64,000 bases of DNA from a virus: positions 62,001-126,000 of the IMG/VR virus record IMGVR_UViG_3300007513_000001; one strand, written 5' to 3'. The notes beneath the pieces were generated by a model. It was not told the origin of the DNA, ran no database searches, and saw only the letters and a program-made list of their open reading frames with translations. Of this stretch, positions 1-64,000 are shown piece by piece. The translations under genes were made by a program, and so were the position numbers. Position 1 is the first letter of the stretch; each line of letters begins with the position of its first letter.

Positions 1-1
1 A

Positions 2-1384
2 ATTCTGCAAGATCAATACATTAAAGACTATTCTGCAGCCAAGGGCTTGATGGAGACAATTAAGTCATCTGCAAATTATTCATGCCGTCACCTCCGCGGG
101 AGTTCGTGTGCAGAAGGTTTGAGAGCACTTAAGGCTGCTGATAAAAAATCTCAGTTTTTTAAAACTTGTGCTTTCCGGTGCACATATAAAAAAGCAAAAG
201 AAAAATTTGTTGGAAGCAGTTATGGAATTACTAATTTTTCTTATTTTTTAGCAGAGACTCAATATGTCGGAAAAATTAAACCGCACCAACTCTTAGTTGT
301 CGATGAAGCTCATAATTCAGAATTAGAATTAAGTAAATTTATTGAAATTGGAATCTCTAAAAGATTTTGTGTTAGAGTGCTTAAGCTTACAATGCCAGAT
401 TTTTCTAGCCAAAAACAAGCTATAAACTGGGTAGAGCAAGTTTATGAACCAAGGTTGTCTTCGCACGTAAAGCATATCGAAAATATGCTAGAGAAATATG
501 TTGGATTAAAAGAAAAGATTAAAGAATTTGCTAATATAGCTAATAAATTTGAGATGTTAGATAAACATGCATGCAAACTTAGAAGATTTCTATCTCACTA
601 CTCTGAAGAAAATTGGGTCTTTAATTACGAAAAAGAGGGAGACAGCGCAAGACTAGAGTTTAAACCTGTGGATATATCTAAGTTTGCTCAAGAATATCTT
701 CTCAAATATGGCAAACAAGTTTTGATGATGTCTGCAACAATATTAAATAAAGATGCATTCTGCGAGCTGATGGGGATAAAAAAAGAAGAAGCTGCTTTTA
801 TTTCTATTCCATCTCCATTCCCAAAAGACAATCGCCCTATTATAGTCAGCCCTATTGGAAAAATGAGTTCGTCTTCTATTGATCAAACTCTGCCAAAGTT
901 GGCCATTGCTATCAAAGAAATTATTGATAACCATGAAGATGAAAAGGGGATTATTCATTGCCACTCTTACAAAATAGCAAATTATTTGAAAAAAAATATT
1001 AAATCTAACAGGTTTTTAATTCACGATTCTTCAAATAGGGATATGATTCTTGAAAAACATATGAAATCAAAAAAACCAACCATACTACTAAGCCCATCTA
1101 TGACGGAAGGAGTAGATTTAAAAGGCGATATGAGTAGATTCCAAATTTTGTGTAAGGTGCCTTATCCGTATCTTGGAGATAAGCTAATCAAAAAGAAAAT
1201 GAATAAATGGAATTGGTGGTATCCAATGCAAACAGCTAAGACTATAGTTCAATCTGTTGGTAGAAGCATAAGAAATAAAGAAGATTATGCCGCAACTTAT
1301 ATCTTAGATTCGGATTGGAATTATTTTTATAAAAGAAATTCTGCATACTTACCTACAGATTTTTCTTCTTGCATTCTTCAATAG
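2..1384 (+). CDS. XPD/DinG-type DNA helicase, 5' end outside window
   Basis: Superfamily 2 DNA helicase of the Rad3/XPD/DinG group, which unwinds DNA with ATP. The reading frame is open to the left edge, so the Walker A part lies upstream; the TTG at 47 is not a real start. Walker B is VVDEAHN at 299-319. Between the edge and Walker B are four cysteines in an order (C-x7-C-x19-C-x3-C, nt 83-181) that resembles the iron-sulphur cluster insert of XPD/DinG. The C-terminal part has a motif V-like SMTEGVDL and a motif VI-like QSVGRSIR. It is followed 9 nt later by the next gene, so it is likely the end of an operon segment running in from the left. The helicase class is clear; the Fe-S cluster is inferred from spacing. 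T4-like phages use other helicases (Dda, UvsW), so this is not one of the standard T4 set. Confidence 0.85.
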   Translation: MLQDQYIKDYSAAKGLMETIKSSANYSCRHLRGSSCAEGLRALKAADKKSQFFKTCAFRCTYKKAKEKFVGSSYGITNFSYFLAETQYVGKIKPHQLLVVDEAHNSELELSKFIEIGISKRFCVRVLKLTMPDFSSQKQAINWVEQVYEPRLSSHVKHIENMLEKYVGLKEKIKEFANIANKFEMLDKHACKLRRFLSHYSEENWVFNYEKEGDSARLEFKPVDISKFAQEYLLKYGKQVLMMSATILNKDAFCELMGIKKEEAAFISIPSPFPKDNRPIIVSPIGKMSSSSIDQTLPKLAIAIKEIIDNHEDEKGIIHCHSYKIANYLKKNIKSNRFLIHDSSNRDMILEKHMKSKKPTILLSPSMTEGVDLKGDMSRFQILCKVPYPYLGDKLIKKKMNKWNWWYPMQTAKTIVQSVGRSIRNKEDYAATYILDSDWNYFYKRNSAYLPTDFSSCILQ

Positions 1385-1393
1385 GACATAACG

Positions 1394-1930
1394 ATGCCAG
1401 GCTTAGTTTACAAAAATATACACGAGCTCAAGAAAGAGTTAGATAACTGGGGATATTCTATCTTTACAATATCTGGTGGTTTTGATCCTATTCACGTGGG
1501 TCATATTAGATATATAACTTCCGCAGCAGAGGCTGCTCAAGTAGGATCTCCCGATACTGGTTTCTGGAACCCGGGGGTGTTGGTGGTTATTGTTAATAGC
1601 GATGGTTTTCTAAAGAGAAAGAAAGGATATTCGTTTATGCCCTTAGAAGAAAGAATGGAAATAATCTCCTCTATTGAAGGCGTCGATTTTGTTACTTGCT
1701 GGGATGATGGCACTCAAACAGTAATAGGCGCATTAGAAATACTGAAACCTCAATTCTTTTTAAAGGGCGGCGACAGATGCGATCCAGAGAGTGTACCAGA
1801 ATTCTCGACATGCGATAAAATTGGTTGCGAAGTGCTTTTTGACATAGGGGGAAAAGAAAAGGTTCAAAGCTCTTCAGAGCTGGTGCGGCAATATGAAAAC
1901 ATTAGACTCAAAAAAGATAAAAAGAAATAA
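1394..1930 (+). CDS. Cytidylyltransferase-fold nucleotidyltransferase (RfaE2/TagD-like)
   Basis: 178-residue nucleotidyltransferase of the HxGH superfamily. The signature GGFDPIHVGH lies at residues 28-37, a KGGD motif like that of the ADP-heptose synthase adenylyltransferase lies near residue 125, and a serine-rich SSSELVR motif near residue 160 corresponds to the ISSTxIR-like C-terminal motif. Family members transfer CMP or AMP to a sugar or polyol phosphate. A second, more canonical RfaE2-like enzyme is encoded at 28190-28582, so this copy may act on another substrate; here it sits with nucleotide-signalling genes rather than in the glycan cluster. The next gene starts inside its last 38 nt. 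Substrate unknown. Confidence 0.8.
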   Translation: MPGLVYKNIHELKKELDNWGYSIFTISGGFDPIHVGHIRYITSAAEAAQVGSPDTGFWNPGVLVVIVNSDGFLKRKKGYSFMPLEERMEIISSIEGVDFVTCWDDGTQTVIGALEILKPQFFLKGGDRCDPESVPEFSTCDKIGCEVLFDIGGKEKVQSSSELVRQYENIRLKKDKKK

Positions 1931-2507
1931 AAAAACGACTGATATTCTAAGAGAATATATTAGATTCATACAAGAAGATGTAGGAGGAATCGACTCTGTT
2001 AATATTCTTTCACAATACGCGCATAGAGACCAAAAAAGAAGAACTGGAGAACCCTATTTTTTACACCCGCAAGAAGTTTCTAACATAGTAAAAAAATATT
2101 ACCCGGGAAATAAAGTAGCTTATTATTCTGCGCTTCTCCATGATTCAATGGAGGATGGATTAGATTTAGGCAACTTTGAAGATGAAGATGAGCTAATAGC
2201 TTTTATACTAGACGCGATATCGGATGATAAGGTTTCTAGTAGAGTAATAGAAGTGGTAAGCTTACTCACTAAAAGAAAAAATGCCCCCTATGATTTTTAT
2301 ATACGTGGTATAATGAATGATCCAGACGCAGTAATTGTTAAGCTCGCTGATATGCTCCACAACCTTTCTGATAACCCGTCGCCCAGGCAAATAGTCAAAT
2401 ATGGAAAAGCTGTTAGGGATATATCAGATTCTTCTCAGGGCCCACCGACGTTTGTTAATAGGTCGCACTGGAATGCTCTACTAAAATTAACGCAAACAGA
2501 AAAGTAG
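1893..2507 (+). CDS. HD-domain hydrolase, (p)ppGpp hydrolase (SpoT/MESH1)-like
   Basis: 204-residue HD protein resembling the hydrolase half of RelA/SpoT. Visible motifs are YAH with H44, a FLHP motif with H58, LLHDSMED with the HD pair at 83-84 and ED at 87-88, and KLADMLHN at 150-157. These are the metal-binding and substrate-site motifs of the (p)ppGpp 3'-pyrophosphohydrolases. No synthetase or TGS domain is present, so it resembles a small alarmone hydrolase. It could equally act on another nucleotide. Its ATG lies 38 nt inside the upstream gene, and no other ATG fits ahead of the conserved region. It precedes the DUF444-SpoVR-PrkA cassette, whose bacterial counterparts function in starvation, which makes a stress-signalling role plausible (inference). 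Confidence 0.8.
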   Translation: MKTLDSKKIKRNKKTTDILREYIRFIQEDVGGIDSVNILSQYAHRDQKRRTGEPYFLHPQEVSNIVKKYYPGNKVAYYSALLHDSMEDGLDLGNFEDEDELIAFILDAISDDKVSSRVIEVVSLLTKRKNAPYDFYIRGIMNDPDAVIVKLADMLHNLSDNPSPRQIVKYGKAVRDISDSSQGPPTFVNRSHWNALLKLTQTEK

Positions 2508-2523
2508 AATGCTAATTTAGTTT

Positions 2524-2555
2524 ATTTCTAATCTAAAATTAACATAATTAGAAAT
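2524..2555 (+). promoter_or_regulatory. Perfect 9-bp inverted repeat abutting the DUF444 start codon
   Basis: The arms ATTTCTAAT (2524-2532) and ATTAGAAAT (2547-2555) are exact reverse complements separated by 14 nt, and the right arm ends at the base before the ATG at 2556. No Shine-Dalgarno sequence is visible there. It could be an operator or an RNA hairpin controlling the cassette. AT-rich sequence makes chance possible. Confidence 0.35.
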
Positions 2556-3737
2556 ATGTCGATATTCAAGCACCATAAATCCTCTGGCGATAGATCAGCT
2601 TCAGATCGCTCTCGTCATAAAGGAAAAATAGAGAAAGCTATAAAAGAAGGCATCCACCACATTGTTGCTGAAGAAAGCATCATTGGCCAGGATGGAAAAA
2701 AGAAATTTAAGATTCCTGTTAGAGGGATAAAAGAATATCGCTTTGTATATGGAAAAAACTCTAGTAAAAAAGTTGGAGCTGCGCCTGGAAAAAATATTAG
2801 AAAAGGTCAAACAATAGGAAAAAAAGATTCCAGCGACCAAGGACCCGGGCAGGGAAATAAGCCAGGAAATGAAAAGGGCGAAGAATACTATGAGGTAGAA
2901 ATAACTCTAGAAGAATTAGCTTCTTACTTGTTTGATAATCTTGAGTTGCCAGAGCTTGAAAAGAAGCAAATGAAGAAAATTCTTTCTGAAAAACCAAAGC
3001 GACATGGATATCGAAACAAGGGGATCCGTCCGCGGCTAGACAAAAAAGAAACAGTAAAAAGAATGCTTCGAAGAAAAAATATGTCTAAAAGGCATAAAGA
3101 AATCGAAGAAGAAGATGATTTTTCTTTTAACCAAAGAGACTTAAGATATAAACACATTAAAAAGAAGTTTAATCAGCATTCAAATGCAGTGATATTCTTT
3201 GTAATGGATATTTCAGGGTCGATGACGGAAAACAAAAAATATTTAGCTAGAAGCTTTTTCTTTCTTTTATATCATTTTGTAAGATCTAAATACGAAAATA
3301 CAGAATTAGTTTTTATTGCCCACGATTCGCAAGCTTATGAAGTGAGCGAAGACCAATTTTTTAAAAGAGGGTCTTCTGGAGGAACTATAGTTTCTTCTTC
3401 TACAGAGATGGTTTTAGACATTGTCAGCAAAAGGTACCACCCAAGCAGCTGGAATATCTACTTGTTCCAGTGTAGCGACGGAGACAACTGGCCGTCAGAC
3501 AATGAGAAATTAGCTGACCATATAATAAAATTAATACCGATGGTTCAGCTTTACGGATATTGCGAAATAGTGCCATCTGACGACAGGCTTAGATGGGCTG
3601 ATGATAGCAAAGGATTGGGGGCTATGGTGTTTAAGCCGTTGAGTGGTTTTAATCTAAAAGTTGCAGATATTAGTTCTCCCGAAGATATTTGGCCTGCTTT
3701 TAAATCATTTTTCGGAGGTAGGAGTTTAGATGTCTGA
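2556..3737 (+). CDS. yeaH: DUF444 / YeaH family protein with VWA-like domain
   Basis: 393-residue member of the UPF0229/YeaH (YhbH) family. The N-terminal region carries the typical DRSxxDRxRHxxKI pattern (residues 12-25), followed by a basic low-complexity linker. A von Willebrand A-like domain starts near residue 212 with the MIDAS motif DISGS at 218-222. In bacteria yeaH is co-transcribed with the PrkA-type kinase yeaG and often neighbours ycgB/spoVR; the three function in sporulation or in nitrogen starvation and stationary phase, but the biochemical role of YeaH is not established. The same trio is kept here, in the order YeaH-SpoVR-PrkA. The next gene overlaps by 8 nt. A 9-bp inverted repeat sits immediately before the ATG. 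Confidence 0.93.
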   Translation: MSIFKHHKSSGDRSASDRSRHKGKIEKAIKEGIHHIVAEESIIGQDGKKKFKIPVRGIKEYRFVYGKNSSKKVGAAPGKNIRKGQTIGKKDSSDQGPGQGNKPGNEKGEEYYEVEITLEELASYLFDNLELPELEKKQMKKILSEKPKRHGYRNKGIRPRLDKKETVKRMLRRKNMSKRHKEIEEEDDFSFNQRDLRYKHIKKKFNQHSNAVIFFVMDISGSMTENKKYLARSFFFLLYHFVRSKYENTELVFIAHDSQAYEVSEDQFFKRGSSGGTIVSSSTEMVLDIVSKRYHPSSWNIYLFQCSDGDNWPSDNEKLADHIIKLIPMVQLYGYCEIVPSDDRLRWADDSKGLGAMVFKPLSGFNLKVADISSPEDIWPAFKSFFGGRSLDV

Positions 3738-5043
3738 TTGGAGTCTTAAAGATTTAGAATTCTGGGATGAAAAGATATGCAAAATTGCAGAAGAGTGTAA
3801 TTTAGACTGGTATCCTATCACTTATGAAACATGCGACTACTATGAGATGATAGGGCACATGTCATATCACGGCATGCCATCGCATTATAACCATTGGTCT
3901 TTTGGCAAAAGTTTCGAAAGAACTCATCAAATGTATAATCTTGGTATGGAAGGCTTGCCCTATGAATTGATTATTAATTCAAATCCTTCTATATCTTATC
4001 TCATGAGAGAAAACCCTCTATATTTACAAATTCTTATAATGGCACACTGCGTAGGGCATTCAGATTTCTTTAAAAATAATAGAACTTTTGAGCTTACACA
4101 TGCAGACACTATTGTTTCTTCTTTAAGGAACGCCAAAAAGAGAATTCAGTCTTATATTGAAGATCCCAGCATTGGAATAGAAGAAGTAGAAAAAATAATA
4201 GATGCGGCTCACACCCTGCAGTTTCAAACCTACAGATATCCAAAAGAATATATTTCCAATAAAAAGAAAAAAGAAGAGCTAAAACTTTATTTAAAATCTC
4301 AGAGCGAAGCAGGAAAAGATGTAGATTTTTCTGTTTTAGACAACACACCTCTCGAACCCGAATATGATATATTGGGCTTTTTATTAGAATATTCTGACTC
4401 TCTAGAAGAGTGGGAAAGAGATATATTAGAAATAGTTAAAGTAGAATCTAATTACTTTTTACCACAAATTAAAACTAAAATTATGAATGAGGGATGGGCT
4501 TCTTATTGGCATTATACTATTCTTCATAAATTAGATTTACCGCAAAAATATCATTTGCCATTTCTAAAAAGCCACAACCAAGTTATTAAGCCTCATATAG
4601 GTGCTATTAATCCTTATCATTTGGGGTTTGAAATATTTAGAAGAATTGAAGAACGCGATGGAATTGAAGAATGTTTTTTAGCTAGAGAAATTCATCACGA
4701 TGAATCTTTCATTCGCCAATATCTAACTGAGGAAGATTGTCGAGATTTAAATTTATTTTCTTATGCTAATTTTGGGGATAAAATTAAAATAACTGATGTT
4801 TCTGATAAAGAAAGTTGGAAAATAGTGAGAGATGATTTAATTAAAAGAACGGGAACCAACAACATACCAGTAATTTATGTTGATTCAATAGACTTAGGGA
4901 ACATGTTAGTTTTACATCACGAACACGACGGAAGAGATCTAGAAATAGACCATGCAGAAAAAGTAGTGGATCATATAACTACGCTCTGGAAAAATCCAGT
5001 TAAATTATTAACAATCATTGAAGATGAACCATTTGAAATTTAG
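3730..5043 (+). CDS. spoVR: SpoVR / YcgB family protein
   Basis: 437-residue SpoVR-like protein, somewhat shorter than bacterial YcgB (about 510). The N-terminus shows the family pattern around GMPSHYNHWSFGKSFE and the later signature NEGWASYWH lies at 253-261, surrounded by conserved His and Glu residues (for example MAHCVGHSDFF, residues 107-117). In Bacillus SpoVR is involved in spore cortex formation; in non-sporulating bacteria its molecular function is unclear. The start overlaps the end of the DUF444 gene by 8 nt and PrkA follows 8 nt after its stop, so the three are surely translated from one message. The family call is very secure; the function in a phage is unknown. Confidence 0.93.
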   Translation: MSDWSLKDLEFWDEKICKIAEECNLDWYPITYETCDYYEMIGHMSYHGMPSHYNHWSFGKSFERTHQMYNLGMEGLPYELIINSNPSISYLMRENPLYLQILIMAHCVGHSDFFKNNRTFELTHADTIVSSLRNAKKRIQSYIEDPSIGIEEVEKIIDAAHTLQFQTYRYPKEYISNKKKKEELKLYLKSQSEAGKDVDFSVLDNTPLEPEYDILGFLLEYSDSLEEWERDILEIVKVESNYFLPQIKTKIMNEGWASYWHYTILHKLDLPQKYHLPFLKSHNQVIKPHIGAINPYHLGFEIFRRIEERDGIEECFLAREIHHDESFIRQYLTEEDCRDLNLFSYANFGDKIKITDVSDKESWKIVRDDLIKRTGTNNIPVIYVDSIDLGNMLVLHHEHDGRDLEIDHAEKVVDHITTLWKNPVKLLTIIEDEPFEI

Positions 5044-5051
5044 AGGGGAAC

Positions 5052-6992
5052 ATGCCAAAAAAGAAAACAGAAGACTTTCTTAAAATAATAGAAAATCAGA
5101 GAAATACAAAAAAAGAAGAACGTTTCAATGGAACTTTTTTAGAATATCTAGAAGAAGTTCAGAACAATCCCTCTATAGCGGATCACGCTCATAAAAAACT
5201 TTATGACACTATTGCTAATTTTGGATTCGAGGTTTTATCTGATGAAGATCCTCGAAAACGAAAAATATTTGATGGTGAAAATATAAAGATTTATGATTAT
5301 TTCAAGAGCGAATTTTTTGGTATGGAGCAAGTTCTTTCTAGATTAATGAGATTTTTAAAAGCTGCTTCTCTCAAGGGAGAAGAAAGTAGACAAGTATTGC
5401 TCTTGATGGGTCCAGTTGGAGCTGGTAAATCTGCTCTAGTTGAACATATAAAAAGAGCTATGGAGCATGCTCCAAATTATTACCACTTAGCGGGAGATCC
5501 TCAAAGAGGAGAACCGCTTCAACTAGTGCCAAGAGCGCTTAGGGAACAATTTGAAAGCATGATCGGTGTAAAAATCGAAGGCGACATCAGTCCCGTGGCA
5601 AGATATAAGCTCTTAGAAGAACATGGCGGTAAGTACGAACAGTTCCCCATAGTACAATCATCGTATTCTCAAAGGGGTCGCCGCGGGATTGCTGTCGTTC
5701 CTCCAATGGATGCTAACAGTCAAGACGTTTCGGTCTTAATAGGCTCAGAAGATATATCTAAGCTAGACAAATATTCAGAAGACGACCCCCGGATTTTATC
5801 GCTCAACGGTGCATTCAACGTTGGAAATAGAGGCATTGTTGAACTTGTTGAAGTCTTTAAGAATGAGATCGAATTTCTTCACACTATTATTACAGCGACC
5901 CAGGAAAAAAGAGTTCCGTCTCCAGGGAAGCATGACATGGTGTTTTTTGACGGTGTTATTTTAGCACACTGTAACGAAGCAGAGTGGAATAGATTCAGAT
6001 CAGAGCATACTAACGAAGCTATTCTAGATAGAATTGTTAAAATTAATGTACCGTATGTTTTAGAGCTGAATAAAGAAATAAAGATTTACGAGAAAATATT
6101 GGGAAGATCAGACTTTAAAGCACATATAGCGCCCCACACTATTAAGATAGCTTCTATGTTTTCAATCATGTCGAGATTAAAAAGTTCTCAAAAATGTGAT
6201 CTTCTTACGAAGATGAAAATTTACAATGGCGAAGAAGTAATTGAAAAAGGAAGAGTCAAAAAGATTGATATTAGAGACTTAAGAGAAGAATCTAGAGGGG
6301 AGGGTATGAAAGGAATTTCTACTCGATTCATCATGAAATGCATTGATGCAGCGCTTACCGATTCTGATTCTGGGTACATTACTCCTATTTCCGTTATGGA
6401 ATCAATTAAAAAGCAAGTTAACGAACAGCTAATTGACGAAGATTTTAGAGAAAGATGTCAAGAAATTATTGGCGGAATTGTTAGAGAAGAATACCTTAAA
6501 ATTCTTGAAAACGAAATAGCCAAAGCGTTCGTCACCGCCTATGAAGAACAAGCTCAAGCTTTATTTGATACGTATCTTGATAATGCTGAAGCTCATACAA
6601 CTCATGCTAGGATCAAGGACAAGATCACTAAAGAAGAACGCGAGCCAGATGAGAAGTATATGAGAGCGATCGAAGAGCAAATTGGGATTACTGGATCTTC
6701 AAGAGACGGATTTCGATCTGACGTAACCGCTTATATGTTTGCTAAAATGAGAAGAGGCGAAAAAGTCAACTATACTTCTTATGAGCCACTAAAAGAAGCA
6801 ATTGAAAGTTATTTAGTTGGATCTGTTAAAGATATGGCGCGAATCGTTACTAAGTCAAAAACTCGTGATGACGACCAAAAGAAAAAATATAGTGACATGG
6901 TTCAAACTATGGTCGATGAATATGGATATTCCCCAGATTCTGCCGAAGAAGTTTTAACTTACGCCAGTAATAATCTTTGGCGAGATAGTTAA
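5052..6992 (+). CDS. prkA: PrkA-family AAA+ serine protein kinase (YeaG-like)
   Basis: 646-residue PrkA protein, full length for the family. The N-terminal AAA+ domain has Walker A GPVGAGKS at 120-127 and the PrkA-specific surroundings (LAGDPQRGEPLQLVP; a conserved DGVILAHCNEAEW segment near residues 298-310). The C-terminal third, rich in charged helices, corresponds to the PrkA C-terminal kinase-like domain. Bacterial PrkA/YeaG is a kinase or AAA+ protease/regulator acting in sporulation and starvation. It ends the DUF444-SpoVR-PrkA set. A GGGGA Shine-Dalgarno (5044-5048) precedes the ATG. Whether it phosphorylates host or phage targets cannot be read from sequence. Confidence 0.94.
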   Translation: MPKKKTEDFLKIIENQRNTKKEERFNGTFLEYLEEVQNNPSIADHAHKKLYDTIANFGFEVLSDEDPRKRKIFDGENIKIYDYFKSEFFGMEQVLSRLMRFLKAASLKGEESRQVLLLMGPVGAGKSALVEHIKRAMEHAPNYYHLAGDPQRGEPLQLVPRALREQFESMIGVKIEGDISPVARYKLLEEHGGKYEQFPIVQSSYSQRGRRGIAVVPPMDANSQDVSVLIGSEDISKLDKYSEDDPRILSLNGAFNVGNRGIVELVEVFKNEIEFLHTIITATQEKRVPSPGKHDMVFFDGVILAHCNEAEWNRFRSEHTNEAILDRIVKINVPYVLELNKEIKIYEKILGRSDFKAHIAPHTIKIASMFSIMSRLKSSQKCDLLTKMKIYNGEEVIEKGRVKKIDIRDLREESRGEGMKGISTRFIMKCIDAALTDSDSGYITPISVMESIKKQVNEQLIDEDFRERCQEIIGGIVREEYLKILENEIAKAFVTAYEEQAQALFDTYLDNAEAHTTHARIKDKITKEEREPDEKYMRAIEEQIGITGSSRDGFRSDVTAYMFAKMRRGEKVNYTSYEPLKEAIESYLVGSVKDMARIVTKSKTRDDDQKKKYSDMVQTMVDEYGYSPDSAEEVLTYASNNLWRDS

Positions 6993-7036
6993 TGTACAAT
7001 TAGCTTCTATTTATTATTTTTTTAATGGAGGCTTAT

Positions 7037-7312
7037 ATGAATAATAAAGTAGTTTTTGGCATGCCAGAAGTTCTAGTGGCTGGATCTTTTTTGCTTTTAG
7101 TTTCTGGCTTAACTTGGCAGGGGTGGTCTATTTTTGTGCTCGGTATGTTTGGAGCATTTATGAGATTTAGCTTAGAAATACAGAAAGCAAAAGTAGCTGA
7201 AGAAAAACAAAAAGAAGTAGTTGATAAAGTTGAAAACTTTGGAAAAACAGTTGCAGAACTAGCTGCATTTGGTCAGGTGTTTGGAAGCAAGAATGACGGT
7301 AAACTTCACTAA
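7037..7312 (+). CDS. Small membrane protein, unknown function
   Basis: 91-residue protein with two hydrophobic stretches near its N-terminus (roughly residues 8-25 and 28-43) and a charged, probably helical cytoplasmic tail rich in K and E. The ATG at 7037 was chosen because GGAGG at 7027-7031 is ideally spaced for it; the ATG at 7025 overlaps that ribosome site. The pattern resembles small bitopic or hairpin membrane proteins in phage genomes that lack known function. The chaperonin-like gene begins inside its last 20 nt. Not recognised as a named family. Confidence 0.75.
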   Translation: MNNKVVFGMPEVLVAGSFLLLVSGLTWQGWSIFVLGMFGAFMRFSLEIQKAKVAEEKQKEVVDKVENFGKTVAELAAFGQVFGSKNDGKLH

Positions 7313-8645
7313 TTTTTATAGAGTTGAAGACACTGAATCTTTTTTAATTAAATCTAAACCTACGATCAAGAATTTTGCTAGAAATTTTAAAAAGTTGTCT
7401 AGTGGAAAAATAGAATTTTTTCTTAAAGATACGGTTGTTAAAGCTTCTTGGATAGACGGACTTAGATTAATATTAGAGTGCTTCGAAGAAGATAACAAGA
7501 TCATTAGAGATATTGTAGCAGAAGGTTTTATCTCAGTAGAAAAAATGCATCCGGGATCGGGATATTTTTATTTAATCGCTTTTCTACAGGGGCTAATGTA
7601 TAATTCTAACGATTGCTATTATGAAGAAATCCACTCTATTTCTAAACTTGCGAAAAGAGCAGATCTTTCTGAGCTTAAAGCTAGCATCAACTTAAATGAA
7701 GACGAATTCATAAAAAGCTTCGTAGATTTTATTATCAATCAAGCTGGTTTTAATTGCTCTTTTTCTTTAAAAGAAACACCGCAGTTTAATTCTAGGTTTA
7801 TTGTTTCTTCTTCGTATGATTTTCCAATAGCAGCACCCGTTGAATTTCTTCACGGAATCAATGTTTCAAATATTTCTATTTTTGATTCTAAAGCTATTGT
7901 TTACGATGGAGTAATAGAAAGTGTGGGAGAAATTCATCATGTTTTAAGCTATTTTTCTGAAAATAAATTAGATTTAATATTAGTTGCAAGAGGGTTTTCA
8001 GATGATGTAATCAATACTTTGGCTGTAAATTATAATAGAAAATCTCTAAGAGTCATTCCTGCGAGACTACTTTTTTCACTAGAGAGCATAAACTCTCTTA
8101 AAGATTTTTCCGTTGCAGCAGACGCAGAATTTGTAGATTCAACAAGCGGAAAATCCATATCTAGTTTAGATTTTAAAGAATTAAGATCTATTCACCACAT
8201 AGAAATCGACCACTTAAAATGTGCCATGCGAAACTCTAGAACTTCTAGTCGCGTTTTATCTTTAGTCTTTCAAATAAACAAAAAAATAGAAGCGACTGAT
8301 ATAGAAGAAAAAAAGGAAATTCTTCGAAAAAGAGTGGCTTCATTAAATGGGAGAAAAACAACAATTTATTTAGGGCAGCATTTAAGAAACGCAAAAGGAA
8401 TAACTAGAGACAGAATACTTTCTACTATCGGTATTTTAAACACAATAAGCCGGCATGGAATACTTAATTTAAAAGAAATAGAAGGAGAGAATTTGATTAA
8501 TCTTCGGAGTATTGTTAACTTTCTGACGGATTCTAATATGGAATTAGTCCCTGCAGCGTGTTTTATTCATGGCACCCTGAATGGTTTTAAGACAGCAAAC
8601 CAAGTAAAAAATGGAAGTTATATGCTTTTGCTGGATAATCAATGA
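7293..8645 (+). CDS. Highly divergent GroEL-like (chaperonin) protein
   Basis: 450-residue protein that aligns by eye with GroEL along much of its length. Residues 53-59 (WIDGLRL) match the KDGVTV region. Residues 226-246 (LDLILVARGFSDD then VINTLAVN) match the apical segment [20 protein letters not shown]. Residues 339-353 (EKKEILRKRVASLNG) match YDREKLQERVAKLAGG. Residues 371-390 match the DALHATRAAVEEG helix. The ATP-site segment GDGTT is replaced by PGSG (87-90), so one catalytic aspartate is missing, and the protein is about 100 residues shorter than GroEL. It may be an inactive or partner-dependent ring subunit. ATG 7293 with GGAAG upstream is preferred over the TTG at 7269. The family call is my inference from patterns and should be tested. 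Confidence 0.55.
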   Translation: MTVNFTNFYRVEDTESFLIKSKPTIKNFARNFKKLSSGKIEFFLKDTVVKASWIDGLRLILECFEEDNKIIRDIVAEGFISVEKMHPGSGYFYLIAFLQGLMYNSNDCYYEEIHSISKLAKRADLSELKASINLNEDEFIKSFVDFIINQAGFNCSFSLKETPQFNSRFIVSSSYDFPIAAPVEFLHGINVSNISIFDSKAIVYDGVIESVGEIHHVLSYFSENKLDLILVARGFSDDVINTLAVNYNRKSLRVIPARLLFSLESINSLKDFSVAADAEFVDSTSGKSISSLDFKELRSIHHIEIDHLKCAMRNSRTSSRVLSLVFQINKKIEATDIEEKKEILRKRVASLNGRKTTIYLGQHLRNAKGITRDRILSTIGILNTISRHGILNLKEIEGENLINLRSIVNFLTDSNMELVPAACFIHGTLNGFKTANQVKNGSYMLLLDNQ

Positions 8646-9124
8646 TAACCCCTCGAGACTCAAAGTGGTTTTGTGGAGGTGGAAAACCGGCTGCTTTTTG
8701 TCAAATATTAGATGAAATTATAAATTCAGACCCTTCAGCAGAAATATATGTTGGAACGGATTCAGATCCCAGTAGAAAAAAAGTTGCTTTCGTAACTGGT
8801 GTTGTAATAAGATATCCGGGCAATGGTGCAAACTATTATTGGTCTCGAAGATATATAGAGTCAAATAAATTTTTTAATTTAGGGCATCGGCTAGAGCTAG
8901 AAGTAGCGGACTCAATTGTAGTTGCAACTGTGCTAAGAAAAGAAACTGGAAGAGATAAAATAATAATTCATGCGGACTGTAGTAGCGATCCTAGAAATGC
9001 TAGTTTTGAATTCCTAAACAGGATCACTAGTTATTCTAGAGCTATGGGTTTCACTACTGTGGCTAAGCCTGATAGTTGGGCTGCCAGCTCTGTAGCTGAC
9101 AAGCACGCAAAATCAATTAGCTGA
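8642..9124 (+). CDS. YkuK-type RNase H-fold protein (DUF458)
   Basis: 160-residue protein of the YkuK/DUF458 group, predicted nucleases with an RNase H fold. Candidate acidic active-site residues are D40 in IYVGTDSD, E85 or E87 in HRLELEVAD, D112 in IIHADCSS and D153 in SSVADKHAK, in the same order as in the family. The length matches. It overlaps the chaperonin-like gene by 4 nt (ATGA), indicating coupled translation. Its substrate is not known; a role in RNA or DNA turnover is inference. Confidence 0.75.
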   Translation: MITPRDSKWFCGGGKPAAFCQILDEIINSDPSAEIYVGTDSDPSRKKVAFVTGVVIRYPGNGANYYWSRRYIESNKFFNLGHRLELEVADSIVVATVLRKETGRDKIIIHADCSSDPRNASFEFLNRITSYSRAMGFTTVAKPDSWAASSVADKHAKSIS

Positions 9125-9171
9125 TTTTACTTAGAGTCAAAATTGATTAGTTTGATCTATGGAGGTTTGTC

Positions 9172-9426
9172 ATGCCTAGAAGTAAGAAAACAACAATAAA
9201 ATCAACACCACAGCCGCCCCAAATAAAAGAAGGCGTTGTTGGAAGAATGACTAGAGACGTCATCGAGCTCCACGGTCAGTATTTAAAAGAAGAGCTAGTA
9301 GGTAATCCGGAAGCGTATAGTTTAAATCGCGACCAATTACAGAAAGTGTGCGAGTTAGTAGATGCTATTACTGTAAGAACTCAAGATAAAGCTTTAAGAC
9401 AAGTAGTCTCTATTTTTAAATCTTAG
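9172..9426 (+). CDS. Small hypothetical protein
   Basis: 84-residue protein, not recognised. The first 22 residues are basic and proline-rich, probably disordered (PRSKKTTIKSTPQPPQ). The remainder is predicted helical with a repeating L/V pattern (for example LQKVCELVDAITVR). A strong GGAGG ribosome site (9161-9165) precedes the ATG, and codon use matches the neighbours, which supports expression. It could be a small nucleic-acid-binding or structural accessory protein, but nothing specific is visible. Confidence 0.65.
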   Translation: MPRSKKTTIKSTPQPPQIKEGVVGRMTRDVIELHGQYLKEELVGNPEAYSLNRDQLQKVCELVDAITVRTQDKALRQVVSIFKS

Positions 9427-9435
9427 CGCAAAATT

Positions 9436-9897
9436 ATGCACGGAATAAGGCATCTAATAAATTGTCATTGCATTTTACCGCAATTTAAAAAATCTACAAA
9501 CCCCCTATTTCATAAATTTGTCGTCTTTTCAATAATAGACGACGACGATAATGTTGTACCGTCATATGCACAATGTAATAATTGTTCTATAGTTCATAAA
9601 ATTATAGACTTATGCAATTCTGAAATTGTAAAAGGTAAAGAGCAACTAGCAAGTTTGCCAACCATTACAGATATTAAGCTAGAATTCCCAGATTCCTTGT
9701 CTGAATTGTTAGTTTCTTATAAATCGGATATAACCATATGGCAACATGCTCAGTTTATTCTGAGGCATCAGAGGTGGGGAGAAAAAATAATAATTCAAAG
9801 AGAAGAAGATGAATCAAGTGTTCAGGGTAAAATACTAACTTTTGTTTCGCCTATTCAATTTAGAATGGAAAGTTTTCAAGAGGATAACGATGTCTAA
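9436..9897 (+). CDS. Hypothetical protein with putative zinc ribbon
   Basis: 153-residue protein. A CHC pair at residues 10-12 (INCHCILPQ) and a CNNC pair near residues 47-50 (QCNNCSIVHKI) flank a hydrophobic strand, a spacing that would fit a zinc-ribbon fold. The middle and C-terminal parts contain several predicted strands and end in an acidic tail. I have an impression that NCHC...LPQF proteins recur in marine T4-like phages, but I cannot name a function. The next gene starts within its last 8 nt. Confidence 0.65.
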   Translation: MHGIRHLINCHCILPQFKKSTNPLFHKFVVFSIIDDDDNVVPSYAQCNNCSIVHKIIDLCNSEIVKGKEQLASLPTITDIKLEFPDSLSELLVSYKSDITIWQHAQFILRHQRWGEKIIIQREEDESSVQGKILTFVSPIQFRMESFQEDNDV

Positions 9898-10129
9898 TAA
9901 AATTTATGGAAAAACTGAAGAAGAAGAAAAGCTTGAGAATGCTATTGAAGCACGCGAAATATCGCAGAAGATAATCCAACATGGGGTATCGCAATTTCAA
10001 ATAGCTAAAATTATATATTTGCTATCTTTAGAGCTAGAAGATAGAAATGTATTATCTGATGTGAGCGAGGCAATAAAGCCTTTACTATCAGAAGAAAATG
10101 ATAAAAATTCAAATATCATTATTTCTTAA
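9890..10129 (+). CDS. Small helical hypothetical protein
   Basis: 79-residue acidic protein starting at the ATG overlapping the upstream stop (ATGTCTAA). It is predicted to be helical, with a motif FQIAKIIYLLSLELED that looks amphipathic. The longer reading frame from TTG 9842 would lie wholly within the upstream gene and is unlikely. No function recognised. A ribosome site AAGGAG follows its stop for the next gene, so this belongs to a run of small genes ending at the tmRNA. Confidence 0.6.
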   Translation: MSNKIYGKTEEEEKLENAIEAREISQKIIQHGVSQFQIAKIIYLLSLELEDRNVLSDVSEAIKPLLSEENDKNSNIIIS

Positions 10130-10140
10130 AGGAGAAAGTA

Positions 10141-10344
10141 ATGGCTAACAACGATATTCTTGAAAAGTGGCGAGAGCTTAAAGTAACAGTAGAAAGTTTA
10201 GAGCTTGATGTTCACAAGCACGCAAACGGAAATTCATCCGCTGGCGTAAGAGCTAGAAGAGGATTAAGACTTCTAAAAAGCACTACAGCTGAGCTTGTTA
10301 AATTATCTCTTACCCATGAAAAAGAAAAAAAGTCTAATAAGTAA
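10141..10344 (+). CDS. Histone H1-like (Hc1-type) small protein
   Basis: 67-residue basic protein resembling the N-terminal helical core of the bacterial histone H1-like Hc1 family (known from Chlamydiae and other bacteria). The pattern ELKVTVESLELDVHKHANGN, then AGVRARRGLRLLKS, matches the core ...GNKAAAxRxRxxxxxLEK. It lacks the long lysine/alanine-rich C-terminal tail. Hc1 proteins bind and compact DNA. A good AAGGAG site (10129-10134) precedes the ATG. It ends 9 nt before the tmRNA 5' end, so the two may share a transcript. The family call is by motif only. Confidence 0.6.
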   Translation: MANNDILEKWRELKVTVESLELDVHKHANGNSSAGVRARRGLRLLKSTTAELVKLSLTHEKEKKSNK

Positions 10345-10353
10345 AAATATAGC

Positions 10354-10761
10354 GGGCCCGAAACGGCTTCGACGGGGTAGTAGAGAAAGAGAGTGCAGGT
10401 GGTCTCACGAAACAGGTGACCTTAAAATCGGTTTCAAAACTTTAATTGCCAATAACAATTATCACTTCGAAGCTGACCGCTTAGCGGCCTAATTCGCGGG
10501 GTTTCTTAAGACCTTGATACCCAACTTAAGATAACAGGTAGATCCCTGCGAAAACAAAAAATCACAATGGTTCCCTGGTACAAACTAGTACCACTTAGAG
10601 ATAAGTGAATACCTTTTGTAACAGGTGGATTTCCAAGGCTACATAGGAAAAGGGAACGTTTGTAGCTACCTTTCTAATTTGGGAATAAATTAGACAAACC
10701 TGTGAATGACTTGACTTTGAAGCTATTGCGGACGCGGGTTCGACTCCCGCCGGGTCCACCA
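10354..10761 (+). ncRNA. ssrA: tmRNA (transfer-messenger RNA)
   Basis: Complete tmRNA, which rescues stalled ribosomes by acting first as alanyl-tRNA and then as mRNA for a degradation tag. The acceptor stem pairs GGGCCCG (10354-10360) with CGGGTCC (10751-10757; one G-U pair), followed by discriminator A and encoded CCA (10758-10761). The 5' end continues AAACGGCTTCGACGGGG, close to the tmRNA consensus, and the T-arm GCGGGTTCGACTCCCGC is at 10735-10751. The tag reading frame is at 10448-10492. Length about 408 nt is within the normal range for one-piece tmRNA. Pseudoknots are expected between 10500 and 10730 but I did not fold them. A phage-borne ssrA is known from a few large phages. Confidence 0.95.
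10448..10492 (+). other. tmRNA proteolysis-tag reading frame
   Basis: The resume codon is GCC (Ala) and the frame reads ANNNYHFEADRLAA followed by TAA. The ending LAA matches the C-terminal signal recognised by ClpXP/ClpAP in bacteria, and the start AN is also conserved (E. coli tag ANDENYALAA). The tag is 14 residues, counting the resume alanine. Confidence 0.9.
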
Positions 10762-10796
10762 TTTTATATGTTACGTAGACATGATATATTAAAAAT

Positions 10797-11513
10797 ATGC
10801 TTAACCTTCCAAGGAATCAAGTTCAGCTTATAAGTTTTCTTTTGTTTCATGCCGGCGCCTTAATTCTTATTATGGGAGGCTGGCACAATGAAATGGGGAG
10901 ATCTGTTGGTATAGCTCTTATGGCGGGATCTATATGGTTTGTCATGATGAGTGAATCTGTGTTCCTAACAAAGGTTCAAAACGAAATGCAACAAGCGCTT
11001 GACGGTTTTTCTCGAAAAAGAGAATGCGAAATTCAAGAACTTCTTTATTTTCTCAAACAATCTCAACTCTCGGCCGGGCCATTCGATAGTTGGGAGGGCG
11101 CAAAAGATTTATGCAATAAATTAAATCAACCCTCATTTGTAATGGGCCCAACATTTAACATTATAAAAGCAAACAAAGGGATGACAGATTTGCTGGGTTG
11201 GTCAGATGGTGGTTTAGATGGAATAGCAGGACATGTTATTAATGATAATTCTATAATGCCAATAGTTGGAGAAATCTGTACCCATCCACCGCATGACGAA
11301 AAAATAGAATTATCTTTAAGATATGTCTATTTGCACAAAAGCAAAAAAAGAGTTTTTGGACTCTTATCTTTAAGGAAAATAGTTGATGGCGGATTCTTTA
11401 TGATTTTTCAGCCTGATGAGCATTGCATAATAAAAGATGCAGATCTCAAGAAAATATTGAGTGAACATAATGGATCTGGAGAATACGAATCTGCTATATC
11501 AGAGAGCGAATAG
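10797..11513 (+). CDS. Membrane-anchored PAS-domain protein
   Basis: 238-residue protein. Two hydrophobic segments lie near residues 11-31 and 36-54, separated by a short polar turn (HNEMGRSV). They are followed by a helical linker (about 55-95) and a PAS-like domain at roughly 105-205 (pattern PSFVMGPTFNIIKANKGMTD with LLGWSDGGLDG, typical of PAS cores). No histidine kinase, HTH or cyclase follows, so any output must be through a partner. The C-terminus is acidic. It would sense a ligand or redox state at the inner membrane, but the ligand is unknown. It lies between the tmRNA and a small transmembrane protein gene that starts 3 nt after its stop. Confidence 0.7.
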   Translation: MLNLPRNQVQLISFLLFHAGALILIMGGWHNEMGRSVGIALMAGSIWFVMMSESVFLTKVQNEMQQALDGFSRKRECEIQELLYFLKQSQLSAGPFDSWEGAKDLCNKLNQPSFVMGPTFNIIKANKGMTDLLGWSDGGLDGIAGHVINDNSIMPIVGEICTHPPHDEKIELSLRYVYLHKSKKRVFGLLSLRKIVDGGFFMIFQPDEHCIIKDADLKKILSEHNGSGEYESAISESE

Positions 11514-11516
11514 ATT

Positions 11517-11771
11517 ATGGAAGATCCAGCAAAAGAAGATAGAATTCTAATATCAGCTATAGCTAGCTCTATATCTAAAATTGCTTTTTATATAAGCTTA
11601 TGCATCATTGCAGGAATGTTTTTCTCAAACTGTAAAGTAGATGCTGATGCTATCGAAACGTGTGAAAATGCTTGCGGAGTAGCTCAAGGAATAAAAGAAG
11701 TAACTGCATGGAGCTGTACATGTAATGACTTAAGTACTAACCCAGAATCAACGTGGGTTTTGCCCAATTAG
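11517..11771 (+). CDS. Small single-pass membrane protein with Cys-rich tail
   Basis: 84-residue protein with a polar N-terminus, one transmembrane segment (about residues 19-37, IAFYISLCIIAGMF) and a C-terminal part with five further cysteines (C39, C49, C53, C67, C69), likely periplasmic and disulphide-bonded. It is 3 nt downstream of the PAS protein gene, so the pair may act together. The sequence near C39 (FFSNC) is a poor lipobox. Not recognised as a family; a superinfection or envelope role is possible but unproven. Confidence 0.65.
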   Translation: MEDPAKEDRILISAIASSISKIAFYISLCIIAGMFFSNCKVDADAIETCENACGVAQGIKEVTAWSCTCNDLSTNPESTWVLPN

Positions 11772-11833
11772 TCAATTGTTTTCTTTTGTTAATATTTACT
11801 ATTGTCCAAAGGTAATAAAATTAGGGGTAAAAT

Positions 11834-13006
11834 GTGGCTTCTAGAACTAATAACCTGTTTGGAAGAGATATAAATAAGAAAAAAAAGAAAAAAAAGGATA
11901 CAATTATGACAACCGATCCCAAAGATCCAAATATTGAAGATTCTAACGATGATTACATCAATACACCAGATGCTGGGGACGATTTCGATTTTGTCATGGC
12001 TTATGATGATGATCCCGCAGAAGCCGATGAGCGACTTCTTCAAGATAACTTAGCGCGCAGCGCTATTTCTTGCGGTTTTATTGGAGTCGGTGGAGGCGGT
12101 GGAAAGCTGGCTAAAGCTTTTTTAGATTTAGGGTTTAATAAAACTCTTTTAGTCAACACCACTAAAAAAGATCAGCCTGGTGGATTAGACGAGAATAATT
12201 TTGTTTTAGTTCCGGGCGCTGACGGCGTGGGGAAAGATATAGATCTTGGTAAAAAGGTTCTTCAAGAAAACAGTGCATTTGTAGAAGACGCAGTACGTAC
12301 GAGATTGGGGCAGTTAGACTGGTTGTTTGTTTGTGCGGGCGGTGGTGGTGGCACGGGGAGTGCTTCTTACGAACTGCATGATTCTTTAACTCGATATCTA
12401 TCTTCGATCGAAGCCTCAGGAAAAGTGGTTTATATTGTTTCGAAACCAACGGCGCAAGAAATGCTTAATCCAACAATTTCAAAAAACTATAAATCTCTAG
12501 CAAGTGATATATCTGATACTCCTCACATTATTATTGATAATGAAAAGCAGCTCCAGCTCTTAAGAGGTAAAGTTGGAATGATGAACATGTTCCCTGCTGC
12601 AAATAAAAACTTTGCTAAATTAATAGCTCAAGTTCTTAAATTAGCAGACGAGCACACCGAAATACAAACGTTTGATTCTAAAGATTTAGAAAAATGTTTA
12701 AGTGCTAATGGAAGAATAGTAGTGGGTAGCACTGTAGTGCGAGACGTTAATAGAAATGATTTAGGATCTTTGGTCTACCAAGGGTGCTTAAGATCTTCTC
12801 CATGTCCCACTCCATCTGGTAACGCAAAAACAGGAACTCTTCTTTTGGTTGTAGATAATAATATGGCTTCGGACCCGGACGTAAGTCGTAGACTTGAATC
12901 TGCTTTTTCTTACGTCGGTGGTAGAGCTTCTACTTTATTCTCCGGTGTATATGTAAAAGAAGGAATTCCTGGACTTATAGCTATCACACTTCTTGGCGGA
13001 TTATAA
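11834..13006 (+). CDS. FtsZ/tubulin-like GTPase
   Basis: 390-residue tubulin-superfamily GTPase that should form filaments. After an acidic N-terminal tail, GVGGGGGK lies at 84-91 (nucleotide-binding loop) and the tubulin signature GGGTGSA at 171-177. The catalytic T7 region aligns with FtsZ: FDSKD (280-284) corresponds to DFADV, keeping both acidic residues, and NGRIVVGS follows as in FtsZ. The length fits FtsZ/TubZ/PhuZ. Phage tubulins (PhuZ, TubZ) centre phage nuclei or segregate DNA; the match here looks more FtsZ-like, including the T7 loop. Start is ambiguous: GTG 11834 (AGGGG site) or ATG 11906 (AAGGA site), with a poly-lysine, poly-A stretch between them. Confidence 0.88.
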   Translation: MASRTNNLFGRDINKKKKKKKDTIMTTDPKDPNIEDSNDDYINTPDAGDDFDFVMAYDDDPAEADERLLQDNLARSAISCGFIGVGGGGGKLAKAFLDLGFNKTLLVNTTKKDQPGGLDENNFVLVPGADGVGKDIDLGKKVLQENSAFVEDAVRTRLGQLDWLFVCAGGGGGTGSASYELHDSLTRYLSSIEASGKVVYIVSKPTAQEMLNPTISKNYKSLASDISDTPHIIIDNEKQLQLLRGKVGMMNMFPAANKNFAKLIAQVLKLADEHTEIQTFDSKDLEKCLSANGRIVVGSTVVRDVNRNDLGSLVYQGCLRSSPCPTPSGNAKTGTLLLVVDNNMASDPDVSRRLESAFSYVGGRASTLFSGVYVKEGIPGLIAITLLGGL

Positions 13007-13007
13007 A

Positions 13008-13196
13008 ATGAAAATAAAGTTTATAGAAGCCTTAAAAGCTAGAATCAGTACTAACATCGTAGAAGTTGAGCTAGAAGAAGACGAAGAAATAACTGATGAA
13101 ATTATTAAATCTCTGTACGAACTAAAGACAGCTTACGATTTGCCAACAGAAGAAGTAGAATTTGCTGTTAAATCTAGAGCTTTAAGAAATTCTTAA
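13008..13196 (+). CDS. Small hypothetical protein
   Basis: 62-residue acidic protein starting at an ATG 1 nt after the FtsZ-like gene's stop. It is predicted as a strand followed by helices (KFIEALKARISTNIVEVEL, then an EEDEE patch). The close coupling to the tubulin-like gene suggests co-expression and possibly a partner role, which is inference. It overlaps the end of the opposite-strand gene by 4 nt. No family recognised. Confidence 0.6.
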   Translation: MKIKFIEALKARISTNIVEVELEEDEEITDEIIKSLYELKTAYDLPTEEVEFAVKSRALRNS

Positions 13197-13444
13197 ATTT
13201 GATTAAGCGTAGCTATAGTTTTCAATTTTTGGAAAATAGATTTTTCAATTTGACATATTCTCATTCTTGTTACATTAAAAATATCTCCAATTTCTTGAAG
13301 GGTGTGCGGGCCTTTTTTAGAAGCTATAATAGTGCAATTATAGTTCTTACTAGACGATATCCAATATTTACAAGACACTTTTTCGCAAGTAAAGCATTGC
13401 TTTTCGTATTCTTCAAAGCATATTTTATTTTTTTTCTCTTCCAT
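13193..13444 (-). CDS. Sigma-70 region-4-like transcription regulator with Cys cluster
   Basis: 83-residue protein on the minus strand, the only convincing minus-strand gene in the window. The C-terminal half is a sigma region 4 helix-turn-helix: GPHTLQEIGDIFNVTRMRIC then QIEKSIFQKL, matching the consensus TLEEIGxxxGVTRERIRQIE. The N-terminal half has four cysteines (CFTCEKVSCKYW and NYNC), probably a metal or redox centre. I associate proteins with VSCKYxL...TLEEVGxxxNLTRERVRQxE with Deltaproteobacteria and relatives, so this may be host-derived. It likely recruits or modulates RNA polymerase. It runs divergently from the PhoH gene across 74 nt. Confidence 0.8.
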   Translation of the reverse strand: MEEKKNKICFEEYEKQCFTCEKVSCKYWISSSKNYNCTIIASKKGPHTLQEIGDIFNVTRMRICQIEKSIFQKLKTIATLNQI

Positions 13445-13466
13445 GAACTAATCCTTAAGATCATAT

Positions 13467-13484
13467 TTATGTTAACAAACATAA
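13467..13484. promoter_or_regulatory. Inverted repeat in divergent intergenic region
   Basis: TTATGTT (13467-13473) and AACATAA (13478-13484) are exact reverse complements with a 4-nt spacer. They lie in the 74-nt space between the divergently transcribed sigma-4-like gene and the PhoH gene, which must contain promoters for both. An operator for autoregulation is plausible but not shown. Confidence 0.35.
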
Positions 13485-13518
13485 TATTCGGTTTGAAATA
13501 TGTACAGAGGAATATTGC

Positions 13519-14808
13519 ATGAACAATAGAAAAATGTTAGTAGTAGACACAAGCGTTCTACTTTATGATATGAAGTCTATTCATTCTTTTCCTGGTAATG
13601 ATGTTGTTATACCATTGATTGTGCTGGATGAATTAGATAGATTTAAAGAAAAGCCCGGGCTCTTGGGCGAATCTGCTAGATACATTAATCGATTCTTAGA
13701 TAACCTCAGAGAACACGGAAAGTTAGATCAAGGTATTACCATACCAGAGTTCGACCAGACCATCAGAGTAGCTCTGAAGACCCCCAGTTATGACATTCTG
13801 AACGATTGGGATCAAGACAAGGGAGATAACAGGATAATTTCTGTTGCTCTTGGTCTTAAGAACGAAAATCCAGATTTTCCAGTAAAGGTTATAACCAAAG
13901 ATATTAACCTTAGAGTAAAATGCGATGCGCTAGGAATACAGGCGGAAGATTATTTCGCAGATCATATCGATATTGAATCTGAGGGAGAGTATACTGGATG
14001 GAGAGAGATAGCTCTTATGCCAGAACAAATAGATAGATTTTATTCTTCTAATTTTGAAGCTCCCAAAGATTTAGCTTTAATAGAAAATGAATTTGTTGTT
14101 GCAAAATCTGGAAGTAGTTCTTTTATAGCCCAGCATAGAAATGGAAAGTTTAATAAATTAAATTGCAAAATTGAATCTATTTCTAAAATAGAACCAAAAA
14201 ATAAAGAGCAAAAATTTGCTATAGAGTCTTTATTACACGATGATATTCCACTAGTTACTTTAACTGGCTTAGCGGGTTCTGGAAAAACGTTTTTAACTTT
14301 AATGGCAGCACTAGAAGCTAAGAATCATGGGACTTACTCTAGAATTGTATTTACAAGGTCTATTCAAAGTGTCGGTAAAGATATGGGTTATTTGCCAGGA
14401 GACATTAAAGAAAAAATGGCTCCTTGGTTAGCTCCAATAGTAGATAACTTTAGACATGTATTTAAAGATGTGACTTATTTTGACATGATGATAGAAAGAG
14501 GCGAAATAGAAATAGCTCCGCTTTCTTACATTCGCGGAAGAACTTTTAACGATTGTTTCGTGATTGTCGATGAAGCTCAAAATGCTACTATTCATGAATT
14601 AAAAACTATCATAACTAGAATTGGCACAAATTCTAAAGTCGTTCTTCTTGGAGATACAGATCAAATAGACACTCCTTATATTGGAAAGAATTCTAACGGC
14701 TTAAGCATTGTAATCAGTAAATTTAAGAATAGCCCGCTACACTCGCATGTTCATTTAGCTAGAGGACAGAGGTCAGAACTTGCATCTGCAGCATCAAAAA
14801 TTCTGTGA
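13519..14808 (+). CDS. phoH: PIN-PhoH fusion protein (PhoH2/YlaK type)
   Basis: 429-residue protein with an N-terminal PIN RNase domain (MLVVDTSVLLYD from residue 6, with PLIVLDELDRF at 31-41 and a later acidic GDNRI near 112-116) and a C-terminal PhoH ATPase/helicase domain. The Walker A is GLAGSGKT at 250-257 and the Walker B is IVDEAQNA in the 350s, followed by the family motif VVLLGDTDQID. PIN-PhoH proteins are thought to be RNA helicase-nucleases, and phoH is common in marine phages, mostly as a shorter protein without the PIN domain. Function in infection is unproven. ATG has AGAGG 13506-13510 upstream. Confidence 0.93.
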   Translation: MNNRKMLVVDTSVLLYDMKSIHSFPGNDVVIPLIVLDELDRFKEKPGLLGESARYINRFLDNLREHGKLDQGITIPEFDQTIRVALKTPSYDILNDWDQDKGDNRIISVALGLKNENPDFPVKVITKDINLRVKCDALGIQAEDYFADHIDIESEGEYTGWREIALMPEQIDRFYSSNFEAPKDLALIENEFVVAKSGSSSFIAQHRNGKFNKLNCKIESISKIEPKNKEQKFAIESLLHDDIPLVTLTGLAGSGKTFLTLMAALEAKNHGTYSRIVFTRSIQSVGKDMGYLPGDIKEKMAPWLAPIVDNFRHVFKDVTYFDMMIERGEIEIAPLSYIRGRTFNDCFVIVDEAQNATIHELKTIITRIGTNSKVVLLGDTDQIDTPYIGKNSNGLSIVISKFKNSPLHSHVHLARGQRSELASAASKIL

Positions 14809-14837
14809 GTGAGATAGTTATAACTAGGGAAAATTAA

Positions 14838-15155
14838 ATGGCCAAAATAATAAATAAAAATCAATATCGAAAAATTTATCCCAGAATAAGAAAACGCCCG
14901 GTCTATGCTTCGTTGGGAAGTGGCGACTGTAGTGTAGAAACAGCTATCTTAACTTTTTCAGGAGATAGCGAAGTATCTTATACTTTTAGTGGCGTTTATA
15001 ATGAAGGCTATCCCGTAGTGACAGTGGTAGCAGCAGGAACAGATAACAATGTAAATTTGTTTATATCTTCAATTTCTAAAACCTCAGTTACTATAAGCTC
15101 TAGCGCAGCATTTACTGGTACAGCTCACTTAGTTGCTGTAAAGAGGTCCACTTGA
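14838..15155 (+). CDS. Small beta-sandwich protein, likely virion-associated
   Basis: 105-residue protein with a basic N-terminus and then alternating hydrophobic/polar strands typical of an Ig-like or H-type-lectin-like beta sandwich. Its C-terminal 45 residues (PVVTVVAAGTDNNVNLFISS onward) resemble those of the next gene, so the two are probably ancient tandem duplicates. It sits directly before the tail fibre gene, which suggests a fibre or decoration role. No named family assigned. Confidence 0.6.
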   Translation: MAKIINKNQYRKIYPRIRKRPVYASLGSGDCSVETAILTFSGDSEVSYTFSGVYNEGYPVVTVVAAGTDNNVNLFISSISKTSVTISSSAAFTGTAHLVAVKRST

Positions 15156-15373
15156 TTGTTATTGAAGGTATTTTAGCAGATTTCAATGGAGAGTCTAGTA
15201 GAACTGTTTTCTTTTCACTAACGCACAAGACCACTCCAGTTATAACAGTTACTCCCGAAGGAGCAATTGCTGATGTTAATTTATATGTAGAGTCAGTTGA
15301 TAGCACCAAAGTAGTCTTAAAGTCTAGCGAAGACTTTTCTGGAAAAGTTCATATACAAGTTTGGTCTAAATAA
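15152..15373 (+). CDS. Small beta-sandwich protein, paralogue of the upstream gene
   Basis: 73-residue protein beginning with TTG, which overlaps the preceding stop (TTGA) and is served by AGAGG at 15142-15146. The segment PVITVTPEGAIADVNLYVES lines up with the corresponding segment in the upstream protein (PVVTVVAAGTDNNVNLFISS) and the following V/L-rich strand also matches. It is therefore a second beta-sandwich module, possibly binding sugar or attaching to a fibre. No database match could be made. Confidence 0.6.
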   Translation: MIVIEGILADFNGESSRTVFFSLTHKTTPVITVTPEGAIADVNLYVESVDSTKVVLKSSEDFSGKVHIQVWSK

Positions 15374-15423
15374 TTTTTTAATAGCTGTATCATATTTACT
15401 AACAGTTTAAGAAAGGTAATACA

Positions 15424-18400
15424 ATGGCATCAGATTTTAGAGCAGAAAGAGTAAGATTAAATAAAATTATTACTTCAGGAAGTGCACCCAACAGCAGACC
15501 AATGTTTGCGCTTTATCATTCTAGCGCTGCTACTAATTTTACTGGTGGAACAAATGTCGATCTATGGACCGGTGTCGGGAAAGATGTGTACGCATTCTTT
15601 TCTGGATCTAAAGATCACAAGAATGTTATAACTGGACGAGGAGTCACTCTTTTTGGAGGTGATGTTGTAGTCTCAGGTACCTTATATGCTGATAAGCAAG
15701 TTATCGAAATAGAAGAATCAGTTACGGGAAGCCTTACAGTTTCTGGATCTCTCATAGTTTCTCAAAGCATCACAGCTGGACAAAACTTACATGTAAATTC
15801 GGTCGGTGGAGCATTTGGATTCGCAAACTTTGGATCTACGGCAGGGACTGGTGGTTATGGTTTCCGAGATTCTGGTGGCACCATGCAATTTAAAAACAGC
15901 GGTGGTGCTTGGGCTGCGTTTGGAGCGTCTGGTGGCGGCAGCGCAAGTGATGTTGGCTGGATAGGACCACAGGCTGGCAAAATCATTACCACCGGATCTG
16001 TTGGAATATCTGGTTCTTTGGTTGTATCTGGAACAACGTTAGATATTCATGAATCTATCCGAGAGATTGGATTCGAGACTACGAATTATCATAAATTTAA
16101 TAATGACGGGCAGTCATTCTACGCCAAGGGCGGTAAGAGGATGCTTGACTTAACGTCAATAACTAGCCAAGATCAAGTCACCGTGAATATAGCTGGTCTG
16201 GATGTAGATTTTAGAGTAGAATCATTCAACAAGTCGAAAGCCCTTTATGTAGATGCGAGTGAAGATAGAGTATCAATTTTATCTGGTTCTTTAAATACTG
16301 ATGCGAATGGTGATGATGTTGCATTCTTCGTTTCAGGGTCTATAGGAGGCCAAGCCGCGGCCGACAGGGGAGTTTCACTCTTTGGTGGCGATTTAGTAAC
16401 GTCGGGTGTTCTACATGTTCAAGGTACAACAGATCTACCAGGGACCACTATTTCGGCAGGAATAGTTTTAGATTCTGCACCGGAAAGTGCTATTGTTTGG
16501 GATTCATCTCCAGCGCCAATCCCAGATGCTTACATTTACGAAAATGGTGGTAGCCTTTTTATAAGCGCTTCAAATCAAATTGAAATTGAAGCGCAAACAG
16601 CAGCCAAGATTCGAGGATATGGTCTTGAATATGCTGCTTTTGCTTCTTTTACCGGACAAAAAGCAGCTGCTTTCAACCGCTCCAACGAAGATATCGATTT
16701 TAGAGTCGGGAACACTTCATTGGATGCCACACTTTGGGTAAATGCCGCAGAAAAAACTGTAAACATCGATAGAGGCTTATCTGATTCTATACCCGGGCCC
16801 GATATCAACTTCTACGTCTCTGGAAGTATTGGCGGCAAAGATCAAGCCGCAAGAGGGGTATCATTATTTGGTGGAGATTTAGTCGTCAGTGGTGGTATGC
16901 ATGTTGACACTACTACATTCGTGGTTGATCAGAGTAACAACAGAGTTGGCGTTGGAACTAATTTACCAAACGCTAAAATGAATATCACTAGTGACGTTAG
17001 TGGCGAAACTATCCTATCAGTTGAACAGCATAATAATAACAGCGATGCACCCAATCTAGAATTTGTTAAAAGCAGAGGAACGTATGCTGCACCGGGTAAA
17101 GTTGGCTCTGGAGACTTTTTGGGTCATGTTCAATTTAAAGGGTATGACGGTAGCTCTGAAGAACAATTCGCGGCATTTTATGCTGAAACTTTTGGAACGA
17201 TTAATGCCGGTTCACACCCAGCTAAAATCGTGCTCAAGACGTGCCCAGCCGGCTCTACAACTTTGGGCAATTCTGCTATTTTCAATGGTGGACTCGGCGG
17301 AACAATATCTGGGTCTATTCATGAAACGGTTGATGGTGTATCATATCTTGTTGCAGGAACTAACGTAACAATAACCTCAGCTTCTAATGGTCAAGTTACG
17401 ATTAACTCCACAGCAGTAGGAACCGTTGATGGATCAGGTGTCGCTGGTAGGGTTGCTTTCTGGCAAGATTCAGATACCCTGACATCAGATGCTGACTTAA
17501 CATTCGACGGAACCGACTTGGGTGTCGGCAACAAAATAGTCCATGTGGGTGATGCAGATACCTATATCAACTTTACAGATGATGACATAAATATCTCGGT
17601 CGGTGGTGTCAACATGGTTGACTTTACTGAGAATGCTGTATCGCAAGACGAAATAACTTTTAATGAAGCTGGTGCTGATCTTGACTTTAGAGTTGAGTCC
17701 GATGATAATGATCACATGTTCTTTATCAATGCAGACGATAATAGAATCAGCATCGGTACTCAAGGAAACAACCCGCAGTCAGTTGTTCATATTAAAGATA
17801 CCTCTCCTGAAGTACGAATACAGAGAGCACTCAATGCACAAGATTCAGTAATAAGTTTTGCAGGTAGTGGTGGTGTTCGCGGAAGCATGACAGGTTTAGC
17901 GGGTGGAACAAATGATATAGTCTTTAAGACCTTTAATGGTGCCGCTCTAGAAGAAACAGCACGGTTTGGTGGTGATTACTCGGGCGAAGTAAGAAGAGTT
18001 ATATTCTTGTCCGGATCATCGATGCATGCAGGGGCAATGCAGCCAACAGAGACATCGGATATCAATTTCTTCGTATCTGGTTCAGAGGGCTCGATGGGTG
18101 GTGGGTCACGAGGAACAGCAACATTCGGTGGCGATTTAGTTGTTAGTGGCGGAATGGCGGTTGATGAGGACACATTCTTTGTTGATCAAGCAAACAATAG
18201 AATTGGTGTTGGAACTAGATCTCCCAACGCAAAAATAAATGTTACTAGTAATGTATCTGGTGAAACTTTAGTTTCAATTGAACAGCATAATAGTGACAAT
18301 GGCGATGCTCCAAACCTAGAATTTGTTAAAAGTAGAGGTACCTATGATGCACCTTCTGTTATTACTTCTGGAGATTTTCTTGGAGACGTTCAGTTTAAAG

Positions 18401-19815
18401 CTTACGACGGAAACAGCGAAGATCAATGGGCCGGATTTTATGTGCAGTCTTATGGTACTGTAAGCAATTCATCGCATCCTGCAAAATTAGTAGTTAGATC
18501 ATGCGCTGAAGGTTCAACCTTGCTTAGTACTGCGGCTATTTTCAATGGTGGGCTCGGAGGAACAATATCAGGCTCTATCCATGAAACAGTTGGTGGCGTA
18601 TCATACCTTGTTGCAGGAACTAACGTAACAATAACCTCAGCTTCTAATGGTCAAGTTACGATAGCTTCCACCGGAGGTGGAGGAAGCTCCCCATGGACAG
18701 ACGCGGGATCGTGGTTATATCCAACTGCTGATGAGTCTATTGTAGTTGGTGGAACCACCATGGCTAATAGCGATGCTGTAATTGGGGGTACTAATGGTGA
18801 TGCTGAATTTAATAAACAGCAGCAATCTACAGGTGATTTTAGAATTAGATCGCAGAATGCTCCATATGCATTTTTTGTTGATGCATCTACCAATGTAGTA
18901 AACGTCCATGCGGACGCTACCGAAATTCCTGGCACTGACGCAAACTTTTTTGTCTCTGGTAGTACTACTGGTGATTATGGTACAGCTGTATTTGGTGGCA
19001 ACGCAGTTGTCAGTGGTACTCTTTACGTAAAAGGTTCAACTAACGACGGATCTGGAGGCAACCGTGCTTGGTCTAGCCTTGTATTATCATATGGAATCGG
19101 TTTTGATGATGGTGATGCTTGGATATATGAAGATGGCAATGATTTATATGTAGCAGGAAGAACTGATACATTTATAAGCGCTTCTGATGATATCAGCCTC
19201 GAGGCCGGAGATGACTTATTTATTGATGTTGGTGATGACATTAAAATTAAATCAGGAAACGGTGGATTTTTTGCAGCAGGCACTGACACATATCTACATG
19301 TATCCGGAGCAATTGGTGGTCATAACACCACTGGATCTAATGGTATCGCTCAAAGCGTAGTTGCTTTTGGTGGAGATGTAGTAATATCTGGATCGATGAG
19401 ATCTAAACAGATTGAAATATTCAAATCTTCTTATGTTGAAGGTAGCACTGGAAATTCTGTATTTATTCCAATGATGGGTTCAAATGTCGAAGCCGCCGGT
19501 GCTGATTATCGAAGAATGTTTGTAGCTCCATTTAACGGAAGACTTATTAAAGTTCTTTGGCGGCCAGAAAATGCGCAATCAAATGATTTCATTTCTGAAA
19601 TTTGGGTAGGCAGCGATGGAGATTCAGACCCTGGCACTTTGGCCGAGAGAGTCCAAAAGCCGGCAGCTAATGCGGTTTGGACTACTAATCCAGCTGGATT
19701 TACAAGTACAAGTCACTTTATGGCTGGCCAAGTTGTAGGTGTTAAAATTAATCCATCAGATGCTCCAGGCGCATGCAACGTAACGATGATATTCGAATTT
19801 GATATGTTTATCTAG
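15424..19815 (+). CDS. Long tail fibre protein with repeated beta modules
   Basis: 1463-residue protein with the low-complexity, G/S/T/V-rich repeat style of phage tail fibres. Six copies of a motif like VSGS-IGG-RGVSLFGGDLVVSG are spaced along it, two ~180-residue segments are near duplicates (see repeats), and a C-terminal ~130-residue head domain (after residue 1330) is different in style and may bind the receptor. There is no visible S74-type chaperone peptide at the end. A VSGS-type fibre would trimerise. It lies upstream of the glycan gene cluster and, after it, the baseplate genes. AAGG at 15413-15416 precedes the ATG. Exact fold and receptor are unknown. Confidence 0.88.
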   Translation: MASDFRAERVRLNKIITSGSAPNSRPMFALYHSSAATNFTGGTNVDLWTGVGKDVYAFFSGSKDHKNVITGRGVTLFGGDVVVSGTLYADKQVIEIEESVTGSLTVSGSLIVSQSITAGQNLHVNSVGGAFGFANFGSTAGTGGYGFRDSGGTMQFKNSGGAWAAFGASGGGSASDVGWIGPQAGKIITTGSVGISGSLVVSGTTLDIHESIREIGFETTNYHKFNNDGQSFYAKGGKRMLDLTSITSQDQVTVNIAGLDVDFRVESFNKSKALYVDASEDRVSILSGSLNTDANGDDVAFFVSGSIGGQAAADRGVSLFGGDLVTSGVLHVQGTTDLPGTTISAGIVLDSAPESAIVWDSSPAPIPDAYIYENGGSLFISASNQIEIEAQTAAKIRGYGLEYAAFASFTGQKAAAFNRSNEDIDFRVGNTSLDATLWVNAAEKTVNIDRGLSDSIPGPDINFYVSGSIGGKDQAARGVSLFGGDLVVSGGMHVDTTTFVVDQSNNRVGVGTNLPNAKMNITSDVSGETILSVEQHNNNSDAPNLEFVKSRGTYAAPGKVGSGDFLGHVQFKGYDGSSEEQFAAFYAETFGTINAGSHPAKIVLKTCPAGSTTLGNSAIFNGGLGGTISGSIHETVDGVSYLVAGTNVTITSASNGQVTINSTAVGTVDGSGVAGRVAFWQDSDTLTSDADLTFDGTDLGVGNKIVHVGDADTYINFTDDDINISVGGVNMVDFTENAVSQDEITFNEAGADLDFRVESDDNDHMFFINADDNRISIGTQGNNPQSVVHIKDTSPEVRIQRALNAQDSVISFAGSGGVRGSMTGLAGGTNDIVFKTFNGAALEETARFGGDYSGEVRRVIFLSGSSMHAGAMQPTETSDINFFVSGSEGSMGGGSRGTATFGGDLVVSGGMAVDEDTFFVDQANNRIGVGTRSPNAKINVTSNVSGETLVSIEQHNSDNGDAPNLEFVKSRGTYDAPSVITSGDFLGDVQFKAYDGNSEDQWAGFYVQSYGTVSNSSHPAKLVVRSCAEGSTLLSTAAIFNGGLGGTISGSIHETVGGVSYLVAGTNVTITSASNGQVTIASTGGGGSSPWTDAGSWLYPTADESIVVGGTTMANSDAVIGGTNGDAEFNKQQQSTGDFRIRSQNAPYAFFVDASTNVVNVHADATEIPGTDANFFVSGSTTGDYGTAVFGGNAVVSGTLYVKGSTNDGSGGNRAWSSLVLSYGIGFDDGDAWIYEDGNDLYVAGRTDTFISASDDISLEAGDDLFIDVGDDIKIKSGNGGFFAAGTDTYLHVSGAIGGHNTTGSNGIAQSVVAFGGDVVISGSMRSKQIEIFKSSYVEGSTGNSVFIPMMGSNVEAAGADYRRMFVAPFNGRLIKVLWRPENAQSNDFISEIWVGSDGDSDPGTLAERVQKPAANAVWTTNPAGFTSTSHFMAGQVVGVKINPSDAPGACNVTMIFEFDMFI
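16858..17402 (+). repeat. Fibre-internal duplication, copy 1
   Basis: Codes for a ~180-residue segment beginning FGGDLVVSGGM, continuing VDQSNNRVGVGT, EFVKSRGTY, and ending GTNVTITSASNGQVTI. The same segment occurs 1257-1260 nt downstream in the same reading frame with clear amino-acid similarity. The last 60 nt (17341-17400) differ from copy 2 at a single position, far closer than the rest of the repeat. Confidence 0.85.
18118..18662 (+). repeat. Fibre-internal duplication, copy 2
   Basis: Second copy of the ~180-residue segment (FGGDLVVSGGM, VDQANNRIGVGT, EFVKSRGTY, GTNVTITSASNGQVTI). It has one residue more than copy 1 around the EQHN motif. Bases 18601-18660 match 17341-17400 at 59 of 60 positions, while the 60 bases before that match at about 52 of 60. 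Confidence 0.85.
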
Positions 19816-19834
19816 TACTGATCAGTATACTGAT
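19816..19834. repeat. Overlapping perfect palindromes downstream of fibre gene
   Basis: TACTGATCAGTA (19816-19827) and ATCAGTATACTGAT (19821-19834) are each exact palindromes and overlap, directly after the fibre stop codon. More ATCAGT elements follow at about 19907-19918 and 19993-19998 inside the same 233-nt gap. The gap contains no gene that I can see; it could be a regulatory or processing site between the fibre and the glycan cluster. Confidence 0.4.
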
Positions 19835-20048
19835 TATAGAAGCATCTAATATAGTTTATAGAAATATTAGAATAATAGAAGAACTAGTTCTGCAGTAACT
19901 GTAGTATCAGTATCAGTATATCTGTAGAACAGAATTATAGTAGCACTAGAAAAGAGTATTGTACAATATTTTTTTTCTAAATAGTTTTCTATTATCAGTA
20001 TTTCAGTGTCACTAGACAAAGAAGCTATATTAGAAAAGAGGTTTTTAT

Positions 20049-21986
20049 ATGCTAAGCAATTCGCCGTTTGAGACACCTCAGTCTCCAAAACTTAAAGTTC
20101 CTGAAGATGCAGAAGTCGTTTTTGTTTCTGATATGTTTGTTGAAGATTATGTCGGTGGAGCCGAACTTACGTCAGAAGCTATTATATCTTCATCTCCACT
20201 AAAAGTATTTAAACTGCACAGCAAAGATGTGACCATCGAAACTCTAGAGCAGGGACACCAAAAGTATTGGATATTTGGTAATTTTTCTGCTCTTAATATG
20301 GATCTAATACCTTCAATCGTTTCAAACATGAATTATTCTATCTTAGAATATGATTATAAATTTTGTAGATATCGCTCTCCAGAAAAACATGAAACTGAAA
20401 CCGGAGCTCCATGCGATTGTATTGAAGATATTCATGGCAAAATGATATCTGCATTTTATTATGGATCTAAGTCTCTTTGGTGGATGTCTGAAAAACAGAT
20501 GGATTTGTATCTTGAAGCGTATCCATTTTTGGCTGAAAGAGAAAACACCGTTTTGAGTAGTGTTTTTGATGATGCTTTCTTTTATTCAGTTAAGATTTTG
20601 AGAGAAAAATATAAGGATCAAGAGAAAACAGGTTGGCTAGTTTTAGGATCTAATAGCTGGATCAAAGGCGCTGATCAAGCAGAGCAATGGTGTAAAGATA
20701 ACGAAAGAGAATATGAAGTTGTTTGGAATCTAAAGTATGAAGAGCTCTTAGAAAAGCTAGCACAATCTGAAGGTTTCGTTTATCTTCCTAAGGGAAACGA
20801 CACATGCCCAAGAATGGTAATTGAAGCCAAGCTACTTGGCTGTGATTTACACTTAAATGATTATGTTCAGCACAAAGATGAGATTTGGTTTGATACCGAA
20901 GATATGTTCGATACAGAAGCATATCTCTATGCAGCTAGAGAAAGATTTTGGAACGCTATTTTAGCGACAATGAATTATGTGCCGACTATTTCTGGTTATA
21001 CCACTACTTTAAACTGTATAAAGCACAAATATCCATTTGAGGCTTCTATTAAGAGTATGTTGGGTTTTTGCGAAGAAGTTATTGTAGTTGACGGTGGTAG
21101 CGATGATGGAACTTATGAAAGGCTTAGAGAGTTAGAAAAAGAAGATAAAAGAATAAAAGTAAGTTTAGTGCTTAGAGATTGGGAAGATACTAGATTCGCC
21201 GTTTATGATGGTGCTCAAAAAGCAGTATCCCGAGATCAGTGCACAATGGACTACTGCTGGCAGCAAGATGCAGATGAGGTTGTTCACGAAGAAGATTATC
21301 AAAAAATTATTCATACAACAAGAAACTTTCCAAGGCAGTACGATCTTCTTTCTTTACCGGTTATCGAATATTGGGGAAGTTCTTCTAAAGTTAGAGCAGA
21401 TATCAATCCGTGGAAGTGGAGATTATCAAAAAATAAACCATACATTTCTCATGGCATACCAAAAGCTTTAAGAAGAACAGACAGTGACGGAAAACTATAT
21501 GCTGCTCCAGGGACCGATGGGTGTGATTACATCCACAAAGAGTCTTACGAGCCAATTCCGCACATTGGCTTTTATACTGAAGAAATTCACAAAGTAAAAA
21601 TGATGGCGTTTTCTGGAAACTCTGAAGCTTTCGAAGCTTATGAAGCTTGGTTCAACAGAGTGGTAGAACTACTACCTTCAGTACACCACTACTCGTGGAT
21701 AGACATCGGAAGAAAGATTAGAACATACAGGGATTATTGGTCTCAACATTGGCAAAGTTTATATGATATACCTCAAGAAGACACCCCAGAAAATAACATG
21801 TTTTTAGATACTTCTTGGGCAGATTCAACTGAAGAAGATATAGAAAATACTGCGAAAAAGCTTTCTGAAGAAATGGGTGGATGGGTATTCCACTCCAAGG
21901 TAGATTATAGTAATCCTACTCCCCACTTCAAGATTGATCAGACTCAACCAGCTTTAGCTATTGAGCATTATGGTGAGGAAAAATAA
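20049..21986 (+). CDS. Two-domain glycosyltransferase (GT4-like + GT2)
   Basis: 645-residue protein. The N-terminal ~300 residues look like a glycosyltransferase of GT-B type (GSNSWIKGADQAEQW, then KGNDTCPRMVIEAKLLGCDL, a pattern seen in GT4 donor-binding domains). From about residue 315 a GT2 domain begins, with VIVVDGGSDDGTYE and a WQQDADEV acidic motif (DxD-like). The last ~150 residues are Trp-rich. It would transfer one or two sugars to a glycan. It is the first gene of the glycan cluster, preceded by AAGAGG at 20036-20041. Donor sugars are not readable from sequence. Confidence 0.82.
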   Translation: MLSNSPFETPQSPKLKVPEDAEVVFVSDMFVEDYVGGAELTSEAIISSSPLKVFKLHSKDVTIETLEQGHQKYWIFGNFSALNMDLIPSIVSNMNYSILEYDYKFCRYRSPEKHETETGAPCDCIEDIHGKMISAFYYGSKSLWWMSEKQMDLYLEAYPFLAERENTVLSSVFDDAFFYSVKILREKYKDQEKTGWLVLGSNSWIKGADQAEQWCKDNEREYEVVWNLKYEELLEKLAQSEGFVYLPKGNDTCPRMVIEAKLLGCDLHLNDYVQHKDEIWFDTEDMFDTEAYLYAARERFWNAILATMNYVPTISGYTTTLNCIKHKYPFEASIKSMLGFCEEVIVVDGGSDDGTYERLRELEKEDKRIKVSLVLRDWEDTRFAVYDGAQKAVSRDQCTMDYCWQQDADEVVHEEDYQKIIHTTRNFPRQYDLLSLPVIEYWGSSSKVRADINPWKWRLSKNKPYISHGIPKALRRTDSDGKLYAAPGTDGCDYIHKESYEPIPHIGFYTEEIHKVKMMAFSGNSEAFEAYEAWFNRVVELLPSVHHYSWIDIGRKIRTYRDYWSQHWQSLYDIPQEDTPENNMFLDTSWADSTEEDIENTAKKLSEEMGGWVFHSKVDYSNPTPHFKIDQTQPALAIEHYGEEK

Positions 21987-21987
21987 G

Positions 21988-22725
21988 TTGGATAATAAGC
22001 TCACGACAAATAAGTTTGTTTTTATAATGCCTGCCTACAATGCAATTCAAACAATATCTAGAAGTATTTTATCTGTATGGTTTCAAACTCATCCTAATTG
22101 GAAAATTATAATTCGTGATGATCTATCTACAGACGGAACTTTTGAGGCTGTAGAAAATCTCAAAAAACAATTAGGAATTTCAGATGAAAAGATTAGCATT
22201 AAAAGGAACATAGAGAAAAAATGGGAAGTCGCCAACATTTTGGATATGCTCAAAGAGTGTGACTCTGACGATATTATATGTAGACTCGATGCTGATGATT
22301 GGCTTTGCGATTGCGATATCATTACTATCTTAAATCACAGATACAATGTTTTGGATGTCGGCGCTATTTGGACAAATCACCGATGGGATTTCAGCGGCAA
22401 TAATATATCAGCAGCACTTCCAACAAATGCAGACCCATACAAGCATCCATGGGTTTCTTCTCACTTAAAGACTTTTAGAAAAAAACTAATAGAAAATGTA
22501 GATGATAAAAATTTCCGAGGTGAAGACGGAGAATACTTTAAGAGAATTGGAGACCAAGCTATTTATCTTCCGGTTCTTAAAAACGCTGAAGGGAAATGGC
22601 ACCACGAGCCTATTTGTGCTTATCATTATACTATAGACATGAAACCAGAAACATTCCAGTCTGACGACGCAAAATTCCAAAGAGACGAAGGGATTTATCT
22701 CAGAACCAGAGGATTTATTTTGTGA
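21988..22725 (+). CDS. GT2 family glycosyltransferase
   Basis: GT-A-fold glycosyltransferase of about 245 residues. Hallmarks are FIMPAYNA at the N-terminus, IIRDDLSTDGTFEAVE and CRLDADDW (DxD motif). The C-terminal part has GEDGEYFKRIGDQAIYLPVL, a typical acceptor-side segment. The start is uncertain: TTG 21988 has GAGGA (21974-21978) upstream, while ATG 21970 lies within the preceding gene and has no ribosome site. It belongs to the polysaccharide cluster. Donor sugar unknown. Confidence 0.85.
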   Translation: MDNKLTTNKFVFIMPAYNAIQTISRSILSVWFQTHPNWKIIIRDDLSTDGTFEAVENLKKQLGISDEKISIKRNIEKKWEVANILDMLKECDSDDIICRLDADDWLCDCDIITILNHRYNVLDVGAIWTNHRWDFSGNNISAALPTNADPYKHPWVSSHLKTFRKKLIENVDDKNFRGEDGEYFKRIGDQAIYLPVLKNAEGKWHHEPICAYHYTIDMKPETFQSDDAKFQRDEGIYLRTRGFIL

Positions 22726-23651
22726 TTATGGCTGACAAAAAACAGATGAAACTATTAGTAAATAGAAAACCGGTTCAGGGCCCATGGGGAGGTGGAAATC
22801 ATTTCATTAAATCTCTTCATGATAATGCTAGAAATTATGACATAGAGTTAAAACATAAGCTTGAGCCAGGACTTGATGGAATTTTTCTTATTGATCCGAG
22901 ATACGATGAGCTTGGTATTTCTATAAACGAAGTAGTAGCTTATAAGCAGGCATTTCCTAAAACTAAGATATTCTATAGGGCTAATGAGTGTGATAAAAGA
23001 AAGGGGGAAGTGAATCAAATGGATCCGTGCATTGCTGCAATGGGTCAAATCTCAGACATCTGCTTTTTCATTTCTAATTGGATAAAAAATTATCATTTAG
23101 ATTTTAATTGGAAATGCCCTACAAATATTGTGATTCCGAATGGAACTAATACTGCAATATTTAAAGATCACAATCAGAAAAAAAATAATAAAAAAACCAA
23201 TATAGTTACGCATCATTGGTCCAATAATGCTATGAAGGGCCATGATATATACGCAGCTATAGATGAGTGGATTAAAAACAAAGAAGGGTATTCTTTTACC
23301 TATGTTGGTAGGAGCCATGCCCCTCTGCCAAACTCAGAAATAGTCTCTCCTATGGCTGGTTCCGAGTTGGGTAAACTATTATCTTCCTTTGACGTATATA
23401 TCTCAGCCTCAAGATGGGACCCAGGACCCAATCATATAATAGAAAGCTTGGCTTGCGGATTACCAACTTATGCCCACGTCGACGGTGGAGGCGCTAGTGA
23501 ATTCGTTGGAAGCTCTCATGTTTATTCTAATGAAAAGGAATTAATAGAATTACTAGAAAGTAACTCTTTTATAAAAAACGCTAGTTTTACTCCAAATAGC
23601 TGGGATGAAACTATAAAAGTTTATCTTGAAAATATTGCTAGAATAATTTAA
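22722..23651 (+). CDS. GT4 family glycosyltransferase
   Basis: About 309 residues with GT-B architecture. An N-terminal KLLVNRKPVQGPWGGGNHF suggests the sugar acceptor loop, VIPNGTN marks the linker to the second domain, and ISASRWDPGPNHIIESLACG is the donor-binding signature of GT4 (EX7E type). GTG 22722 overlaps the upstream stop by 4 nt and has AGAGGA at 22708-22713, so it is the likely start; ATG 22728 is the alternative. Part of the glycan cluster. Confidence 0.85.
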   Translation: MIMADKKQMKLLVNRKPVQGPWGGGNHFIKSLHDNARNYDIELKHKLEPGLDGIFLIDPRYDELGISINEVVAYKQAFPKTKIFYRANECDKRKGEVNQMDPCIAAMGQISDICFFISNWIKNYHLDFNWKCPTNIVIPNGTNTAIFKDHNQKKNNKKTNIVTHHWSNNAMKGHDIYAAIDEWIKNKEGYSFTYVGRSHAPLPNSEIVSPMAGSELGKLLSSFDVYISASRWDPGPNHIIESLACGLPTYAHVDGGGASEFVGSSHVYSNEKELIELLESNSFIKNASFTPNSWDETIKVYLENIARII

Positions 23652-23659
23652 ATTTTATA

Positions 23660-24448
23660 ATGTATGCTATTTGTGGAGTGGGAAATTGGGGAACTAAGCT
23701 TTTAAGAGAGTTTTCTCAAACTCAAGAATTTAAATATTTTTGCTGCAAATCTTCTGAAAAAGCTGATCTGATTAATCAAGAATTTGAAAATTTAGCTAGG
23801 GCATCTTTAGAGCAAATTTGTGCAGATGATCAAATAACCGATGTTTTAGTTTCCGTTCCAATAAAAAATCTTGCAGAATTTTCACGAAAGCTTTTGCTTA
23901 GTAATAAGAATATATTTCTCGAGAAACCAGGCTCGCAATCTTTAAATGAAATAAAAAAGCTTCAAGATATAAAATCTAGCTCTTTCGTTCATGTGAATTA
24001 TAAGTTTTTATTCCACGAAAAAATTTTAGAATTAAAAAGAAATGTCGCTGCTGGAGAAAAAATTGTAAGATTTAATTTCGAATGGCTTAAATATGGAAGT
24101 TTTGGCAACGACATTAAGCTAAACCTGTTAACGCACATACTTTCTATTTTAGAGTTTGTGTTTCCAGAAGAAAAATTTTATATGGAATATCTGACTCTCC
24201 AAAAAGATTCTCTTTTGGTAAGCTGCTTTTCAGACAATATAAGAGGCAGAATTTTAATTTGTAGAAAATCTCAAAATAGAAAGTTTCATTTAAGCGTTGA
24301 GAACTCTAATAAAACAATTAAAAAGCTTGATTTGAATTCTCAAAACGTCTTGAAAAAGTCAGCAGACTGTTTTATAAATAAAACAAATCAGAGTTTTAGA
24401 TTAGAATTTGCTAGCAAAGTTTTAAATAATTTGGAGAACATAAGATGA
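23660..24448 (+). CDS. Gfo/Idh/MocA-type oxidoreductase
   Basis: 262 residues. GVGNWGTKLLREF at 6-18 is the Rossmann glycine motif, and IFLEKPGSQSL near residue 90 carries the EKP signature that is the hallmark of glucose-fructose oxidoreductase-type enzymes. They oxidise or reduce sugar carbonyls or hydroxyls with NAD(P). The C-terminal domain is shorter than usual (full-length family members are about 330). It overlaps the next gene by 4 nt, suggesting joint action on a nucleotide sugar. Confidence 0.78.
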   Translation: MYAICGVGNWGTKLLREFSQTQEFKYFCCKSSEKADLINQEFENLARASLEQICADDQITDVLVSVPIKNLAEFSRKLLLSNKNIFLEKPGSQSLNEIKKLQDIKSSSFVHVNYKFLFHEKILELKRNVAAGEKIVRFNFEWLKYGSFGNDIKLNLLTHILSILEFVFPEEKFYMEYLTLQKDSLLVSCFSDNIRGRILICRKSQNRKFHLSVENSNKTIKKLDLNSQNVLKKSADCFINKTNQSFRLEFASKVLNNLENIR

Positions 24449-25488
24449 AAATTGCGGTGGTTGGTGCGGGTTTTTTTGGGATTACCGCCGCACTCAAATT
24501 AAGCGAGCTCTATGAAGTCGATTTGTTTGATTTTAGTGGAGATATTTTAACTTCTGCTTCTCGTACTAACCAGCTGAGACTTCATCGAGGATACCATTAC
24601 CCACGAAGTGAAGAAACAGTCGATTCTTTATTAAGTTCTCTTCCGAAGTTTCTTGATTTTTATGGCGAAGCAGCTATTGAAGATTATGATCATCATTATG
24701 CTATAGCTAAAGAAGGTTCATTTTTAAGCGCATCTCAATATATTGATTTTCTAGAAAGGTGTAATTTAGAATACGAAGAAATTTCTGTTGGTGGATTTGT
24801 GAATCCAGGAAAAATAGAACTACTTGTAAAAGTAAAAGAAACTCTATTAGATTATCATAAAATTTATGATATGTGTAAAGAAAGATTAATCAACTCTAAA
24901 GCTAATTTAAGATTGAATGAAATGTTTAAGCCAGTTGCGTTAAAAGACTATGACTATGTTATTAATTGCACATATTCGACGCTGAATGAGTTAACCCCCT
25001 GGGAAAAAAGAAGAGAGTATCAATTTGAAGTTTGTGAAAAAATATGCGTACAACCTCCAAAAAGTTTAGCTGGAGTAAGTTTAGTAGTTATGGATGGGCC
25101 ATTCATGTGCATTGATCCATACGCCAAGACGGGAAAGTCTTTGCTTGGAAATGTTGTCCACGCAATTCACACTTCTAACATTGGTCAAATGCCAATCGTT
25201 CCAGAAAATATAGTTCCGTATTTAAACAAGGGCATAGTAAACGTAAGAAATTTATCTAATTTTGATAAGTTCGTAGATGCAGGAAAACTCTATATTAATG
25301 ATTTCGAAAATTGCGAATATTTCGGATCGATGTTTACTGTAAGGACTGTTCTTCCCTATGTAGAAGACAGTGATGAGCGTCCGACCATAGTAACATCGAT
25401 GGATGAAAAAGTAATTAACGTATTTTCTGGAAAAATAGATACATGCGTTCAGGCTGCTGACGAAATATTAAAGGAAATAATATTATGA
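24445..25488 (+). CDS. FAD-dependent oxidoreductase (DAO-like)
   Basis: 347-residue flavoprotein. The N-terminus KIAVVGAGFFGITAALKL is the FAD-binding GxGxxG motif, and SRTNQLRLHRGYHYPRS is typical of the D-amino-acid-oxidase fold that oxidises amine or hydroxyl groups. Between a sugar oxidoreductase and a glycosyltransferase, it presumably tailors a sugar or lipid precursor. The substrate cannot be determined. The start overlaps the Gfo/Idh gene by 4 nt and its end overlaps the next start. Confidence 0.78.
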   Translation: MKIAVVGAGFFGITAALKLSELYEVDLFDFSGDILTSASRTNQLRLHRGYHYPRSEETVDSLLSSLPKFLDFYGEAAIEDYDHHYAIAKEGSFLSASQYIDFLERCNLEYEEISVGGFVNPGKIELLVKVKETLLDYHKIYDMCKERLINSKANLRLNEMFKPVALKDYDYVINCTYSTLNELTPWEKRREYQFEVCEKICVQPPKSLAGVSLVVMDGPFMCIDPYAKTGKSLLGNVVHAIHTSNIGQMPIVPENIVPYLNKGIVNVRNLSNFDKFVDAGKLYINDFENCEYFGSMFTVRTVLPYVEDSDERPTIVTSMDEKVINVFSGKIDTCVQAADEILKEIIL

Positions 25489-26399
25489 AAATACATTTTT
25501 CTAATGTAGATTTTTCTTCTAGATCAGGCCCAAATACTTTTGGAACAAGGCTAGCAAGACAATTTGTGAAGCTTGGTCACGATATAGTCGGGCCGAATGA
25601 TCCATATGAAGTATTTTTAGCATTTATTGAACCTGCATCCCAGCCTCGTGCAGGGAGCAAATTTATTCATAGATTAGATGGAATCTGGTTTAAGCCAGAA
25701 CAATTTCATACGCACAACCAGCTTATAAAATGGGCTTATGACCGTGCTGATAAAGTAATTTGCATTTCTGAATTTAATAAAAAAATGGCTGCATATCATT
25801 GGGGAAATGTAGATGCTTCTGTAATAAACAATGGAATAGAGTTAATACAGCATAAAGTCGAAGATCCACAAATTAAAAAACTAAGAAATCAATATTCAAA
25901 AATATTTGTATCTTCAGCCAATTGGCATAGACAAAAAAGACTAAAAGAAAATGTCGAATGCTTTAAGCTAATTCAAGAAACTTACCCTGATTCGTGTCTT
26001 ATAGTATTGGGAAGCACGCCGGATCACGTAGTAAAAGATCCCAATATATTTTATGTTGGAAATATGCCTCATGAAATATGTTTGCAAGTTTTTTCTGCAG
26101 CGGATTGGATGATACATTTAGCTTGGTTAGACCATTGCCCCAATTCAGTAGTAGAAGGAATGTCTCAAGGGTGCGGTATTATTTGTGCTAGCTCTGGAGG
26201 AACTTACGAAGCTGTCGGAAAAAATGGAATAGTGGTTCAAGAAAAAGAAGAGTATCAATATCAATTGGCTGATTACGACTCTCCTCCTGAAATAGATTTT
26301 TCCAATATTGTTGTGCCGGATAAGATAGAAGTAGATAATTCTATTTTGGATATTGAAATTATTGCTAAAAAATACCTTAATGTTATAGAGAGTGTATGA
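25485..26399 (+). CDS. GT4 family glycosyltransferase
   Basis: 304 residues. N-terminal GPNTFGTRLARQFVKLGHDI is the acceptor-domain glycine-rich loop of GT4 enzymes, VINNGIEL marks the interdomain linker, and HLAWLDHCPNSVVEGMSQGC is the EX7E donor motif. The sequence is compact for GT4 (often 350-400). It overlaps both neighbours by 4 nt (ATGA), so the surrounding genes are translationally coupled. Confidence 0.85.
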   Translation: MKIHFSNVDFSSRSGPNTFGTRLARQFVKLGHDIVGPNDPYEVFLAFIEPASQPRAGSKFIHRLDGIWFKPEQFHTHNQLIKWAYDRADKVICISEFNKKMAAYHWGNVDASVINNGIELIQHKVEDPQIKKLRNQYSKIFVSSANWHRQKRLKENVECFKLIQETYPDSCLIVLGSTPDHVVKDPNIFYVGNMPHEICLQVFSAADWMIHLAWLDHCPNSVVEGMSQGCGIICASSGGTYEAVGKNGIVVQEKEEYQYQLADYDSPPEIDFSNIVVPDKIEVDNSILDIEIIAKKYLNVIESV

Positions 26400-27253
26400 T
26401 GGGACTTGGTGGATATTTATTTTGGACTGCTGTAGCTCGGGAAATAAGTGAAAAACACATTGGTCATGACCAAATTAAGTTTCTTCCGATAGAAATGCAC
26501 GACAACGGAATAATAAAACTAATAAAAAGCGAAATATTCAGAAGCAATCCTAGATTTGTGCAAGAGTTCGAAGCTGATCAATTTTCATTTCCGCTAGTAT
26601 TGAATAACCAAGAGCTTAATTATTGTAAAAGAGATACTCCAAAGCGCGCGTACCACAGATATGATAAGCATGTTGTCGCACAAATCTGTGAATATTACGG
26701 AATTCAAAATCCAAGATTAAATTGTGAAATATATTTCTCTTCAAGTGAAGTTAATTCAATAAACAGTTTGATAAGCAGAAATAATTTAGATGAATTTGTA
26801 GTAATAGAACCTCAATCTAACGATGAATATTCTTGTAACAAAGTTTATCCTTTTGAGAAATGGCAAAATATAACTAATGATTTGATTGCTTCGGGAATAA
26901 CAGTGGTGCAAGTGGGAAGAGAAACAAGTTCTAAAAATCTAGAAGGTGCAGTTAACTTGACTGGAAAAACTTCTTTTAAAGAAGCAGCAGGAATAATATC
27001 AAAATCTAAGATGTTTATTTCTTCTGAGGGCGGATTAATGCACGCTGCAAATGGTTTAGGTGTGTTTTCTATAATAATCTACACAGGATATATCCACCCC
27101 AGAATGACCGGATATCCAGACAACATCAATATTTGGCTAAACCATGGTGACGAACCCTGTGGCATGAAAACAAAATGCCAAAATTGTGAAACTGTAGTTT
27201 CTTCACACGATCCGAGAGAAATAACAAGAATAATTTTGGAGAACTTGTCATGA
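26396..27253 (+). CDS. Heptosyltransferase-like protein (GT9)
   Basis: 285-residue GT9-type enzyme, the family of LPS heptosyltransferases that use ADP-heptose. Landmarks are GLGGYLFWTAVAREI at the N-terminus, a VQVGRE segment, NLTGKTSFKEAAGIISKSKM, and the family signature FISSEGGLMHAANGLG. The C-terminus has a CGMKTKCQNC cluster like the C-x(n)-C region often seen in such enzymes. It lies immediately before the HldD-HldE genes that would make its donor, which strongly suggests that heptose is really used. Confidence 0.85.
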   Translation: MMGLGGYLFWTAVAREISEKHIGHDQIKFLPIEMHDNGIIKLIKSEIFRSNPRFVQEFEADQFSFPLVLNNQELNYCKRDTPKRAYHRYDKHVVAQICEYYGIQNPRLNCEIYFSSSEVNSINSLISRNNLDEFVVIEPQSNDEYSCNKVYPFEKWQNITNDLIASGITVVQVGRETSSKNLEGAVNLTGKTSFKEAAGIISKSKMFISSEGGLMHAANGLGVFSIIIYTGYIHPRMTGYPDNINIWLNHGDEPCGMKTKCQNCETVVSSHDPREITRIILENLS

Positions 27254-28209
27254 TTATTATTACTGGTGCGTGCGGCTTCATAGGCTCGAGAATTCTCTCA
27301 GGCCTTTTTGAGGCTGGGTGCAACGAAAGAGTAATTTTAGTAGATCATTTATCTGATGAAAATGTCAAAAAAATATCTAAATTCCCAATATATGATTTTT
27401 TGACACCGGCTCAATTTTTGAAAAAAAGTAAAGTTATAACTGCAGATGCTTCGTGTGTATTTCACCAAGGCGCAATAACAAACACTACGCATCCAGACAT
27501 TTCTGAAATAATGGAATTAAATTATCGTTACACTAAAATGTTAGTATCTAGTTGCATTTTAAATAAAACAAAAATTGTGTGTGCTTCTTCGGCTGCTGTT
27601 TACGGTAATGGCGATGCAGGTTTTAAAGAGCACGCTGATTGTGAATCTCCTTTAAATGTTTATGGATTTACTAAGCTTTTAGCAGATAATTGGATTAGAC
27701 AAAATGATTTTTTCTCGAATTATGAAGTATTTAGCCTTAGATATTTTAATGTTTATGGAATGGGCGAAGAACACAAGGGAGATATGAGCTCTCCTATTTT
27801 AAAATTTTTTAAAAATGCAAATCACCATGAAAGACAAATCAATATATTTGAAGGTTCAGATAATTTTTTTAGAGATTTTGTTGCTGTGGAAGATGTCGTG
27901 AAAGTAAATCTACAGTGTGCTTTTGATGATATAACACCAGGCGTTTACAACGTGGGATCAGGTAAAAAGATTTCTTTTAGTGATGTAGCTAAAATCACCC
28001 AAGGCTATTTTTCAGATAAAGAATTAGCAATATGCGAAATTAAATTTCCGGAAAAATTAAAAGGAAGATACCAAAGATCGACTCACGCAAACTTGATTAA
28101 TCTTAGAGCTGCAGGATATAAAGAAAAAATGATAGAGCCAGAAGTTGGAATCAAAAAATATCTTTTAGATTTGGATCAAGCAAAAGAAAATGAAAAAAGT
28201 ATTTACTAA
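27250..28209 (+). CDS. hldD: ADP-L-glycero-D-manno-heptose 6-epimerase
   Basis: 319-residue short-chain dehydrogenase/epimerase matching HldD (RfaD) through its length. MIIITGACGFIGSRIL is the Rossmann motif; FHQGAITNTTH matches the HldD-specific FHEGACSSTT; PLNVYGFTK contains the catalytic YxxxK; RYFNVYGMGEEHKGDMSSP, EGSDNFFRDFV and KLKGRYQ-STHANLINLRAAGY are almost diagnostic. It converts ADP-D-glycero-D-manno-heptose to the L-glycero form. The start overlaps the GT9 gene by 4 nt. Confidence 0.93.
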   Translation: MIIITGACGFIGSRILSGLFEAGCNERVILVDHLSDENVKKISKFPIYDFLTPAQFLKKSKVITADASCVFHQGAITNTTHPDISEIMELNYRYTKMLVSSCILNKTKIVCASSAAVYGNGDAGFKEHADCESPLNVYGFTKLLADNWIRQNDFFSNYEVFSLRYFNVYGMGEEHKGDMSSPILKFFKNANHHERQINIFEGSDNFFRDFVAVEDVVKVNLQCAFDDITPGVYNVGSGKKISFSDVAKITQGYFSDKELAICEIKFPEKLKGRYQRSTHANLINLRAAGYKEKMIEPEVGIKKYLLDLDQAKENEKSIY

Positions 28210-28582
28210 TGGTTGTTTTGATATACTCCACCGAGGGCATTTAGAGCTTTTGTGGTTTTGCAAATCAGCAGGAGATACCGTCACAGTCGGCCTTAATTCT
28301 GATAAAAGCGTTAAAAAACTGAAGGGCACATCACGGCCAATAAATAGCCAAGAAGATAGAAAATTTCTTTTAGAATCTTTGGCTTGTGTTGATAAAGTAG
28401 TTATTTTTGATGAAGAAACGCCTATCGATCTTATAAAACAATTAAAACCTGATATAATAGTGAAGGGAGGAGACTATTCTCCCGAAGAAGTAGTCGGCTA
28501 TAATCTTGCCGAAGTTATAATTTTTGATACAATAGATGGATATTCAACAACTAACATCGCTAACAATACTGGTGCTGGGTGA
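28190..28582 (+). CDS. ADP-heptose synthase adenylyltransferase domain (HldE C-part)
   Basis: 130-residue stand-alone version of the C-terminal half of HldE (RfaE2). TNGCFDILHRGHLELL contains the HxGH nucleotide site, VGLNSDKSVKKLKG the phosphate/sugar segment and VKGGDYSPEEVVG the family motif. It transfers AMP to D-glycero-beta-D-manno-heptose 1-phosphate. In E. coli it is fused to the kinase; here the two are split and in inverted order, with the kinase gene starting 47 nt inside this one. It overlaps hldD by 20 nt. Confidence 0.9.
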   Translation: MKKVFTNGCFDILHRGHLELLWFCKSAGDTVTVGLNSDKSVKKLKGTSRPINSQEDRKFLLESLACVDKVVIFDEETPIDLIKQLKPDIIVKGGDYSPEEVVGYNLAEVIIFDTIDGYSTTNIANNTGAG

Positions 28583-29321
28583 ATCTTGCATAGATCGATA
28601 CCACGTCGGTTCTTGCGATAGACTAAGTCCGGAATTCCCCGTCCCCGTGTTTAAGAAAAAAGAAACCTTCGACAAACCCGGGATGGCTTCTAACGTCTTA
28701 AGCGGATTTACTAACGTTGGAGTAAACGCAGAGTTAGTTTCTCCGTCTAAAGCTTGTTTAAAAGAAAGGTTTATAGAAGAAAAAACTGGATATCACTTGT
28801 TAAGAGTAGACAGTTTTGATGAAGTAGAAGAGCTTACTGATTCTGAAATTAAAAGCATAAACTTACAAAAATATTCCTGTATAGTAATTTCTGATTATGG
28901 CAAAGGATTTTTAAGCGATGAAATGGCTGTTTATATAAGGAAAAATTTTCCAGGCCCAATTTTTGTTGATACCAAAAAGACAGATCTTTCTTGTTTTTCG
29001 GGATGTATCGTAAAAATAAATGAATTAGAAAGAAATTCTCTTAAAAAACAAAATCCAAAAGCAAAACTTGTTACCACTTTGGGCGCGAGGGGTGCTGAAT
29101 ACGAAGGTGAGGTTTATAGTCCGAATTTTGAAAGAAGCGTGTTCGATGTATGCGGCGCTGGAGATACTTTCTTAACTGCTCTTGTGATAGGGTATATGAT
29201 GTATGGAGATATTAGAGCGGCAATTCCGTTAGCAAATTATTGCGCTGGAATTGCTGTAGAGCAGCGCGGAACATATAAATTAACTTTAAAAAATCTCCAG
29301 GAGTATAAAAATGCCATTTGA
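28536..29321 (+). CDS. Heptose 7-phosphate kinase (HldE N-part, PfkB family)
   Basis: 261-residue ribokinase/PfkB-type kinase. VLGESCIDRYHVGSCDRLSPEFPVPVF matches the HldE/RfaE1 N-terminus in two parts, GMASNVLSG the substrate loop, and CGAGDTFLTAL carries the catalytic aspartate. It should phosphorylate D-glycero-D-manno-heptose 7-phosphate at C1. It is shorter than the RfaE1 domain of about 310. Isomerase GmhA and phosphatase GmhB are not seen in the window and would be host-supplied or encoded elsewhere. Confidence 0.88.
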   Translation: MDIQQLTSLTILVLGESCIDRYHVGSCDRLSPEFPVPVFKKKETFDKPGMASNVLSGFTNVGVNAELVSPSKACLKERFIEEKTGYHLLRVDSFDEVEELTDSEIKSINLQKYSCIVISDYGKGFLSDEMAVYIRKNFPGPIFVDTKKTDLSCFSGCIVKINELERNSLKKQNPKAKLVTTLGARGAEYEGEVYSPNFERSVFDVCGAGDTFLTALVIGYMMYGDIRAAIPLANYCAGIAVEQRGTYKLTLKNLQEYKNAI

Positions 29322-30198
29322 GAACGACGCGATAGACACCGTAATAAGTGTTCTTACATTTTGTAATTCAGAAAAAATGACTGAAAGATACGAAATGATG
29401 CAGAAAGCACTTCCAACTCTAGAATCGCTATCAAATGACCCATCTGTGTTTTTAATGCTTTGGGACAATGGATCGAGTAATGATGTAAAAGATTATTTGA
29501 AAACTTTAGATTTCTTTAATTTTCAGTATTTCTCTGAAGAAAATTTATACGATGTTCCAGTCTTGAGAGCTATAGCAGAAGCAGCAAATATCTTGGACGC
29601 AAAATACGTTTGCCACGTGGAAGATGACTTAGAGTTAATAGAGCCAAATAGTTTGTCATCTTTGAAAAAGTTTTTAGAAGAAAATGACGATGTGGGTGGT
29701 GTAAGATTATTAAAATTTGACTTTTATAATAAGAGAAAATATGATAAAAGAAATCCATCTTCAGATGTAGACCGTTCAAATTTTATGACATTAGCAAATA
29801 CTGTTTCTGGCGCTAAACTAAAATGGAGTGAGCCAATCGAGGTAGATCAATACACTTTTTTCAAAGTGAATTGGCATTGGTATAACTTTCCAATATTTAC
29901 CAAATTAGAAACATTTGAAAGGGTAGTTGTGAAGGGAGATATTGAGCCGTTACAAGCCCAAGAGGGAGCGATGGCTAAAAATTTTAATAATCTAGATTTA
30001 AATTTAGCTATTTTAAATGGCGGAGTGTTTAACCATTTAGGATCTTTTAACACCAAGGGGTCTGCTCGATTGTTTGCTAGAGATAATTTAGTAAACAAAA
30101 AAGAGGTTTCCGGTCAATTTCCGGTTTTTGAAGATGGAGAAATCCAATCCGCAGTACAAAAATTTAAACATTCTCTTAACGAGTTTTTGAAAAAATAA
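29311..30198 (+). CDS. Probable GT2-type glycosyltransferase
   Basis: 295-residue protein with a GT-A layout. VISVLTFCN at the N-terminus, SVFLMLWDNGSSNDVKDYL (nucleotide-site acidic motif) and YVCHVEDDLELIEP (a DD/DxD-like metal motif). The C-terminal part has a GGVFNHLG-like segment. AGGAG upstream supports the ATG at 29311. It follows the heptose genes and overlaps the kinase by 11 nt, so it might act on heptose-containing glycans, but the donor is not known. Confidence 0.75.
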   Translation: MPFENDAIDTVISVLTFCNSEKMTERYEMMQKALPTLESLSNDPSVFLMLWDNGSSNDVKDYLKTLDFFNFQYFSEENLYDVPVLRAIAEAANILDAKYVCHVEDDLELIEPNSLSSLKKFLEENDDVGGVRLLKFDFYNKRKYDKRNPSSDVDRSNFMTLANTVSGAKLKWSEPIEVDQYTFFKVNWHWYNFPIFTKLETFERVVVKGDIEPLQAQEGAMAKNFNNLDLNLAILNGGVFNHLGSFNTKGSARLFARDNLVNKKEVSGQFPVFEDGEIQSAVQKFKHSLNEFLKK

Positions 30199-30620
30199 TG
30201 ATTCCAAAACTTCAAAAATTGCAAACATTTAGTACTTCCGAAGGAGAAATGGTACCCATCTATAAAGACTGGGAAGAGTGGCACGAGGGATATGTTCCAA
30301 AAATGGCTTATTTGACGTCAATAGCGCCCAACACCGCCAAAGGCCCAATTCTTCATGAAAAGCGCCGCGGATTTATGATGGCATTCCGCGGAGAGGTCGA
30401 AGTAGAATGTTTGGTAGGAAACAAGATACAAAAATACAATTTGAGAAATAACAAAAACGAGAAATCAGTACTCATCATTCCAGCTGGCGTGCCAAATAGA
30501 ATCTGTAATCTATCTCACGAAGAAGCTATAATTCTAAATTTACCAGATCGTGCTTGGCGGCCCGATGATGAAGATACTCAAAAATTTAATGGATGGGAAG
30601 ATTATTATGGGAAGACTTGA
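30198..30620 (+). CDS. Cupin sugar isomerase/epimerase-like protein
   Basis: 140-residue single-domain cupin. GPILHEKRRGFMMAFRGEVE and VLIIPAGVPNRICNLS are the two cupin motif regions, and the C-terminal LPDRAWRPDDEDTQ resembles the end of RmlC-type dTDP-sugar epimerases. Alternatives are FdtA-type 3,4-ketoisomerases, which use the product of the next gene's enzyme. It precedes the RmlB-like dehydratase, in line with dTDP-4-keto-6-deoxysugar chemistry. The exact reaction is not established. Confidence 0.7.
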   Translation: MIPKLQKLQTFSTSEGEMVPIYKDWEEWHEGYVPKMAYLTSIAPNTAKGPILHEKRRGFMMAFRGEVEVECLVGNKIQKYNLRNNKNEKSVLIIPAGVPNRICNLSHEEAIILNLPDRAWRPDDEDTQKFNGWEDYYGKT

Positions 30621-31572
30621 TAAAAAACTTACTATTGTAGTTACAGGCGGCCTTGGATTTATTGGTAGCCACTTTGTTGACCGCGCTTTAGATCTCGGTC
30701 ATCGAGTAATAAATTATGATAAAGAAACATACGCTGCACACACTAATTTAAAATTTAAAGGTAACTATGAATATGTCAAAACAGACATAGCAGAACTTAA
30801 ATCAATACCGTACTGTGACGTTATTGTTAATTTTGCTGCTGAATCTCACGTGGATAATTCTATAGAAGAAAGCTTTGCTTTTATGAAATCTAATATTCTT
30901 GGCGTGTATAACATTTTAGAAATCCTTAAGAACACCAAGATAAACAGTTTGGTTTCAGCGTGGGAATATAATTTTCCCTTGTTTGTGCAAATTAGTACAG
31001 ATGAAGTTTTTGGAGATATTGAAGAAGGATTTTTCAAAGAAGAAGCTGTTCACACACCAAGTAATCCATATTCAGCTACTAAATCAGCGGCTGAGCAATT
31101 AGTAGTTGCGTGGGCCAGAACTTTTGACATACCGTTCTTACTAACTAGAACAACCAACAATTACGGTCCGCGGCAAAATTCTGAAAAATTAATTCCACGA
31201 GCCATAACGGACATCATTAAAGGTGAGAAAGTCCCTATTCATGGCGGTGGCTCTTACGTAAGAAACTGGATTCACGTAGAAGATAATGTTGGTGCTATAT
31301 TAAAAATAATAGATGCAGGAGAGGTTAATGAATCATATCATATAGCATCTGACGAAGAATATTCAGTGAAAGAAATAGTTGAAATGATTTGTGAAGAAAT
31401 GAAAGTAAAGTATGAGAATGTTACGGATACTTCTTTGGATAGATCTGGTGCCGATGTAAGATATGCTTTAAATTGCGACAAGCTTAAAGCGCTGGGTTGG
31501 AAGCAAGATAAAAAATTGAAACAAAGTTTGCCAGAAATTATAGAATATTATAGGAAAGCTTTAAATGTCTGA
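30607..31572 (+). CDS. rmlB: dTDP-glucose 4,6-dehydratase-like enzyme
   Basis: 322 residues of RmlB type. TGGLGFIGSHFVDRAL is the Rossmann motif, FAAESHVDNSIEE the RmlB-specific substrate segment, ISTDEVFGD the catalytic D-E pair region, and NPYSATKSAAEQL the YxxxK. RTTNNYGPRQ is the typical family tail. Enzyme product is dTDP-4-keto-6-deoxyglucose. ATG 30607 is chosen because GGAAG (30596-30600) precedes it and the extra upstream residues are not family-like. No RmlA is present in the window, so dTDP-glucose comes from the host or another phage gene. Confidence 0.9.
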   Translation: MGRLDKKLTIVVTGGLGFIGSHFVDRALDLGHRVINYDKETYAAHTNLKFKGNYEYVKTDIAELKSIPYCDVIVNFAAESHVDNSIEESFAFMKSNILGVYNILEILKNTKINSLVSAWEYNFPLFVQISTDEVFGDIEEGFFKEEAVHTPSNPYSATKSAAEQLVVAWARTFDIPFLLTRTTNNYGPRQNSEKLIPRAITDIIKGEKVPIHGGGSYVRNWIHVEDNVGAILKIIDAGEVNESYHIASDEEYSVKEIVEMICEEMKVKYENVTDTSLDRSGADVRYALNCDKLKALGWKQDKKLKQSLPEIIEYYRKALNV

Positions 31573-32602
31573 TGAAAATAAAATAACCGGGTCAAGGATT
31601 TTAATTTTCGGTGGAACTGGCTCACTCGGAAAAACTTTGATTAAAAGGTTTTTAAAAGACAATAAAGTCTGCGCTTATTCTAGAGACGAATCTAAGCACT
31701 GGACACTCAAGAACGAGATAGATGATAGTAACCTAACGTTTTTTATTGGAGATATCAGAGATAAGCAGAGATGCTTAGAAGCCTTGCTTTCTTTTAGGCC
31801 AACGCATATTATAATAGCTTCAGCCCTTAAGCATGTAGATGTTTGTGAGAGATCTCCATATGAAAGTGTTTTAACCAACATAGAAGGAGTGGCAAACATA
31901 GTCAAGTGTGTAAATGAAAATATTCAGTCTCTTGACTATCTTGAAACAGTTCTTATGGTTAGTACAGACAAAGCGTGTTCGCCAATAAATGTTTATGGAA
32001 TGTGCAAAGCTATAGCAGAGCGAATGGTCACTTCTTGTGCAGCGCTAGAATCTAAAATTAAGTTTGTTGCAGTTAGATATGGAAATGTTTTAGAGTCTAG
32101 AGGAAGCATCATTCCGCTGTTCAAGTATCAAGCCGAAAATAAAGACAGCATAACAATAACTCATAATGAAATGACAAGATATGTTATGACTCTAGACGAA
32201 AGTGTTGATTTAATAGAGACAGCTATGCTGGAAGGCAACTCTGGAGAAACGTGGATACCAGCACTTCCAGCTATGAAAATATTAGATCTCGCAGAAATAT
32301 ATTCAGAGATGTATGGAAAACCAATTAAAGTGATTGGCATGCGACCAGGAGAAAAACTTCATGAGTCGTTAATAAACGATTCTGAGTCTTTAAGAACAAA
32401 TAAGGGTAAAAAATATTCTGTAGTGCTACCCTCATATACAAAACCATTTAACGGTAAAGAGTTCAGCATGAGAAGTGATGATTCTTTAATGACAAAAGAA
32501 GAACTTAGAAATCACTTAGAAGACTTAGATATATTACAAAAACCGCTTTCACAATTTATCGGAAAAAATATAGAAGACATAAATGTAGGGAAAAAGACAT
32601 GA
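31565..32602 (+). CDS. UDP-sugar 4,6-dehydratase, CapD/PseB-like
   Basis: 345 residues. FGGTGSLGKTLIKRFL gives the nucleotide site, ASALKHVDVCE the CapD/PseB-type active-site loop, VSTDKACSPINVYGMCKAIAE carries the STDK and YxxxK motifs of the family, and MRPGEKLHESLIN the tail seen in the UDP-GlcNAc dehydratases. Product would be a UDP-4-keto-6-deoxy sugar. PseB-type activity would feed into pseudaminic-type sugar synthesis with the aminotransferase that follows (4-nt overlap). Confidence 0.87.
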   Translation: MSDENKITGSRILIFGGTGSLGKTLIKRFLKDNKVCAYSRDESKHWTLKNEIDDSNLTFFIGDIRDKQRCLEALLSFRPTHIIIASALKHVDVCERSPYESVLTNIEGVANIVKCVNENIQSLDYLETVLMVSTDKACSPINVYGMCKAIAERMVTSCAALESKIKFVAVRYGNVLESRGSIIPLFKYQAENKDSITITHNEMTRYVMTLDESVDLIETAMLEGNSGETWIPALPAMKILDLAEIYSEMYGKPIKVIGMRPGEKLHESLINDSESLRTNKGKKYSVVLPSYTKPFNGKEFSMRSDDSLMTKEELRNHLEDLDILQKPLSQFIGKNIEDINVGKKT

Positions 32603-33726
32603 AGTATCCATTATTTAAAGTGCATATTGACATTGAAGATGCTTTAAGCAGAATTAGAGAAGTGTTTGAATCTGGTTTTTTAAACGAAGGAAGAGAAGTA
32701 CTTCAAATTAGGCAAATGCTACGAGAGATATGGGGCTTAGAAAATATAACAATGACTAGTTCTTGTACTGGTTCTTTGATAATGGCTCTTAAAATAGCTG
32801 GAGTTAAATCGGGAGACGAAGTAATAGCACCCTCCATGACTTGCGTAGCAACCAATGTTTCGACAGAATGGTTAGGTGCAAAAACTGTTTGGGCTGATAT
32901 AGATCCAAAAACTGGAAACGTAGACCCGAATGATGTAGCTAAAAAAATAACAGAAAAAACTAAAGCTATTATATGCGTCGACTGGGCTGGTATTCCTTGT
33001 AAGCTAGAAGAGCTTCAAAAAATATGTACAGAAAATGGAATAAAATTAATTCAAGATGCTGCGCATGGATTTGGAAGTGAGTACAAAGGAAAAGAAATCT
33101 GCCATTGGGCAGATATAACTTGCTATAGCTTCCAAGCGATCAAACATATAACAACTGGAGACGGCGGAGCCATTGTATGCTTAAGCGACGAAGATCATGA
33201 AAAAGCCGGTCGTTTAAAATGGTATGGATTTGATAGAGATCGGCTTAAGGACGAAGACGGAAACTGGAAAGGGAAAAGGTGGGATTCGAACATCGAAGAA
33301 GTTGGCTGGAAGCTTAATATGAACAATATGTCAGCTGTTTTGGGCATGTCTAATCTAGAAAGGCGAGAGAAGATTATAGGTTCCCACAAGAAAAATGCTT
33401 CAATATACAAAGAAATGTTTTTGCAAACTTCTAATATAACATCTTTAGAAGTTGAAGAATATATGGATCCATCTTACTGGATTTACACTGTTATTTTGGA
33501 TGAATCTATAGATAGAGATTCTATAATTGAGAAACTTTCTGAAAAGGAAATCCATTCAGGAATGGTTCATATACCTAACCACCCTTACGATTGCTTTGAA
33601 GAAAGCCCGAAATTAGAACATACTGAAAAATTTGCTATGCATCAAATTTGTATACCTTGCGGTTGGTGGCTTTCAGAAGAAGATGTTCGCTACATTGGAA
33701 ATAGCTTAATAGAACTTTGCGGGTAG
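32599..33726 (+). CDS. DegT/DnrJ/EryC1/StrS aminotransferase
   Basis: 375-residue PLP-dependent sugar aminotransferase. MTSSCTGSLIMALKIAGV is the family N-terminal pattern, IQDAAHGFGSEYKGK the PLP-phosphate region, and CYSFQAIKHITTGDGG contains the PLP-binding lysine. It aminates a nucleotide-linked keto sugar at C3 or C4. Next to two dehydratases and a formyltransferase, it probably makes an amino sugar for N-formylation. Exact regiochemistry cannot be assigned. Confidence 0.9.
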   Translation: MKYPLFKVHIDIEDALSRIREVFESGFLNEGREVLQIRQMLREIWGLENITMTSSCTGSLIMALKIAGVKSGDEVIAPSMTCVATNVSTEWLGAKTVWADIDPKTGNVDPNDVAKKITEKTKAIICVDWAGIPCKLEELQKICTENGIKLIQDAAHGFGSEYKGKEICHWADITCYSFQAIKHITTGDGGAIVCLSDEDHEKAGRLKWYGFDRDRLKDEDGNWKGKRWDSNIEEVGWKLNMNNMSAVLGMSNLERREKIIGSHKKNASIYKEMFLQTSNITSLEVEEYMDPSYWIYTVILDESIDRDSIIEKLSEKEIHSGMVHIPNHPYDCFEESPKLEHTEKFAMHQICIPCGWWLSEEDVRYIGNSLIELCG

Positions 33727-34484
33727 CTGTGGATCAATTAAAAAAAATTAATTGCGGAATTCTTTTTAACGCTAAAGAAAATAATTTTTCTGAATATTTG
33801 TCTTGGCTCAATGATTATGCTTTAGAAAATAAAGACGTAGACTTAAAAATATTCACCAACGATATTTCTTTTGTGGAGAAACATTTTCTGATAGAAAAAT
33901 CTCAAATATTAGATTCCTTTAATGAAATTTTAGATTTTTCTGATTTGCTAATTTCTTTGGGTTTTTGGAAGATAATAAAGAAAGAAAACATAGAAAAAGT
34001 TCCTTTGGGAATAGTAAATTTTCATCATTCTTATAGACTAAAATATAGGGGAAGGCATTGTTCTACTTGGGTTTTAAAAAATAATGAAACGCACCATGGA
34101 AGTACGATGCATTACTTAGATGAAAATTTAGATCAAGGCAAAATTATAGATTCAAAAAAATTTAAAATTAGTTGCGATGATGTAGCAGAAGATCTTTTTG
34201 AAAAAGCAAATGATGCTGGATTGCAAATCCTAAAAGAAAATTTTGGTTTATTAATACGGGGAAAAGTTGACAATAAAATAAACTTAAGTGAAAAACAACA
34301 TCTTTATAAGAAAAATGATTTAAGGCACGAAATATCTAATAGTTTCATAAATCATGAAAATGACCTTTTAAGAGAGATAAGGTCACTTACGTTTAGCAAT
34401 AAGCCCTCTCCATACATAATGCTTAACAACAAAAAAGTGTATCTAAAGTTAGAAGATTATGACTCAGGAATTTTAGGAAAATAA
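33717..34484 (+). CDS. Formyltransferase-like protein
   Basis: 255 residues of the methionyl-tRNA formyltransferase/sugar N-formyltransferase fold. SLGFWKIIKKENIEKVPLG, IVNFHHSYRLKYRGRHCSTW and THHGSTMHYLDENLDQGKII correspond to the core motifs including the HxSLLP-like and HxT segments (here FHHS and HHGST). Start is TTG 33717 (overlap 10 nt) or GTG 33729; neither has an obvious ribosome site. Family members N-formylate amino sugars using formyl-tetrahydrofolate. It is one of two such genes in the cluster. Confidence 0.75.
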   Translation: MRVAVDQLKKINCGILFNAKENNFSEYLSWLNDYALENKDVDLKIFTNDISFVEKHFLIEKSQILDSFNEILDFSDLLISLGFWKIIKKENIEKVPLGIVNFHHSYRLKYRGRHCSTWVLKNNETHHGSTMHYLDENLDQGKIIDSKKFKISCDDVAEDLFEKANDAGLQILKENFGLLIRGKVDNKINLSEKQHLYKKNDLRHEISNSFINHENDLLREIRSLTFSNKPSPYIMLNNKKVYLKLEDYDSGILGK

Positions 34485-34487
34485 ATA

Positions 34488-35177
34488 ATGAATTTTAAAA
34501 AGAGCAATCCATTTAGTCTAAAATACTATAAAGAGATTATTGGTGGAGCTAAAAAAGCCGGGTATGAGTTTTGCACAGTTTCTGAATTTTATCAAAAGGG
34601 GTGTCCTAGCAAAAAACATTTTATTCTTAGACATGATATAGACATTGTGCCAAACTCAGTTCAACAAATGATAGATATCGAGAATGATGAAAAAGTTAAG
34701 GCTACTTATTACGTAAGAGTTTTTGGTTCTCCGTATAACCCGTTTGATTACAATATATTCAACTGCTTAAAAGTTGCGGAATCTCAAGGCCATGAAATCG
34801 GTCTCCACACAAATCCAGTAGAGTTTGCCGAAATAAATGGAATAAATCCTATTGATGTAGTAATAACAGAGTACAACGTTTTAAAAAGCCAATTTAACGT
34901 AAAGAGCATATCAACACATAGAGATTTAAACTACATGTATAATTCTTTACCGTGGCTAGAAGAAAATTGGGAAAAAATTAAAACCGCAACAAAGCTAGAG
35001 TGCCAAGCTTACGACGCTGCAATTTTTGAGAATTCTGTGTACGTTAATGAAGGATTAAATCCTCATATTTGCTGGAGAAACCATCGGCCAGAAGATGTTA
35101 TAAAGACTGACGAATCAATTTATATGCTAACGCATAATCACTGGTGGTACAACAAGCATCCGTTTGAGATAAGGTAG
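34488..35177 (+). CDS. Polysaccharide deacetylase-like protein
   Basis: 229 residues. FILRHDIDIVPNSV has the deacetylase HDxD signature, EIGLHTNPVEF a second His motif, and ISTHRDLNYMYN a further metal-site-like segment. It resembles the carbohydrate-esterase-4/NodB fold. It may remove an N-acetyl group from a sugar, creating the amine that the formyltransferases could then modify. The gene has 3-nt gaps to both neighbours. Confidence 0.75.
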   Translation: MNFKKSNPFSLKYYKEIIGGAKKAGYEFCTVSEFYQKGCPSKKHFILRHDIDIVPNSVQQMIDIENDEKVKATYYVRVFGSPYNPFDYNIFNCLKVAESQGHEIGLHTNPVEFAEINGINPIDVVITEYNVLKSQFNVKSISTHRDLNYMYNSLPWLEENWEKIKTATKLECQAYDAAIFENSVYVNEGLNPHICWRNHRPEDVIKTDESIYMLTHNHWWYNKHPFEIR

Positions 35178-35179
35178 TT

Positions 35180-35860
35180 ATGGCATTAGAAAAAGAAAAA
35201 AAAGATGTGATCATATTTTGTGGATATCGCTCTTGGGCAGAAAGTATTTTCACAGAGCTAAAAGAAAAATACAGTAGCTTTAATTGGTATTCTGCAAATA
35301 AGCCAGATCAACTAGAAAATTTATTGCAAATAAAAGAAGTAAAGCTCGTAATACTTGCGGGGTGGAGTTGGATTATTTCAAAAGATGTGGTTGAAAAAAA
35401 CTTTATAGTAGGATTGCACCCTTCAGATTTGCCCAATTATGCGGGTGGATCTCCAATACAAAATCAAGTTTTAGATGGAATAGAAAATACCAAAATGTCT
35501 TTATTTAAAGTAAGCCCTAAAATAGATAAAGGAGAAATTTTATATAAGTCTAACCTTAGTTTGTCTGGCGGCATGGAAGACATTTTTAAAAATTTAGCTT
35601 CTTCTAGTTTGCAAGTCTTAGATCTCATGTTTGCAGATTACCCGAACATAAAGCTTCACTCGCAAGTTGGAGAGGGTAAAAGCTGCAGAAGACTTAAGCC
35701 AAAAGATAGTAAGATTGATTTTAAATTTAGCGAAATGACAGCAAAAGAAATGTATGACTTTATAAGATGTAGAGAAGATCCATACCCCAATGTTTATCTA
35801 GAAGATGAAACAGGAATATTATATTTTAAAAAAGTAGACTTTGTAGAAAAAAGGAATTAA
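35180..35860 (+). CDS. Sugar N-formyltransferase-like protein
   Basis: 226 residues. VILAGWSWIISKDVVEKN, then FIVGLHPSDLPNYAGGSPIQ is the catalytic segment of formyltransferases (HPxxLP), and KMSLFKVSPKIDKGEIL with GGMEDIFKNL follow. The C-terminal ~60 residues (GEGKSCRRLKPKDSKIDFKF) match the formyl-transferase C-terminal barrel. It resembles ArnA/VioF-type sugar formyltransferases. Tight spacing to the upstream deacetylase suggests the pair acts on one nucleotide sugar. Confidence 0.85.
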   Translation: MALEKEKKDVIIFCGYRSWAESIFTELKEKYSSFNWYSANKPDQLENLLQIKEVKLVILAGWSWIISKDVVEKNFIVGLHPSDLPNYAGGSPIQNQVLDGIENTKMSLFKVSPKIDKGEILYKSNLSLSGGMEDIFKNLASSSLQVLDLMFADYPNIKLHSQVGEGKSCRRLKPKDSKIDFKFSEMTAKEMYDFIRCREDPYPNVYLEDETGILYFKKVDFVEKRN

Positions 35861-35862
35861 AA

Positions 35863-36606
35863 ATGAAAACATGCTTAGTAGTTCCGTTTTATTTCGGCGC
35901 AAGAAGAATACGTTCTGGGCACCAAACATTTAAATGCGCTAAAGACGTAATTGATCTTGCTAGAGTGTGTTTTGAAAAATACACCGCTTGGGATTCTGGC
36001 TGCGATACAGATATAATCTTTGTTAATAATTCTCCGGAAGTAGAAGAATCTGCAGAATTTTTAAAAAAAATAAATGGTTCTAAAGTAAAAAACGGAAAAT
36101 TAATTGTAATAGAAGGCAATAATATTGGCATGGGCTTCGGCGCTCATAGTTTAGCTTATGACACTTTCAGAGATGATTACGATTATTGGATGTTTACAGA
36201 AGACGATACTATTATCACTAAGAAAAATTTAATGAAGATCGCGATAGACCAACTTAGGTCTAGTTCTAAAATAGGGTTTATCGCTTGTTATGGCTTAGCG
36301 GGAAATCATGCCCACGGAGGAATAGGTTGTACCTCTAGAGAAAACTTAGAAAAAGTATGGAAAGTTCACGGAAAGTTACCTCACCACGAATCTATACCAG
36401 ATCTTACTGATAATGTAAAATTTAAAAATACTCATATAATCCATGGAGAAATAGCTTTTACTAAATGTTATGTTGACTTGGGCATGAAGATAGAAAAAGT
36501 AGCTAGTGATGGTGTTCCCTTTTGCAGGTGGGATAAAGATGAGTCGCCTTATAACGATAAAAGAGACAAAAAAAATTGGGGAGAGATAGCGCAGTGTTTG
36601 AAGTAA
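35863..36606 (+). CDS. Probable GT2-type glycosyltransferase
   Basis: 247 residues. TCLVVPFYFGARRI begins the fold, DTDIIFVNNSPEVEE is a nucleotide-site-like motif, and YDYWMFTEDDTIITKKNLM contains an acidic EDD motif like the DxD of GT-A enzymes. The sequence is divergent, so the call rests on fold pattern and context. It is followed, with overlap, by a PhyH-like oxygenase. Confidence 0.7.
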   Translation: MKTCLVVPFYFGARRIRSGHQTFKCAKDVIDLARVCFEKYTAWDSGCDTDIIFVNNSPEVEESAEFLKKINGSKVKNGKLIVIEGNNIGMGFGAHSLAYDTFRDDYDYWMFTEDDTIITKKNLMKIAIDQLRSSSKIGFIACYGLAGNHAHGGIGCTSRENLEKVWKVHGKLPHHESIPDLTDNVKFKNTHIIHGEIAFTKCYVDLGMKIEKVASDGVPFCRWDKDESPYNDKRDKKNWGEIAQCLK

Positions 36607-37337
36607 ATAACAAAAAATTGCTAAGCGAGGGCTACATTGTTTTAGACAAATTTTTAACTGTAGAAGAATGTAGAAAGATTGAAGAAGAATTTTTAAATTT
36701 ATTAGAGACAATTGATATTTCTAAAACTGCTAATCATCCTAAGCTTAAAGTGGCTAACCATACAAAAACTAGAGAAGTTTCGGGAAATTTAGGAAATCTT
36801 TCTATGCCAGTCTTGCTCATTAGAGGCCATAACGGCTTTGATGATAATATGATAGAGCTTTTTAAAGCAGAAAAGTTGATTAATTTACCCGTAGAAAAAA
36901 TAAAGGCAGCAATTTCTTCTGCTGGCTTTTATGATTGCCGTTTAAGTTTTTCTTTATATTACAACGATAGTATTTCTAACACTCGAGGTTACCACCGCGA
37001 CGCCTCTCCATTGCCGCATCCCTTATATCCACGCGAAACTAAAAAGCTATATAAGTTTTTTATGTATGTAACCGACGTTTTTTCTATAGACCAGGGACCA
37101 TATTCTTATATTTCTAATACGCACTCGTGGGAAGGAAGTTTAAAAATTGCAGATCAGTTTAATGGGTCATATCTTAAACCTGGTGAAAAAGAAGAGCACG
37201 ATATAGATTTAGATCCTAAAATATTTTTAGGAAAAGCTGGCCTTGCTTTAATATCTGATCAAGCTGGATTCCATCGGGGGCTCCCACAAAGCAAGGGGTC
37301 TAAAAGAATTATGCTGGTATGTAAAATAAGGAGTTAA
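36594..37337 (+). CDS. Phytanoyl-CoA dioxygenase-like (Fe(II)/2OG) protein
   Basis: 247 residues. GYIVLDKFLTVEECRKIEEE is the typical PhyH N-terminus. GYHRDASPLPHP contains the HxD iron-binding pair, and GFHRGLPQ the distal histidine, followed by an Arg (KRIML) for 2-oxoglutarate. It would hydroxylate a small molecule or sugar. GTG 36594 with GGGGAG upstream is preferred over TTG 36576, which has no ribosome site; it lies 13 nt inside the preceding gene. Substrate unknown. Confidence 0.75.
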   Translation: MFEVNNKKLLSEGYIVLDKFLTVEECRKIEEEFLNLLETIDISKTANHPKLKVANHTKTREVSGNLGNLSMPVLLIRGHNGFDDNMIELFKAEKLINLPVEKIKAAISSAGFYDCRLSFSLYYNDSISNTRGYHRDASPLPHPLYPRETKKLYKFFMYVTDVFSIDQGPYSYISNTHSWEGSLKIADQFNGSYLKPGEKEEHDIDLDPKIFLGKAGLALISDQAGFHRGLPQSKGSKRIMLVCKIRS

Positions 37338-37346
37338 GGAAAGACA

Positions 37347-38330
37347 ATGGGCGAGAAAATAAAATTTGAGCAAGTTCCAATCGATAAAATAGCTCTCGAC
37401 ATAAGAGACGATATTAATTTAAGAACTTATGTATTGCTAAATCGCGCTGGACATATTTGGAAGCATTTTCTAAGGGGCGCTAATGAGTACAACATTCGTC
37501 CAAGGACTTACGAAAAGTTTCTAGAGCTTTATCAAGACATTAGAGTAAACGGAATAAAAGATCCAATAAAAGCTCAGAAGATTAATGGGAGATTTTATTT
37601 AGAAGACGGCGCTCATCGGCTTGCTGCCGCTCGAGCGCTGGGAATGAAATTTATTGATGTAGAAATAGTAACTAATTGCGGAATACCTTCTGTGTTTGTG
37701 GCAAAACCAAAAACTGTAGAAATACCATTTCCGATAGATCAAAATAATCCAAGAATCTTAAAAATATTCAAGTATATTGATAGCGATATTATAGAAAAAT
37801 TTGCTGACTTAGAGCTTTCTACTGATACTGAAAAAGAGCCAATGAAAGGAGCTTCAGTTTTTTGGCCCATGTGCTACGATCACTGGCCAGCCATGCTAGA
37901 AGAATTAAAAAAATTCCATAATGTAACTAAAAAAATAGAAATTACATGTGGCTCAAGAGATGTACTGCATGAGATGATAGTCGACTTTTACAAATCAGAC
38001 GATGTAGCTCCTTGGAAGGTGGAAGCTAAATTTCCATATTGTGATAATGCTCCTATGAAATTTTTAGTTTTAGAATTTGATATTGAAGATGCTAGGCACA
38101 GAATTAAAAGAAAAACTGGAAATGAAATTTCTATGGCAATAGAAGATTTAAAAAGTTATATAAGAAAAACTTTTCGTCCAATTGTTGCGAATTATCCTGC
38201 TAATGGTCAACCAGACCTTATCATTCACGCTGGAGACAACGAATATCAAACTTCAGAAATATTGAAAACTGTAATAAGGTTTAAAGATAATCAATCTGTA
38301 GAAATAAAAGATTTAACTGCGAGTGAATAA
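37347..38330 (+). CDS. ParB/sulfiredoxin-fold domain protein, unknown role
   Basis: 327 residues. The N-terminal ~130 residues hold a ParB-N/Srx-like domain: NGIKDPIKAQKINGRFYLED followed by GAHRLAAARALGMKF, matching the G-x-HR-xAA motif of that fold. The C-terminal ~190 residues are of no family I recognise. Proteins with such domains are known as nucleotide-dependent kinases or DNA-binding proteins. It lies amid sugar-modification genes, so it may modify a glycan or protein rather than bind DNA. AAGGA precedes the ATG. Confidence 0.65.
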   Translation: MGEKIKFEQVPIDKIALDIRDDINLRTYVLLNRAGHIWKHFLRGANEYNIRPRTYEKFLELYQDIRVNGIKDPIKAQKINGRFYLEDGAHRLAAARALGMKFIDVEIVTNCGIPSVFVAKPKTVEIPFPIDQNNPRILKIFKYIDSDIIEKFADLELSTDTEKEPMKGASVFWPMCYDHWPAMLEELKKFHNVTKKIEITCGSRDVLHEMIVDFYKSDDVAPWKVEAKFPYCDNAPMKFLVLEFDIEDARHRIKRKTGNEISMAIEDLKSYIRKTFRPIVANYPANGQPDLIIHAGDNEYQTSEILKTVIRFKDNQSVEIKDLTASE

Positions 38331-38955
38331 AACCATGTTTTTAGATTTAGTCGGCTTTTTTAATTCGATAAAAAACCTTAGATATTTTGCCACAAAAATT
38401 GAAACACCGTTTTTTAATGATCATTTTCCAGAAGATTATCCAGTTGGAAGAGATGTAGATCTTATTTGCCATCCCGAAGACTTTAGTCGTATATGTTGTT
38501 TATGTGAAGAGTTCATTCAACCAAAAGAGCCATTTTTACGAAGAATAGCCAAAGACACGCCAAAGCATTTTAGATATCGTATTGAATCTGCGAATTACTT
38601 TGTGAGACCAAACCCCAGCTCATACGACAAACTTATCCACGGTTTACCCATGACCAAACTACATTTTCAAGTTGATATATCGGCAATATCTGAAAAAGAA
38701 TACAGCTGTTTTTCAGATAATTTTATTAGTTCTATATTTGATGACTTGGATACTAAAAACGGAATCAATATTTTAGACAAAGATAGGGAGTCTACATTTC
38801 GGTTAATGTTTTGGAAAAAATCTCCAGCCGCAGTTCACCATTCAGATTATATTAGCAAAAATTTTGATAGAGAAATTTTGATGAATTTTAGAGATGGAGA
38901 AATAAAAGAATTTGCTAAAAACATTTTAGAGAGACTGGAAAAAGAAAGTGCGTAA
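38323..38955 (+). CDS. Nucleotidyltransferase-like hypothetical protein
   Basis: 210 residues. The segment YPVGRDVDLICHPEDFSRI near residues 42-60 resembles the GxDxD... metal-binding motif of the minimal nucleotidyltransferase fold (polymerase-beta type), as found in some LPS-cluster proteins of unknown role. The rest is not recognised. It is 8 nt overlapped with the GT29-like gene and with the upstream gene, so it belongs to the nonulosonate segment of the cluster. Function is inferred only weakly. Confidence 0.55.
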   Translation: MNKTMFLDLVGFFNSIKNLRYFATKIETPFFNDHFPEDYPVGRDVDLICHPEDFSRICCLCEEFIQPKEPFLRRIAKDTPKHFRYRIESANYFVRPNPSSYDKLIHGLPMTKLHFQVDISAISEKEYSCFSDNFISSIFDDLDTKNGINILDKDRESTFRLMFWKKSPAAVHHSDYISKNFDREILMNFRDGEIKEFAKNILERLEKESA

Positions 38956-39574
38956 AGTAGTTTTAGTTGGCAACTCTGGAGAAGCCCTTAATTCTAGGGC
39001 TGGAACTAGTATCGATTCGTCAGATGTAGTAATTAGAATGAACGATTTTGCAGTTTATGGATATGAAGCTTTTGTTGGTTCTAAGACTGATGTAGTTGTC
39101 TGCGCTTTTAGTGGAGATAATAAAATATGCGATATCAAAAACTACCCAAGCTACCCAACTAGAGACTTAGCTAAAAATAGTACAGTGTGGAGCGCTAGAT
39201 TTTTCGAACATCAGCATGATCCTCGAGGCCCGCAAAGAAGAAAGCTTTGCGAAGATCTTCTCGGTCATTCTAACGTAAGACAGCCAACTTTAGACCAGTG
39301 GAATAGAGCGCTAAATAATGCGTATTCTAATTTTTGGAGAAAGCAACCCTCTACTGGGTTAATGGCTATAGAAATGTCACTAGAAAAATATGAGGGTGAA
39401 GAGATATATCTTTATGGTTTTGATTTTAATGTTGAAAAAACTCATTATTTTGATAAAGATTATCTAGATAAAGATTATCCTGGCGATCGATGCGGTCATA
39501 ATTGGGAAGGAGAGTCGTTGTATATTCAACGTTTAATAAACCAAGGAAAAATAAAACTCCTAAAAGGTGTTTAA
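38948..39574 (+). CDS. GT29-type sialyltransferase-like protein
   Basis: 208-residue protein with the sialylmotifs of GT29. Motif L: VLVGNSGEALNS then IDSSDVVIRMNDF, and VGSKTDV. Motif S: PSTGLMAIEMSL, ending in IYLYGFDF. Motif VS: GHNWEGESLYIQ, including the catalytic-type His. GT29 enzymes transfer CMP-sialic acid (or related) to glycans and are best known in eukaryotes, with bacterial and viral members in marine settings. It sits directly upstream of CMP-nonulosonate and nonulosonate synthase genes that would make its donor. GTG start overlaps the previous gene by 8 nt. Confidence 0.88.
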   Translation: MRKVVLVGNSGEALNSRAGTSIDSSDVVIRMNDFAVYGYEAFVGSKTDVVVCAFSGDNKICDIKNYPSYPTRDLAKNSTVWSARFFEHQHDPRGPQRRKLCEDLLGHSNVRQPTLDQWNRALNNAYSNFWRKQPSTGLMAIEMSLEKYEGEEIYLYGFDFNVEKTHYFDKDYLDKDYPGDRCGHNWEGESLYIQRLINQGKIKLLKGV

Positions 39575-40222
39575 ATGTATTGGATAGTCATTCCTGCTCG
39601 CCGCGGATCTAAAGGTCTTCCCTTTAAAAATAGAAAATTATTCAGGTTCACATCAGGCATAGTACCTTCTGATCGTTTGTCAAACACTATAGTGACATCA
39701 GATGATGAAATAATTTTAGAAGGTGCTGTTAATGCAGGTTTCTTAAGCCACAAAAGAGACAAGTCGCTTGCAAAAGACGAGACTTCGGTTCGCGAAGTTT
39801 TAAAAGACGTCATATCTAAATTTAATATTCCAGCCAATGATACTATAATCATGCTGTATTTAACATACCCGCAGAGAACTTGGTTTGATGTTTCTAGAGC
39901 CATATCGTTTTATGAAATTTCTAATGGTAAATCCCTTCTTTGTCGAAAAGAATTAGAAAGTTCTCCATATCTTTGTTTTTATGAAGAACATGAATGGAAG
40001 GGGACGAAAATAATAGAACATGATTTCTGCCGTCGCCAAGATTATAGAGTTTGTTTTGAAGCATCTCATTTTATAGCGATGATGGAAGTCTCTAAAATTA
40101 ATGAACTAGATACAAATCTATATTGTAAAGATACAATATTCTTACCAATAGATTCTTGTATAGACGTTGACGAAGAAAAAGATTTAAGGAAATATTTTAA
40201 TGAAAACCAAGATAATAGCTGA
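39575..40222 (+). CDS. neuA: CMP-nonulosonate (CMP-sialic acid) synthetase-like
   Basis: 215 residues. WIVIPARRGSKGLPFKNRK is the NeuA/KdsB-type cytidylyltransferase signature, IVTSDDEIILEGA, then LTYPQRTWFDV, follow the family order, and IDSCIDVDEEKDL is the terminal substrate segment. It would activate a nonulosonic acid (sialic, pseudaminic or legionaminic) with CTP. Slightly short for NeuA (about 225). Overlaps the synthase gene by 23 nt. The sugar's identity cannot be read from sequence. Confidence 0.88.
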   Translation: MYWIVIPARRGSKGLPFKNRKLFRFTSGIVPSDRLSNTIVTSDDEIILEGAVNAGFLSHKRDKSLAKDETSVREVLKDVISKFNIPANDTIIMLYLTYPQRTWFDVSRAISFYEISNGKSLLCRKELESSPYLCFYEEHEWKGTKIIEHDFCRRQDYRVCFEASHFIAMMEVSKINELDTNLYCKDTIFLPIDSCIDVDEEKDLRKYFNENQDNS

Positions 40223-41021
40223 AATTGGGATTAATCATAATGGTGATATTGATATTGCAAAAAGGTTAATAGACATAGCGGTGGTAGCAGGGTGCGACTA
40301 TGCAAAGTTTCAAAAAAGAACTCCAGATATATGCGTACCAGAAGCTCAAAAAAATAAAATGAGAAACACCCCATGGGGTGAAATGAAATATATTGACTAT
40401 AAGAAGAAGATTGAATTTGAAAAAGAAGAATATGAAGAACTTTATGATTATGTTAAAGACAAGCCCATTGAGTTATTTTCTTCTGTTTGGGACAAGCCTT
40501 CTGTAGACTTTATGTCAAACTACACAAATGTTACAAAAATCGGATCAGCTCTAATTACCGACCTAGAATTATGCAGATATGCCAGAGATAATTCAAAGAC
40601 GCTTATTGTATCTACCGGGATGAGTACAGAAGAAGAAATTGATGCTTGCATTGCTGCATGCAGCCCCGATGTTATAATGCACACAAATTCGACTTATCCA
40701 TCTCCTGTTGACGAATTAAACTTAAATTATATCAATTGGCTATCTAATAAATGGCCTGGTGTAGATATCGGTTATAGCGGTCATGAATTTGGTTTGGTTA
40801 CCACCTTTGCCGCAGTCGCAATGGGAGCTACTTGGATAGAGCGCCACATAACACTCGACCGAGTTATGTGGGGAAGCGACCAACTTTCTTCTGTAGAACC
40901 AGGAGGATTAATTAAGCTTGTAAAAGGAATTAGAGATATTGAAAAATCTTTTGGCAAGAGTGGTCCAAGAAAACCTCTCGGTTCCGAGCTAGAAAAGAGA
41001 AAAAGCTTGAGGGGTATATAG
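40200..41021 (+). CDS. neuB: N-acetylneuraminate/nonulosonate synthase-like
   Basis: 273-residue TIM-barrel synthase. IIAEIGINHNGDIDIAKRLI is the NeuB N-terminus, AKFQKRTPD the substrate loop, FSSVWDKPSVDFM and GYSGHEFGLVTTFAAVAMGA the metal and PEP-binding segments, and ERHITLDRVMWGSDQLSS the catalytic end. It condenses a 6-carbon amino sugar with phosphoenolpyruvate. The C-terminal SAF (antifreeze-like) domain of NeuB/PseI, about 60 residues, is absent. Together with neuA and GT29 this makes a short nonulosonate pathway. Confidence 0.9.
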   Translation: MKTKIIAEIGINHNGDIDIAKRLIDIAVVAGCDYAKFQKRTPDICVPEAQKNKMRNTPWGEMKYIDYKKKIEFEKEEYEELYDYVKDKPIELFSSVWDKPSVDFMSNYTNVTKIGSALITDLELCRYARDNSKTLIVSTGMSTEEEIDACIAACSPDVIMHTNSTYPSPVDELNLNYINWLSNKWPGVDIGYSGHEFGLVTTFAAVAMGATWIERHITLDRVMWGSDQLSSVEPGGLIKLVKGIRDIEKSFGKSGPRKPLGSELEKRKSLRGI

Positions 41022-41735
41022 ATGAATTATGTTTTCGATATAGACGGCACTATATGCAGAGTCTCTGGAACCGATTATAGTACTGCTTCTCCTTTAGAAG
41101 AAAGAATAGAATACATAAATGATTTGTATGATTCTGGAAACAATATAACATATATGACCGCAAGAGGAATGGGTAGGCATAATGGAAATAGAGAAAAAGC
41201 ATGCAGTCAATTTTACGAATTTACTAAAAATCAATTAGCGTCTTGGGGAGCAAAACACCACCGACTTTTGTTGGGAAAACCAGCGGCCGATATTTACGTT
41301 GATGACAAAGGAATGTTAGATAAAGATTTTTTTAGCGGAATAAAGAAAAATAAAAATTCTGCTAGATTTTTGCCAAGAAAAACTAACTTAGAGATGAACC
41401 ATGTAGAAAAAGGATGGGGCTGGGAACGCTGGATATGTAATGGCCCAGAATATTGCGGCAAACTTCTTTTTTTTAATAAGGGAAAAATGTGTTCTTGGCA
41501 TCGTCATGCTCTCAAAGACGAAGTGTTTTATCTACAGTCTGGAAAGATGCTAGTAAAATATTCAGAGCAAGATGATATTTCTAAAGCCGAAGAGCTTATA
41601 CTAAACCCAGGTGACAATTTTCACGTTTATAGAGGTCTTCGGCATAGGATGATAGCCCTAGAAGATTCAGAGTTGTTCGAATTTTCAACTCAGCACTTTG
41701 ACACAGACAGCTATAGAATTATAAAGGGCGATTAA
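41022..41735 (+). CDS. HAD-like phosphatase domain fused to cupin
   Basis: 237 residues. NYVFDIDGTIC at 2-12 is the HAD nucleophile motif, ITYMTARGM contains the second HAD motif, and YVDDKGM a third. From about residue 125 a cupin follows: MCSWHRHALKDEVFYLQSGK, then NPGDNFHVYRGLRHRM. The HAD part may remove a phosphate from a sugar, as in nonulosonate synthesis, and the cupin may isomerise or bind it. The fusion is unusual. It begins 1 nt after the NeuB stop. Confidence 0.8.
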   Translation: MNYVFDIDGTICRVSGTDYSTASPLEERIEYINDLYDSGNNITYMTARGMGRHNGNREKACSQFYEFTKNQLASWGAKHHRLLLGKPAADIYVDDKGMLDKDFFSGIKKNKNSARFLPRKTNLEMNHVEKGWGWERWICNGPEYCGKLLFFNKGKMCSWHRHALKDEVFYLQSGKMLVKYSEQDDISKAEELILNPGDNFHVYRGLRHRMIALEDSELFEFSTQHFDTDSYRIIKGD

Positions 41736-42770
41736 ATGAGAGTACTAGTTACAGGTTCTGGGGGCTTAATAGGTAGCGAAGCTGCTGAATATTTTTTAAA
41801 AAAGCAGAATGTTACAGTGAAGGGCGTTGACAACAATATGCGGATGGTTTTCTTTGGTCCGGGCGGAGATGTAAGCTCTACAATTTTAAGACTTTCAGCT
41901 TATAAAAATTATAGCCACACAAATATTGACATAACAAATAAGCTGGCTGTCGATGAAGCTATTTCATCATTTCAGCCCGATCTTTTGATTCATTGTGCAG
42001 CACAACCCAGCCATGACAAGGCTGCAGATATTCCGCATTTAGATTTTGAAGTTAACGCAAATGGAACATTAAATCTTTTAGAATCTTTTCGAAACCACTG
42101 TAGCGAATCTTCAGTTTTTATACACGTGAGCACTAATAAAGTGTATGGAGACGGGCCTAACTATCTTGATTTAACAGAGGGGCAAACTCGATATGATTTT
42201 GCTGATGAAAAATATAAAAACGGCATCGCTGAAGATTTTTCTATAGATAGTTGTCTGCATTCTCTTTTCGGGGCCTCTAAGGTCGCTGGAGATATCTTGG
42301 CGCAAGAGTATGGTAGATACTTTGGCTTGAACGTTGGAGTCTTCAGAGGCGGCTGTCTAACCGGACCGCAACATGCTGGGGTAGAGCTGCATGGTTTTCT
42401 TTCTTACATCATAAAGTGCGCAAAATCTGGTAATCCATATACTATTTTTGGCTATAAAGGAAAACAGGTTAGAGACCAAATTCACTGTTACGATGTGGTA
42501 AGAGTTTTTGAAGAGTTTGCCGCAGATCCTAAAAAGGGAGAAGTATACAATCTCGGTGGAGGCGTGCACAATAGCGCGTCTGTATTAGAAGTGATAAGTT
42601 TAATACAAGAAATTTCTGGATACGAATTGAATTATTCGCACTCTAGTGAAGCAAGAATTGGTGATCACATATGTTACTACACCGATATGTCTAAATTTAA
42701 ATCTCACTATCCTTCTTGGAGCATGAAATATAGCTTGAATGCGATAATAGAGGAAATGATAAATGGATAA
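41736..42770 (+). CDS. CDP-paratose 2-epimerase-like SDR
   Basis: 344-residue extended short-chain dehydrogenase. MRVLVTGSGGLIGSEAAEYF is the Rossmann motif; VDNNMRMVFFGPGGDV strongly recalls the CDP-paratose/tyvelose epimerase family; HCAAQPSHDKA, VSTNKVYGD and FGASKVAGD (a YxxxK variant with F in place of Y at the catalytic position) follow. The replacement of the usual Tyr in YxxxK should be checked. It would interconvert CDP-linked sugars. TAAATG junction with the upstream gene. Confidence 0.82.
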   Translation: MRVLVTGSGGLIGSEAAEYFLKKQNVTVKGVDNNMRMVFFGPGGDVSSTILRLSAYKNYSHTNIDITNKLAVDEAISSFQPDLLIHCAAQPSHDKAADIPHLDFEVNANGTLNLLESFRNHCSESSVFIHVSTNKVYGDGPNYLDLTEGQTRYDFADEKYKNGIAEDFSIDSCLHSLFGASKVAGDILAQEYGRYFGLNVGVFRGGCLTGPQHAGVELHGFLSYIIKCAKSGNPYTIFGYKGKQVRDQIHCYDVVRVFEEFAADPKKGEVYNLGGGVHNSASVLEVISLIQEISGYELNYSHSSEARIGDHICYYTDMSKFKSHYPSWSMKYSLNAIIEEMING

Positions 42771-43521
42771 AAACGTTCTATCTCCTGCGCATATTTCTTC
42801 TATCAAGAGAATGTTAGGTGTGGATGAATCTTTTCGAGACCACGATAAGAAGAAAAAGCCGATTAAAAGAAAAACTACCAAGCCATTAGTATGCGGTCCA
42901 GACTATCTAGAGTATCTTACAAAAAATCTAGTGTCTCCAGCAGGGGTTCGCTCTCCATATGAAGTTCCACATGTGGTAAAAAATTTAATCAAAGATAAAG
43001 TGGTGGTAGATCTCGGATGCGGATCAGGAGATCTATCTTTTGGATTTTCGAAATATGCAAAAATGGTGTATGGTATTGAAATATCGTCGAAAGTCAGGAG
43101 TAATCCAAGATGCGATAAAATAAAAAACATAAAATTGTATAAAAAACAAAATTTTTGGGAAGCGATAGAAGAAAAGGAGCTTTATGCAGACGGCGACGTA
43201 TATTATGTTTGGGGTTTCGCGCACTGTCCTCTTGGGGGCCGTAAAATAAACTTTCAAGAAAAAAAATTCCTGACAGCTAAGCATATTAAAGAAAATTTTC
43301 CCAAAGTTGTAGATAATGAAAATAGAATAATTTTAAGTTTTGCAAATATGTCAGATGTTTCTACCTGGCCATTCGATCAAATAATACCTTTTAAAACACG
43401 CGAACGTCCGATAAAGAAAATCAGACTGTTTGGAGAAGACTGGCAAAATCTATGCATAACAGTTTTAAGGTTTGATAATCCCGCAATAGAAAGTTTAGCC
43501 ACTCTTCGAACAAGAAGATAA
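42763..43521 (+). CDS. SAM-dependent methyltransferase
   Basis: 252 residues. A class I Rossmann methyltransferase with motif I VVDLGCGSGDLSFGFS near residues 82-97, then an acidic VYGIEISSKV motif II. The N-terminus is basic. It may O- or N-methylate a sugar or a phage component. Context suggests capping a glycan, as methylation often does. The stop is followed by a 64-nt gap with weak promoter-like sequence. Confidence 0.82.
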   Translation: MDKNVLSPAHISSIKRMLGVDESFRDHDKKKKPIKRKTTKPLVCGPDYLEYLTKNLVSPAGVRSPYEVPHVVKNLIKDKVVVDLGCGSGDLSFGFSKYAKMVYGIEISSKVRSNPRCDKIKNIKLYKKQNFWEAIEEKELYADGDVYYVWGFAHCPLGGRKINFQEKKFLTAKHIKENFPKVVDNENRIILSFANMSDVSTWPFDQIIPFKTRERPIKKIRLFGEDWQNLCITVLRFDNPAIESLATLRTRR

Positions 43522-43585
43522 AAAGTTTTAACTCGAGCTTGTTCATGAATATGTTTTTTAATAAAATTATACAACTGAGAGAAAC

Positions 43586-44608
43586 ATGACCGATTTACCG
43601 AAAGTGTCCGTTGGATTCGTTAATTGCAACAGGCTTCACTATCTTAAAAGCTGCGTAGAATCTTTTCTTTATTGTACTCAAGATTACCCAAATAAAGAAT
43701 TGATAATTGTAGATAATAATTCTGTTGAAGAAGGCACAGAAGAATATTTGAAAGAAAAAGAAGGCCAAGGGTTCATTGTTTTTAGGAGCGAACATAGAGA
43801 TCCTTCTAACGAGTTTGCTAGAGGTCTAAACAAGATAGTAGAAAACTCTACGGGAGATTACGTAATCTTACTCCAGGGCGATATGCAGTTTATATTAAAG
43901 GGCGGCTGGCTAAAAGATTACGTCGAGCTAGCTATTCAATACGGCCCGCAAGTTGGATGCATATCTCTTGACGCGCAAAGAAGAGTTACACACGATTCTC
44001 ATAAATTAACAGAACCAGTCTCTGTAAACGATTATTCTTTCGTTGCCGATTTAGATAGGCCTCCTGTCGCTGGCGCGGCAGATGCTTTCTTTTCTAGAGA
44101 AGTGTTAAGAGAAATGTATCCTTGGGAAATAAGAAATAGTAGTCACGAAGGTTCTGATGACTCTGAAACAAAAATGCTACAAAAAGCTGCCGCGCTAGTT
44201 TACCGCAGAAAGCTAAAGTGGAAAACTATTATGCCTATATTTCCGCCGGCTGCTGCCATATACACAGATTCTCGAGGAACCAACGCTAGAGTAAGGGGTA
44301 ATCGTAGATACGGCGATTATTGGCCGGCAAAATCAGATTTTAGATACTATGAAATATTAGATTATGAAAAATTGATTCAAGATAAAACCGCAACAGGAGG
44401 CCGCCCTTGGAGTATAGAAGAAGTAGTAAAAACTATAGGATTTAATGCGCCTATAGACGAACATGGTTCTTGGTTAAAAAATCCAATACGTCCTGACACA
44501 GCCTTGCCTGGAGAATGGGTAGAGCTAAATTATTTTGACTATTCAAACACAGAACCACTCACTACTAGTGAAGAAGATAAATTTTTAGAAGACTGGCTAA
44601 ACAGTTAA
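43586..44608 (+). CDS. GT2 family glycosyltransferase
   Basis: 340 residues. VSVGFVNCNRLHYLKSCVES, ELIIVDNNSVEEGTEEYL and DYVILLQGDMQFIL (acidic QGDM motif) outline a GT-A fold. SHEGSDDSETKM is a later acceptor/metal segment. It is preceded by AGAGA and follows the 64-nt gap, so it may start a separate transcript. Donor unknown. Confidence 0.82.
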   Translation: MTDLPKVSVGFVNCNRLHYLKSCVESFLYCTQDYPNKELIIVDNNSVEEGTEEYLKEKEGQGFIVFRSEHRDPSNEFARGLNKIVENSTGDYVILLQGDMQFILKGGWLKDYVELAIQYGPQVGCISLDAQRRVTHDSHKLTEPVSVNDYSFVADLDRPPVAGAADAFFSREVLREMYPWEIRNSSHEGSDDSETKMLQKAAALVYRRKLKWKTIMPIFPPAAAIYTDSRGTNARVRGNRRYGDYWPAKSDFRYYEILDYEKLIQDKTATGGRPWSIEEVVKTIGFNAPIDEHGSWLKNPIRPDTALPGEWVELNYFDYSNTEPLTTSEEDKFLEDWLNS

Positions 44609-44620
44609 ATTGGAGTTATA

Positions 44621-46258
44621 ATGAAAATAGCGGGACTTTGGTCGGGTCACGACTGTTCTTTTTGCGTTTTAGAAGATGGGAAACCTTTAATTCACGCTGA
44701 ATATGAACGCTACAATAGAGAAAAATCCCCGCCGGGAGATTCTTCTAACTTTATGTTTGACAGGTATCCAGAGTGGCCTGCTATAACTCATTTTGCTTCT
44801 GTATATCCAAAGAAAAAACTAACGGAAAGAGAAGAATCTTATAGTTTATTAAAAAACCACATAGACGCCAATGGTGGAAAGCTATATTTTTGCTCACATC
44901 ATAAAGCTCACGCAGCAAACGCTTTTTATTCTAGTAATTTTGAGAAATCTATAATCGTCACTTTAGATGGTGGTGGTGTAGAAGACGACCGCGGTGGAGA
45001 GTCTGCATGTACGATCTGGAGGGGTGATGGAACAGAATTGAAGCATCTAAAGACCTTTCGGCCTAACGAGATTAATATCGGAGGTGTGTGGACACGAGTA
45101 ACAAGGTATGTATTTAAGCTTCAGAACGGGTGGCCAAGAGGAGGCCAAGAGGGTTCTGTAATGGCCATGGCTGCTTTTGGTGATGCATCTATCTGGGCTC
45201 AAGACTGCTGGAATTGGTTAACCAAAGACAAGATGTCTGCTGGGTTTAAGCCTCCAAACCAACCAGTTGGAGCAACTTCAGACCGTGATCCACCCCACCC
45301 TTATTTAGAACCGTGGGCCGCTCATGCTAGAGAGTCAGAGCAAAATAGATTTGATATAGCTGCTGGTTTGCAAGAAGCGACCGAAGCTCTTATAAGACAA
45401 ATAATAGAATATGCGCTAAGCTTTGATAGCGATATAGATTCAATTTGTTTAGCTGGTGGTGTCACTTTAAATTCTGTTGCCATGGGAAAATTATTGAAGT
45501 GGTTCCCGCAATTAAAGAGAGTCTATATACCCCCTGTACCTTATGACGGTGGATTGTGTATAGGAGCGGCACAGGCTCTGTGGCACGAAGAGCTTGGAAA
45601 TCCGAGAATTAAATGGGAGCATAATTTTACTCCATATTTAGGAGAAACTTGGACTGAAGAACATTTTAATGAAGTTTTAGAAAATAGAAAAAATGACATA
45701 GAAGTTTTAGAATCAAGCGTAGAAGATATAGTTTCAAAGCTTCAAGAGGGAAATATAGTGTCGGTATTCAACGGCTCGTCTGAATCTGGCCGGCGAGCTC
45801 TTGGAAATAGAAGCATATTAGTAGATCCAAGATCAACGACAATGAAAGATACTATCAATGAAAAGGTCAAGCATCGGCAATGGTATCGCCCTTTTGCTCC
45901 CTCTATATTAGAGTCTGAAGCCTCAGATTGGTTCGAAGAATATCAAGAGAGTCCGTACATGCAGTTTGTTTTAAAATTTAAAAAAGAAAAAGTTGATTTA
46001 GTACCAGCTGTGGTTCATTTAGATGGAACAGCAAGACTACAAACGGTTAGAGAGACTGATAATAAGTGGTACTATGATTTTTTGCAAGCTTGGCATAAGG
46101 CATCTGGAGTACCAATCATACTTAACACAAGCTTCAATGATAGAGAGCCCATTTGCGAAAATGTTGAGCATGCTCTAAACTGCTTTTTAGGAACCAACAT
46201 TGACTATCTTTATTTTCCAGAATATAAGAAGCTCATAAAACGAAAAGGTGCAGAGTAA
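44621..46258 (+). CDS. Carbamoyltransferase (NodU/CmcH family)
   Basis: 545 residues, full length. SHHKAHAANAFYSSNFE and VTLDGGGVEDDRGGESACTI are the N-terminal ATP/adenylation motifs of the family (HxxxH), and SGRRALGNRSILVDPRS with YRPFAPSILES the C-terminal YrdC-like/Kae1-type region. It transfers a carbamoyl group from carbamoyl phosphate to a sugar hydroxyl or similar acceptor, with ATP. It would cap a glycan with carbamate. Shares an overlapping TAATG with the next gene. Confidence 0.92.
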   Translation: MKIAGLWSGHDCSFCVLEDGKPLIHAEYERYNREKSPPGDSSNFMFDRYPEWPAITHFASVYPKKKLTEREESYSLLKNHIDANGGKLYFCSHHKAHAANAFYSSNFEKSIIVTLDGGGVEDDRGGESACTIWRGDGTELKHLKTFRPNEINIGGVWTRVTRYVFKLQNGWPRGGQEGSVMAMAAFGDASIWAQDCWNWLTKDKMSAGFKPPNQPVGATSDRDPPHPYLEPWAAHARESEQNRFDIAAGLQEATEALIRQIIEYALSFDSDIDSICLAGGVTLNSVAMGKLLKWFPQLKRVYIPPVPYDGGLCIGAAQALWHEELGNPRIKWEHNFTPYLGETWTEEHFNEVLENRKNDIEVLESSVEDIVSKLQEGNIVSVFNGSSESGRRALGNRSILVDPRSTTMKDTINEKVKHRQWYRPFAPSILESEASDWFEEYQESPYMQFVLKFKKEKVDLVPAVVHLDGTARLQTVRETDNKWYYDFLQAWHKASGVPIILNTSFNDREPICENVEHALNCFLGTNIDYLYFPEYKKLIKRKGAE

Positions 46259-47109
46259 TGCAGACAACTATTGGAATTCTGGGCCAAGGGTTTGTCGGGT
46301 CTTCTGTGAAGCTAGGATTAGAAAAAGCTTATAAAATAGAAACTTACGATCTAATACCTGAAAAAGCCACGGTTGAATCTATCGGTGAGCTAGTTTGGAA
46401 ATCAGATGTTTTGTTTGTTTGTTTGCCTACCCCAATGAGAAAAGACGGAAGTTGCGACACTAGAATTATTGAATCCGCGCTGAAAGAAATAAACAATTGC
46501 TTATTAGAAATAAATAAAAGCAAGTTGGTAATCACGAAATCTACGGTCCCGCCTCAGACTCACTCAGGCTGGAGCAGCGAATATAGAAATTTAAACCTTG
46601 TTTTCAATCCAGAGTTTCTTACTGAAGCCAATGCCGCAGAAGATTTTAAGAATCAAAATAGAATAGTACTTGGTGGCCATCCATCCGATTGTGAAAAAGC
46701 TCAAAAAGTATTTCAAAAAGTATTTCCAAATATAAGTTATTTTACCACAACATACGTAACTGCAGAACTTGTGAAATATTTCATAAACTGCTTCTTAGCT
46801 GCAAAAGTCTCATTTGCTAATGAATTCTATCAACTATGTGAATCTTTAAATGCAGATTATTCTAGAGTGGTGTCTGGAGCTCTTTTGGATAAAAGAATAG
46901 GAACATCACATCTTCAGGTCCCTGGCCCAGATGGTGATTTTGGTTTCGGCGGCCACTGTTTTCCAAAAGACCTTAATGCTATGATTTATATGGCTAAAAA
47001 ACTAGACATTGATCCCAAAGTTCTTAAAGCGGCTAAACTAAAAAATTCAGAAGTTAGAAATAATAAAGACTGGGAATCTATGAAAGGGCGAGCCGTTAGT
47101 GAAGATTAA
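46258..47109 (+). CDS. UDP-sugar 6-dehydrogenase-like, truncated
   Basis: 283 residues. ILGQGFVGSSVKLGL (NAD loop), VCLPTPMR, TKSTVPPQ, FNPEFLTEANA and the active-site FGFGGHCFPKDLNAM with the catalytic Cys are all present and in order. It oxidises UDP-glucose-like or UDP-amino sugars to uronic acids. The usual C-terminal UDP-binding domain (about 120-150 residues) is missing and replaced by ~20 residues. The enzyme may be non-functional alone or use another partner. It overlaps the next gene by 11 nt. Confidence 0.85.
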   Translation: MQTTIGILGQGFVGSSVKLGLEKAYKIETYDLIPEKATVESIGELVWKSDVLFVCLPTPMRKDGSCDTRIIESALKEINNCLLEINKSKLVITKSTVPPQTHSGWSSEYRNLNLVFNPEFLTEANAAEDFKNQNRIVLGGHPSDCEKAQKVFQKVFPNISYFTTTYVTAELVKYFINCFLAAKVSFANEFYQLCESLNADYSRVVSGALLDKRIGTSHLQVPGPDGDFGFGGHCFPKDLNAMIYMAKKLDIDPKVLKAAKLKNSEVRNNKDWESMKGRAVSED

Positions 47110-47983
47110 TACAGATAAAAATATTTTAGTTACAGGCGGTCTAGGTTTTGTCGGCTCTAATTTAGTAGACGAATTAATATCTTCTGGTTATAAAAACATA
47201 ACTGTTATAGACGATCTATCTTCAGAGTCTGCATCTTCCGAATATATGAGAAGTGAAGTAAAGTATCTTATTAAAGATATAGTGGATCTTCCAAAGATAG
47301 AAAAAGAATTAGATCATTATGATATAGTGTTTCATCTAGCCGCTTTAGCAAGACTTCAACCATCTTTTTCAGATCCAGTTAGATATTTTGAAGTAAATTC
47401 TTTAGGAACTTTTTATCTTTTAGATTTTATGAGAAGAAAGAATAAAGATGCAAAAATAGTTTATGCAGGTTCAAGCACCGCGTTCGGAGGACCACTTTTA
47501 AATCCATATGCATTTGCCAAGCATACTGGAGAAGACATATGCCGGCTCTTTTCAGAAAATTATAAAATGAATACTGCGGTGGCTAGATTTTTTAATGTAT
47601 ACGGCCCCAGACAGCCAATCACTGGAGAGTGGGCTACAGTTATAGGAAAATTTGAGCAGCAATACATAAGCGGTGAATCGCTTACTGTGGTAGGAGACGG
47701 AACGCAGAGAAGAGACTTCACACATATTTCAGATATTGTTCTTGGGTTGATATGCCTAACAGACGGAAATCATAATGGAGAAGTCTTTTCTTTGGGCACC
47801 GGCCAAAATCACTCTCTGTTTGACGTAGCATTTGAGTTTAGTGATAATATTATATTCATTCCTGCAAGGCCAGGAGAAGCAAGAGAGACCCTTGCAGATA
47901 TATCAGCTATGACTTCAGCTACGCTCTGGAGACCGAAAACAAATTTACTAGAATATATAGCTGATTTTAAGAAAGAAATGTGA
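47099..47983 (+). CDS. NAD-dependent sugar epimerase/decarboxylase-like
   Basis: 294 residues. VTGGLGFVGSNLVDELI (Rossmann motif), IDDLSSESA, FHLAALARLQPSF, AGSSTAFGG (Ser motif), NPYAFAKHTGE (YxxxK) and RFFNVYGPRQPIT are those of UDP-glucose 4-epimerase/UDP-glucuronate-type SDRs. Next to a sugar dehydrogenase, an epimerase or decarboxylase acting on uronic acid is plausible. GTG start. It is the last gene of the 28-kb cluster. Confidence 0.85.
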   Translation: MKINTDKNILVTGGLGFVGSNLVDELISSGYKNITVIDDLSSESASSEYMRSEVKYLIKDIVDLPKIEKELDHYDIVFHLAALARLQPSFSDPVRYFEVNSLGTFYLLDFMRRKNKDAKIVYAGSSTAFGGPLLNPYAFAKHTGEDICRLFSENYKMNTAVARFFNVYGPRQPITGEWATVIGKFEQQYISGESLTVVGDGTQRRDFTHISDIVLGLICLTDGNHNGEVFSLGTGQNHSLFDVAFEFSDNIIFIPARPGEARETLADISAMTSATLWRPKTNLLEYIADFKKEM

Positions 47984-48017
47984 ACAATTGCCATGTTTTT
48001 GTTTATGATTTTATATA

Positions 48018-48839
48018 ATGAATTTTCCTACTGAAAAACCACACATCTCTTATTCTGAAGTAAAAAACTGGAAAGAGTGTCCGTATAGACACAAACTGGC
48101 GTATATTGATAAAATTGACCTTGGAACTCCTTCTCCCTATTTGGATTTCGGGACTAACGTCCATGAAGGGTGCGAAAGTTTTTTAAACACTGGCGAAATA
48201 CCAAAAGAAAGATTACTTCAAAATATTCGAGATGCCTGGAACAAGCACGGTTTTGATAAGCCAGAATGGTATGAAAAGATGCCGAAATGGTACAAGCATG
48301 TTCCGGTAGAAGAGTGGTGTGAGTGGGCTTCGAACATGTGGGATGATGTTCCTGATTTTTTAGATGAAAATTTTCCAGAGTGGGAAAGAGTCAGCGCAGA
48401 AGAAATGCTATACGAAGAGATAGATAGCGCAGACATTAAATTTAAAGGTTATATCGACGCAATCATCAAAGTTCCTAGAAAAAATGGAACATATAAATAT
48501 TGGATTTTGGATTGGAAAACAGCAAAATCTTATGGTTGGGACAAGAGAAAAAGAAGAGATTTCATGATGCAGGCACAGCTTGTTCTCTACAAATATTACT
48601 GGGCTTCGAAAAACAATATTCCGTTTAAAGATGTTGGGTGTGCGTTTGTTCTTCTAAAGAGGGGCGGAAAGCCGGGCAATATGTGCGGATTATTAAAAGT
48701 TTCCGCTGGTCCCAAAGCTTTAGAACAAGCTAATAAAATGGTTTCTAGCATGATCAAAAATGTCTACAGGGGATTTTTTGTTAAAAATAGAATGAGTTGC
48801 ACTTTTTGCGACTACAAAGATACAGAATACTGCACATAG
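48018..48839 (+). CDS. PD-(D/E)XK nuclease family protein
   Basis: 273 residues of the RecB/Cas4-like PD-(D/E)XK superfamily. ISYSEVKNWKECPYRHKLAY is the N-terminal C-containing motif, KGYIDAIIKV holds the catalytic Asp and YWILDWKTAKSY the D-x-K pair. A late CTFCDYKDTEYC cluster resembles the Cys that bind iron-sulphur in Cas4/AddB-type proteins (together with the early CPYR cysteine). It may be a DNA exonuclease. It is separated from the glycan cluster by 34 nt and ends at a strong terminator. Confidence 0.87.
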   Translation: MNFPTEKPHISYSEVKNWKECPYRHKLAYIDKIDLGTPSPYLDFGTNVHEGCESFLNTGEIPKERLLQNIRDAWNKHGFDKPEWYEKMPKWYKHVPVEEWCEWASNMWDDVPDFLDENFPEWERVSAEEMLYEEIDSADIKFKGYIDAIIKVPRKNGTYKYWILDWKTAKSYGWDKRKRRDFMMQAQLVLYKYYWASKNNIPFKDVGCAFVLLKRGGKPGNMCGLLKVSAGPKALEQANKMVSSMIKNVYRGFFVKNRMSCTFCDYKDTEYCT

Positions 48840-48862
48840 CAGTTTAAAAAATTAAAGTTTCT

Positions 48863-48895
48863 AAGGGCCATTTTTTACCGTTTGGCCCTTTTTTA
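48863..48895 (+). terminator. Rho-independent terminator
   Basis: The arms AAGGGCCA (48863-48870) and TGGCCCTT (48883-48890) pair perfectly around a 12-nt loop, and a T-tract follows from 48889 (TTTTTT). It lies 24 nt after the nuclease stop and should end the long transcript covering the glycan cluster. Confidence 0.9.
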
Positions 48896-48934
48896 TTAAA
48901 ATGAATTAGTTCGAAGGGAGAGGTTAATTTCGAA

Positions 48935-50185
48935 ATGAAAAAAAAGAAAAAAATTCTAATTTTATCAGATCATGCCTTGAGTACCTCGGGAGTCGGTACT
49001 CAAACTCGCCATTTAGTGAATGGCTTATTAGCTAAGGGCGAATGGTCTTTTAGACAATTTGGTGCGGCAATAAAGCATGAAAATTACGATGTAGTTCAAG
49101 TGAGCGAAGATTTCATAATCAAGCCCATTGATGGTTTTGGAAATCCCGATATGCTTAGGTTAGCTTTAATTACTGAAAAACCAGACATATTGTTTATTTT
49201 TACTGATCCGAGATTTTTCATCTGGCTATTTGAAATGGAGGATGAAATTCATCAAATTTGCCCTATAGTTTGGTGGCATGTTTGGGACAATTATCCATAT
49301 CCCCAGTTTAATAACGAGTTTTATCAATCAACTGATTTAATCAACTGCCACTCTCACTTAACTTATAAGATGGTCGGAGAAAAGTTTCCAGAAAAAACTA
49401 ATTTTGTTCCTCACGCTTTACCACCAAATGTATTTTTCCCTATGCAAAAATCTCAAATTTTAAGCTTGAAAGAGCAGGCTCTTGGAAAAGAAAAGAAAGA
49501 TAACTTTGTCGTATTTTGGATGAACAGAAACGCGCGTAGAAAAAGAACAAACGATGTCTTGGTATCTTGGAGCTTGTTTGTGAAACAACTTGAAGAAAAA
49601 CATGGGAAAAGGGACGTTACTTTATTGATGCACACAGACCCCCAAGACCCGGAAGGACCCAATCTTTTTGCCACGGGAGAGATGCTCGGAATACAAGATA
49701 CAGTAGTTTTCTCTAATCAAAGAGTTGGTTTCGAGCAAATAAACATAATGCACAATATCAGTGATGCTTGTTTGAATATATCTTATGCTGAAGGTTTCGG
49801 TTTAGCTACTTTAGAATCGATGCAAGCTGGTACTCCTATAATAGCTGCAAAAACCGGGGGATTAACTCGCCAAGTTGTTGATCATCGAGATGGCTCCGAA
49901 AATGGTGTTGCCCTTGATATAGATTTAAAAACTTTGGTTGGGTCACAGAGTGTTCCATACATTTATGAAGATTACTGCTCAAACGAGAGTGTGGCAAACG
50001 CCATTATGAAAATGTATGAAAAAACACCAGAAGAAAAAGAGCAGCTATCGCAAAAGGTTATAGATTACGTAGATTCTGAATTTTCTTATCAAAAAACAAT
50101 TGATCTCTGGAACGATACTCTCAATGACACCTTAGAAAACTGGAAATCAAAATATCAGAGAAAATTCTTAGGAGAAGTAAAATGA
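48935..50185 (+). CDS. GT4 family glycosyltransferase
   Basis: 416-residue GT-B enzyme. ILILSDHALSTSGVGTQTRH (acceptor loop), FWMNRNARRKRTNDVL and ISYAEGFGLATLESMQAGTP (EX7E donor motif) are clear. It starts after the terminator, with GGGAGAGG at 48914-48921. It overlaps the next GT4 by 4 nt. The pair stands outside the main cluster, next to the late sigma factor; phage GT4 enzymes sometimes glycosylate DNA bases, so that alternative exists besides surface glycans. Confidence 0.88.
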   Translation: MKKKKKILILSDHALSTSGVGTQTRHLVNGLLAKGEWSFRQFGAAIKHENYDVVQVSEDFIIKPIDGFGNPDMLRLALITEKPDILFIFTDPRFFIWLFEMEDEIHQICPIVWWHVWDNYPYPQFNNEFYQSTDLINCHSHLTYKMVGEKFPEKTNFVPHALPPNVFFPMQKSQILSLKEQALGKEKKDNFVVFWMNRNARRKRTNDVLVSWSLFVKQLEEKHGKRDVTLLMHTDPQDPEGPNLFATGEMLGIQDTVVFSNQRVGFEQINIMHNISDACLNISYAEGFGLATLESMQAGTPIIAAKTGGLTRQVVDHRDGSENGVALDIDLKTLVGSQSVPYIYEDYCSNESVANAIMKMYEKTPEEKEQLSQKVIDYVDSEFSYQKTIDLWNDTLNDTLENWKSKYQRKFLGEVK

Positions 50186-51345
50186 AAAAAGCTATTATTA
50201 GAGGACCGCTTCTTACTCTTTCTGGATATGGAGTCCACACTCGCCAGATATTCAAGTGGCTCCATGAAAGAGACGATATAGAAATAAAAGTTCAAACATT
50301 GCCATGGGGCATTACTCCTTGGTTACTTGATGAAAATCGACAAGATGGATTAATCAAAGAGATTTTTAAGAGAACAGATTACAACCCTCAAGCAGAAAGA
50401 TTTGATTATTCGTTTCAGGTTCAGCTTCCAAATGAGTGGGATTCGTCTTTAGCTTCTTACAACGTGGGTGTAACTGCCGCTGTAGAAACTGATCGGTGTT
50501 CACCCAAGTGGATCGAAGCATGCAATAAAATGAACCACATAATAGTTCCTTCAGAACACACTAAAAAAGTACTGCAGAACTCAGGAAACTTGTCAGTTCC
50601 AATTTCAGTAATACCAGAAAGTTATCCAGACGCTTTAGTTAACTGCGAAGAAAATCAGCCGTTATCTCTTGATACCAGCTTTAACTTTCTTCTATTCGGT
50701 CAGATAACTGGAAACAATCCTTTTAACGACAGAAAAAATACTTTCTTCGCCATAAAGTGGCTTTGCGAAACTTTTAAAGACGATCCAGATGTGGGCATTG
50801 TTGTTAAAACTAATCACGGAAAGAATACTAAAGTAGATAGAAGAATAACGATGAGTCTATTAAAAAATCTTATAGACGAAGTCCGCACTGGTGAATATCC
50901 TAAAATATATTTGCTTCATGGAGATTTAACAGAACAAGAATTATCAGATGTTTATCGAGAAAAATCGATAAAAGCTCTTGTAGCTCCATCAAGAGGCGAA
51001 GGTTTTGGATTGCCTCTTTTAGAAGCTGCCGCTTCTGAACTTCCAATAATAGCCACTAACTGGTCAGGCCATTTAGATTTTCTAAACAAGGGAAAATTTA
51101 TAAAACTTAATTATAGTTTGGTGCCAATCCATAAGTCTAGAGTAGATAATAGTATTTTTGTAGAGGGTTCTTGTTGGGCAGATGTAATAGAGTCTGATTT
51201 TAAAAAGAAAGTTTCTAAATTTAGAAAAGCTTCCGATATACCAAAGAGTTGGGCTAAAGATTTAGCAAAAATAATAAAAGAAGAGTTTTCTCATAAAGCG
51301 ATCAGTAAAAAATATGATGAATTTTTGGACGAAATAGAAAAGTGA
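50182..51345 (+). CDS. GT4 family glycosyltransferase
   Basis: 387 residues. RGPLLTLSGYGVHTRQIFKW, NYNPQAERFDYSFQVQLPNE-type N-terminal segment, HIIVPSEHTKKVLQNSG and VAPSRGEGFGLPLLEAAASE (donor motif) fit GT4. It resembles its upstream neighbour in style and may be a partner working on the same glycan or target. Overlap of 4 nt on both sides. Confidence 0.88.
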   Translation: MKKAIIRGPLLTLSGYGVHTRQIFKWLHERDDIEIKVQTLPWGITPWLLDENRQDGLIKEIFKRTDYNPQAERFDYSFQVQLPNEWDSSLASYNVGVTAAVETDRCSPKWIEACNKMNHIIVPSEHTKKVLQNSGNLSVPISVIPESYPDALVNCEENQPLSLDTSFNFLLFGQITGNNPFNDRKNTFFAIKWLCETFKDDPDVGIVVKTNHGKNTKVDRRITMSLLKNLIDEVRTGEYPKIYLLHGDLTEQELSDVYREKSIKALVAPSRGEGFGLPLLEAAASELPIIATNWSGHLDFLNKGKFIKLNYSLVPIHKSRVDNSIFVEGSCWADVIESDFKKKVSKFRKASDIPKSWAKDLAKIIKEEFSHKAISKKYDEFLDEIEK

Positions 51346-51653
51346 ACACCTTAACCATAATTTTAGCGGGCTGTCTTTGTGTGTCTACAGTATTACTATC
51401 TTTCTCAGTTTATTATAATATTAAGTTTGGAAAACTTATTTTAAAATACATCGACCAAATTGAGGAAACTCTTGACGTTTTTGATACAAAATACGCTAGT
51501 ATATCGACAATAGTCGAAATGCCGCTATTTTATGATAGCCAAGAAATTAGATCTGTAATAACAGATATAAAAGACTGCAGAGATCAAATTTTAAAAACAG
51601 CTAATATTTTGGGAGACGTAGAAGAAGTAGAAGAAGCAGAACCAGAAAAATAA
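51342..51653 (+). CDS. Small single-pass membrane protein
   Basis: 103 residues with one N-terminal transmembrane segment (about residues 5-27, IILAGCLCVSTVLLSFSVYY) followed by a long helical cytoplasmic part and an acidic tail (EEVEEAEPEK). GTG overlaps the upstream stop (GTGA). Its position between glycosyltransferases and the late sigma factor gives no clear role. No family recognised. Confidence 0.6.
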   Translation: MNTLTIILAGCLCVSTVLLSFSVYYNIKFGKLILKYIDQIEETLDVFDTKYASISTIVEMPLFYDSQEIRSVITDIKDCRDQILKTANILGDVEEVEEAEPEK

Positions 51654-51666
51654 TTGGAGTTTTTAA

Positions 51667-52410
51667 GTGGAAAAAAAGAAAAAAGTCAGAAAGAAAAGAG
51701 TAATAAGAAGAAGAAAAAAGGGTTCTACTACGAAACTTTATTTTGATGAAAATACCCAGAAAGCTATTTGCGAATTTCAGCAAACAGAATCTGCTGATGA
51801 CCGCGGCGTAATCTATAAAGACAGAATCTCTCCCGCATTTAATAAATTGGCCGAAAATTTAATTCTTATCTACGGATTTGCCAAAAAGGGTGAGAATTTT
51901 GGAGTTCTAAAAAATGATTGTGTGACTTTTATGTATGAAACTCTTTATAAGTTTGATAACTCTAGAGGCACAAAAGCTTTTTCATATTTTAATGTAGTTG
52001 CAAAAAACTGGTTGATATTAAATTCTAGAAGAAGAAAGAAGATTACTGGATCCCATGTCAGCATCGAAGACGTTACTAGCTTAAGCGCAAATGATAAAAT
52101 AGCTATAGCGAGTTCTCAAGTAGCGCCATCTCCAGATGACTTAATGATAGACCAGGAATTTAAAGCTGAGATAATGATAATACTTTATCAAATTCAAGAT
52201 AAGGTAGATGGAAAAAATGAAATTGCGTGTATAAGTGCAATTATTAAAATTTTCGAAATGGTAGATCAGCTAGACTTCTTAAACAAAAGAGCTATCTTTG
52301 TATACGTAAGAGATATATCTGGGTTAAATTCCAAACAGCTTTCTGCTTCAATGTCTTCAATTCGAAAGTTGTATAGAGAGATTAAACAAGAAGATCCATT
52401 TTTTATGTAG
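51667..52410 (+). CDS. Late-transcription sigma factor, T4 gp55-like
   Basis: 247 residues with a basic N-terminus. The segment GTKAFSYFNVVAKNWLILNS near residue 100, followed by RRRKK, matches sigma-70 region 2 as found in gp55 of T4-like phages (FxYFxxxxxxxL). C-terminal helical segment DISGLNSKQLSASMSSIRKL might correspond to a region-4-like or sliding-clamp-contacting part. It would direct host RNA polymerase to phage late promoters. GTG start, GGAG upstream. The call is by motif and context; gp55s are very divergent. Confidence 0.75.
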   Translation: MEKKKKVRKKRVIRRRKKGSTTKLYFDENTQKAICEFQQTESADDRGVIYKDRISPAFNKLAENLILIYGFAKKGENFGVLKNDCVTFMYETLYKFDNSRGTKAFSYFNVVAKNWLILNSRRRKKITGSHVSIEDVTSLSANDKIAIASSQVAPSPDDLMIDQEFKAEIMIILYQIQDKVDGKNEIACISAIIKIFEMVDQLDFLNKRAIFVYVRDISGLNSKQLSASMSSIRKLYREIKQEDPFFM

Positions 52411-52418
52411 GTAAGCAA

Positions 52419-52784
52419 ATGTCAGAAGAGCAAAAAGACATTCTTAAGAGAATTCAAGAAAAAGAGAAAAAAATAAAAGAATTTGGAGATTTATTAGATT
52501 CTCTTACGAGCACAGAAGACAAGAAAAAGCTTTTGTGGAAAGAGATCTATGAAAACGCAGTTACAGATAGAGAAAATGCTTATATACTTTTTCATGAAGT
52601 ATATTCAATAATGACCCAAACTGCCGCAGAGCATATTGCTGTGGGTCCTATAATGAACAAATATCTAGAGAGGATGAATAAAGCTAACGACCAATTACTT
52701 AAATTAGCAGAGTTAATATCTAAAGCTGAAGAACAAAATTCTAAAATAGATCCAGATGATATTTTTAACAAAATAAGTGGATAA
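52419..52784 (+). CDS. Hypothetical helical protein
   Basis: 121-residue, mostly helical acidic/basic protein with a coiled-coil-like N-terminus (KRIQEKEKKIKEFGDLLDSL) and a C-terminal helix pair (KYLERMNKANDQLLKLAELI). It lies between the late sigma factor and the baseplate hub gene. Similar small proteins occur in marine T4-like phages next to gp55 or structural genes, but I cannot name it. A gp33-like or terminase-related role is only a guess. Confidence 0.6.
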   Translation: MSEEQKDILKRIQEKEKKIKEFGDLLDSLTSTEDKKKLLWKEIYENAVTDRENAYILFHEVYSIMTQTAAEHIAVGPIMNKYLERMNKANDQLLKLAELISKAEEQNSKIDPDDIFNKISG

Positions 52785-52795
52785 GAGAAAAAAAT

Positions 52796-54502
52796 ATGGG
52801 TAGTCAAGATTCCAGAACAAGAATGATGGGTCGACAAACAGTCGAATCAGCAACACCACCGCCTCCGGCGCCGGCAAGAATTTTATTTAAAGCAGTTGTA
52901 AAAGACTGTATTCAAGATTTAGCTCTTTGGGAATACCAGGCAGATAGAAGAGAAAATGCAAAATATTTCGTTTCAAATGCTCAATATGTAGACTCGGCTC
53001 CAAGAAACGCCTTGATTGTCCAGCCTATATCTGATGGAAAAAAAGGCAGCCCTCAATTGATAGCTTATCCATTTTTTCCACCGCACATCTGTATGCCAGT
53101 TAAGCCCGGCGAAACTGTTTGGTTAATGGGCGAAAAAGCTGGAGACTTAGGTACTTTGCCGTATTGGATATCAAGATGCCCAGAGAAAGCTGAAGTAGAC
53201 GATCTCAATTTTACTCATGGAGATCGCAAGCTCTATACGACGACCACGCTTAGCACTAGCGCACAATTAGAATCAGCTCAAGCAACTAGACCAATAATTT
53301 TACCAAAATTTCAAAATGGAGACGGTACGAGATCTGGAGTTTCAATAAGTTCATTTGGTTTAGAAAATAGTAATGAAGCTTATTCTTTAATTAAAGAAAT
53401 TTCTTTTTGGTATCCTTATGTAAAAATGGAGCCAGTTCCAAGATTAAGTAAGAGGCCTCAAGATCTTGTGGTGCAGGGTTCTAATAACACTGCTATTATT
53501 TTAGGAGAAGACAGAGGATGGACTTGGCAAGATCGTCCAGATTCAAATATGCCAAGAGATGTTAGAAACACTTTGGGTACTATAACGCCATCTGAAGATG
53601 CTGGGGGAACAAGAAGCTTTAATGGAACTATTGACATTGTTGCTGGTCGTGGCAGATTTTTACCGACAAACCCAACTTTAACTGGATCTCTTGGTGATGC
53701 ACCAGAAGCTACTGCGCCTAGAACTATAGAAAATTACCACGACACCACACGCCCAGACTTAGTCCCAGCGACAATAGAGACTGATAAAAATCCGCAAATA
53801 AACAACGAAACCGTTCCCCCGTATGAGGGAGACCCTGATTTTAAATATGATTCAGCCCGAGTGTATGTTTCAATGGCTACAGATGGAGATAAAAATTTTG
53901 GAATAGATACTGGAAACGAAAATCTAGCAACACCATTCGGGGAAGAGTTCACTGATAGAGAGGGAGAACCATTCGTTATAATGTGCTCTGATAACGTTAG
54001 ATTGGTTGCTAGAAAAGACGAAGAAAAAGAAATCAATGGTTCTATTAGAATAGTGAAGCAGGGTGATTTAGCTGGCGATCATGCTTCTATTTGCTTACAG
54101 CCAGATGGGACTATTCAAATTTCGGGCAGTAGAATTTATTTGGGCCGAGTTCCTGATAATGAGCATCGAGCAGGAGCTGGAGAAACTAATGTGCTGCAAG
54201 TCGCCCAAGATGGCGGCCGCGGCGGCGGTCCAGATGGAACTAAATCTGGCTCTGGAAGATTGGATTATATGACCGAAAAAGGCTCTAATCCAGTAGTTCG
54301 ATATCAACAACTAGAAAATCTTTTAAATGCAATATGTGATACAATGCAGAATGCTGGCTCGTCGCTAATGGGTAACAAAACACCGGGCTTCGGCCGCGAA
54401 TGTACTCAGGTGAGCAATGGGGGCGACTGTCTTGTTACTGGAGCTGCATCTGTAAGAGCGATGATCACCGGTCTTGCATCAGAAAGAGTTTTCACTGAAT
54501 AA
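52796..54502 (+). CDS. Baseplate hub/spike protein, T4 gp5-like
   Basis: 568 residues. The first ~130 match the gp5 OB-fold region of T4-like phages: KAVVKDCIQDLALWEYQADR, SAPRNALIVQPI, YPFFPPHICMPVKPGETVWL and YWISRCP are family-typical. No lysozyme domain is apparent. The C-terminal ~150 residues are glycine/aspartate-rich, as in a beta-helical spike stalk, with SICLQPDGTIQISGSRIYLG. It would form the membrane-puncturing hub. It opens the baseplate operon. Confidence 0.85.
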   Translation: MGSQDSRTRMMGRQTVESATPPPPAPARILFKAVVKDCIQDLALWEYQADRRENAKYFVSNAQYVDSAPRNALIVQPISDGKKGSPQLIAYPFFPPHICMPVKPGETVWLMGEKAGDLGTLPYWISRCPEKAEVDDLNFTHGDRKLYTTTTLSTSAQLESAQATRPIILPKFQNGDGTRSGVSISSFGLENSNEAYSLIKEISFWYPYVKMEPVPRLSKRPQDLVVQGSNNTAIILGEDRGWTWQDRPDSNMPRDVRNTLGTITPSEDAGGTRSFNGTIDIVAGRGRFLPTNPTLTGSLGDAPEATAPRTIENYHDTTRPDLVPATIETDKNPQINNETVPPYEGDPDFKYDSARVYVSMATDGDKNFGIDTGNENLATPFGEEFTDREGEPFVIMCSDNVRLVARKDEEKEINGSIRIVKQGDLAGDHASICLQPDGTIQISGSRIYLGRVPDNEHRAGAGETNVLQVAQDGGRGGGPDGTKSGSGRLDYMTEKGSNPVVRYQQLENLLNAICDTMQNAGSSLMGNKTPGFGRECTQVSNGGDCLVTGAASVRAMITGLASERVFTE

Positions 54503-54534
54503 CAAACTAACACAACACCAACAAGGATAACAAA

Positions 54535-55035
54535 ATGTCAGACGATTTATTAGGCGTAGTAAAAGAAACGGCGCAAGAAGTAACTCAACTCCCTGGAGAA
54601 GTTGGAAATCTCGTAGGTGAAGGGATCGGCGATTTTACGGGCTGGAACGATAGATACGAATCGGGAGTACCACCAGGGGTTCAGAATAGATGGAGAATAT
54701 CTGAAAGGAGAGCAATCAACGCCGGAATGGCGGCCAAAGTCCGGCCGGGTGGCACAAATGCTGGGCTACAAGCAATGGTTTTGGGTTTTTCAATTCAATT
54801 AACTAATGCTTTCAAAGCAGCAGCAGATACTTCAGACGGCGCAGATTACGCAGCCAATTGTAAAGATTTAGGTGAGGCTATTGCGGAGGCTACTATGAAT
54901 TTTGTTCTCAACGCCCAATTAAATGGCCCCGTTAAGTCAGCGGGCACTGGTTTTTCTTTTGGCTCTCCATTTTTTCACATGGTTGTTCTACCGTTTGGAG
55001 ACGCAGAACTTACACCGTTGTGTCACTTATCTTAA
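54535..55035 (+). CDS. Small virion/baseplate-associated protein
   Basis: 166 residues, Ala/Gly-rich with an N-terminal helix (VKETAQEVTQLPGEVGNLVG) and a C-terminal segment ending FFHMVVLPFGDAELTPLCHL. It lies between the hub and gp25-like genes, so it is probably a baseplate or tail-tip component, possibly a spike-associated or chaperone protein. AAGGA precedes the ATG. No family recognised. Confidence 0.65.
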   Translation: MSDDLLGVVKETAQEVTQLPGEVGNLVGEGIGDFTGWNDRYESGVPPGVQNRWRISERRAINAGMAAKVRPGGTNAGLQAMVLGFSIQLTNAFKAAADTSDGADYAANCKDLGEAIAEATMNFVLNAQLNGPVKSAGTGFSFGSPFFHMVVLPFGDAELTPLCHLS

Positions 55036-55099
55036 ATTAATATCAGATAAAATTATGTTGAGGAATATTTAATACAGCGGCAAAAAGTAGGGTCTGAAA

Positions 55100-55591
55100 A
55101 TGTCTAACTCAAGAACATATAAATTTAAGTCTGTTGGTGAGACTATCGAGGAATACGGACAGACTCGTCGTACGGACATCAAAAGACGTCCACCGATTGG
55201 AATTAAGACTCCTGTAGCGCTTGATTATGATTTCGGAAATCTTTTCGAGATGCACCATGACAAGGCGTCTTTAATAAAAGATAATTTTAAAAATTTAATT
55301 CTTACTAATCACGGTGAAAGAATTGGAATGTATGATTTTGGTGCTAATTTGCAAGAGCTTGTAATGGAGCTAGGTTCGGAAAGCACAGACACCGAAGCAA
55401 TGTTGAGAATCACTAAAGCAACAAAAAAATATATGCCGTTTATAACTTTACATAATTTTGAAACTTTTTCTACTCCAAGAGATGGCACCACGGGTGGCAC
55501 TGCACCGAATGGAATAAGAATAACTTACTCGGCTCCAGTTGCTGGAATTAACCAGCAAGCAATGGAAGTCATTTTATATATGGGAGGATAA
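55100..55591 (+). CDS. Baseplate wedge protein, T4 gp25-like
   Basis: 163 residues of the GPW/gp25 family. The core GNLFEMHHDKASLIKDNFKN, then LILTNHGERIGMYDFGANLQ ELV, gives the conserved NLxxxGEr.. and FGxxL motif, and ITKATKKYMPFITLHNFETF the C-terminal strand. gp25 sits in the inner wedge and helps start sheath assembly. The gene precedes gp6-like, as in T4-like phages. Confidence 0.9.
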   Translation: MSNSRTYKFKSVGETIEEYGQTRRTDIKRRPPIGIKTPVALDYDFGNLFEMHHDKASLIKDNFKNLILTNHGERIGMYDFGANLQELVMELGSESTDTEAMLRITKATKKYMPFITLHNFETFSTPRDGTTGGTAPNGIRITYSAPVAGINQQAMEVILYMGG

Positions 55592-55593
55592 TT

Positions 55594-57441
55594 TTGTCAG
55601 TCGACTCTTCAAAAATAGTAGCCAAAACATCACAAAAATCTTATCTTGCAAAAGATTTCGTTGCTTTCAGACGAGATTTGATAAAGTATGCCAAAACTTT
55701 CTTTCCTGATAAGATTCAAGATTTTTCAGAAGCAAGCCTCGGAGGCCTTTTAGTCGAAATGGCTGCTTACGTTGGCGATACAATGTCGTTTTATTTAGAT
55801 TATCAGTTTAACGAGCTAAATCCGATTACTGCTATTGAGCCTTCTAATATCATAATGCATGCAAAAAATGCGGGGGTTCCAATCGCAGGCGCAGCACCCT
55901 CAGTTTGCACGCTAACGTTTTACATATCTGCCCCAGCTGAAATTTCTGATTCTGGCGATTATACGCCTGTAATATCCGCTCTTCCCATGATTAAAAAAGA
56001 AACTCAATTAAAATCTAATTCTGGAATCGTTTTTACTTTAGTAGAAGATTGTGATTTTGCAGAAACTGATGATTATGGAAATTTAATAGCGACGTATACT
56101 ACTTCAGAAGTAGACGACTCTAATAATCCGACAAGTTTTATCCTTACTAAAGAAGCAACAATTATATCTGGGAAAATTATAACTCAATCTTTTAAAATAC
56201 CCAACGTTCTTAAACCATTTAGAAAAATTACTTTATCTAATCAAGATGTAAGTCAAATTATTAGAGTAAAAGATTCAGAAAGAAACTTATATTATAAAGT
56301 AGAATCCTTAGCAGAAGATACCGTTTTTAAAGCAGTCCAAAATTTAGATGATGAAAAAAATCTTGTAACTTCTAATTTAGAAGTCATACCAGCACCGTAT
56401 CGATACGTAACTAACACCGATTTCAGAACTAGGATTACAACTATTCAGTTTGGCTCTGGAGACGCGAGCGCGCCAGATGACGACATTATTCCAGACCTTA
56501 GTGTTTTAGCTCTCCCACTTTACGGCACAACAACAATGCCTCGATTTTCTATAGATCCGAATGCTTTATTAAGAACCTCCACACTTGGAATAGCGCCAGT
56601 TAACACTTCAATTGAGGTCATGTATCGATATGGTGGAGGGTCCACTCACAACGTATCTGCAGAGTCTATTAGAACTATCAAATCTTTAGAGATTATGTTT
56701 CCAGAAAATCCGAGCTCTTCAGTTCAGGATTCTGTAATTCAATCTTTGGATGTTAAAAACTTAGTTCCCGCTTCCGGTGGAGCGCCTCCATTATCTATTG
56801 AAGGGCTCAAAGCTTTAATTCAATCAGCTAGAAACCAACAAGCTAGAATTGTTACGCAGCAAGATTTATTAGCTAGACTCTACACTCTTCCAAATACTTT
56901 TGGGAGAATTTTTAGAGCAGGAATTCACCATAACCCCGATAATCCACTGTCGTCTAATCTTTACATTATAGCTAGAGACGCTAATTTAAATTTAGTAATT
57001 GCTCCCGACGCTCTAAAAATAAATATTTCAAAATATCTCAACGAGTTCCGATTAGTTTCTGATGCGGTAGATATTTTAGATGCCACTGTTATAAATTATG
57101 GAGTTAATTTTTCTGTTGTTTGCTCACCAGATGCAAATAAAAGTACGGTTATCCAAAATGTGATAAATGCTATAAAAGAAGTTTCTGATATAAAATATTT
57201 TCAGATAGACCAGCCAATTGTAGAGAGCGATGTAATTAATGCGATTATTAATACAGACGGAGTTTTATCTTTAGTAGATTTAGAATTCATCAACTATTCA
57301 GGTACAGTGGGGGCTAATTCATACAGCGACTACGAGCATGATTTAGAAGAAAACAAGCATAAAGGCCTTTTCATCGGGCCAGAAGGCTGCATATTCGAAA
57401 TGAAGTATCCTGATTCTGTAATAATAGGAACGGCGCAATAG
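55594..57441 (+). CDS. Baseplate wedge protein, T4 gp6-like
   Basis: 615 residues. FRRDLIKYAKTFFPDKIQDF, GGLLVEMAAYVGDTMSFYLD and NIIMHAKNAGVPIAGAAPSV are hallmarks of gp6/J-type baseplate proteins. gp6 forms the dodecameric ring of the baseplate. Start is TTG 55594, served by GGAGG at 55582-55586. It follows gp25-like with a 2-nt gap. Confidence 0.9.
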   Translation: MSVDSSKIVAKTSQKSYLAKDFVAFRRDLIKYAKTFFPDKIQDFSEASLGGLLVEMAAYVGDTMSFYLDYQFNELNPITAIEPSNIIMHAKNAGVPIAGAAPSVCTLTFYISAPAEISDSGDYTPVISALPMIKKETQLKSNSGIVFTLVEDCDFAETDDYGNLIATYTTSEVDDSNNPTSFILTKEATIISGKIITQSFKIPNVLKPFRKITLSNQDVSQIIRVKDSERNLYYKVESLAEDTVFKAVQNLDDEKNLVTSNLEVIPAPYRYVTNTDFRTRITTIQFGSGDASAPDDDIIPDLSVLALPLYGTTTMPRFSIDPNALLRTSTLGIAPVNTSIEVMYRYGGGSTHNVSAESIRTIKSLEIMFPENPSSSVQDSVIQSLDVKNLVPASGGAPPLSIEGLKALIQSARNQQARIVTQQDLLARLYTLPNTFGRIFRAGIHHNPDNPLSSNLYIIARDANLNLVIAPDALKINISKYLNEFRLVSDAVDILDATVINYGVNFSVVCSPDANKSTVIQNVINAIKEVSDIKYFQIDQPIVESDVINAIINTDGVLSLVDLEFINYSGTVGANSYSDYEHDLEENKHKGLFIGPEGCIFEMKYPDSVIIGTAQ

Positions 57442-57448
57442 GAATAAA

Positions 57449-58984
57449 ATGTATTTAATTTTGACAGCTAGCAAAAGCACTTATATTACTAATAAAATAA
57501 TAGACAATAAGTTTAGAGCTACTGATGCGAATGTTGGAAGAGCCGGAACCTTAGACCTTTTTAAGCTATACAACGAGTCTTCTCTTTCTGGATCAAATTA
57601 CCCTATTGAGCTTTCTAGAATTCTTTTAAAGTTTAATTTCGACACCATTCAAAGCTTGACAGCTTCTAAATTAGACGTAAATTCTAATACATTTAGGGCT
57701 AGACTTAGACTGTTCGACGTTTACGCTGGACAAGGGGTGCCAAAAAACTTTAAAGCGATAGTGTATCCACTTTCAAAATCTTTCGACGAGGGTGTCGGAA
57801 GAGATGTAGCAGCATTTCAAGACATAGATGTTGCTAATTGGATAACCGCCTCTTATTCTAATAGCTCAGCCAATGTTTGGGAAGTTACGGGCGCTAACCA
57901 CGGTGGCCTACTTGGATCTACTGATATAGACTATATTTCTTCTGGGTCTTTGGGCTCTGGAGTAGTAGACCTTGGAAAAGTTCAGCTTTTCAAAAAAGGC
58001 AGCGAAGATTTAGATATTGATATTACTACTATAGTTTCTGGTGTATTGAGCGATCAAATACCGAATATGGGGCTCAGGATTTCTTTTAGTGGCTCTCAAG
58101 AAACGGATACGAAAACTAGATTTGTTAAGAGGTTTGGATCAAGACACGTGTCAGATCCATTTAAAGCTCCACAGCTTCATATTAGCTATGATGACAGTAT
58201 TATCGACCACCACGAAGACTTTATTTTTGACGTGAGTGGATCTATATTTTTAAATAATTTTCACCGGGGAACTCCTGCTAATATCTTATCTGGAACTGCT
58301 GCTTCCGAGCTTTCTGGCAATAACTGCATAATGCTTAGGTTAGAAAAACAAGATCTAGCTCTTTATTTTACCGGATCTCAACATACAGATGGCACTTCTA
58401 GCACTGGAGCTAAGGGTTTATATTCTGCTTCTTTCGCTGTTTCTTTAAACGAAGCTACAAAAGTTAACACTACTCAAAGATTATTAGACCTCGCGTACAA
58501 GAGCGGCTCTGTTGAATTTGACGAATATTGGACATCGATAGACGGAACAGTTGGGTATTATACAGGCAGCTTAGAAGTAAAGCTACCCTATAGAACATCT
58601 TACAATTATGCTCCAGCTGATTTATTTTTCCACTTTACCAATATGGAAAAATCTTATAACTCTTTAGATGTAGCTAAGCTCAATATTTTTATAAGAAATT
58701 TTGAAATAAAAGATAAAGCTAGTAAACTTCCGTATTCTAGAAAGAGTATAATTTTATCGCAAGTTTATTATAGGATAAGAAATCAGAGTACTGGTAAAAC
58801 AGTTATTCCTTTTGATTCATCTACCGGAGGCACTAAACTTTCTTCTAATAGCGGAGGATTAAGTTTTGAGCTCCGTTGTGAATCGCTCCCACGCGGCCAT
58901 GTATACGTAATAGATTTGTTAGTAAAAGACTTTGATCAAAATAGAATATATGAAGCAGCGAGCCCAAGCTTTAAGGTGAACTAA
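57449..58984 (+). CDS. Baseplate/tail structural protein (DNRLRE-like fold)
   Basis: 511-residue beta-rich protein (S/T/G/N rich), with a segment resembling the DNRLRE carbohydrate-binding style (residues ~55-240, including VDLGKVQLFKKGSEDLDIDI). It lies between gp6-like and the large wedge protein, where T4-like phages encode the peripheral wedge proteins. Named homologue unknown. AGGA precedes the ATG and its stop overlaps the next start (TAATG). Confidence 0.75.
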   Translation: MYLILTASKSTYITNKIIDNKFRATDANVGRAGTLDLFKLYNESSLSGSNYPIELSRILLKFNFDTIQSLTASKLDVNSNTFRARLRLFDVYAGQGVPKNFKAIVYPLSKSFDEGVGRDVAAFQDIDVANWITASYSNSSANVWEVTGANHGGLLGSTDIDYISSGSLGSGVVDLGKVQLFKKGSEDLDIDITTIVSGVLSDQIPNMGLRISFSGSQETDTKTRFVKRFGSRHVSDPFKAPQLHISYDDSIIDHHEDFIFDVSGSIFLNNFHRGTPANILSGTAASELSGNNCIMLRLEKQDLALYFTGSQHTDGTSSTGAKGLYSASFAVSLNEATKVNTTQRLLDLAYKSGSVEFDEYWTSIDGTVGYYTGSLEVKLPYRTSYNYAPADLFFHFTNMEKSYNSLDVAKLNIFIRNFEIKDKASKLPYSRKSIILSQVYYRIRNQSTGKTVIPFDSSTGGTKLSSNSGGLSFELRCESLPRGHVYVIDLLVKDFDQNRIYEAASPSFKVN

Positions 58985-61900
58985 TGGCAAAACGCCCCAC
59001 AAGCTTTTTCACTAGGGGAGGTCTTTTTTCTCCTCGGCTTGTAACAAAAATAACAGAAGAAGATCCAACAGTTCTAAAGAAAGACACTGGGGATTTATCT
59101 GGGTCTTTAATTGGCGGAGATTCATTTGAGTTTGATGCTCCTGGCGCACCTTTAAAAAGCACGCAACAAATACCTTTAGATTGGTCTGATTTTGTTAATC
59201 ACACATTTTTTAATTCAGCCGAGTCAAAAGTAAACGTTACTTTTGATACAGTTATTAACTACTTTCCATTCGATGGAAAACAGGGCGACATTGATCTTTT
59301 TATGGAAAATCTCACGGGATTTGAAAAATGGGTATTTGATAAATGGCCAAAGCATCTGGGGTGGCTTTTCTTTTCGGGGTCTGATGACGGACCCCCAACA
59401 GAGGGAAGCTACATCAGAATAAAAGATACCGCGGGTATTCTTTATCCTTCGCTTTCTACGAGAAGAGACGCCGCAACTGTTTTAGACCCCGGAACAAAAA
59501 GCTTTTCAATAGAGTTTTATATTCATGTTCCGAATGAAGCCAATGGCAGGCAAGTTGTATTTCAAAAAATAAATGATCCCAATGGGGTGGCCTCGGTCGG
59601 TGGATACACTATCGGCTTATCGCCTAGCGCCCATTTAAAGAATACACAGCTGAAGTTCGGAATATCAAGCGGATCAACATCTCAAACAGTTACTGCACGC
59701 ATCCCTCGGGGTGGGTGGAGACACATCGCGTGTGTTTATGATAGAAATACGACTGACATACCACAGATGAGAATATATCTTTCTGGTAATTTAGTAGCTT
59801 CATCTTCAAACTCCGCAGCGATGGGATCTTTTGCGGGCGGCGCTAGCGATCTATTGATTGGTTCTGGGTCTAAGCATCTCTCGATCGGCTTTTGGCCAAA
59901 CCAAACTTTTTCTGGTTCCTTAGACGAAGTAAAAATATTCCAAGGGCTAAGAACTCAAAAACAGATTAAGACCGAAATGAGCGCTAGCGTACAGCCATCG
60001 CCGCAGCTAAAGGCTTATTTTAAGTTTAATGAAGCTACTGGTTCTTATCCAAACAACAATATAGTCCTCGATGCGTCAGGAAATTCTCTTCATTCTAGAA
60101 TAGAAAATTTTGATTATACGCTTCGGGACTTACGTGATCTAACTCGGCCTGTATTATACGAATACGAGTCAAAAAACCCAGTTTTATTCCCGGCACAACC
60201 CGATGTCGTAGCTCTTAATGTTGACTTATTATATTCTGCAAGTTTATATGATGCTAATAACCCAAACTTAATCACTAAGTTAATACCAGCACATTATTTA
60301 TTAGAAGCTTCAACAACAGAAGGCTACGATGACGAATATGCTGGTAGAGGCGACGCATATTCTTATACGAAAGATTTTCCAGGTGGCGGCAAGATGGGAT
60401 CACCGCAAATTATTGCATCTTTACTTTTTACTTGGGCAAAATTTTTCGATGAAATAAAAGTTTATATAGATCAATTTGGTGACTTGCTTAAAATGGATTA
60501 CGATAGCGAAGGCACAATTTCAGATCAAATGTTGCTGTTTTTTGCTAACCATTATGGGTTCGATCTTCCTACTAATTTTGCCAATGCTAATATAGCTCAG
60601 TTTCACTTTGGTAAAAATCTTAATTATGAGCCATCTCTTTCTCAAAAAACACTGAGAAGAATTCAGGATGAAATATGGCGTAGGATGCTCACAAACCTCA
60701 ATCACGTTATTAGATCCAAGGGGACAATGCATGGTATAAAAGCCTTGATGCGTGCTTCTGGCATAAATCCAGAAAGTAATTTTAGATTTAGGGAGTTCGG
60801 AGGATCTAAGACTGTAACTACCGCTGACTCTAGAAGAAAATTAACGCAAGTCTCAAAGATGCTCAGTTTAACTGGATCTTTTTCTTCTATTAAATCTCCA
60901 TTTTTGAGCGGTTCGAGAAATACTGTTGGCTGGCCAACTCCGCAAGGGACGTTCATGAAAACAGCCGCAGATATTAAAACTTATGGAATCCACGGAGTTT
61001 CTAACGCTAGAAGTGATGGATTGTTTACTACTGCGTCTTGGACTTATGAAGGAATATATTCATTTTCTAACTTAAATAGATCTACAACACCGCCCACTCA
61101 AAGCTTGATGAGAATGTATACAACCGGAGCTCATGTCTCTACTGCAAACGAGGGCTGTATCATGAATTTAGTGGCTTGTGGTACTGGATCTGGTCTTTAT
61201 GAATCAGGGTCAATAAATTTATTTGTTCGCTCAGGAAGAAATGCAGATTCTCCATTACTTCACTTATACGTTCACGGAGTTAATTTATTTGATGGAAACA
61301 AGTGGCATGTTTCAGCAGGAAGAGATATAGGAACTTCTACTGGTTCATATACTTCCGCTTCTTATTTTGTTAGGGCTGGTAGACAGAGTGGCGGAACGAT
61401 AGAAGAATATCATTACACATCTTCATATTGGAAAGCTGATGCGCCAATCCATGATGTTTTTAGCACATACTCAGAAGATTATAATTCTTCTGGATGTTTT
61501 TTCGTAGTTGGCTCTTCTTCTTTTAGCAATACTTCTGGCGATAGATTTCTAAATTCAACTTCAAAAGTTGGTAACAATCTAGCAAGAACTTCAGTTACTG
61601 CTGGTGAAACGGCAAGAATAAGGTTTTGGACTAAAGCTTTGACGCACAACGAAACAAAAGAGCACTTAAGAAACTTTAAGTCTTTGGGCGTCGAAAATCC
61701 ATTAGTAAATTTCAACTTTGATACAGTGGTTTCGGGTGCATTTGAAAGGTTAAGAATAGATGCGGGCATCGATCAAATAGTTACGAGATCAGGACCGACT
61801 GGAGAAATTGCTATTTTTGATTTTAGCCAAAACAAGATGCACCTCTCAGGAACACAGTTTGAGCCTTCTGTTAGAGTGATTCATCCGAGATATTTTCAAT

Positions 61901-62475
61901 TTTCAACTTTAGACCCTAAGTGGGACGAAAGATCTGCAGAAAACAAGATAAGAGTCCAAGGCTTTAAGAAAGACATAAACATAGAGCAGTTTAACGCCAT
62001 GAAAGCTCCTGTGAGTAAAGTCAGAGCTGAGAACGCGGCATTCGACGATACCAGGTTTAGTATTGAAGTTTCCGCTGTTCGAGCTTTAAATGAAGACATT
62101 GTTCTCATTATGTCTTCATTAGACTTTTTTAATAATGCTATCGGAAGTCCAGAGCTTCAGTTTGCTGTATCTTATCCCGAGTTAGAAAAAATGCGAAGGA
62201 TATATTTTAATAGGCTAGATAAAAAAATGAGTTTCAAACAACTGTTTGAATTCTTTAAATGGTTTGATGATTCTCTTTCAATCATGATTGAAAGGCTAGT
62301 ACCACGCCACACTAATTTCCTCGGCATTAACTTTGTAATAGAGTCTCATATGCTAGAAAGAAATAAGATGTGCTATGCATCTCAAGCTGCCGTATATCTC
62401 GGAGAAGAAGATAGAAGACAGCTACAGACTGATTTGCTGCTTAGACAAATTGTGATAAACTTGAGGAAGATGTAA
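58984..62475 (+). CDS. Large baseplate wedge protein with LamG-like domain
   Basis: 1163 residues. Around residues 165-320 is a laminin-G/concanavalin-like jelly roll: SFSIEFYIHV, GWRHIACVYDRN and FSGSLDEVKIFQGLRT are typical. A second LamG-like segment may lie near 690-870. The middle (about 480-590) carries tail-assembly features (FTWAKFFDEIKVYIDQFGDL, and SKGTMHGIKALMRASGI), like P2 gpI- or T4 gp7/gp8-type wedge proteins. It may bind surface glycans as the phage attaches. The start shares TAATG with the preceding gene. Confidence 0.78.
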   Translation: MAKRPTSFFTRGGLFSPRLVTKITEEDPTVLKKDTGDLSGSLIGGDSFEFDAPGAPLKSTQQIPLDWSDFVNHTFFNSAESKVNVTFDTVINYFPFDGKQGDIDLFMENLTGFEKWVFDKWPKHLGWLFFSGSDDGPPTEGSYIRIKDTAGILYPSLSTRRDAATVLDPGTKSFSIEFYIHVPNEANGRQVVFQKINDPNGVASVGGYTIGLSPSAHLKNTQLKFGISSGSTSQTVTARIPRGGWRHIACVYDRNTTDIPQMRIYLSGNLVASSSNSAAMGSFAGGASDLLIGSGSKHLSIGFWPNQTFSGSLDEVKIFQGLRTQKQIKTEMSASVQPSPQLKAYFKFNEATGSYPNNNIVLDASGNSLHSRIENFDYTLRDLRDLTRPVLYEYESKNPVLFPAQPDVVALNVDLLYSASLYDANNPNLITKLIPAHYLLEASTTEGYDDEYAGRGDAYSYTKDFPGGGKMGSPQIIASLLFTWAKFFDEIKVYIDQFGDLLKMDYDSEGTISDQMLLFFANHYGFDLPTNFANANIAQFHFGKNLNYEPSLSQKTLRRIQDEIWRRMLTNLNHVIRSKGTMHGIKALMRASGINPESNFRFREFGGSKTVTTADSRRKLTQVSKMLSLTGSFSSIKSPFLSGSRNTVGWPTPQGTFMKTAADIKTYGIHGVSNARSDGLFTTASWTYEGIYSFSNLNRSTTPPTQSLMRMYTTGAHVSTANEGCIMNLVACGTGSGLYESGSINLFVRSGRNADSPLLHLYVHGVNLFDGNKWHVSAGRDIGTSTGSYTSASYFVRAGRQSGGTIEEYHYTSSYWKADAPIHDVFSTYSEDYNSSGCFFVVGSSSFSNTSGDRFLNSTSKVGNNLARTSVTAGETARIRFWTKALTHNETKEHLRNFKSLGVENPLVNFNFDTVVSGAFERLRIDAGIDQIVTRSGPTGEIAIFDFSQNKMHLSGTQFEPSVRVIHPRYFQFSTLDPKWDERSAENKIRVQGFKKDINIEQFNAMKAPVSKVRAENAAFDDTRFSIEVSAVRALNEDIVLIMSSLDFFNNAIGSPELQFAVSYPELEKMRRIYFNRLDKKMSFKQLFEFFKWFDDSLSIMIERLVPRHTNFLGINFVIESHMLERNKMCYASQAAVYLGEEDRRQLQTDLLLRQIVINLRKM

Positions 62476-64000
62476 TGGCTAGTACTGTATATCCGCCACT
62501 AACAGCGTCTTACCCATTCGTCCAAGGATTAAATGTAAAGACTTTTAACATTTTCTCTCAACGACTCATCGGGACCGTGGGTAGAAACTCTAGATCTAAA
62601 ATAGTGTCTCTCAAGACAGTGGTTTCAAGTTCTACTAGAGGCCATAATTTACCCGCTGGAGGCTCTGGTTACAAGATAATAAACCAATCTATGCCTGGGT
62701 ATTTCGATGATTCTCTCTATTCGCAACAGGGAGTTACTGTAGAAAAAGGCTCGGGCCCAGCAACTAATTCTTATGTCACGATCGAAGTATTAACCGCTTC
62801 ATGGACGCAGACCGGCTCTCCATTTATTGAAATTCAGGTTTGGGATAATTCAAATCTTTCTTCTGGTGGAGCAGAAGAAATGACTCACGGAACTGGATCT
62901 GGTGGAACAGAAATCGATGGAGTACAAAGATGGACTAATGACTCTAGTGCATATACAGTTAATGACGGCATGTTTGGGGTGTATGGAAGCGAAACTGGGA
63001 CGGACGCGGGGTTCGGTGATGCACATAGGTACACCATAGGAACACCGGTATTTTGCATAACTGGAAGTGATGGAACAACAGTTACAGGCTCACAACATGT
63101 GGCGCAAGATTTATGGACTGTGCTGTCGGGAGCCGTGTATTATGGCAGGGATGGCTATGGTATACCAGGCTATTCTAGTGGATGGAATAATGGTCCGGTT
63201 TTCGAAATGGCCAGTCGCTGGTCTGGATTACCTTTAAATGTTGAATATGCACCAAACGGCTTAAGAAATGTAGTAAGAGTATCCGCAGCATCAGGCAGCA
63301 TTACAATTGGCATTACTTCTTCTTTTCCAGAAGATGCAATAAGAGTAACTTCTGTACCTGCTGGCACGGCCGAAGCATCATTTGCCTCCGAAGTAGGGAT
63401 CGCTTCCTTTTCAGAAACTGAAGGCTCTCTAACCTTTTTGCCACAGTATAATTTAGAAATTGCAAATTTTGGGTACGATCAACCAGAAACTTATGAACCA
63501 TTCGTAGAAAAAGTTTCTCTCCTCGGCCGTGGTTTGTCGGACGGAGGAGGCTTATTTACGAGTGTGGGATCTGGATCTGAAAAGGGCGCTGTTTCTGTAA
63601 GAGCTTCTCAAATGTTCGCTAAAAAATCGGACAATTATTCTGCTGGGGTAGCTAGCTCTAAACATCCCTTTGCCGAGAAGGAAGCTTTCCTGAGGACGAA
63701 ATTTAATAAAGCAGTAAATGTAGAGCATCCTGGAAAACTTTATCTTGTCAGTCAATTTATTTCTGGCGCAGAGTTAAACTATGGCACCGAAGGTTCACCA
63801 TCTTATTTTTATACAGAGGGATTAAAATTCTTTCATTACGATTATGATATAGCTCAAATACCGGGCAGTCGATATGATATAAAAAATAAATTCTATTGGA
63901 ATGGAATAATAGAGCCTTTGGACATAAGAAAAGAAATAACGGGCCTGCATACTTTTGTTGGCGATTTCTATGATCCAATTTCAAACACTCTTAAAGGGTC
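62475..64000 (+). CDS. Tail/baseplate structural protein, 3' end outside window
   Basis: Open frame from ATG 62475 to the right edge (at least 508 residues), with no stop codon visible in that frame. It is rich in S, T, G and V with long beta stretches (for example IEIQVWDNSNLSSGGAEEM) and tandem loops, like a phage baseplate or fibre-connecting protein. The start overlaps the stop of the wedge gene (TAATG) with GAGG at 62463-62466. It continues the baseplate operon beyond the window. No named family can be given. Confidence 0.8.
   Translation, partial: MASTVYPPLTASYPFVQGLNVKTFNIFSQRLIGTVGRNSRSKIVSLKTVVSSSTRGHNLPAGGSGYKIINQSMPGYFDDSLYSQQGVTVEKGSGPATNSYVTIEVLTASWTQTGSPFIEIQVWDNSNLSSGGAEEMTHGTGSGGTEIDGVQRWTNDSSAYTVNDGMFGVYGSETGTDAGFGDAHRYTIGTPVFCITGSDGTTVTGSQHVAQDLWTVLSGAVYYGRDGYGIPGYSSGWNNGPVFEMASRWSGLPLNVEYAPNGLRNVVRVSAASGSITIGITSSFPEDAIRVTSVPAGTAEASFASEVGIASFSETEGSLTFLPQYNLEIANFGYDQPETYEPFVEKVSLLGRGLSDGGGLFTSVGSGSEKGAVSVRASQMFAKKSDNYSAGVASSKHPFAEKEAFLRTKFNKAVNVEHPGKLYLVSQFISGAELNYGTEGSPSYFYTEGLKFFHYDYDIAQIPGSRYDIKNKFYWNGIIEPLDIRKEITGLHTFVGDFYDPISNTLKG

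Follow-up and report, generated by a model that had tools for sequence, protein, structure and literature searches.

Enzymes of family GT29 attach sialic acids on animal cell surfaces. Bacterial GT29s that have neither a transmembrane segment nor disulfide cysteines have been on record since 2018 (PMC5811610), and neuB and neuA have already been listed as metabolic genes of viromes (PMC3877843). GT29 had been listed before for individual proteins of phages ('Glycosyl transferase family 29' is the BFVD label of one uncultured Caudovirales protein), and a literature search that reached few subscription journals found no published description of a linked GT29/NeuA/NeuB/HAD module. On the supply side, KDN-9-P synthase, phosphatase and CMP-KDN synthetase form a known pathway logic (PMC6200933). 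In Neisseria meningitidis NeuB (NmNeuB), Arg314 of the SAF/antifreeze domain positions the N-acetyl group and the R314A protein is inactive, and no SAF/antifreeze domain is present in Kdo-8-P synthase, whose substrate is a sugar phosphate (PMC6795526).

The DNA analysed here (the window, 64,000 nucleotides) is bases 62001–126000 of a 293,409-bp viral contig from a giant uncultured bacteriophage. Its baseplate genes have their nearest annotated relatives in Flavobacterium phages and their closest matches in Microcystis phage Mel-JY01 and the 484-kb metagenomic phage LR756508. A glycan-synthesis cluster (Table 1) is flanked by a 1463-aa repetitive (fibre-like) ORF on one side and the baseplate genes on the other; its predicted products appear soluble throughout as judged by hydropathy, and no flippase or polymerase was recognised in it. 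Within it the GT29, NeuA-like, NeuB-like and HAD+cupin genes (38948–41735) adjoin without gaps. The first-pass annotation had placed the first three of these at 38948–41021, which is exact, and had read them as a GT29 gene followed by NeuA- and NeuB-like genes that give the phage its own CMP-sugar supply; both points are upheld below. It had passed over the HAD phosphatase, the PseB/PseC-like and formyltransferase genes, the ADP-heptose genes and the fact that the module recurs in many phages. The PseB/CapD-like dehydratase (TIGR03589, 263.9 bits, equivalog cut-off 407.75) and the PseC/LegC-like aminotransferase (TIGR03588, 229.9 bits, cut-off 423.5) both score under the levels of their equivalogs, and among the ADP-heptose genes TIGR02197 is above its cut-off (281 bits, cut-off 274.6) while TIGR02199 (160 bits) and TIGR02198 (126 bits) are each under their own.

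Table 1. Features of the module and of the surrounding glycan cluster (window positions).
Feature	Position	Strand	Remarks
Glycan-synthesis cluster	20049..51345	+	GT2, GT4, GT9 transferases, epimerases, methyltransferase, carbamoyltransferase; all one strand
ADP-heptose genes of the same cluster	27250..29321	+	HldD 27250-28209; HldE halves 28190-28582, 28536-29321
PseB/CapD-like UDP-GlcNAc 4,6-dehydratase	31565..32602	+	PF02719 4.7e-78; possible feeder or separate sugar
PseC/LegC-like DegT aminotransferase	32599..33726	+	PF01041 1.9e-85
Sugar N-formyltransferase-like	33717..34484	+	PF00551 5e-18
Second sugar N-formyltransferase-like	35180..35860	+	PF00551 3e-12
GT29-type CMP-ulosonate (sialyl-)transferase, predicted	38948..39574	+	GTG start, 208 aa; PF00777
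NeuA/PseF-type CMP-nonulosonate synthetase, predicted	39575..40222	+	IPARRGSKGLPFKN motif; family profile vs PDB
NeuB-type PEP-dependent ulosonate synthase, predicted	40200..41021	+	PF03102 E=7.6e-64; catalytic TIM-barrel domain only
HAD phosphatase fused to cupin domain, predicted	41022..41735	+	N-terminal ~107 aa HAD, DxDGT motif, EcbF/BcbF type

By sequence and by model the first gene product is a genuine member of GT29, with transfer of a CMP-activated ulosonic acid as its predicted activity. It matches PF00777 at 78 bits (E=1e-21; curated cut-off 23), and porcine ST3Gal1 was the top match in a sequence search of the PDB (E=1.5e-8). The four sialylmotifs claimed for it are all there, namely L (VVLVGNSG...IDSSDVVIRMN...VGSKTD), S (PSTGLMAIEMSLEKYEGEEIYLYGFDF), III (HYFD) and VS (HNWEGE), with the catalytic residues kept (the Asn pair of L, S, the His of III, and the His and Glu of VS). 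All 25 strict viral homologues match PF00777, and the positions invariant among them (I22, D23, R30, N32, G44, G137, G157, H166, H184 and E189, plus the start Met) are, on alignment, the motif and putative catalytic residues; loss of the latter, which the first-pass annotation had named as the observation that would count against it, was seen neither in the window protein nor in these homologues. The profile of the strict set matched only animal GT29 chains in the PDB, covering all subfamilies of known structure (2e-33 to 8e-23). The AlphaFold model is of moderate confidence (pLDDT 73, pTM 0.77), and its top Foldseek matches in the PDB are all GT29 (ST8SiaIII at 1.3e-9, ST6GalNAc2, ST3Gal1 and ST6Gal1; TM about 0.65 by query), with GT42 CstII ranking after them. 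No transmembrane segment was found by hydropathy, so that the type II topology of the animal members is missing, and the motif L/S disulfide cysteines of those members are absent; neither trait defines the family, because the bacterial enzymes also lack both (PMC5811610).

About 100 viral GT29-type ORFs were found, and with the known bacterial GT29s (PMC5811610) they speak against the earlier description of the family as mostly eukaryotic. The GT29 phylogeny called for earlier was carried out for 53 viral and 4 animal members. The animal sequences group on a single branch with 99/93 support; the window protein is placed outside it, on a long branch of unsure exact place, which argues that it is no recent capture from an animal. 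As a single query against viral contigs the window protein gave no match, being too divergent. Our own searches for bacterial GT29 yielded none over the cut-off in the 297 genomes of a Bacteroidota set, two marginal partial matches only in actinomycete genomes and no match among plasmids. A wider, mixed alignment of 33 viral members matched GT42 structures at 3e-12, but this signal came from divergent 'KGPS' members and the strict 25-member profile found no GT42 match by sequence; for this reason we claim no sequence bridge between GT29 and GT42. When a GT29 HMM was iterated, it drifted and picked up proteins of 600 aa and a methyltransferase, with weak E-values.

The NeuA-like protein carries an IPARxGSKGxPxKN loop in alignment, and on profile comparison it is nearer to CMP-Neu5Ac synthetases than to KdsB (family profile against the PDB 5e-24 and 2e-22 for the former, just 1e-4 for the latter); its single sequence scores 21.6, slightly under the Pfam cut-off of 22.6, and its best NCBIfam model is PseF. 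The NeuB-like protein keeps the equivalents of NmNeuB E25, K53, Q55, K129, S154, S213, H215, E234, H236 and D247, the PEP/metal residues included, and has Ser95, Trp97 and Ser164 in place of T110, F112 and N184. Its best NCBIfam model is NeuB_NnaB (TIGR03569), at 213 bits against a cut-off of 399.65 (PseI, 163), and since it is under the equivalog cut-off we file it as a NeuB-superfamily ulosonate synthase only. As had been noticed before, it stops short of the SAF domain, hence before the Arg314 equivalent. A SAF domain split off elsewhere was ruled out, as neither SAF (PF08666) nor Epimerase_2 (PF02350; NeuC/WecB) nor PseG (TIGR03590) was found in the 293,409-bp contig, which may be incomplete; this agrees with the earlier remark that no NeuC-type supplier is seen. 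Intact active sites and open frames likewise rule out decayed pseudogenes. Because the residue that binds the N-acetyl group of ManNAc is an Arg of the SAF domain, the absence of this domain argues for another substrate. Of the earlier suggestion of a 'reduced or different' synthase, 'different' can be kept and 'reduced' cannot: SAF-less NeuB is a large clade that spans phages as well as, among other bacteria, Chlorobiota, Bacteroidota (Hymenobacter), Ignavibacteria and Actinomycetota (Streptomyces), and a form so widespread is a variant, the missing domain being no indication of decay.

The fourth gene product matches TIGR01689 (2.6e-7), Cupin_2 (1.2e-7), phrog_7851 (2e-55) and phrog_1238 (2e-28), and its HAD family profile matched 9iqw in the PDB at 2.6e-21; its HAD domain is of neither the KdsC nor the KDN-9-P phosphatase type. 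Most of the inspected bacterial loci with SAF-less NeuB have an ORF of ~170 aa beside the gene, and in many loci of the Chlorobiota/Bacteroidota type it lies directly upstream; the two that were read are both HAD-like, one of them confirmed as HAD by Pfam (L109). A Methylomagnum plasmid also carries, by annotation, a HAD gene beside SAF-less NeuB, and on this plasmid and in several bacterial loci SAF-less NeuB shares an operon with genes for split transketolase, class-III aminotransferase and SDR proteins. That two unrelated HAD types adjoin the same synthase suggests that its product may be phosphorylated. We know of no product assigned to this clade, common as it is in bacteria, and the phage module gives it a candidate function that is open to test.

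The gene set of the module also turns up in dozens of further aquatic phages. Scanning viral contigs with NeuB yielded 80 loci (55–80% identity), reduced to 60 distinct ones (<95% identical, LR756508 and the window included), and in flanks of at most 10 kb, which makes the counts lower bounds, the neighbours were NeuA (53/60), HAD (52/60), GT29 (25/60, at E<1e-28), a GT42-like protein (17/60) and a WecB-type epimerase (11/60). The protein that takes the GT29 slot where GT29 is absent (cluster 6) has a fold match to GT42 CstII at 9e-5; the WecB model was above its cut-off in the single related-locus member scanned, and NeuD-type genes occur in a few related loci. A scan starting from GT29 (68 viral loci, in part on the same contigs) found NeuA or NeuB at 29 of them and neither within the flank at 39, with HAD at 22/29 and 0/39 respectively (Fisher 4e-12; 1e-9 with duplicates removed). 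The linkage in both sets of counts rules out chance juxtaposition. The pairing of GT29 with NeuA/NeuB is frequent and not obligatory, because GT29 is at about 40% of NeuB loci and 39 of the 68 GT29 loci have neither supply gene within the flank. Among 50,697 phage records only LR756508 matched all three window proteins (NeuA 45%, NeuB 51%; GT29 paralogues, four by count, around NeuB). In LR756500, a second huge phage, GT29 is accompanied by KdsA and KdsB (each above cut-off) and by a KdsD-like isomerase; the CMP-ulosonate supply that goes with GT29 in phages is not of a single kind.

Sequence or structure comparison establishes the enzyme families, the intact active sites, the missing SAF domain, the linkage and the recurrence. 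On this basis we propose, at a probability of about 0.6, that GT29, NeuA, NeuB and HAD are a phage-borne route by which a sialic-acid-class ulosonic acid is synthesised, activated with CMP and transferred. SAF-less NeuB would condense PEP with a hexose, most likely a host-derived hexose 6-phosphate (Man-6-P or a relative), for which reason NeuC would not be needed; the HAD phosphatase would strip the phosphate from the product and NeuA would convert the resulting sugar to its CMP form. The compact, soluble GT29 would then transfer it with inversion, the His of motif VS serving as base and the CMP being handled by the His of motif III and the Asn of motif L, to the terminus of a glycan that the other enzymes of the cluster assemble in the cytoplasm, probably on a virion protein. 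The gene set of the KDN pathway (synthase, phosphatase and CMP-synthetase) is present in the module. A phosphorylated NeuB substrate is, in our estimate, just short of an even chance, a KDN-like sugar rather than Neu5Ac is a more tentative suggestion, and the virion as acceptor is an even bet. Because the gene set recurs, it is probable that these phages place an acidic nine-carbon sugar on some structure, most likely on their own particles. Against the proposed pathway stand the type of the HAD domain and its place directly beside NeuB in just 19 of the 60 viral loci, the WecB- and NeuD-type genes of some relatives, which would fit an N-acetylated sugar, and the PseB/PseC-like genes 5–7 kb upstream.

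These last genes allow a pseudaminic-type route, in which the PseB/PseC-like proteins and the N-formyltransferase would produce a 4-formamido-6-deoxy hexosamine, NeuB would convert this to a formylated di-amino nonulosonate (like Pse5Ac7Fm), and NeuA and GT29 would activate and transfer the product. The genes at 31565 (PF02719, TIGR03589 best), 32599 (TIGR03588 best) and 33717 are consecutive and PseF is the best model for NeuA; we nevertheless regard this route as distinctly unlikely, given that the PseG hydrolase and equivalog-level PseB, PseC and PseI were not found in the contig, that NeuB scores higher with the NeuB than with the PseI model and that most relatives of the module are without the PseB/PseC/formyltransferase set. 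Pse and Leg are 9-deoxy sugars, so the phosphatase would be of no use in such a route. True sialylation, with NeuB acting on host ManNAc or ManNAc-6-P and GT29 adding Neu5Ac, would agree with NeuB_NnaB as best model of NeuB and with the WecB-type UDP-GlcNAc 2-epimerase and NeuD genes of some related loci, but the low NnaB score, the missing Arg for the N-acetyl group and the lack of any epimerase in the contig leave it a small probability. The molecular mimicry by sialic acid proposed in the first-pass annotation finds no backing, and neither does mimicry of eukaryotes: nothing identifies the sugar as Neu5Ac, and LR756500, a phage with GT29, has a CMP-Kdo pathway instead. This phage, the plant GT29s that are putative Kdo transferases of rhamnogalacturonan II (PMC11288761) and the many viral GT29 loci without NeuA/NeuB in the flank are what speaks for a GT29 that acts as a general CMP-ulosonate transferase on host CMP-Kdo, NeuA and NeuB serving another transferase; to this we give a very small probability, as GT29 adjoins NeuA with zero gap in the window phage and no further GT29 or GT42-like gene was found elsewhere in the contig.

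A separate matter is the acceptor. Lipopolysaccharide-core transferases are soluble enzymes that work in the cytoplasm. The soluble proteins of the cluster and the lack of a flippase or polymerase favour cytoplasmic glycosylation of virion proteins and are still compatible with the core. Host lipopolysaccharide as acceptor, remodelled by the phage to block superinfection, would suit the ADP-heptose genes of the cluster and its GT9 transferase (heptosyltransferase family), but seems somewhat unlikely to us, with the cluster set between the fibre-like ORF and the baseplate genes and encoding no membrane step, and with no sign of lysogeny in the contig.

Beyond the preferred route for a CMP-activated ulosonic acid, aquatic phages might hold a large undescribed GT29/GT42-like reservoir with a distinct ulosonate pathway (SAF-less sugar-phosphate synthase, mini-HAD phosphatase and CMP-synthetase) and a new CMP-sugar for virions, the GT29 pool being older and wider than that of animals and the animal sialyltransferases one supported branch inside it; as a joint claim this is unlikely. 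The preferred reading, if true, would mean that many uncultured phages make and attach sugars of the sialic-acid class with their own enzymes, and there would be a direct test of phage particle glycosylation and small soluble GT29 enzymes for study. The sample of viral and prokaryotic GT29 bears on the question of the origin of animal sialyltransferases.

Compared with known systems, the window GT29 has the Pfam family, the four sialylmotifs and the fold in common with the animal (ST3Gal, ST6Gal, ST6GalNAc, ST8Sia) and bacterial (PMC5811610) enzymes, as well as a predicted inverting mechanism that uses the motif VS His; it differs from known GT29s in its 208 aa, its start at sialylmotif L and its identity of about 25%, and from the animal ones also in having neither membrane anchor nor motif L/S cysteines. 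The GT42 sialyltransferases (CstI, CstII) are related in fold, and at 17 of the related phage loci a GT42-like protein stands where GT29 would be. Virus-encoded GT29 of matching fold is found in ChHV5 herpesvirus, squirrelpox virus and mimivirus ChoanoV1, but the animal-virus sialyltransferases are host-type enzymes whereas the window GT29 is a phage gene adjoining its own CMP-sugar genes. The window NeuB shares the catalytic TIM-barrel and PEP/metal residues of N. meningitidis NeuB (SiaC) and lacks its SAF/antifreeze domain with Arg314. The KDN pathway of Bacteroides thetaiotaomicron and Prymnesium parvum, with synthase, HAD phosphatase and CMP-synthetase and no need of an epimerase, follows the same logic, while the window module has a HAD of another subfamily, includes the transferase and has a putative product.

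In the huge phage LR756508 a single NeuB is flanked by four divergent GT29 paralogues, all in one phage, and in LR756500, also a huge phage, GT29 is adjoined by a CMP-Kdo pathway (KdsA, KdsB and KdsD-like). The 'Thermoplasmatales' MAG CP070724 has in its chromosome a phage-like region with tail tape-measure-like and head-tail-like ORFs; this region encodes NeuA, GT29/GT42-like proteins and a NeuB with 61% identity to that of the window. Several viral loci carry, near NeuA/NeuB, short DegT/PseC-type aminotransferase-like proteins that are just 214–227 aa long and miss the central part of the domain.

The tmRNA gene of the window is full-length and encodes the tag ANNNYHFEADRLAA; GroEL-, DnaK- and sigma-70-like ORFs are present on the same phage contig. 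The window also carries a tubulin/FtsZ-type GTPase with a GGGGGTGS loop and a phage-borne set for ADP-heptose synthesis, in which HldE is split into two separate genes, the kinase part being short.

Locations of the features described
Feature	Location	Strand	Match
tmRNA	window 10354-10761	+	Rfam RF00023, 107 bits
Tubulin/FtsZ-type GTPase	window 11834-13006	+	PF00091, E=3e-5, under cut-off
ADP-heptose set	window 27250-29321	+	HldD exceeds cut-off
LR756508 NeuB/GT29	L002:11519-16340		
LR756500 CMP-Kdo/GT29	L003:14947-25385		
Short aminotransferase-like	L008:8680-9363		
Short aminotransferase-like	L055:6756-7400		
MAG phage-like region	L085:4172-15211		
Bacterial SAF-less NeuB operon	L109:4528-10834		
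Bacterial SAF-less NeuB operon	L238 (Methylomagnum plasmid)		

In bacteria, NeuB without the SAF domain was found at L109 and L238 inside an operon with a split transketolase, a class-III aminotransferase, an SDR and a HAD protein (at L109 also a cytidylyltransferase), and these operons look like a so far unassigned ulosonate pathway.
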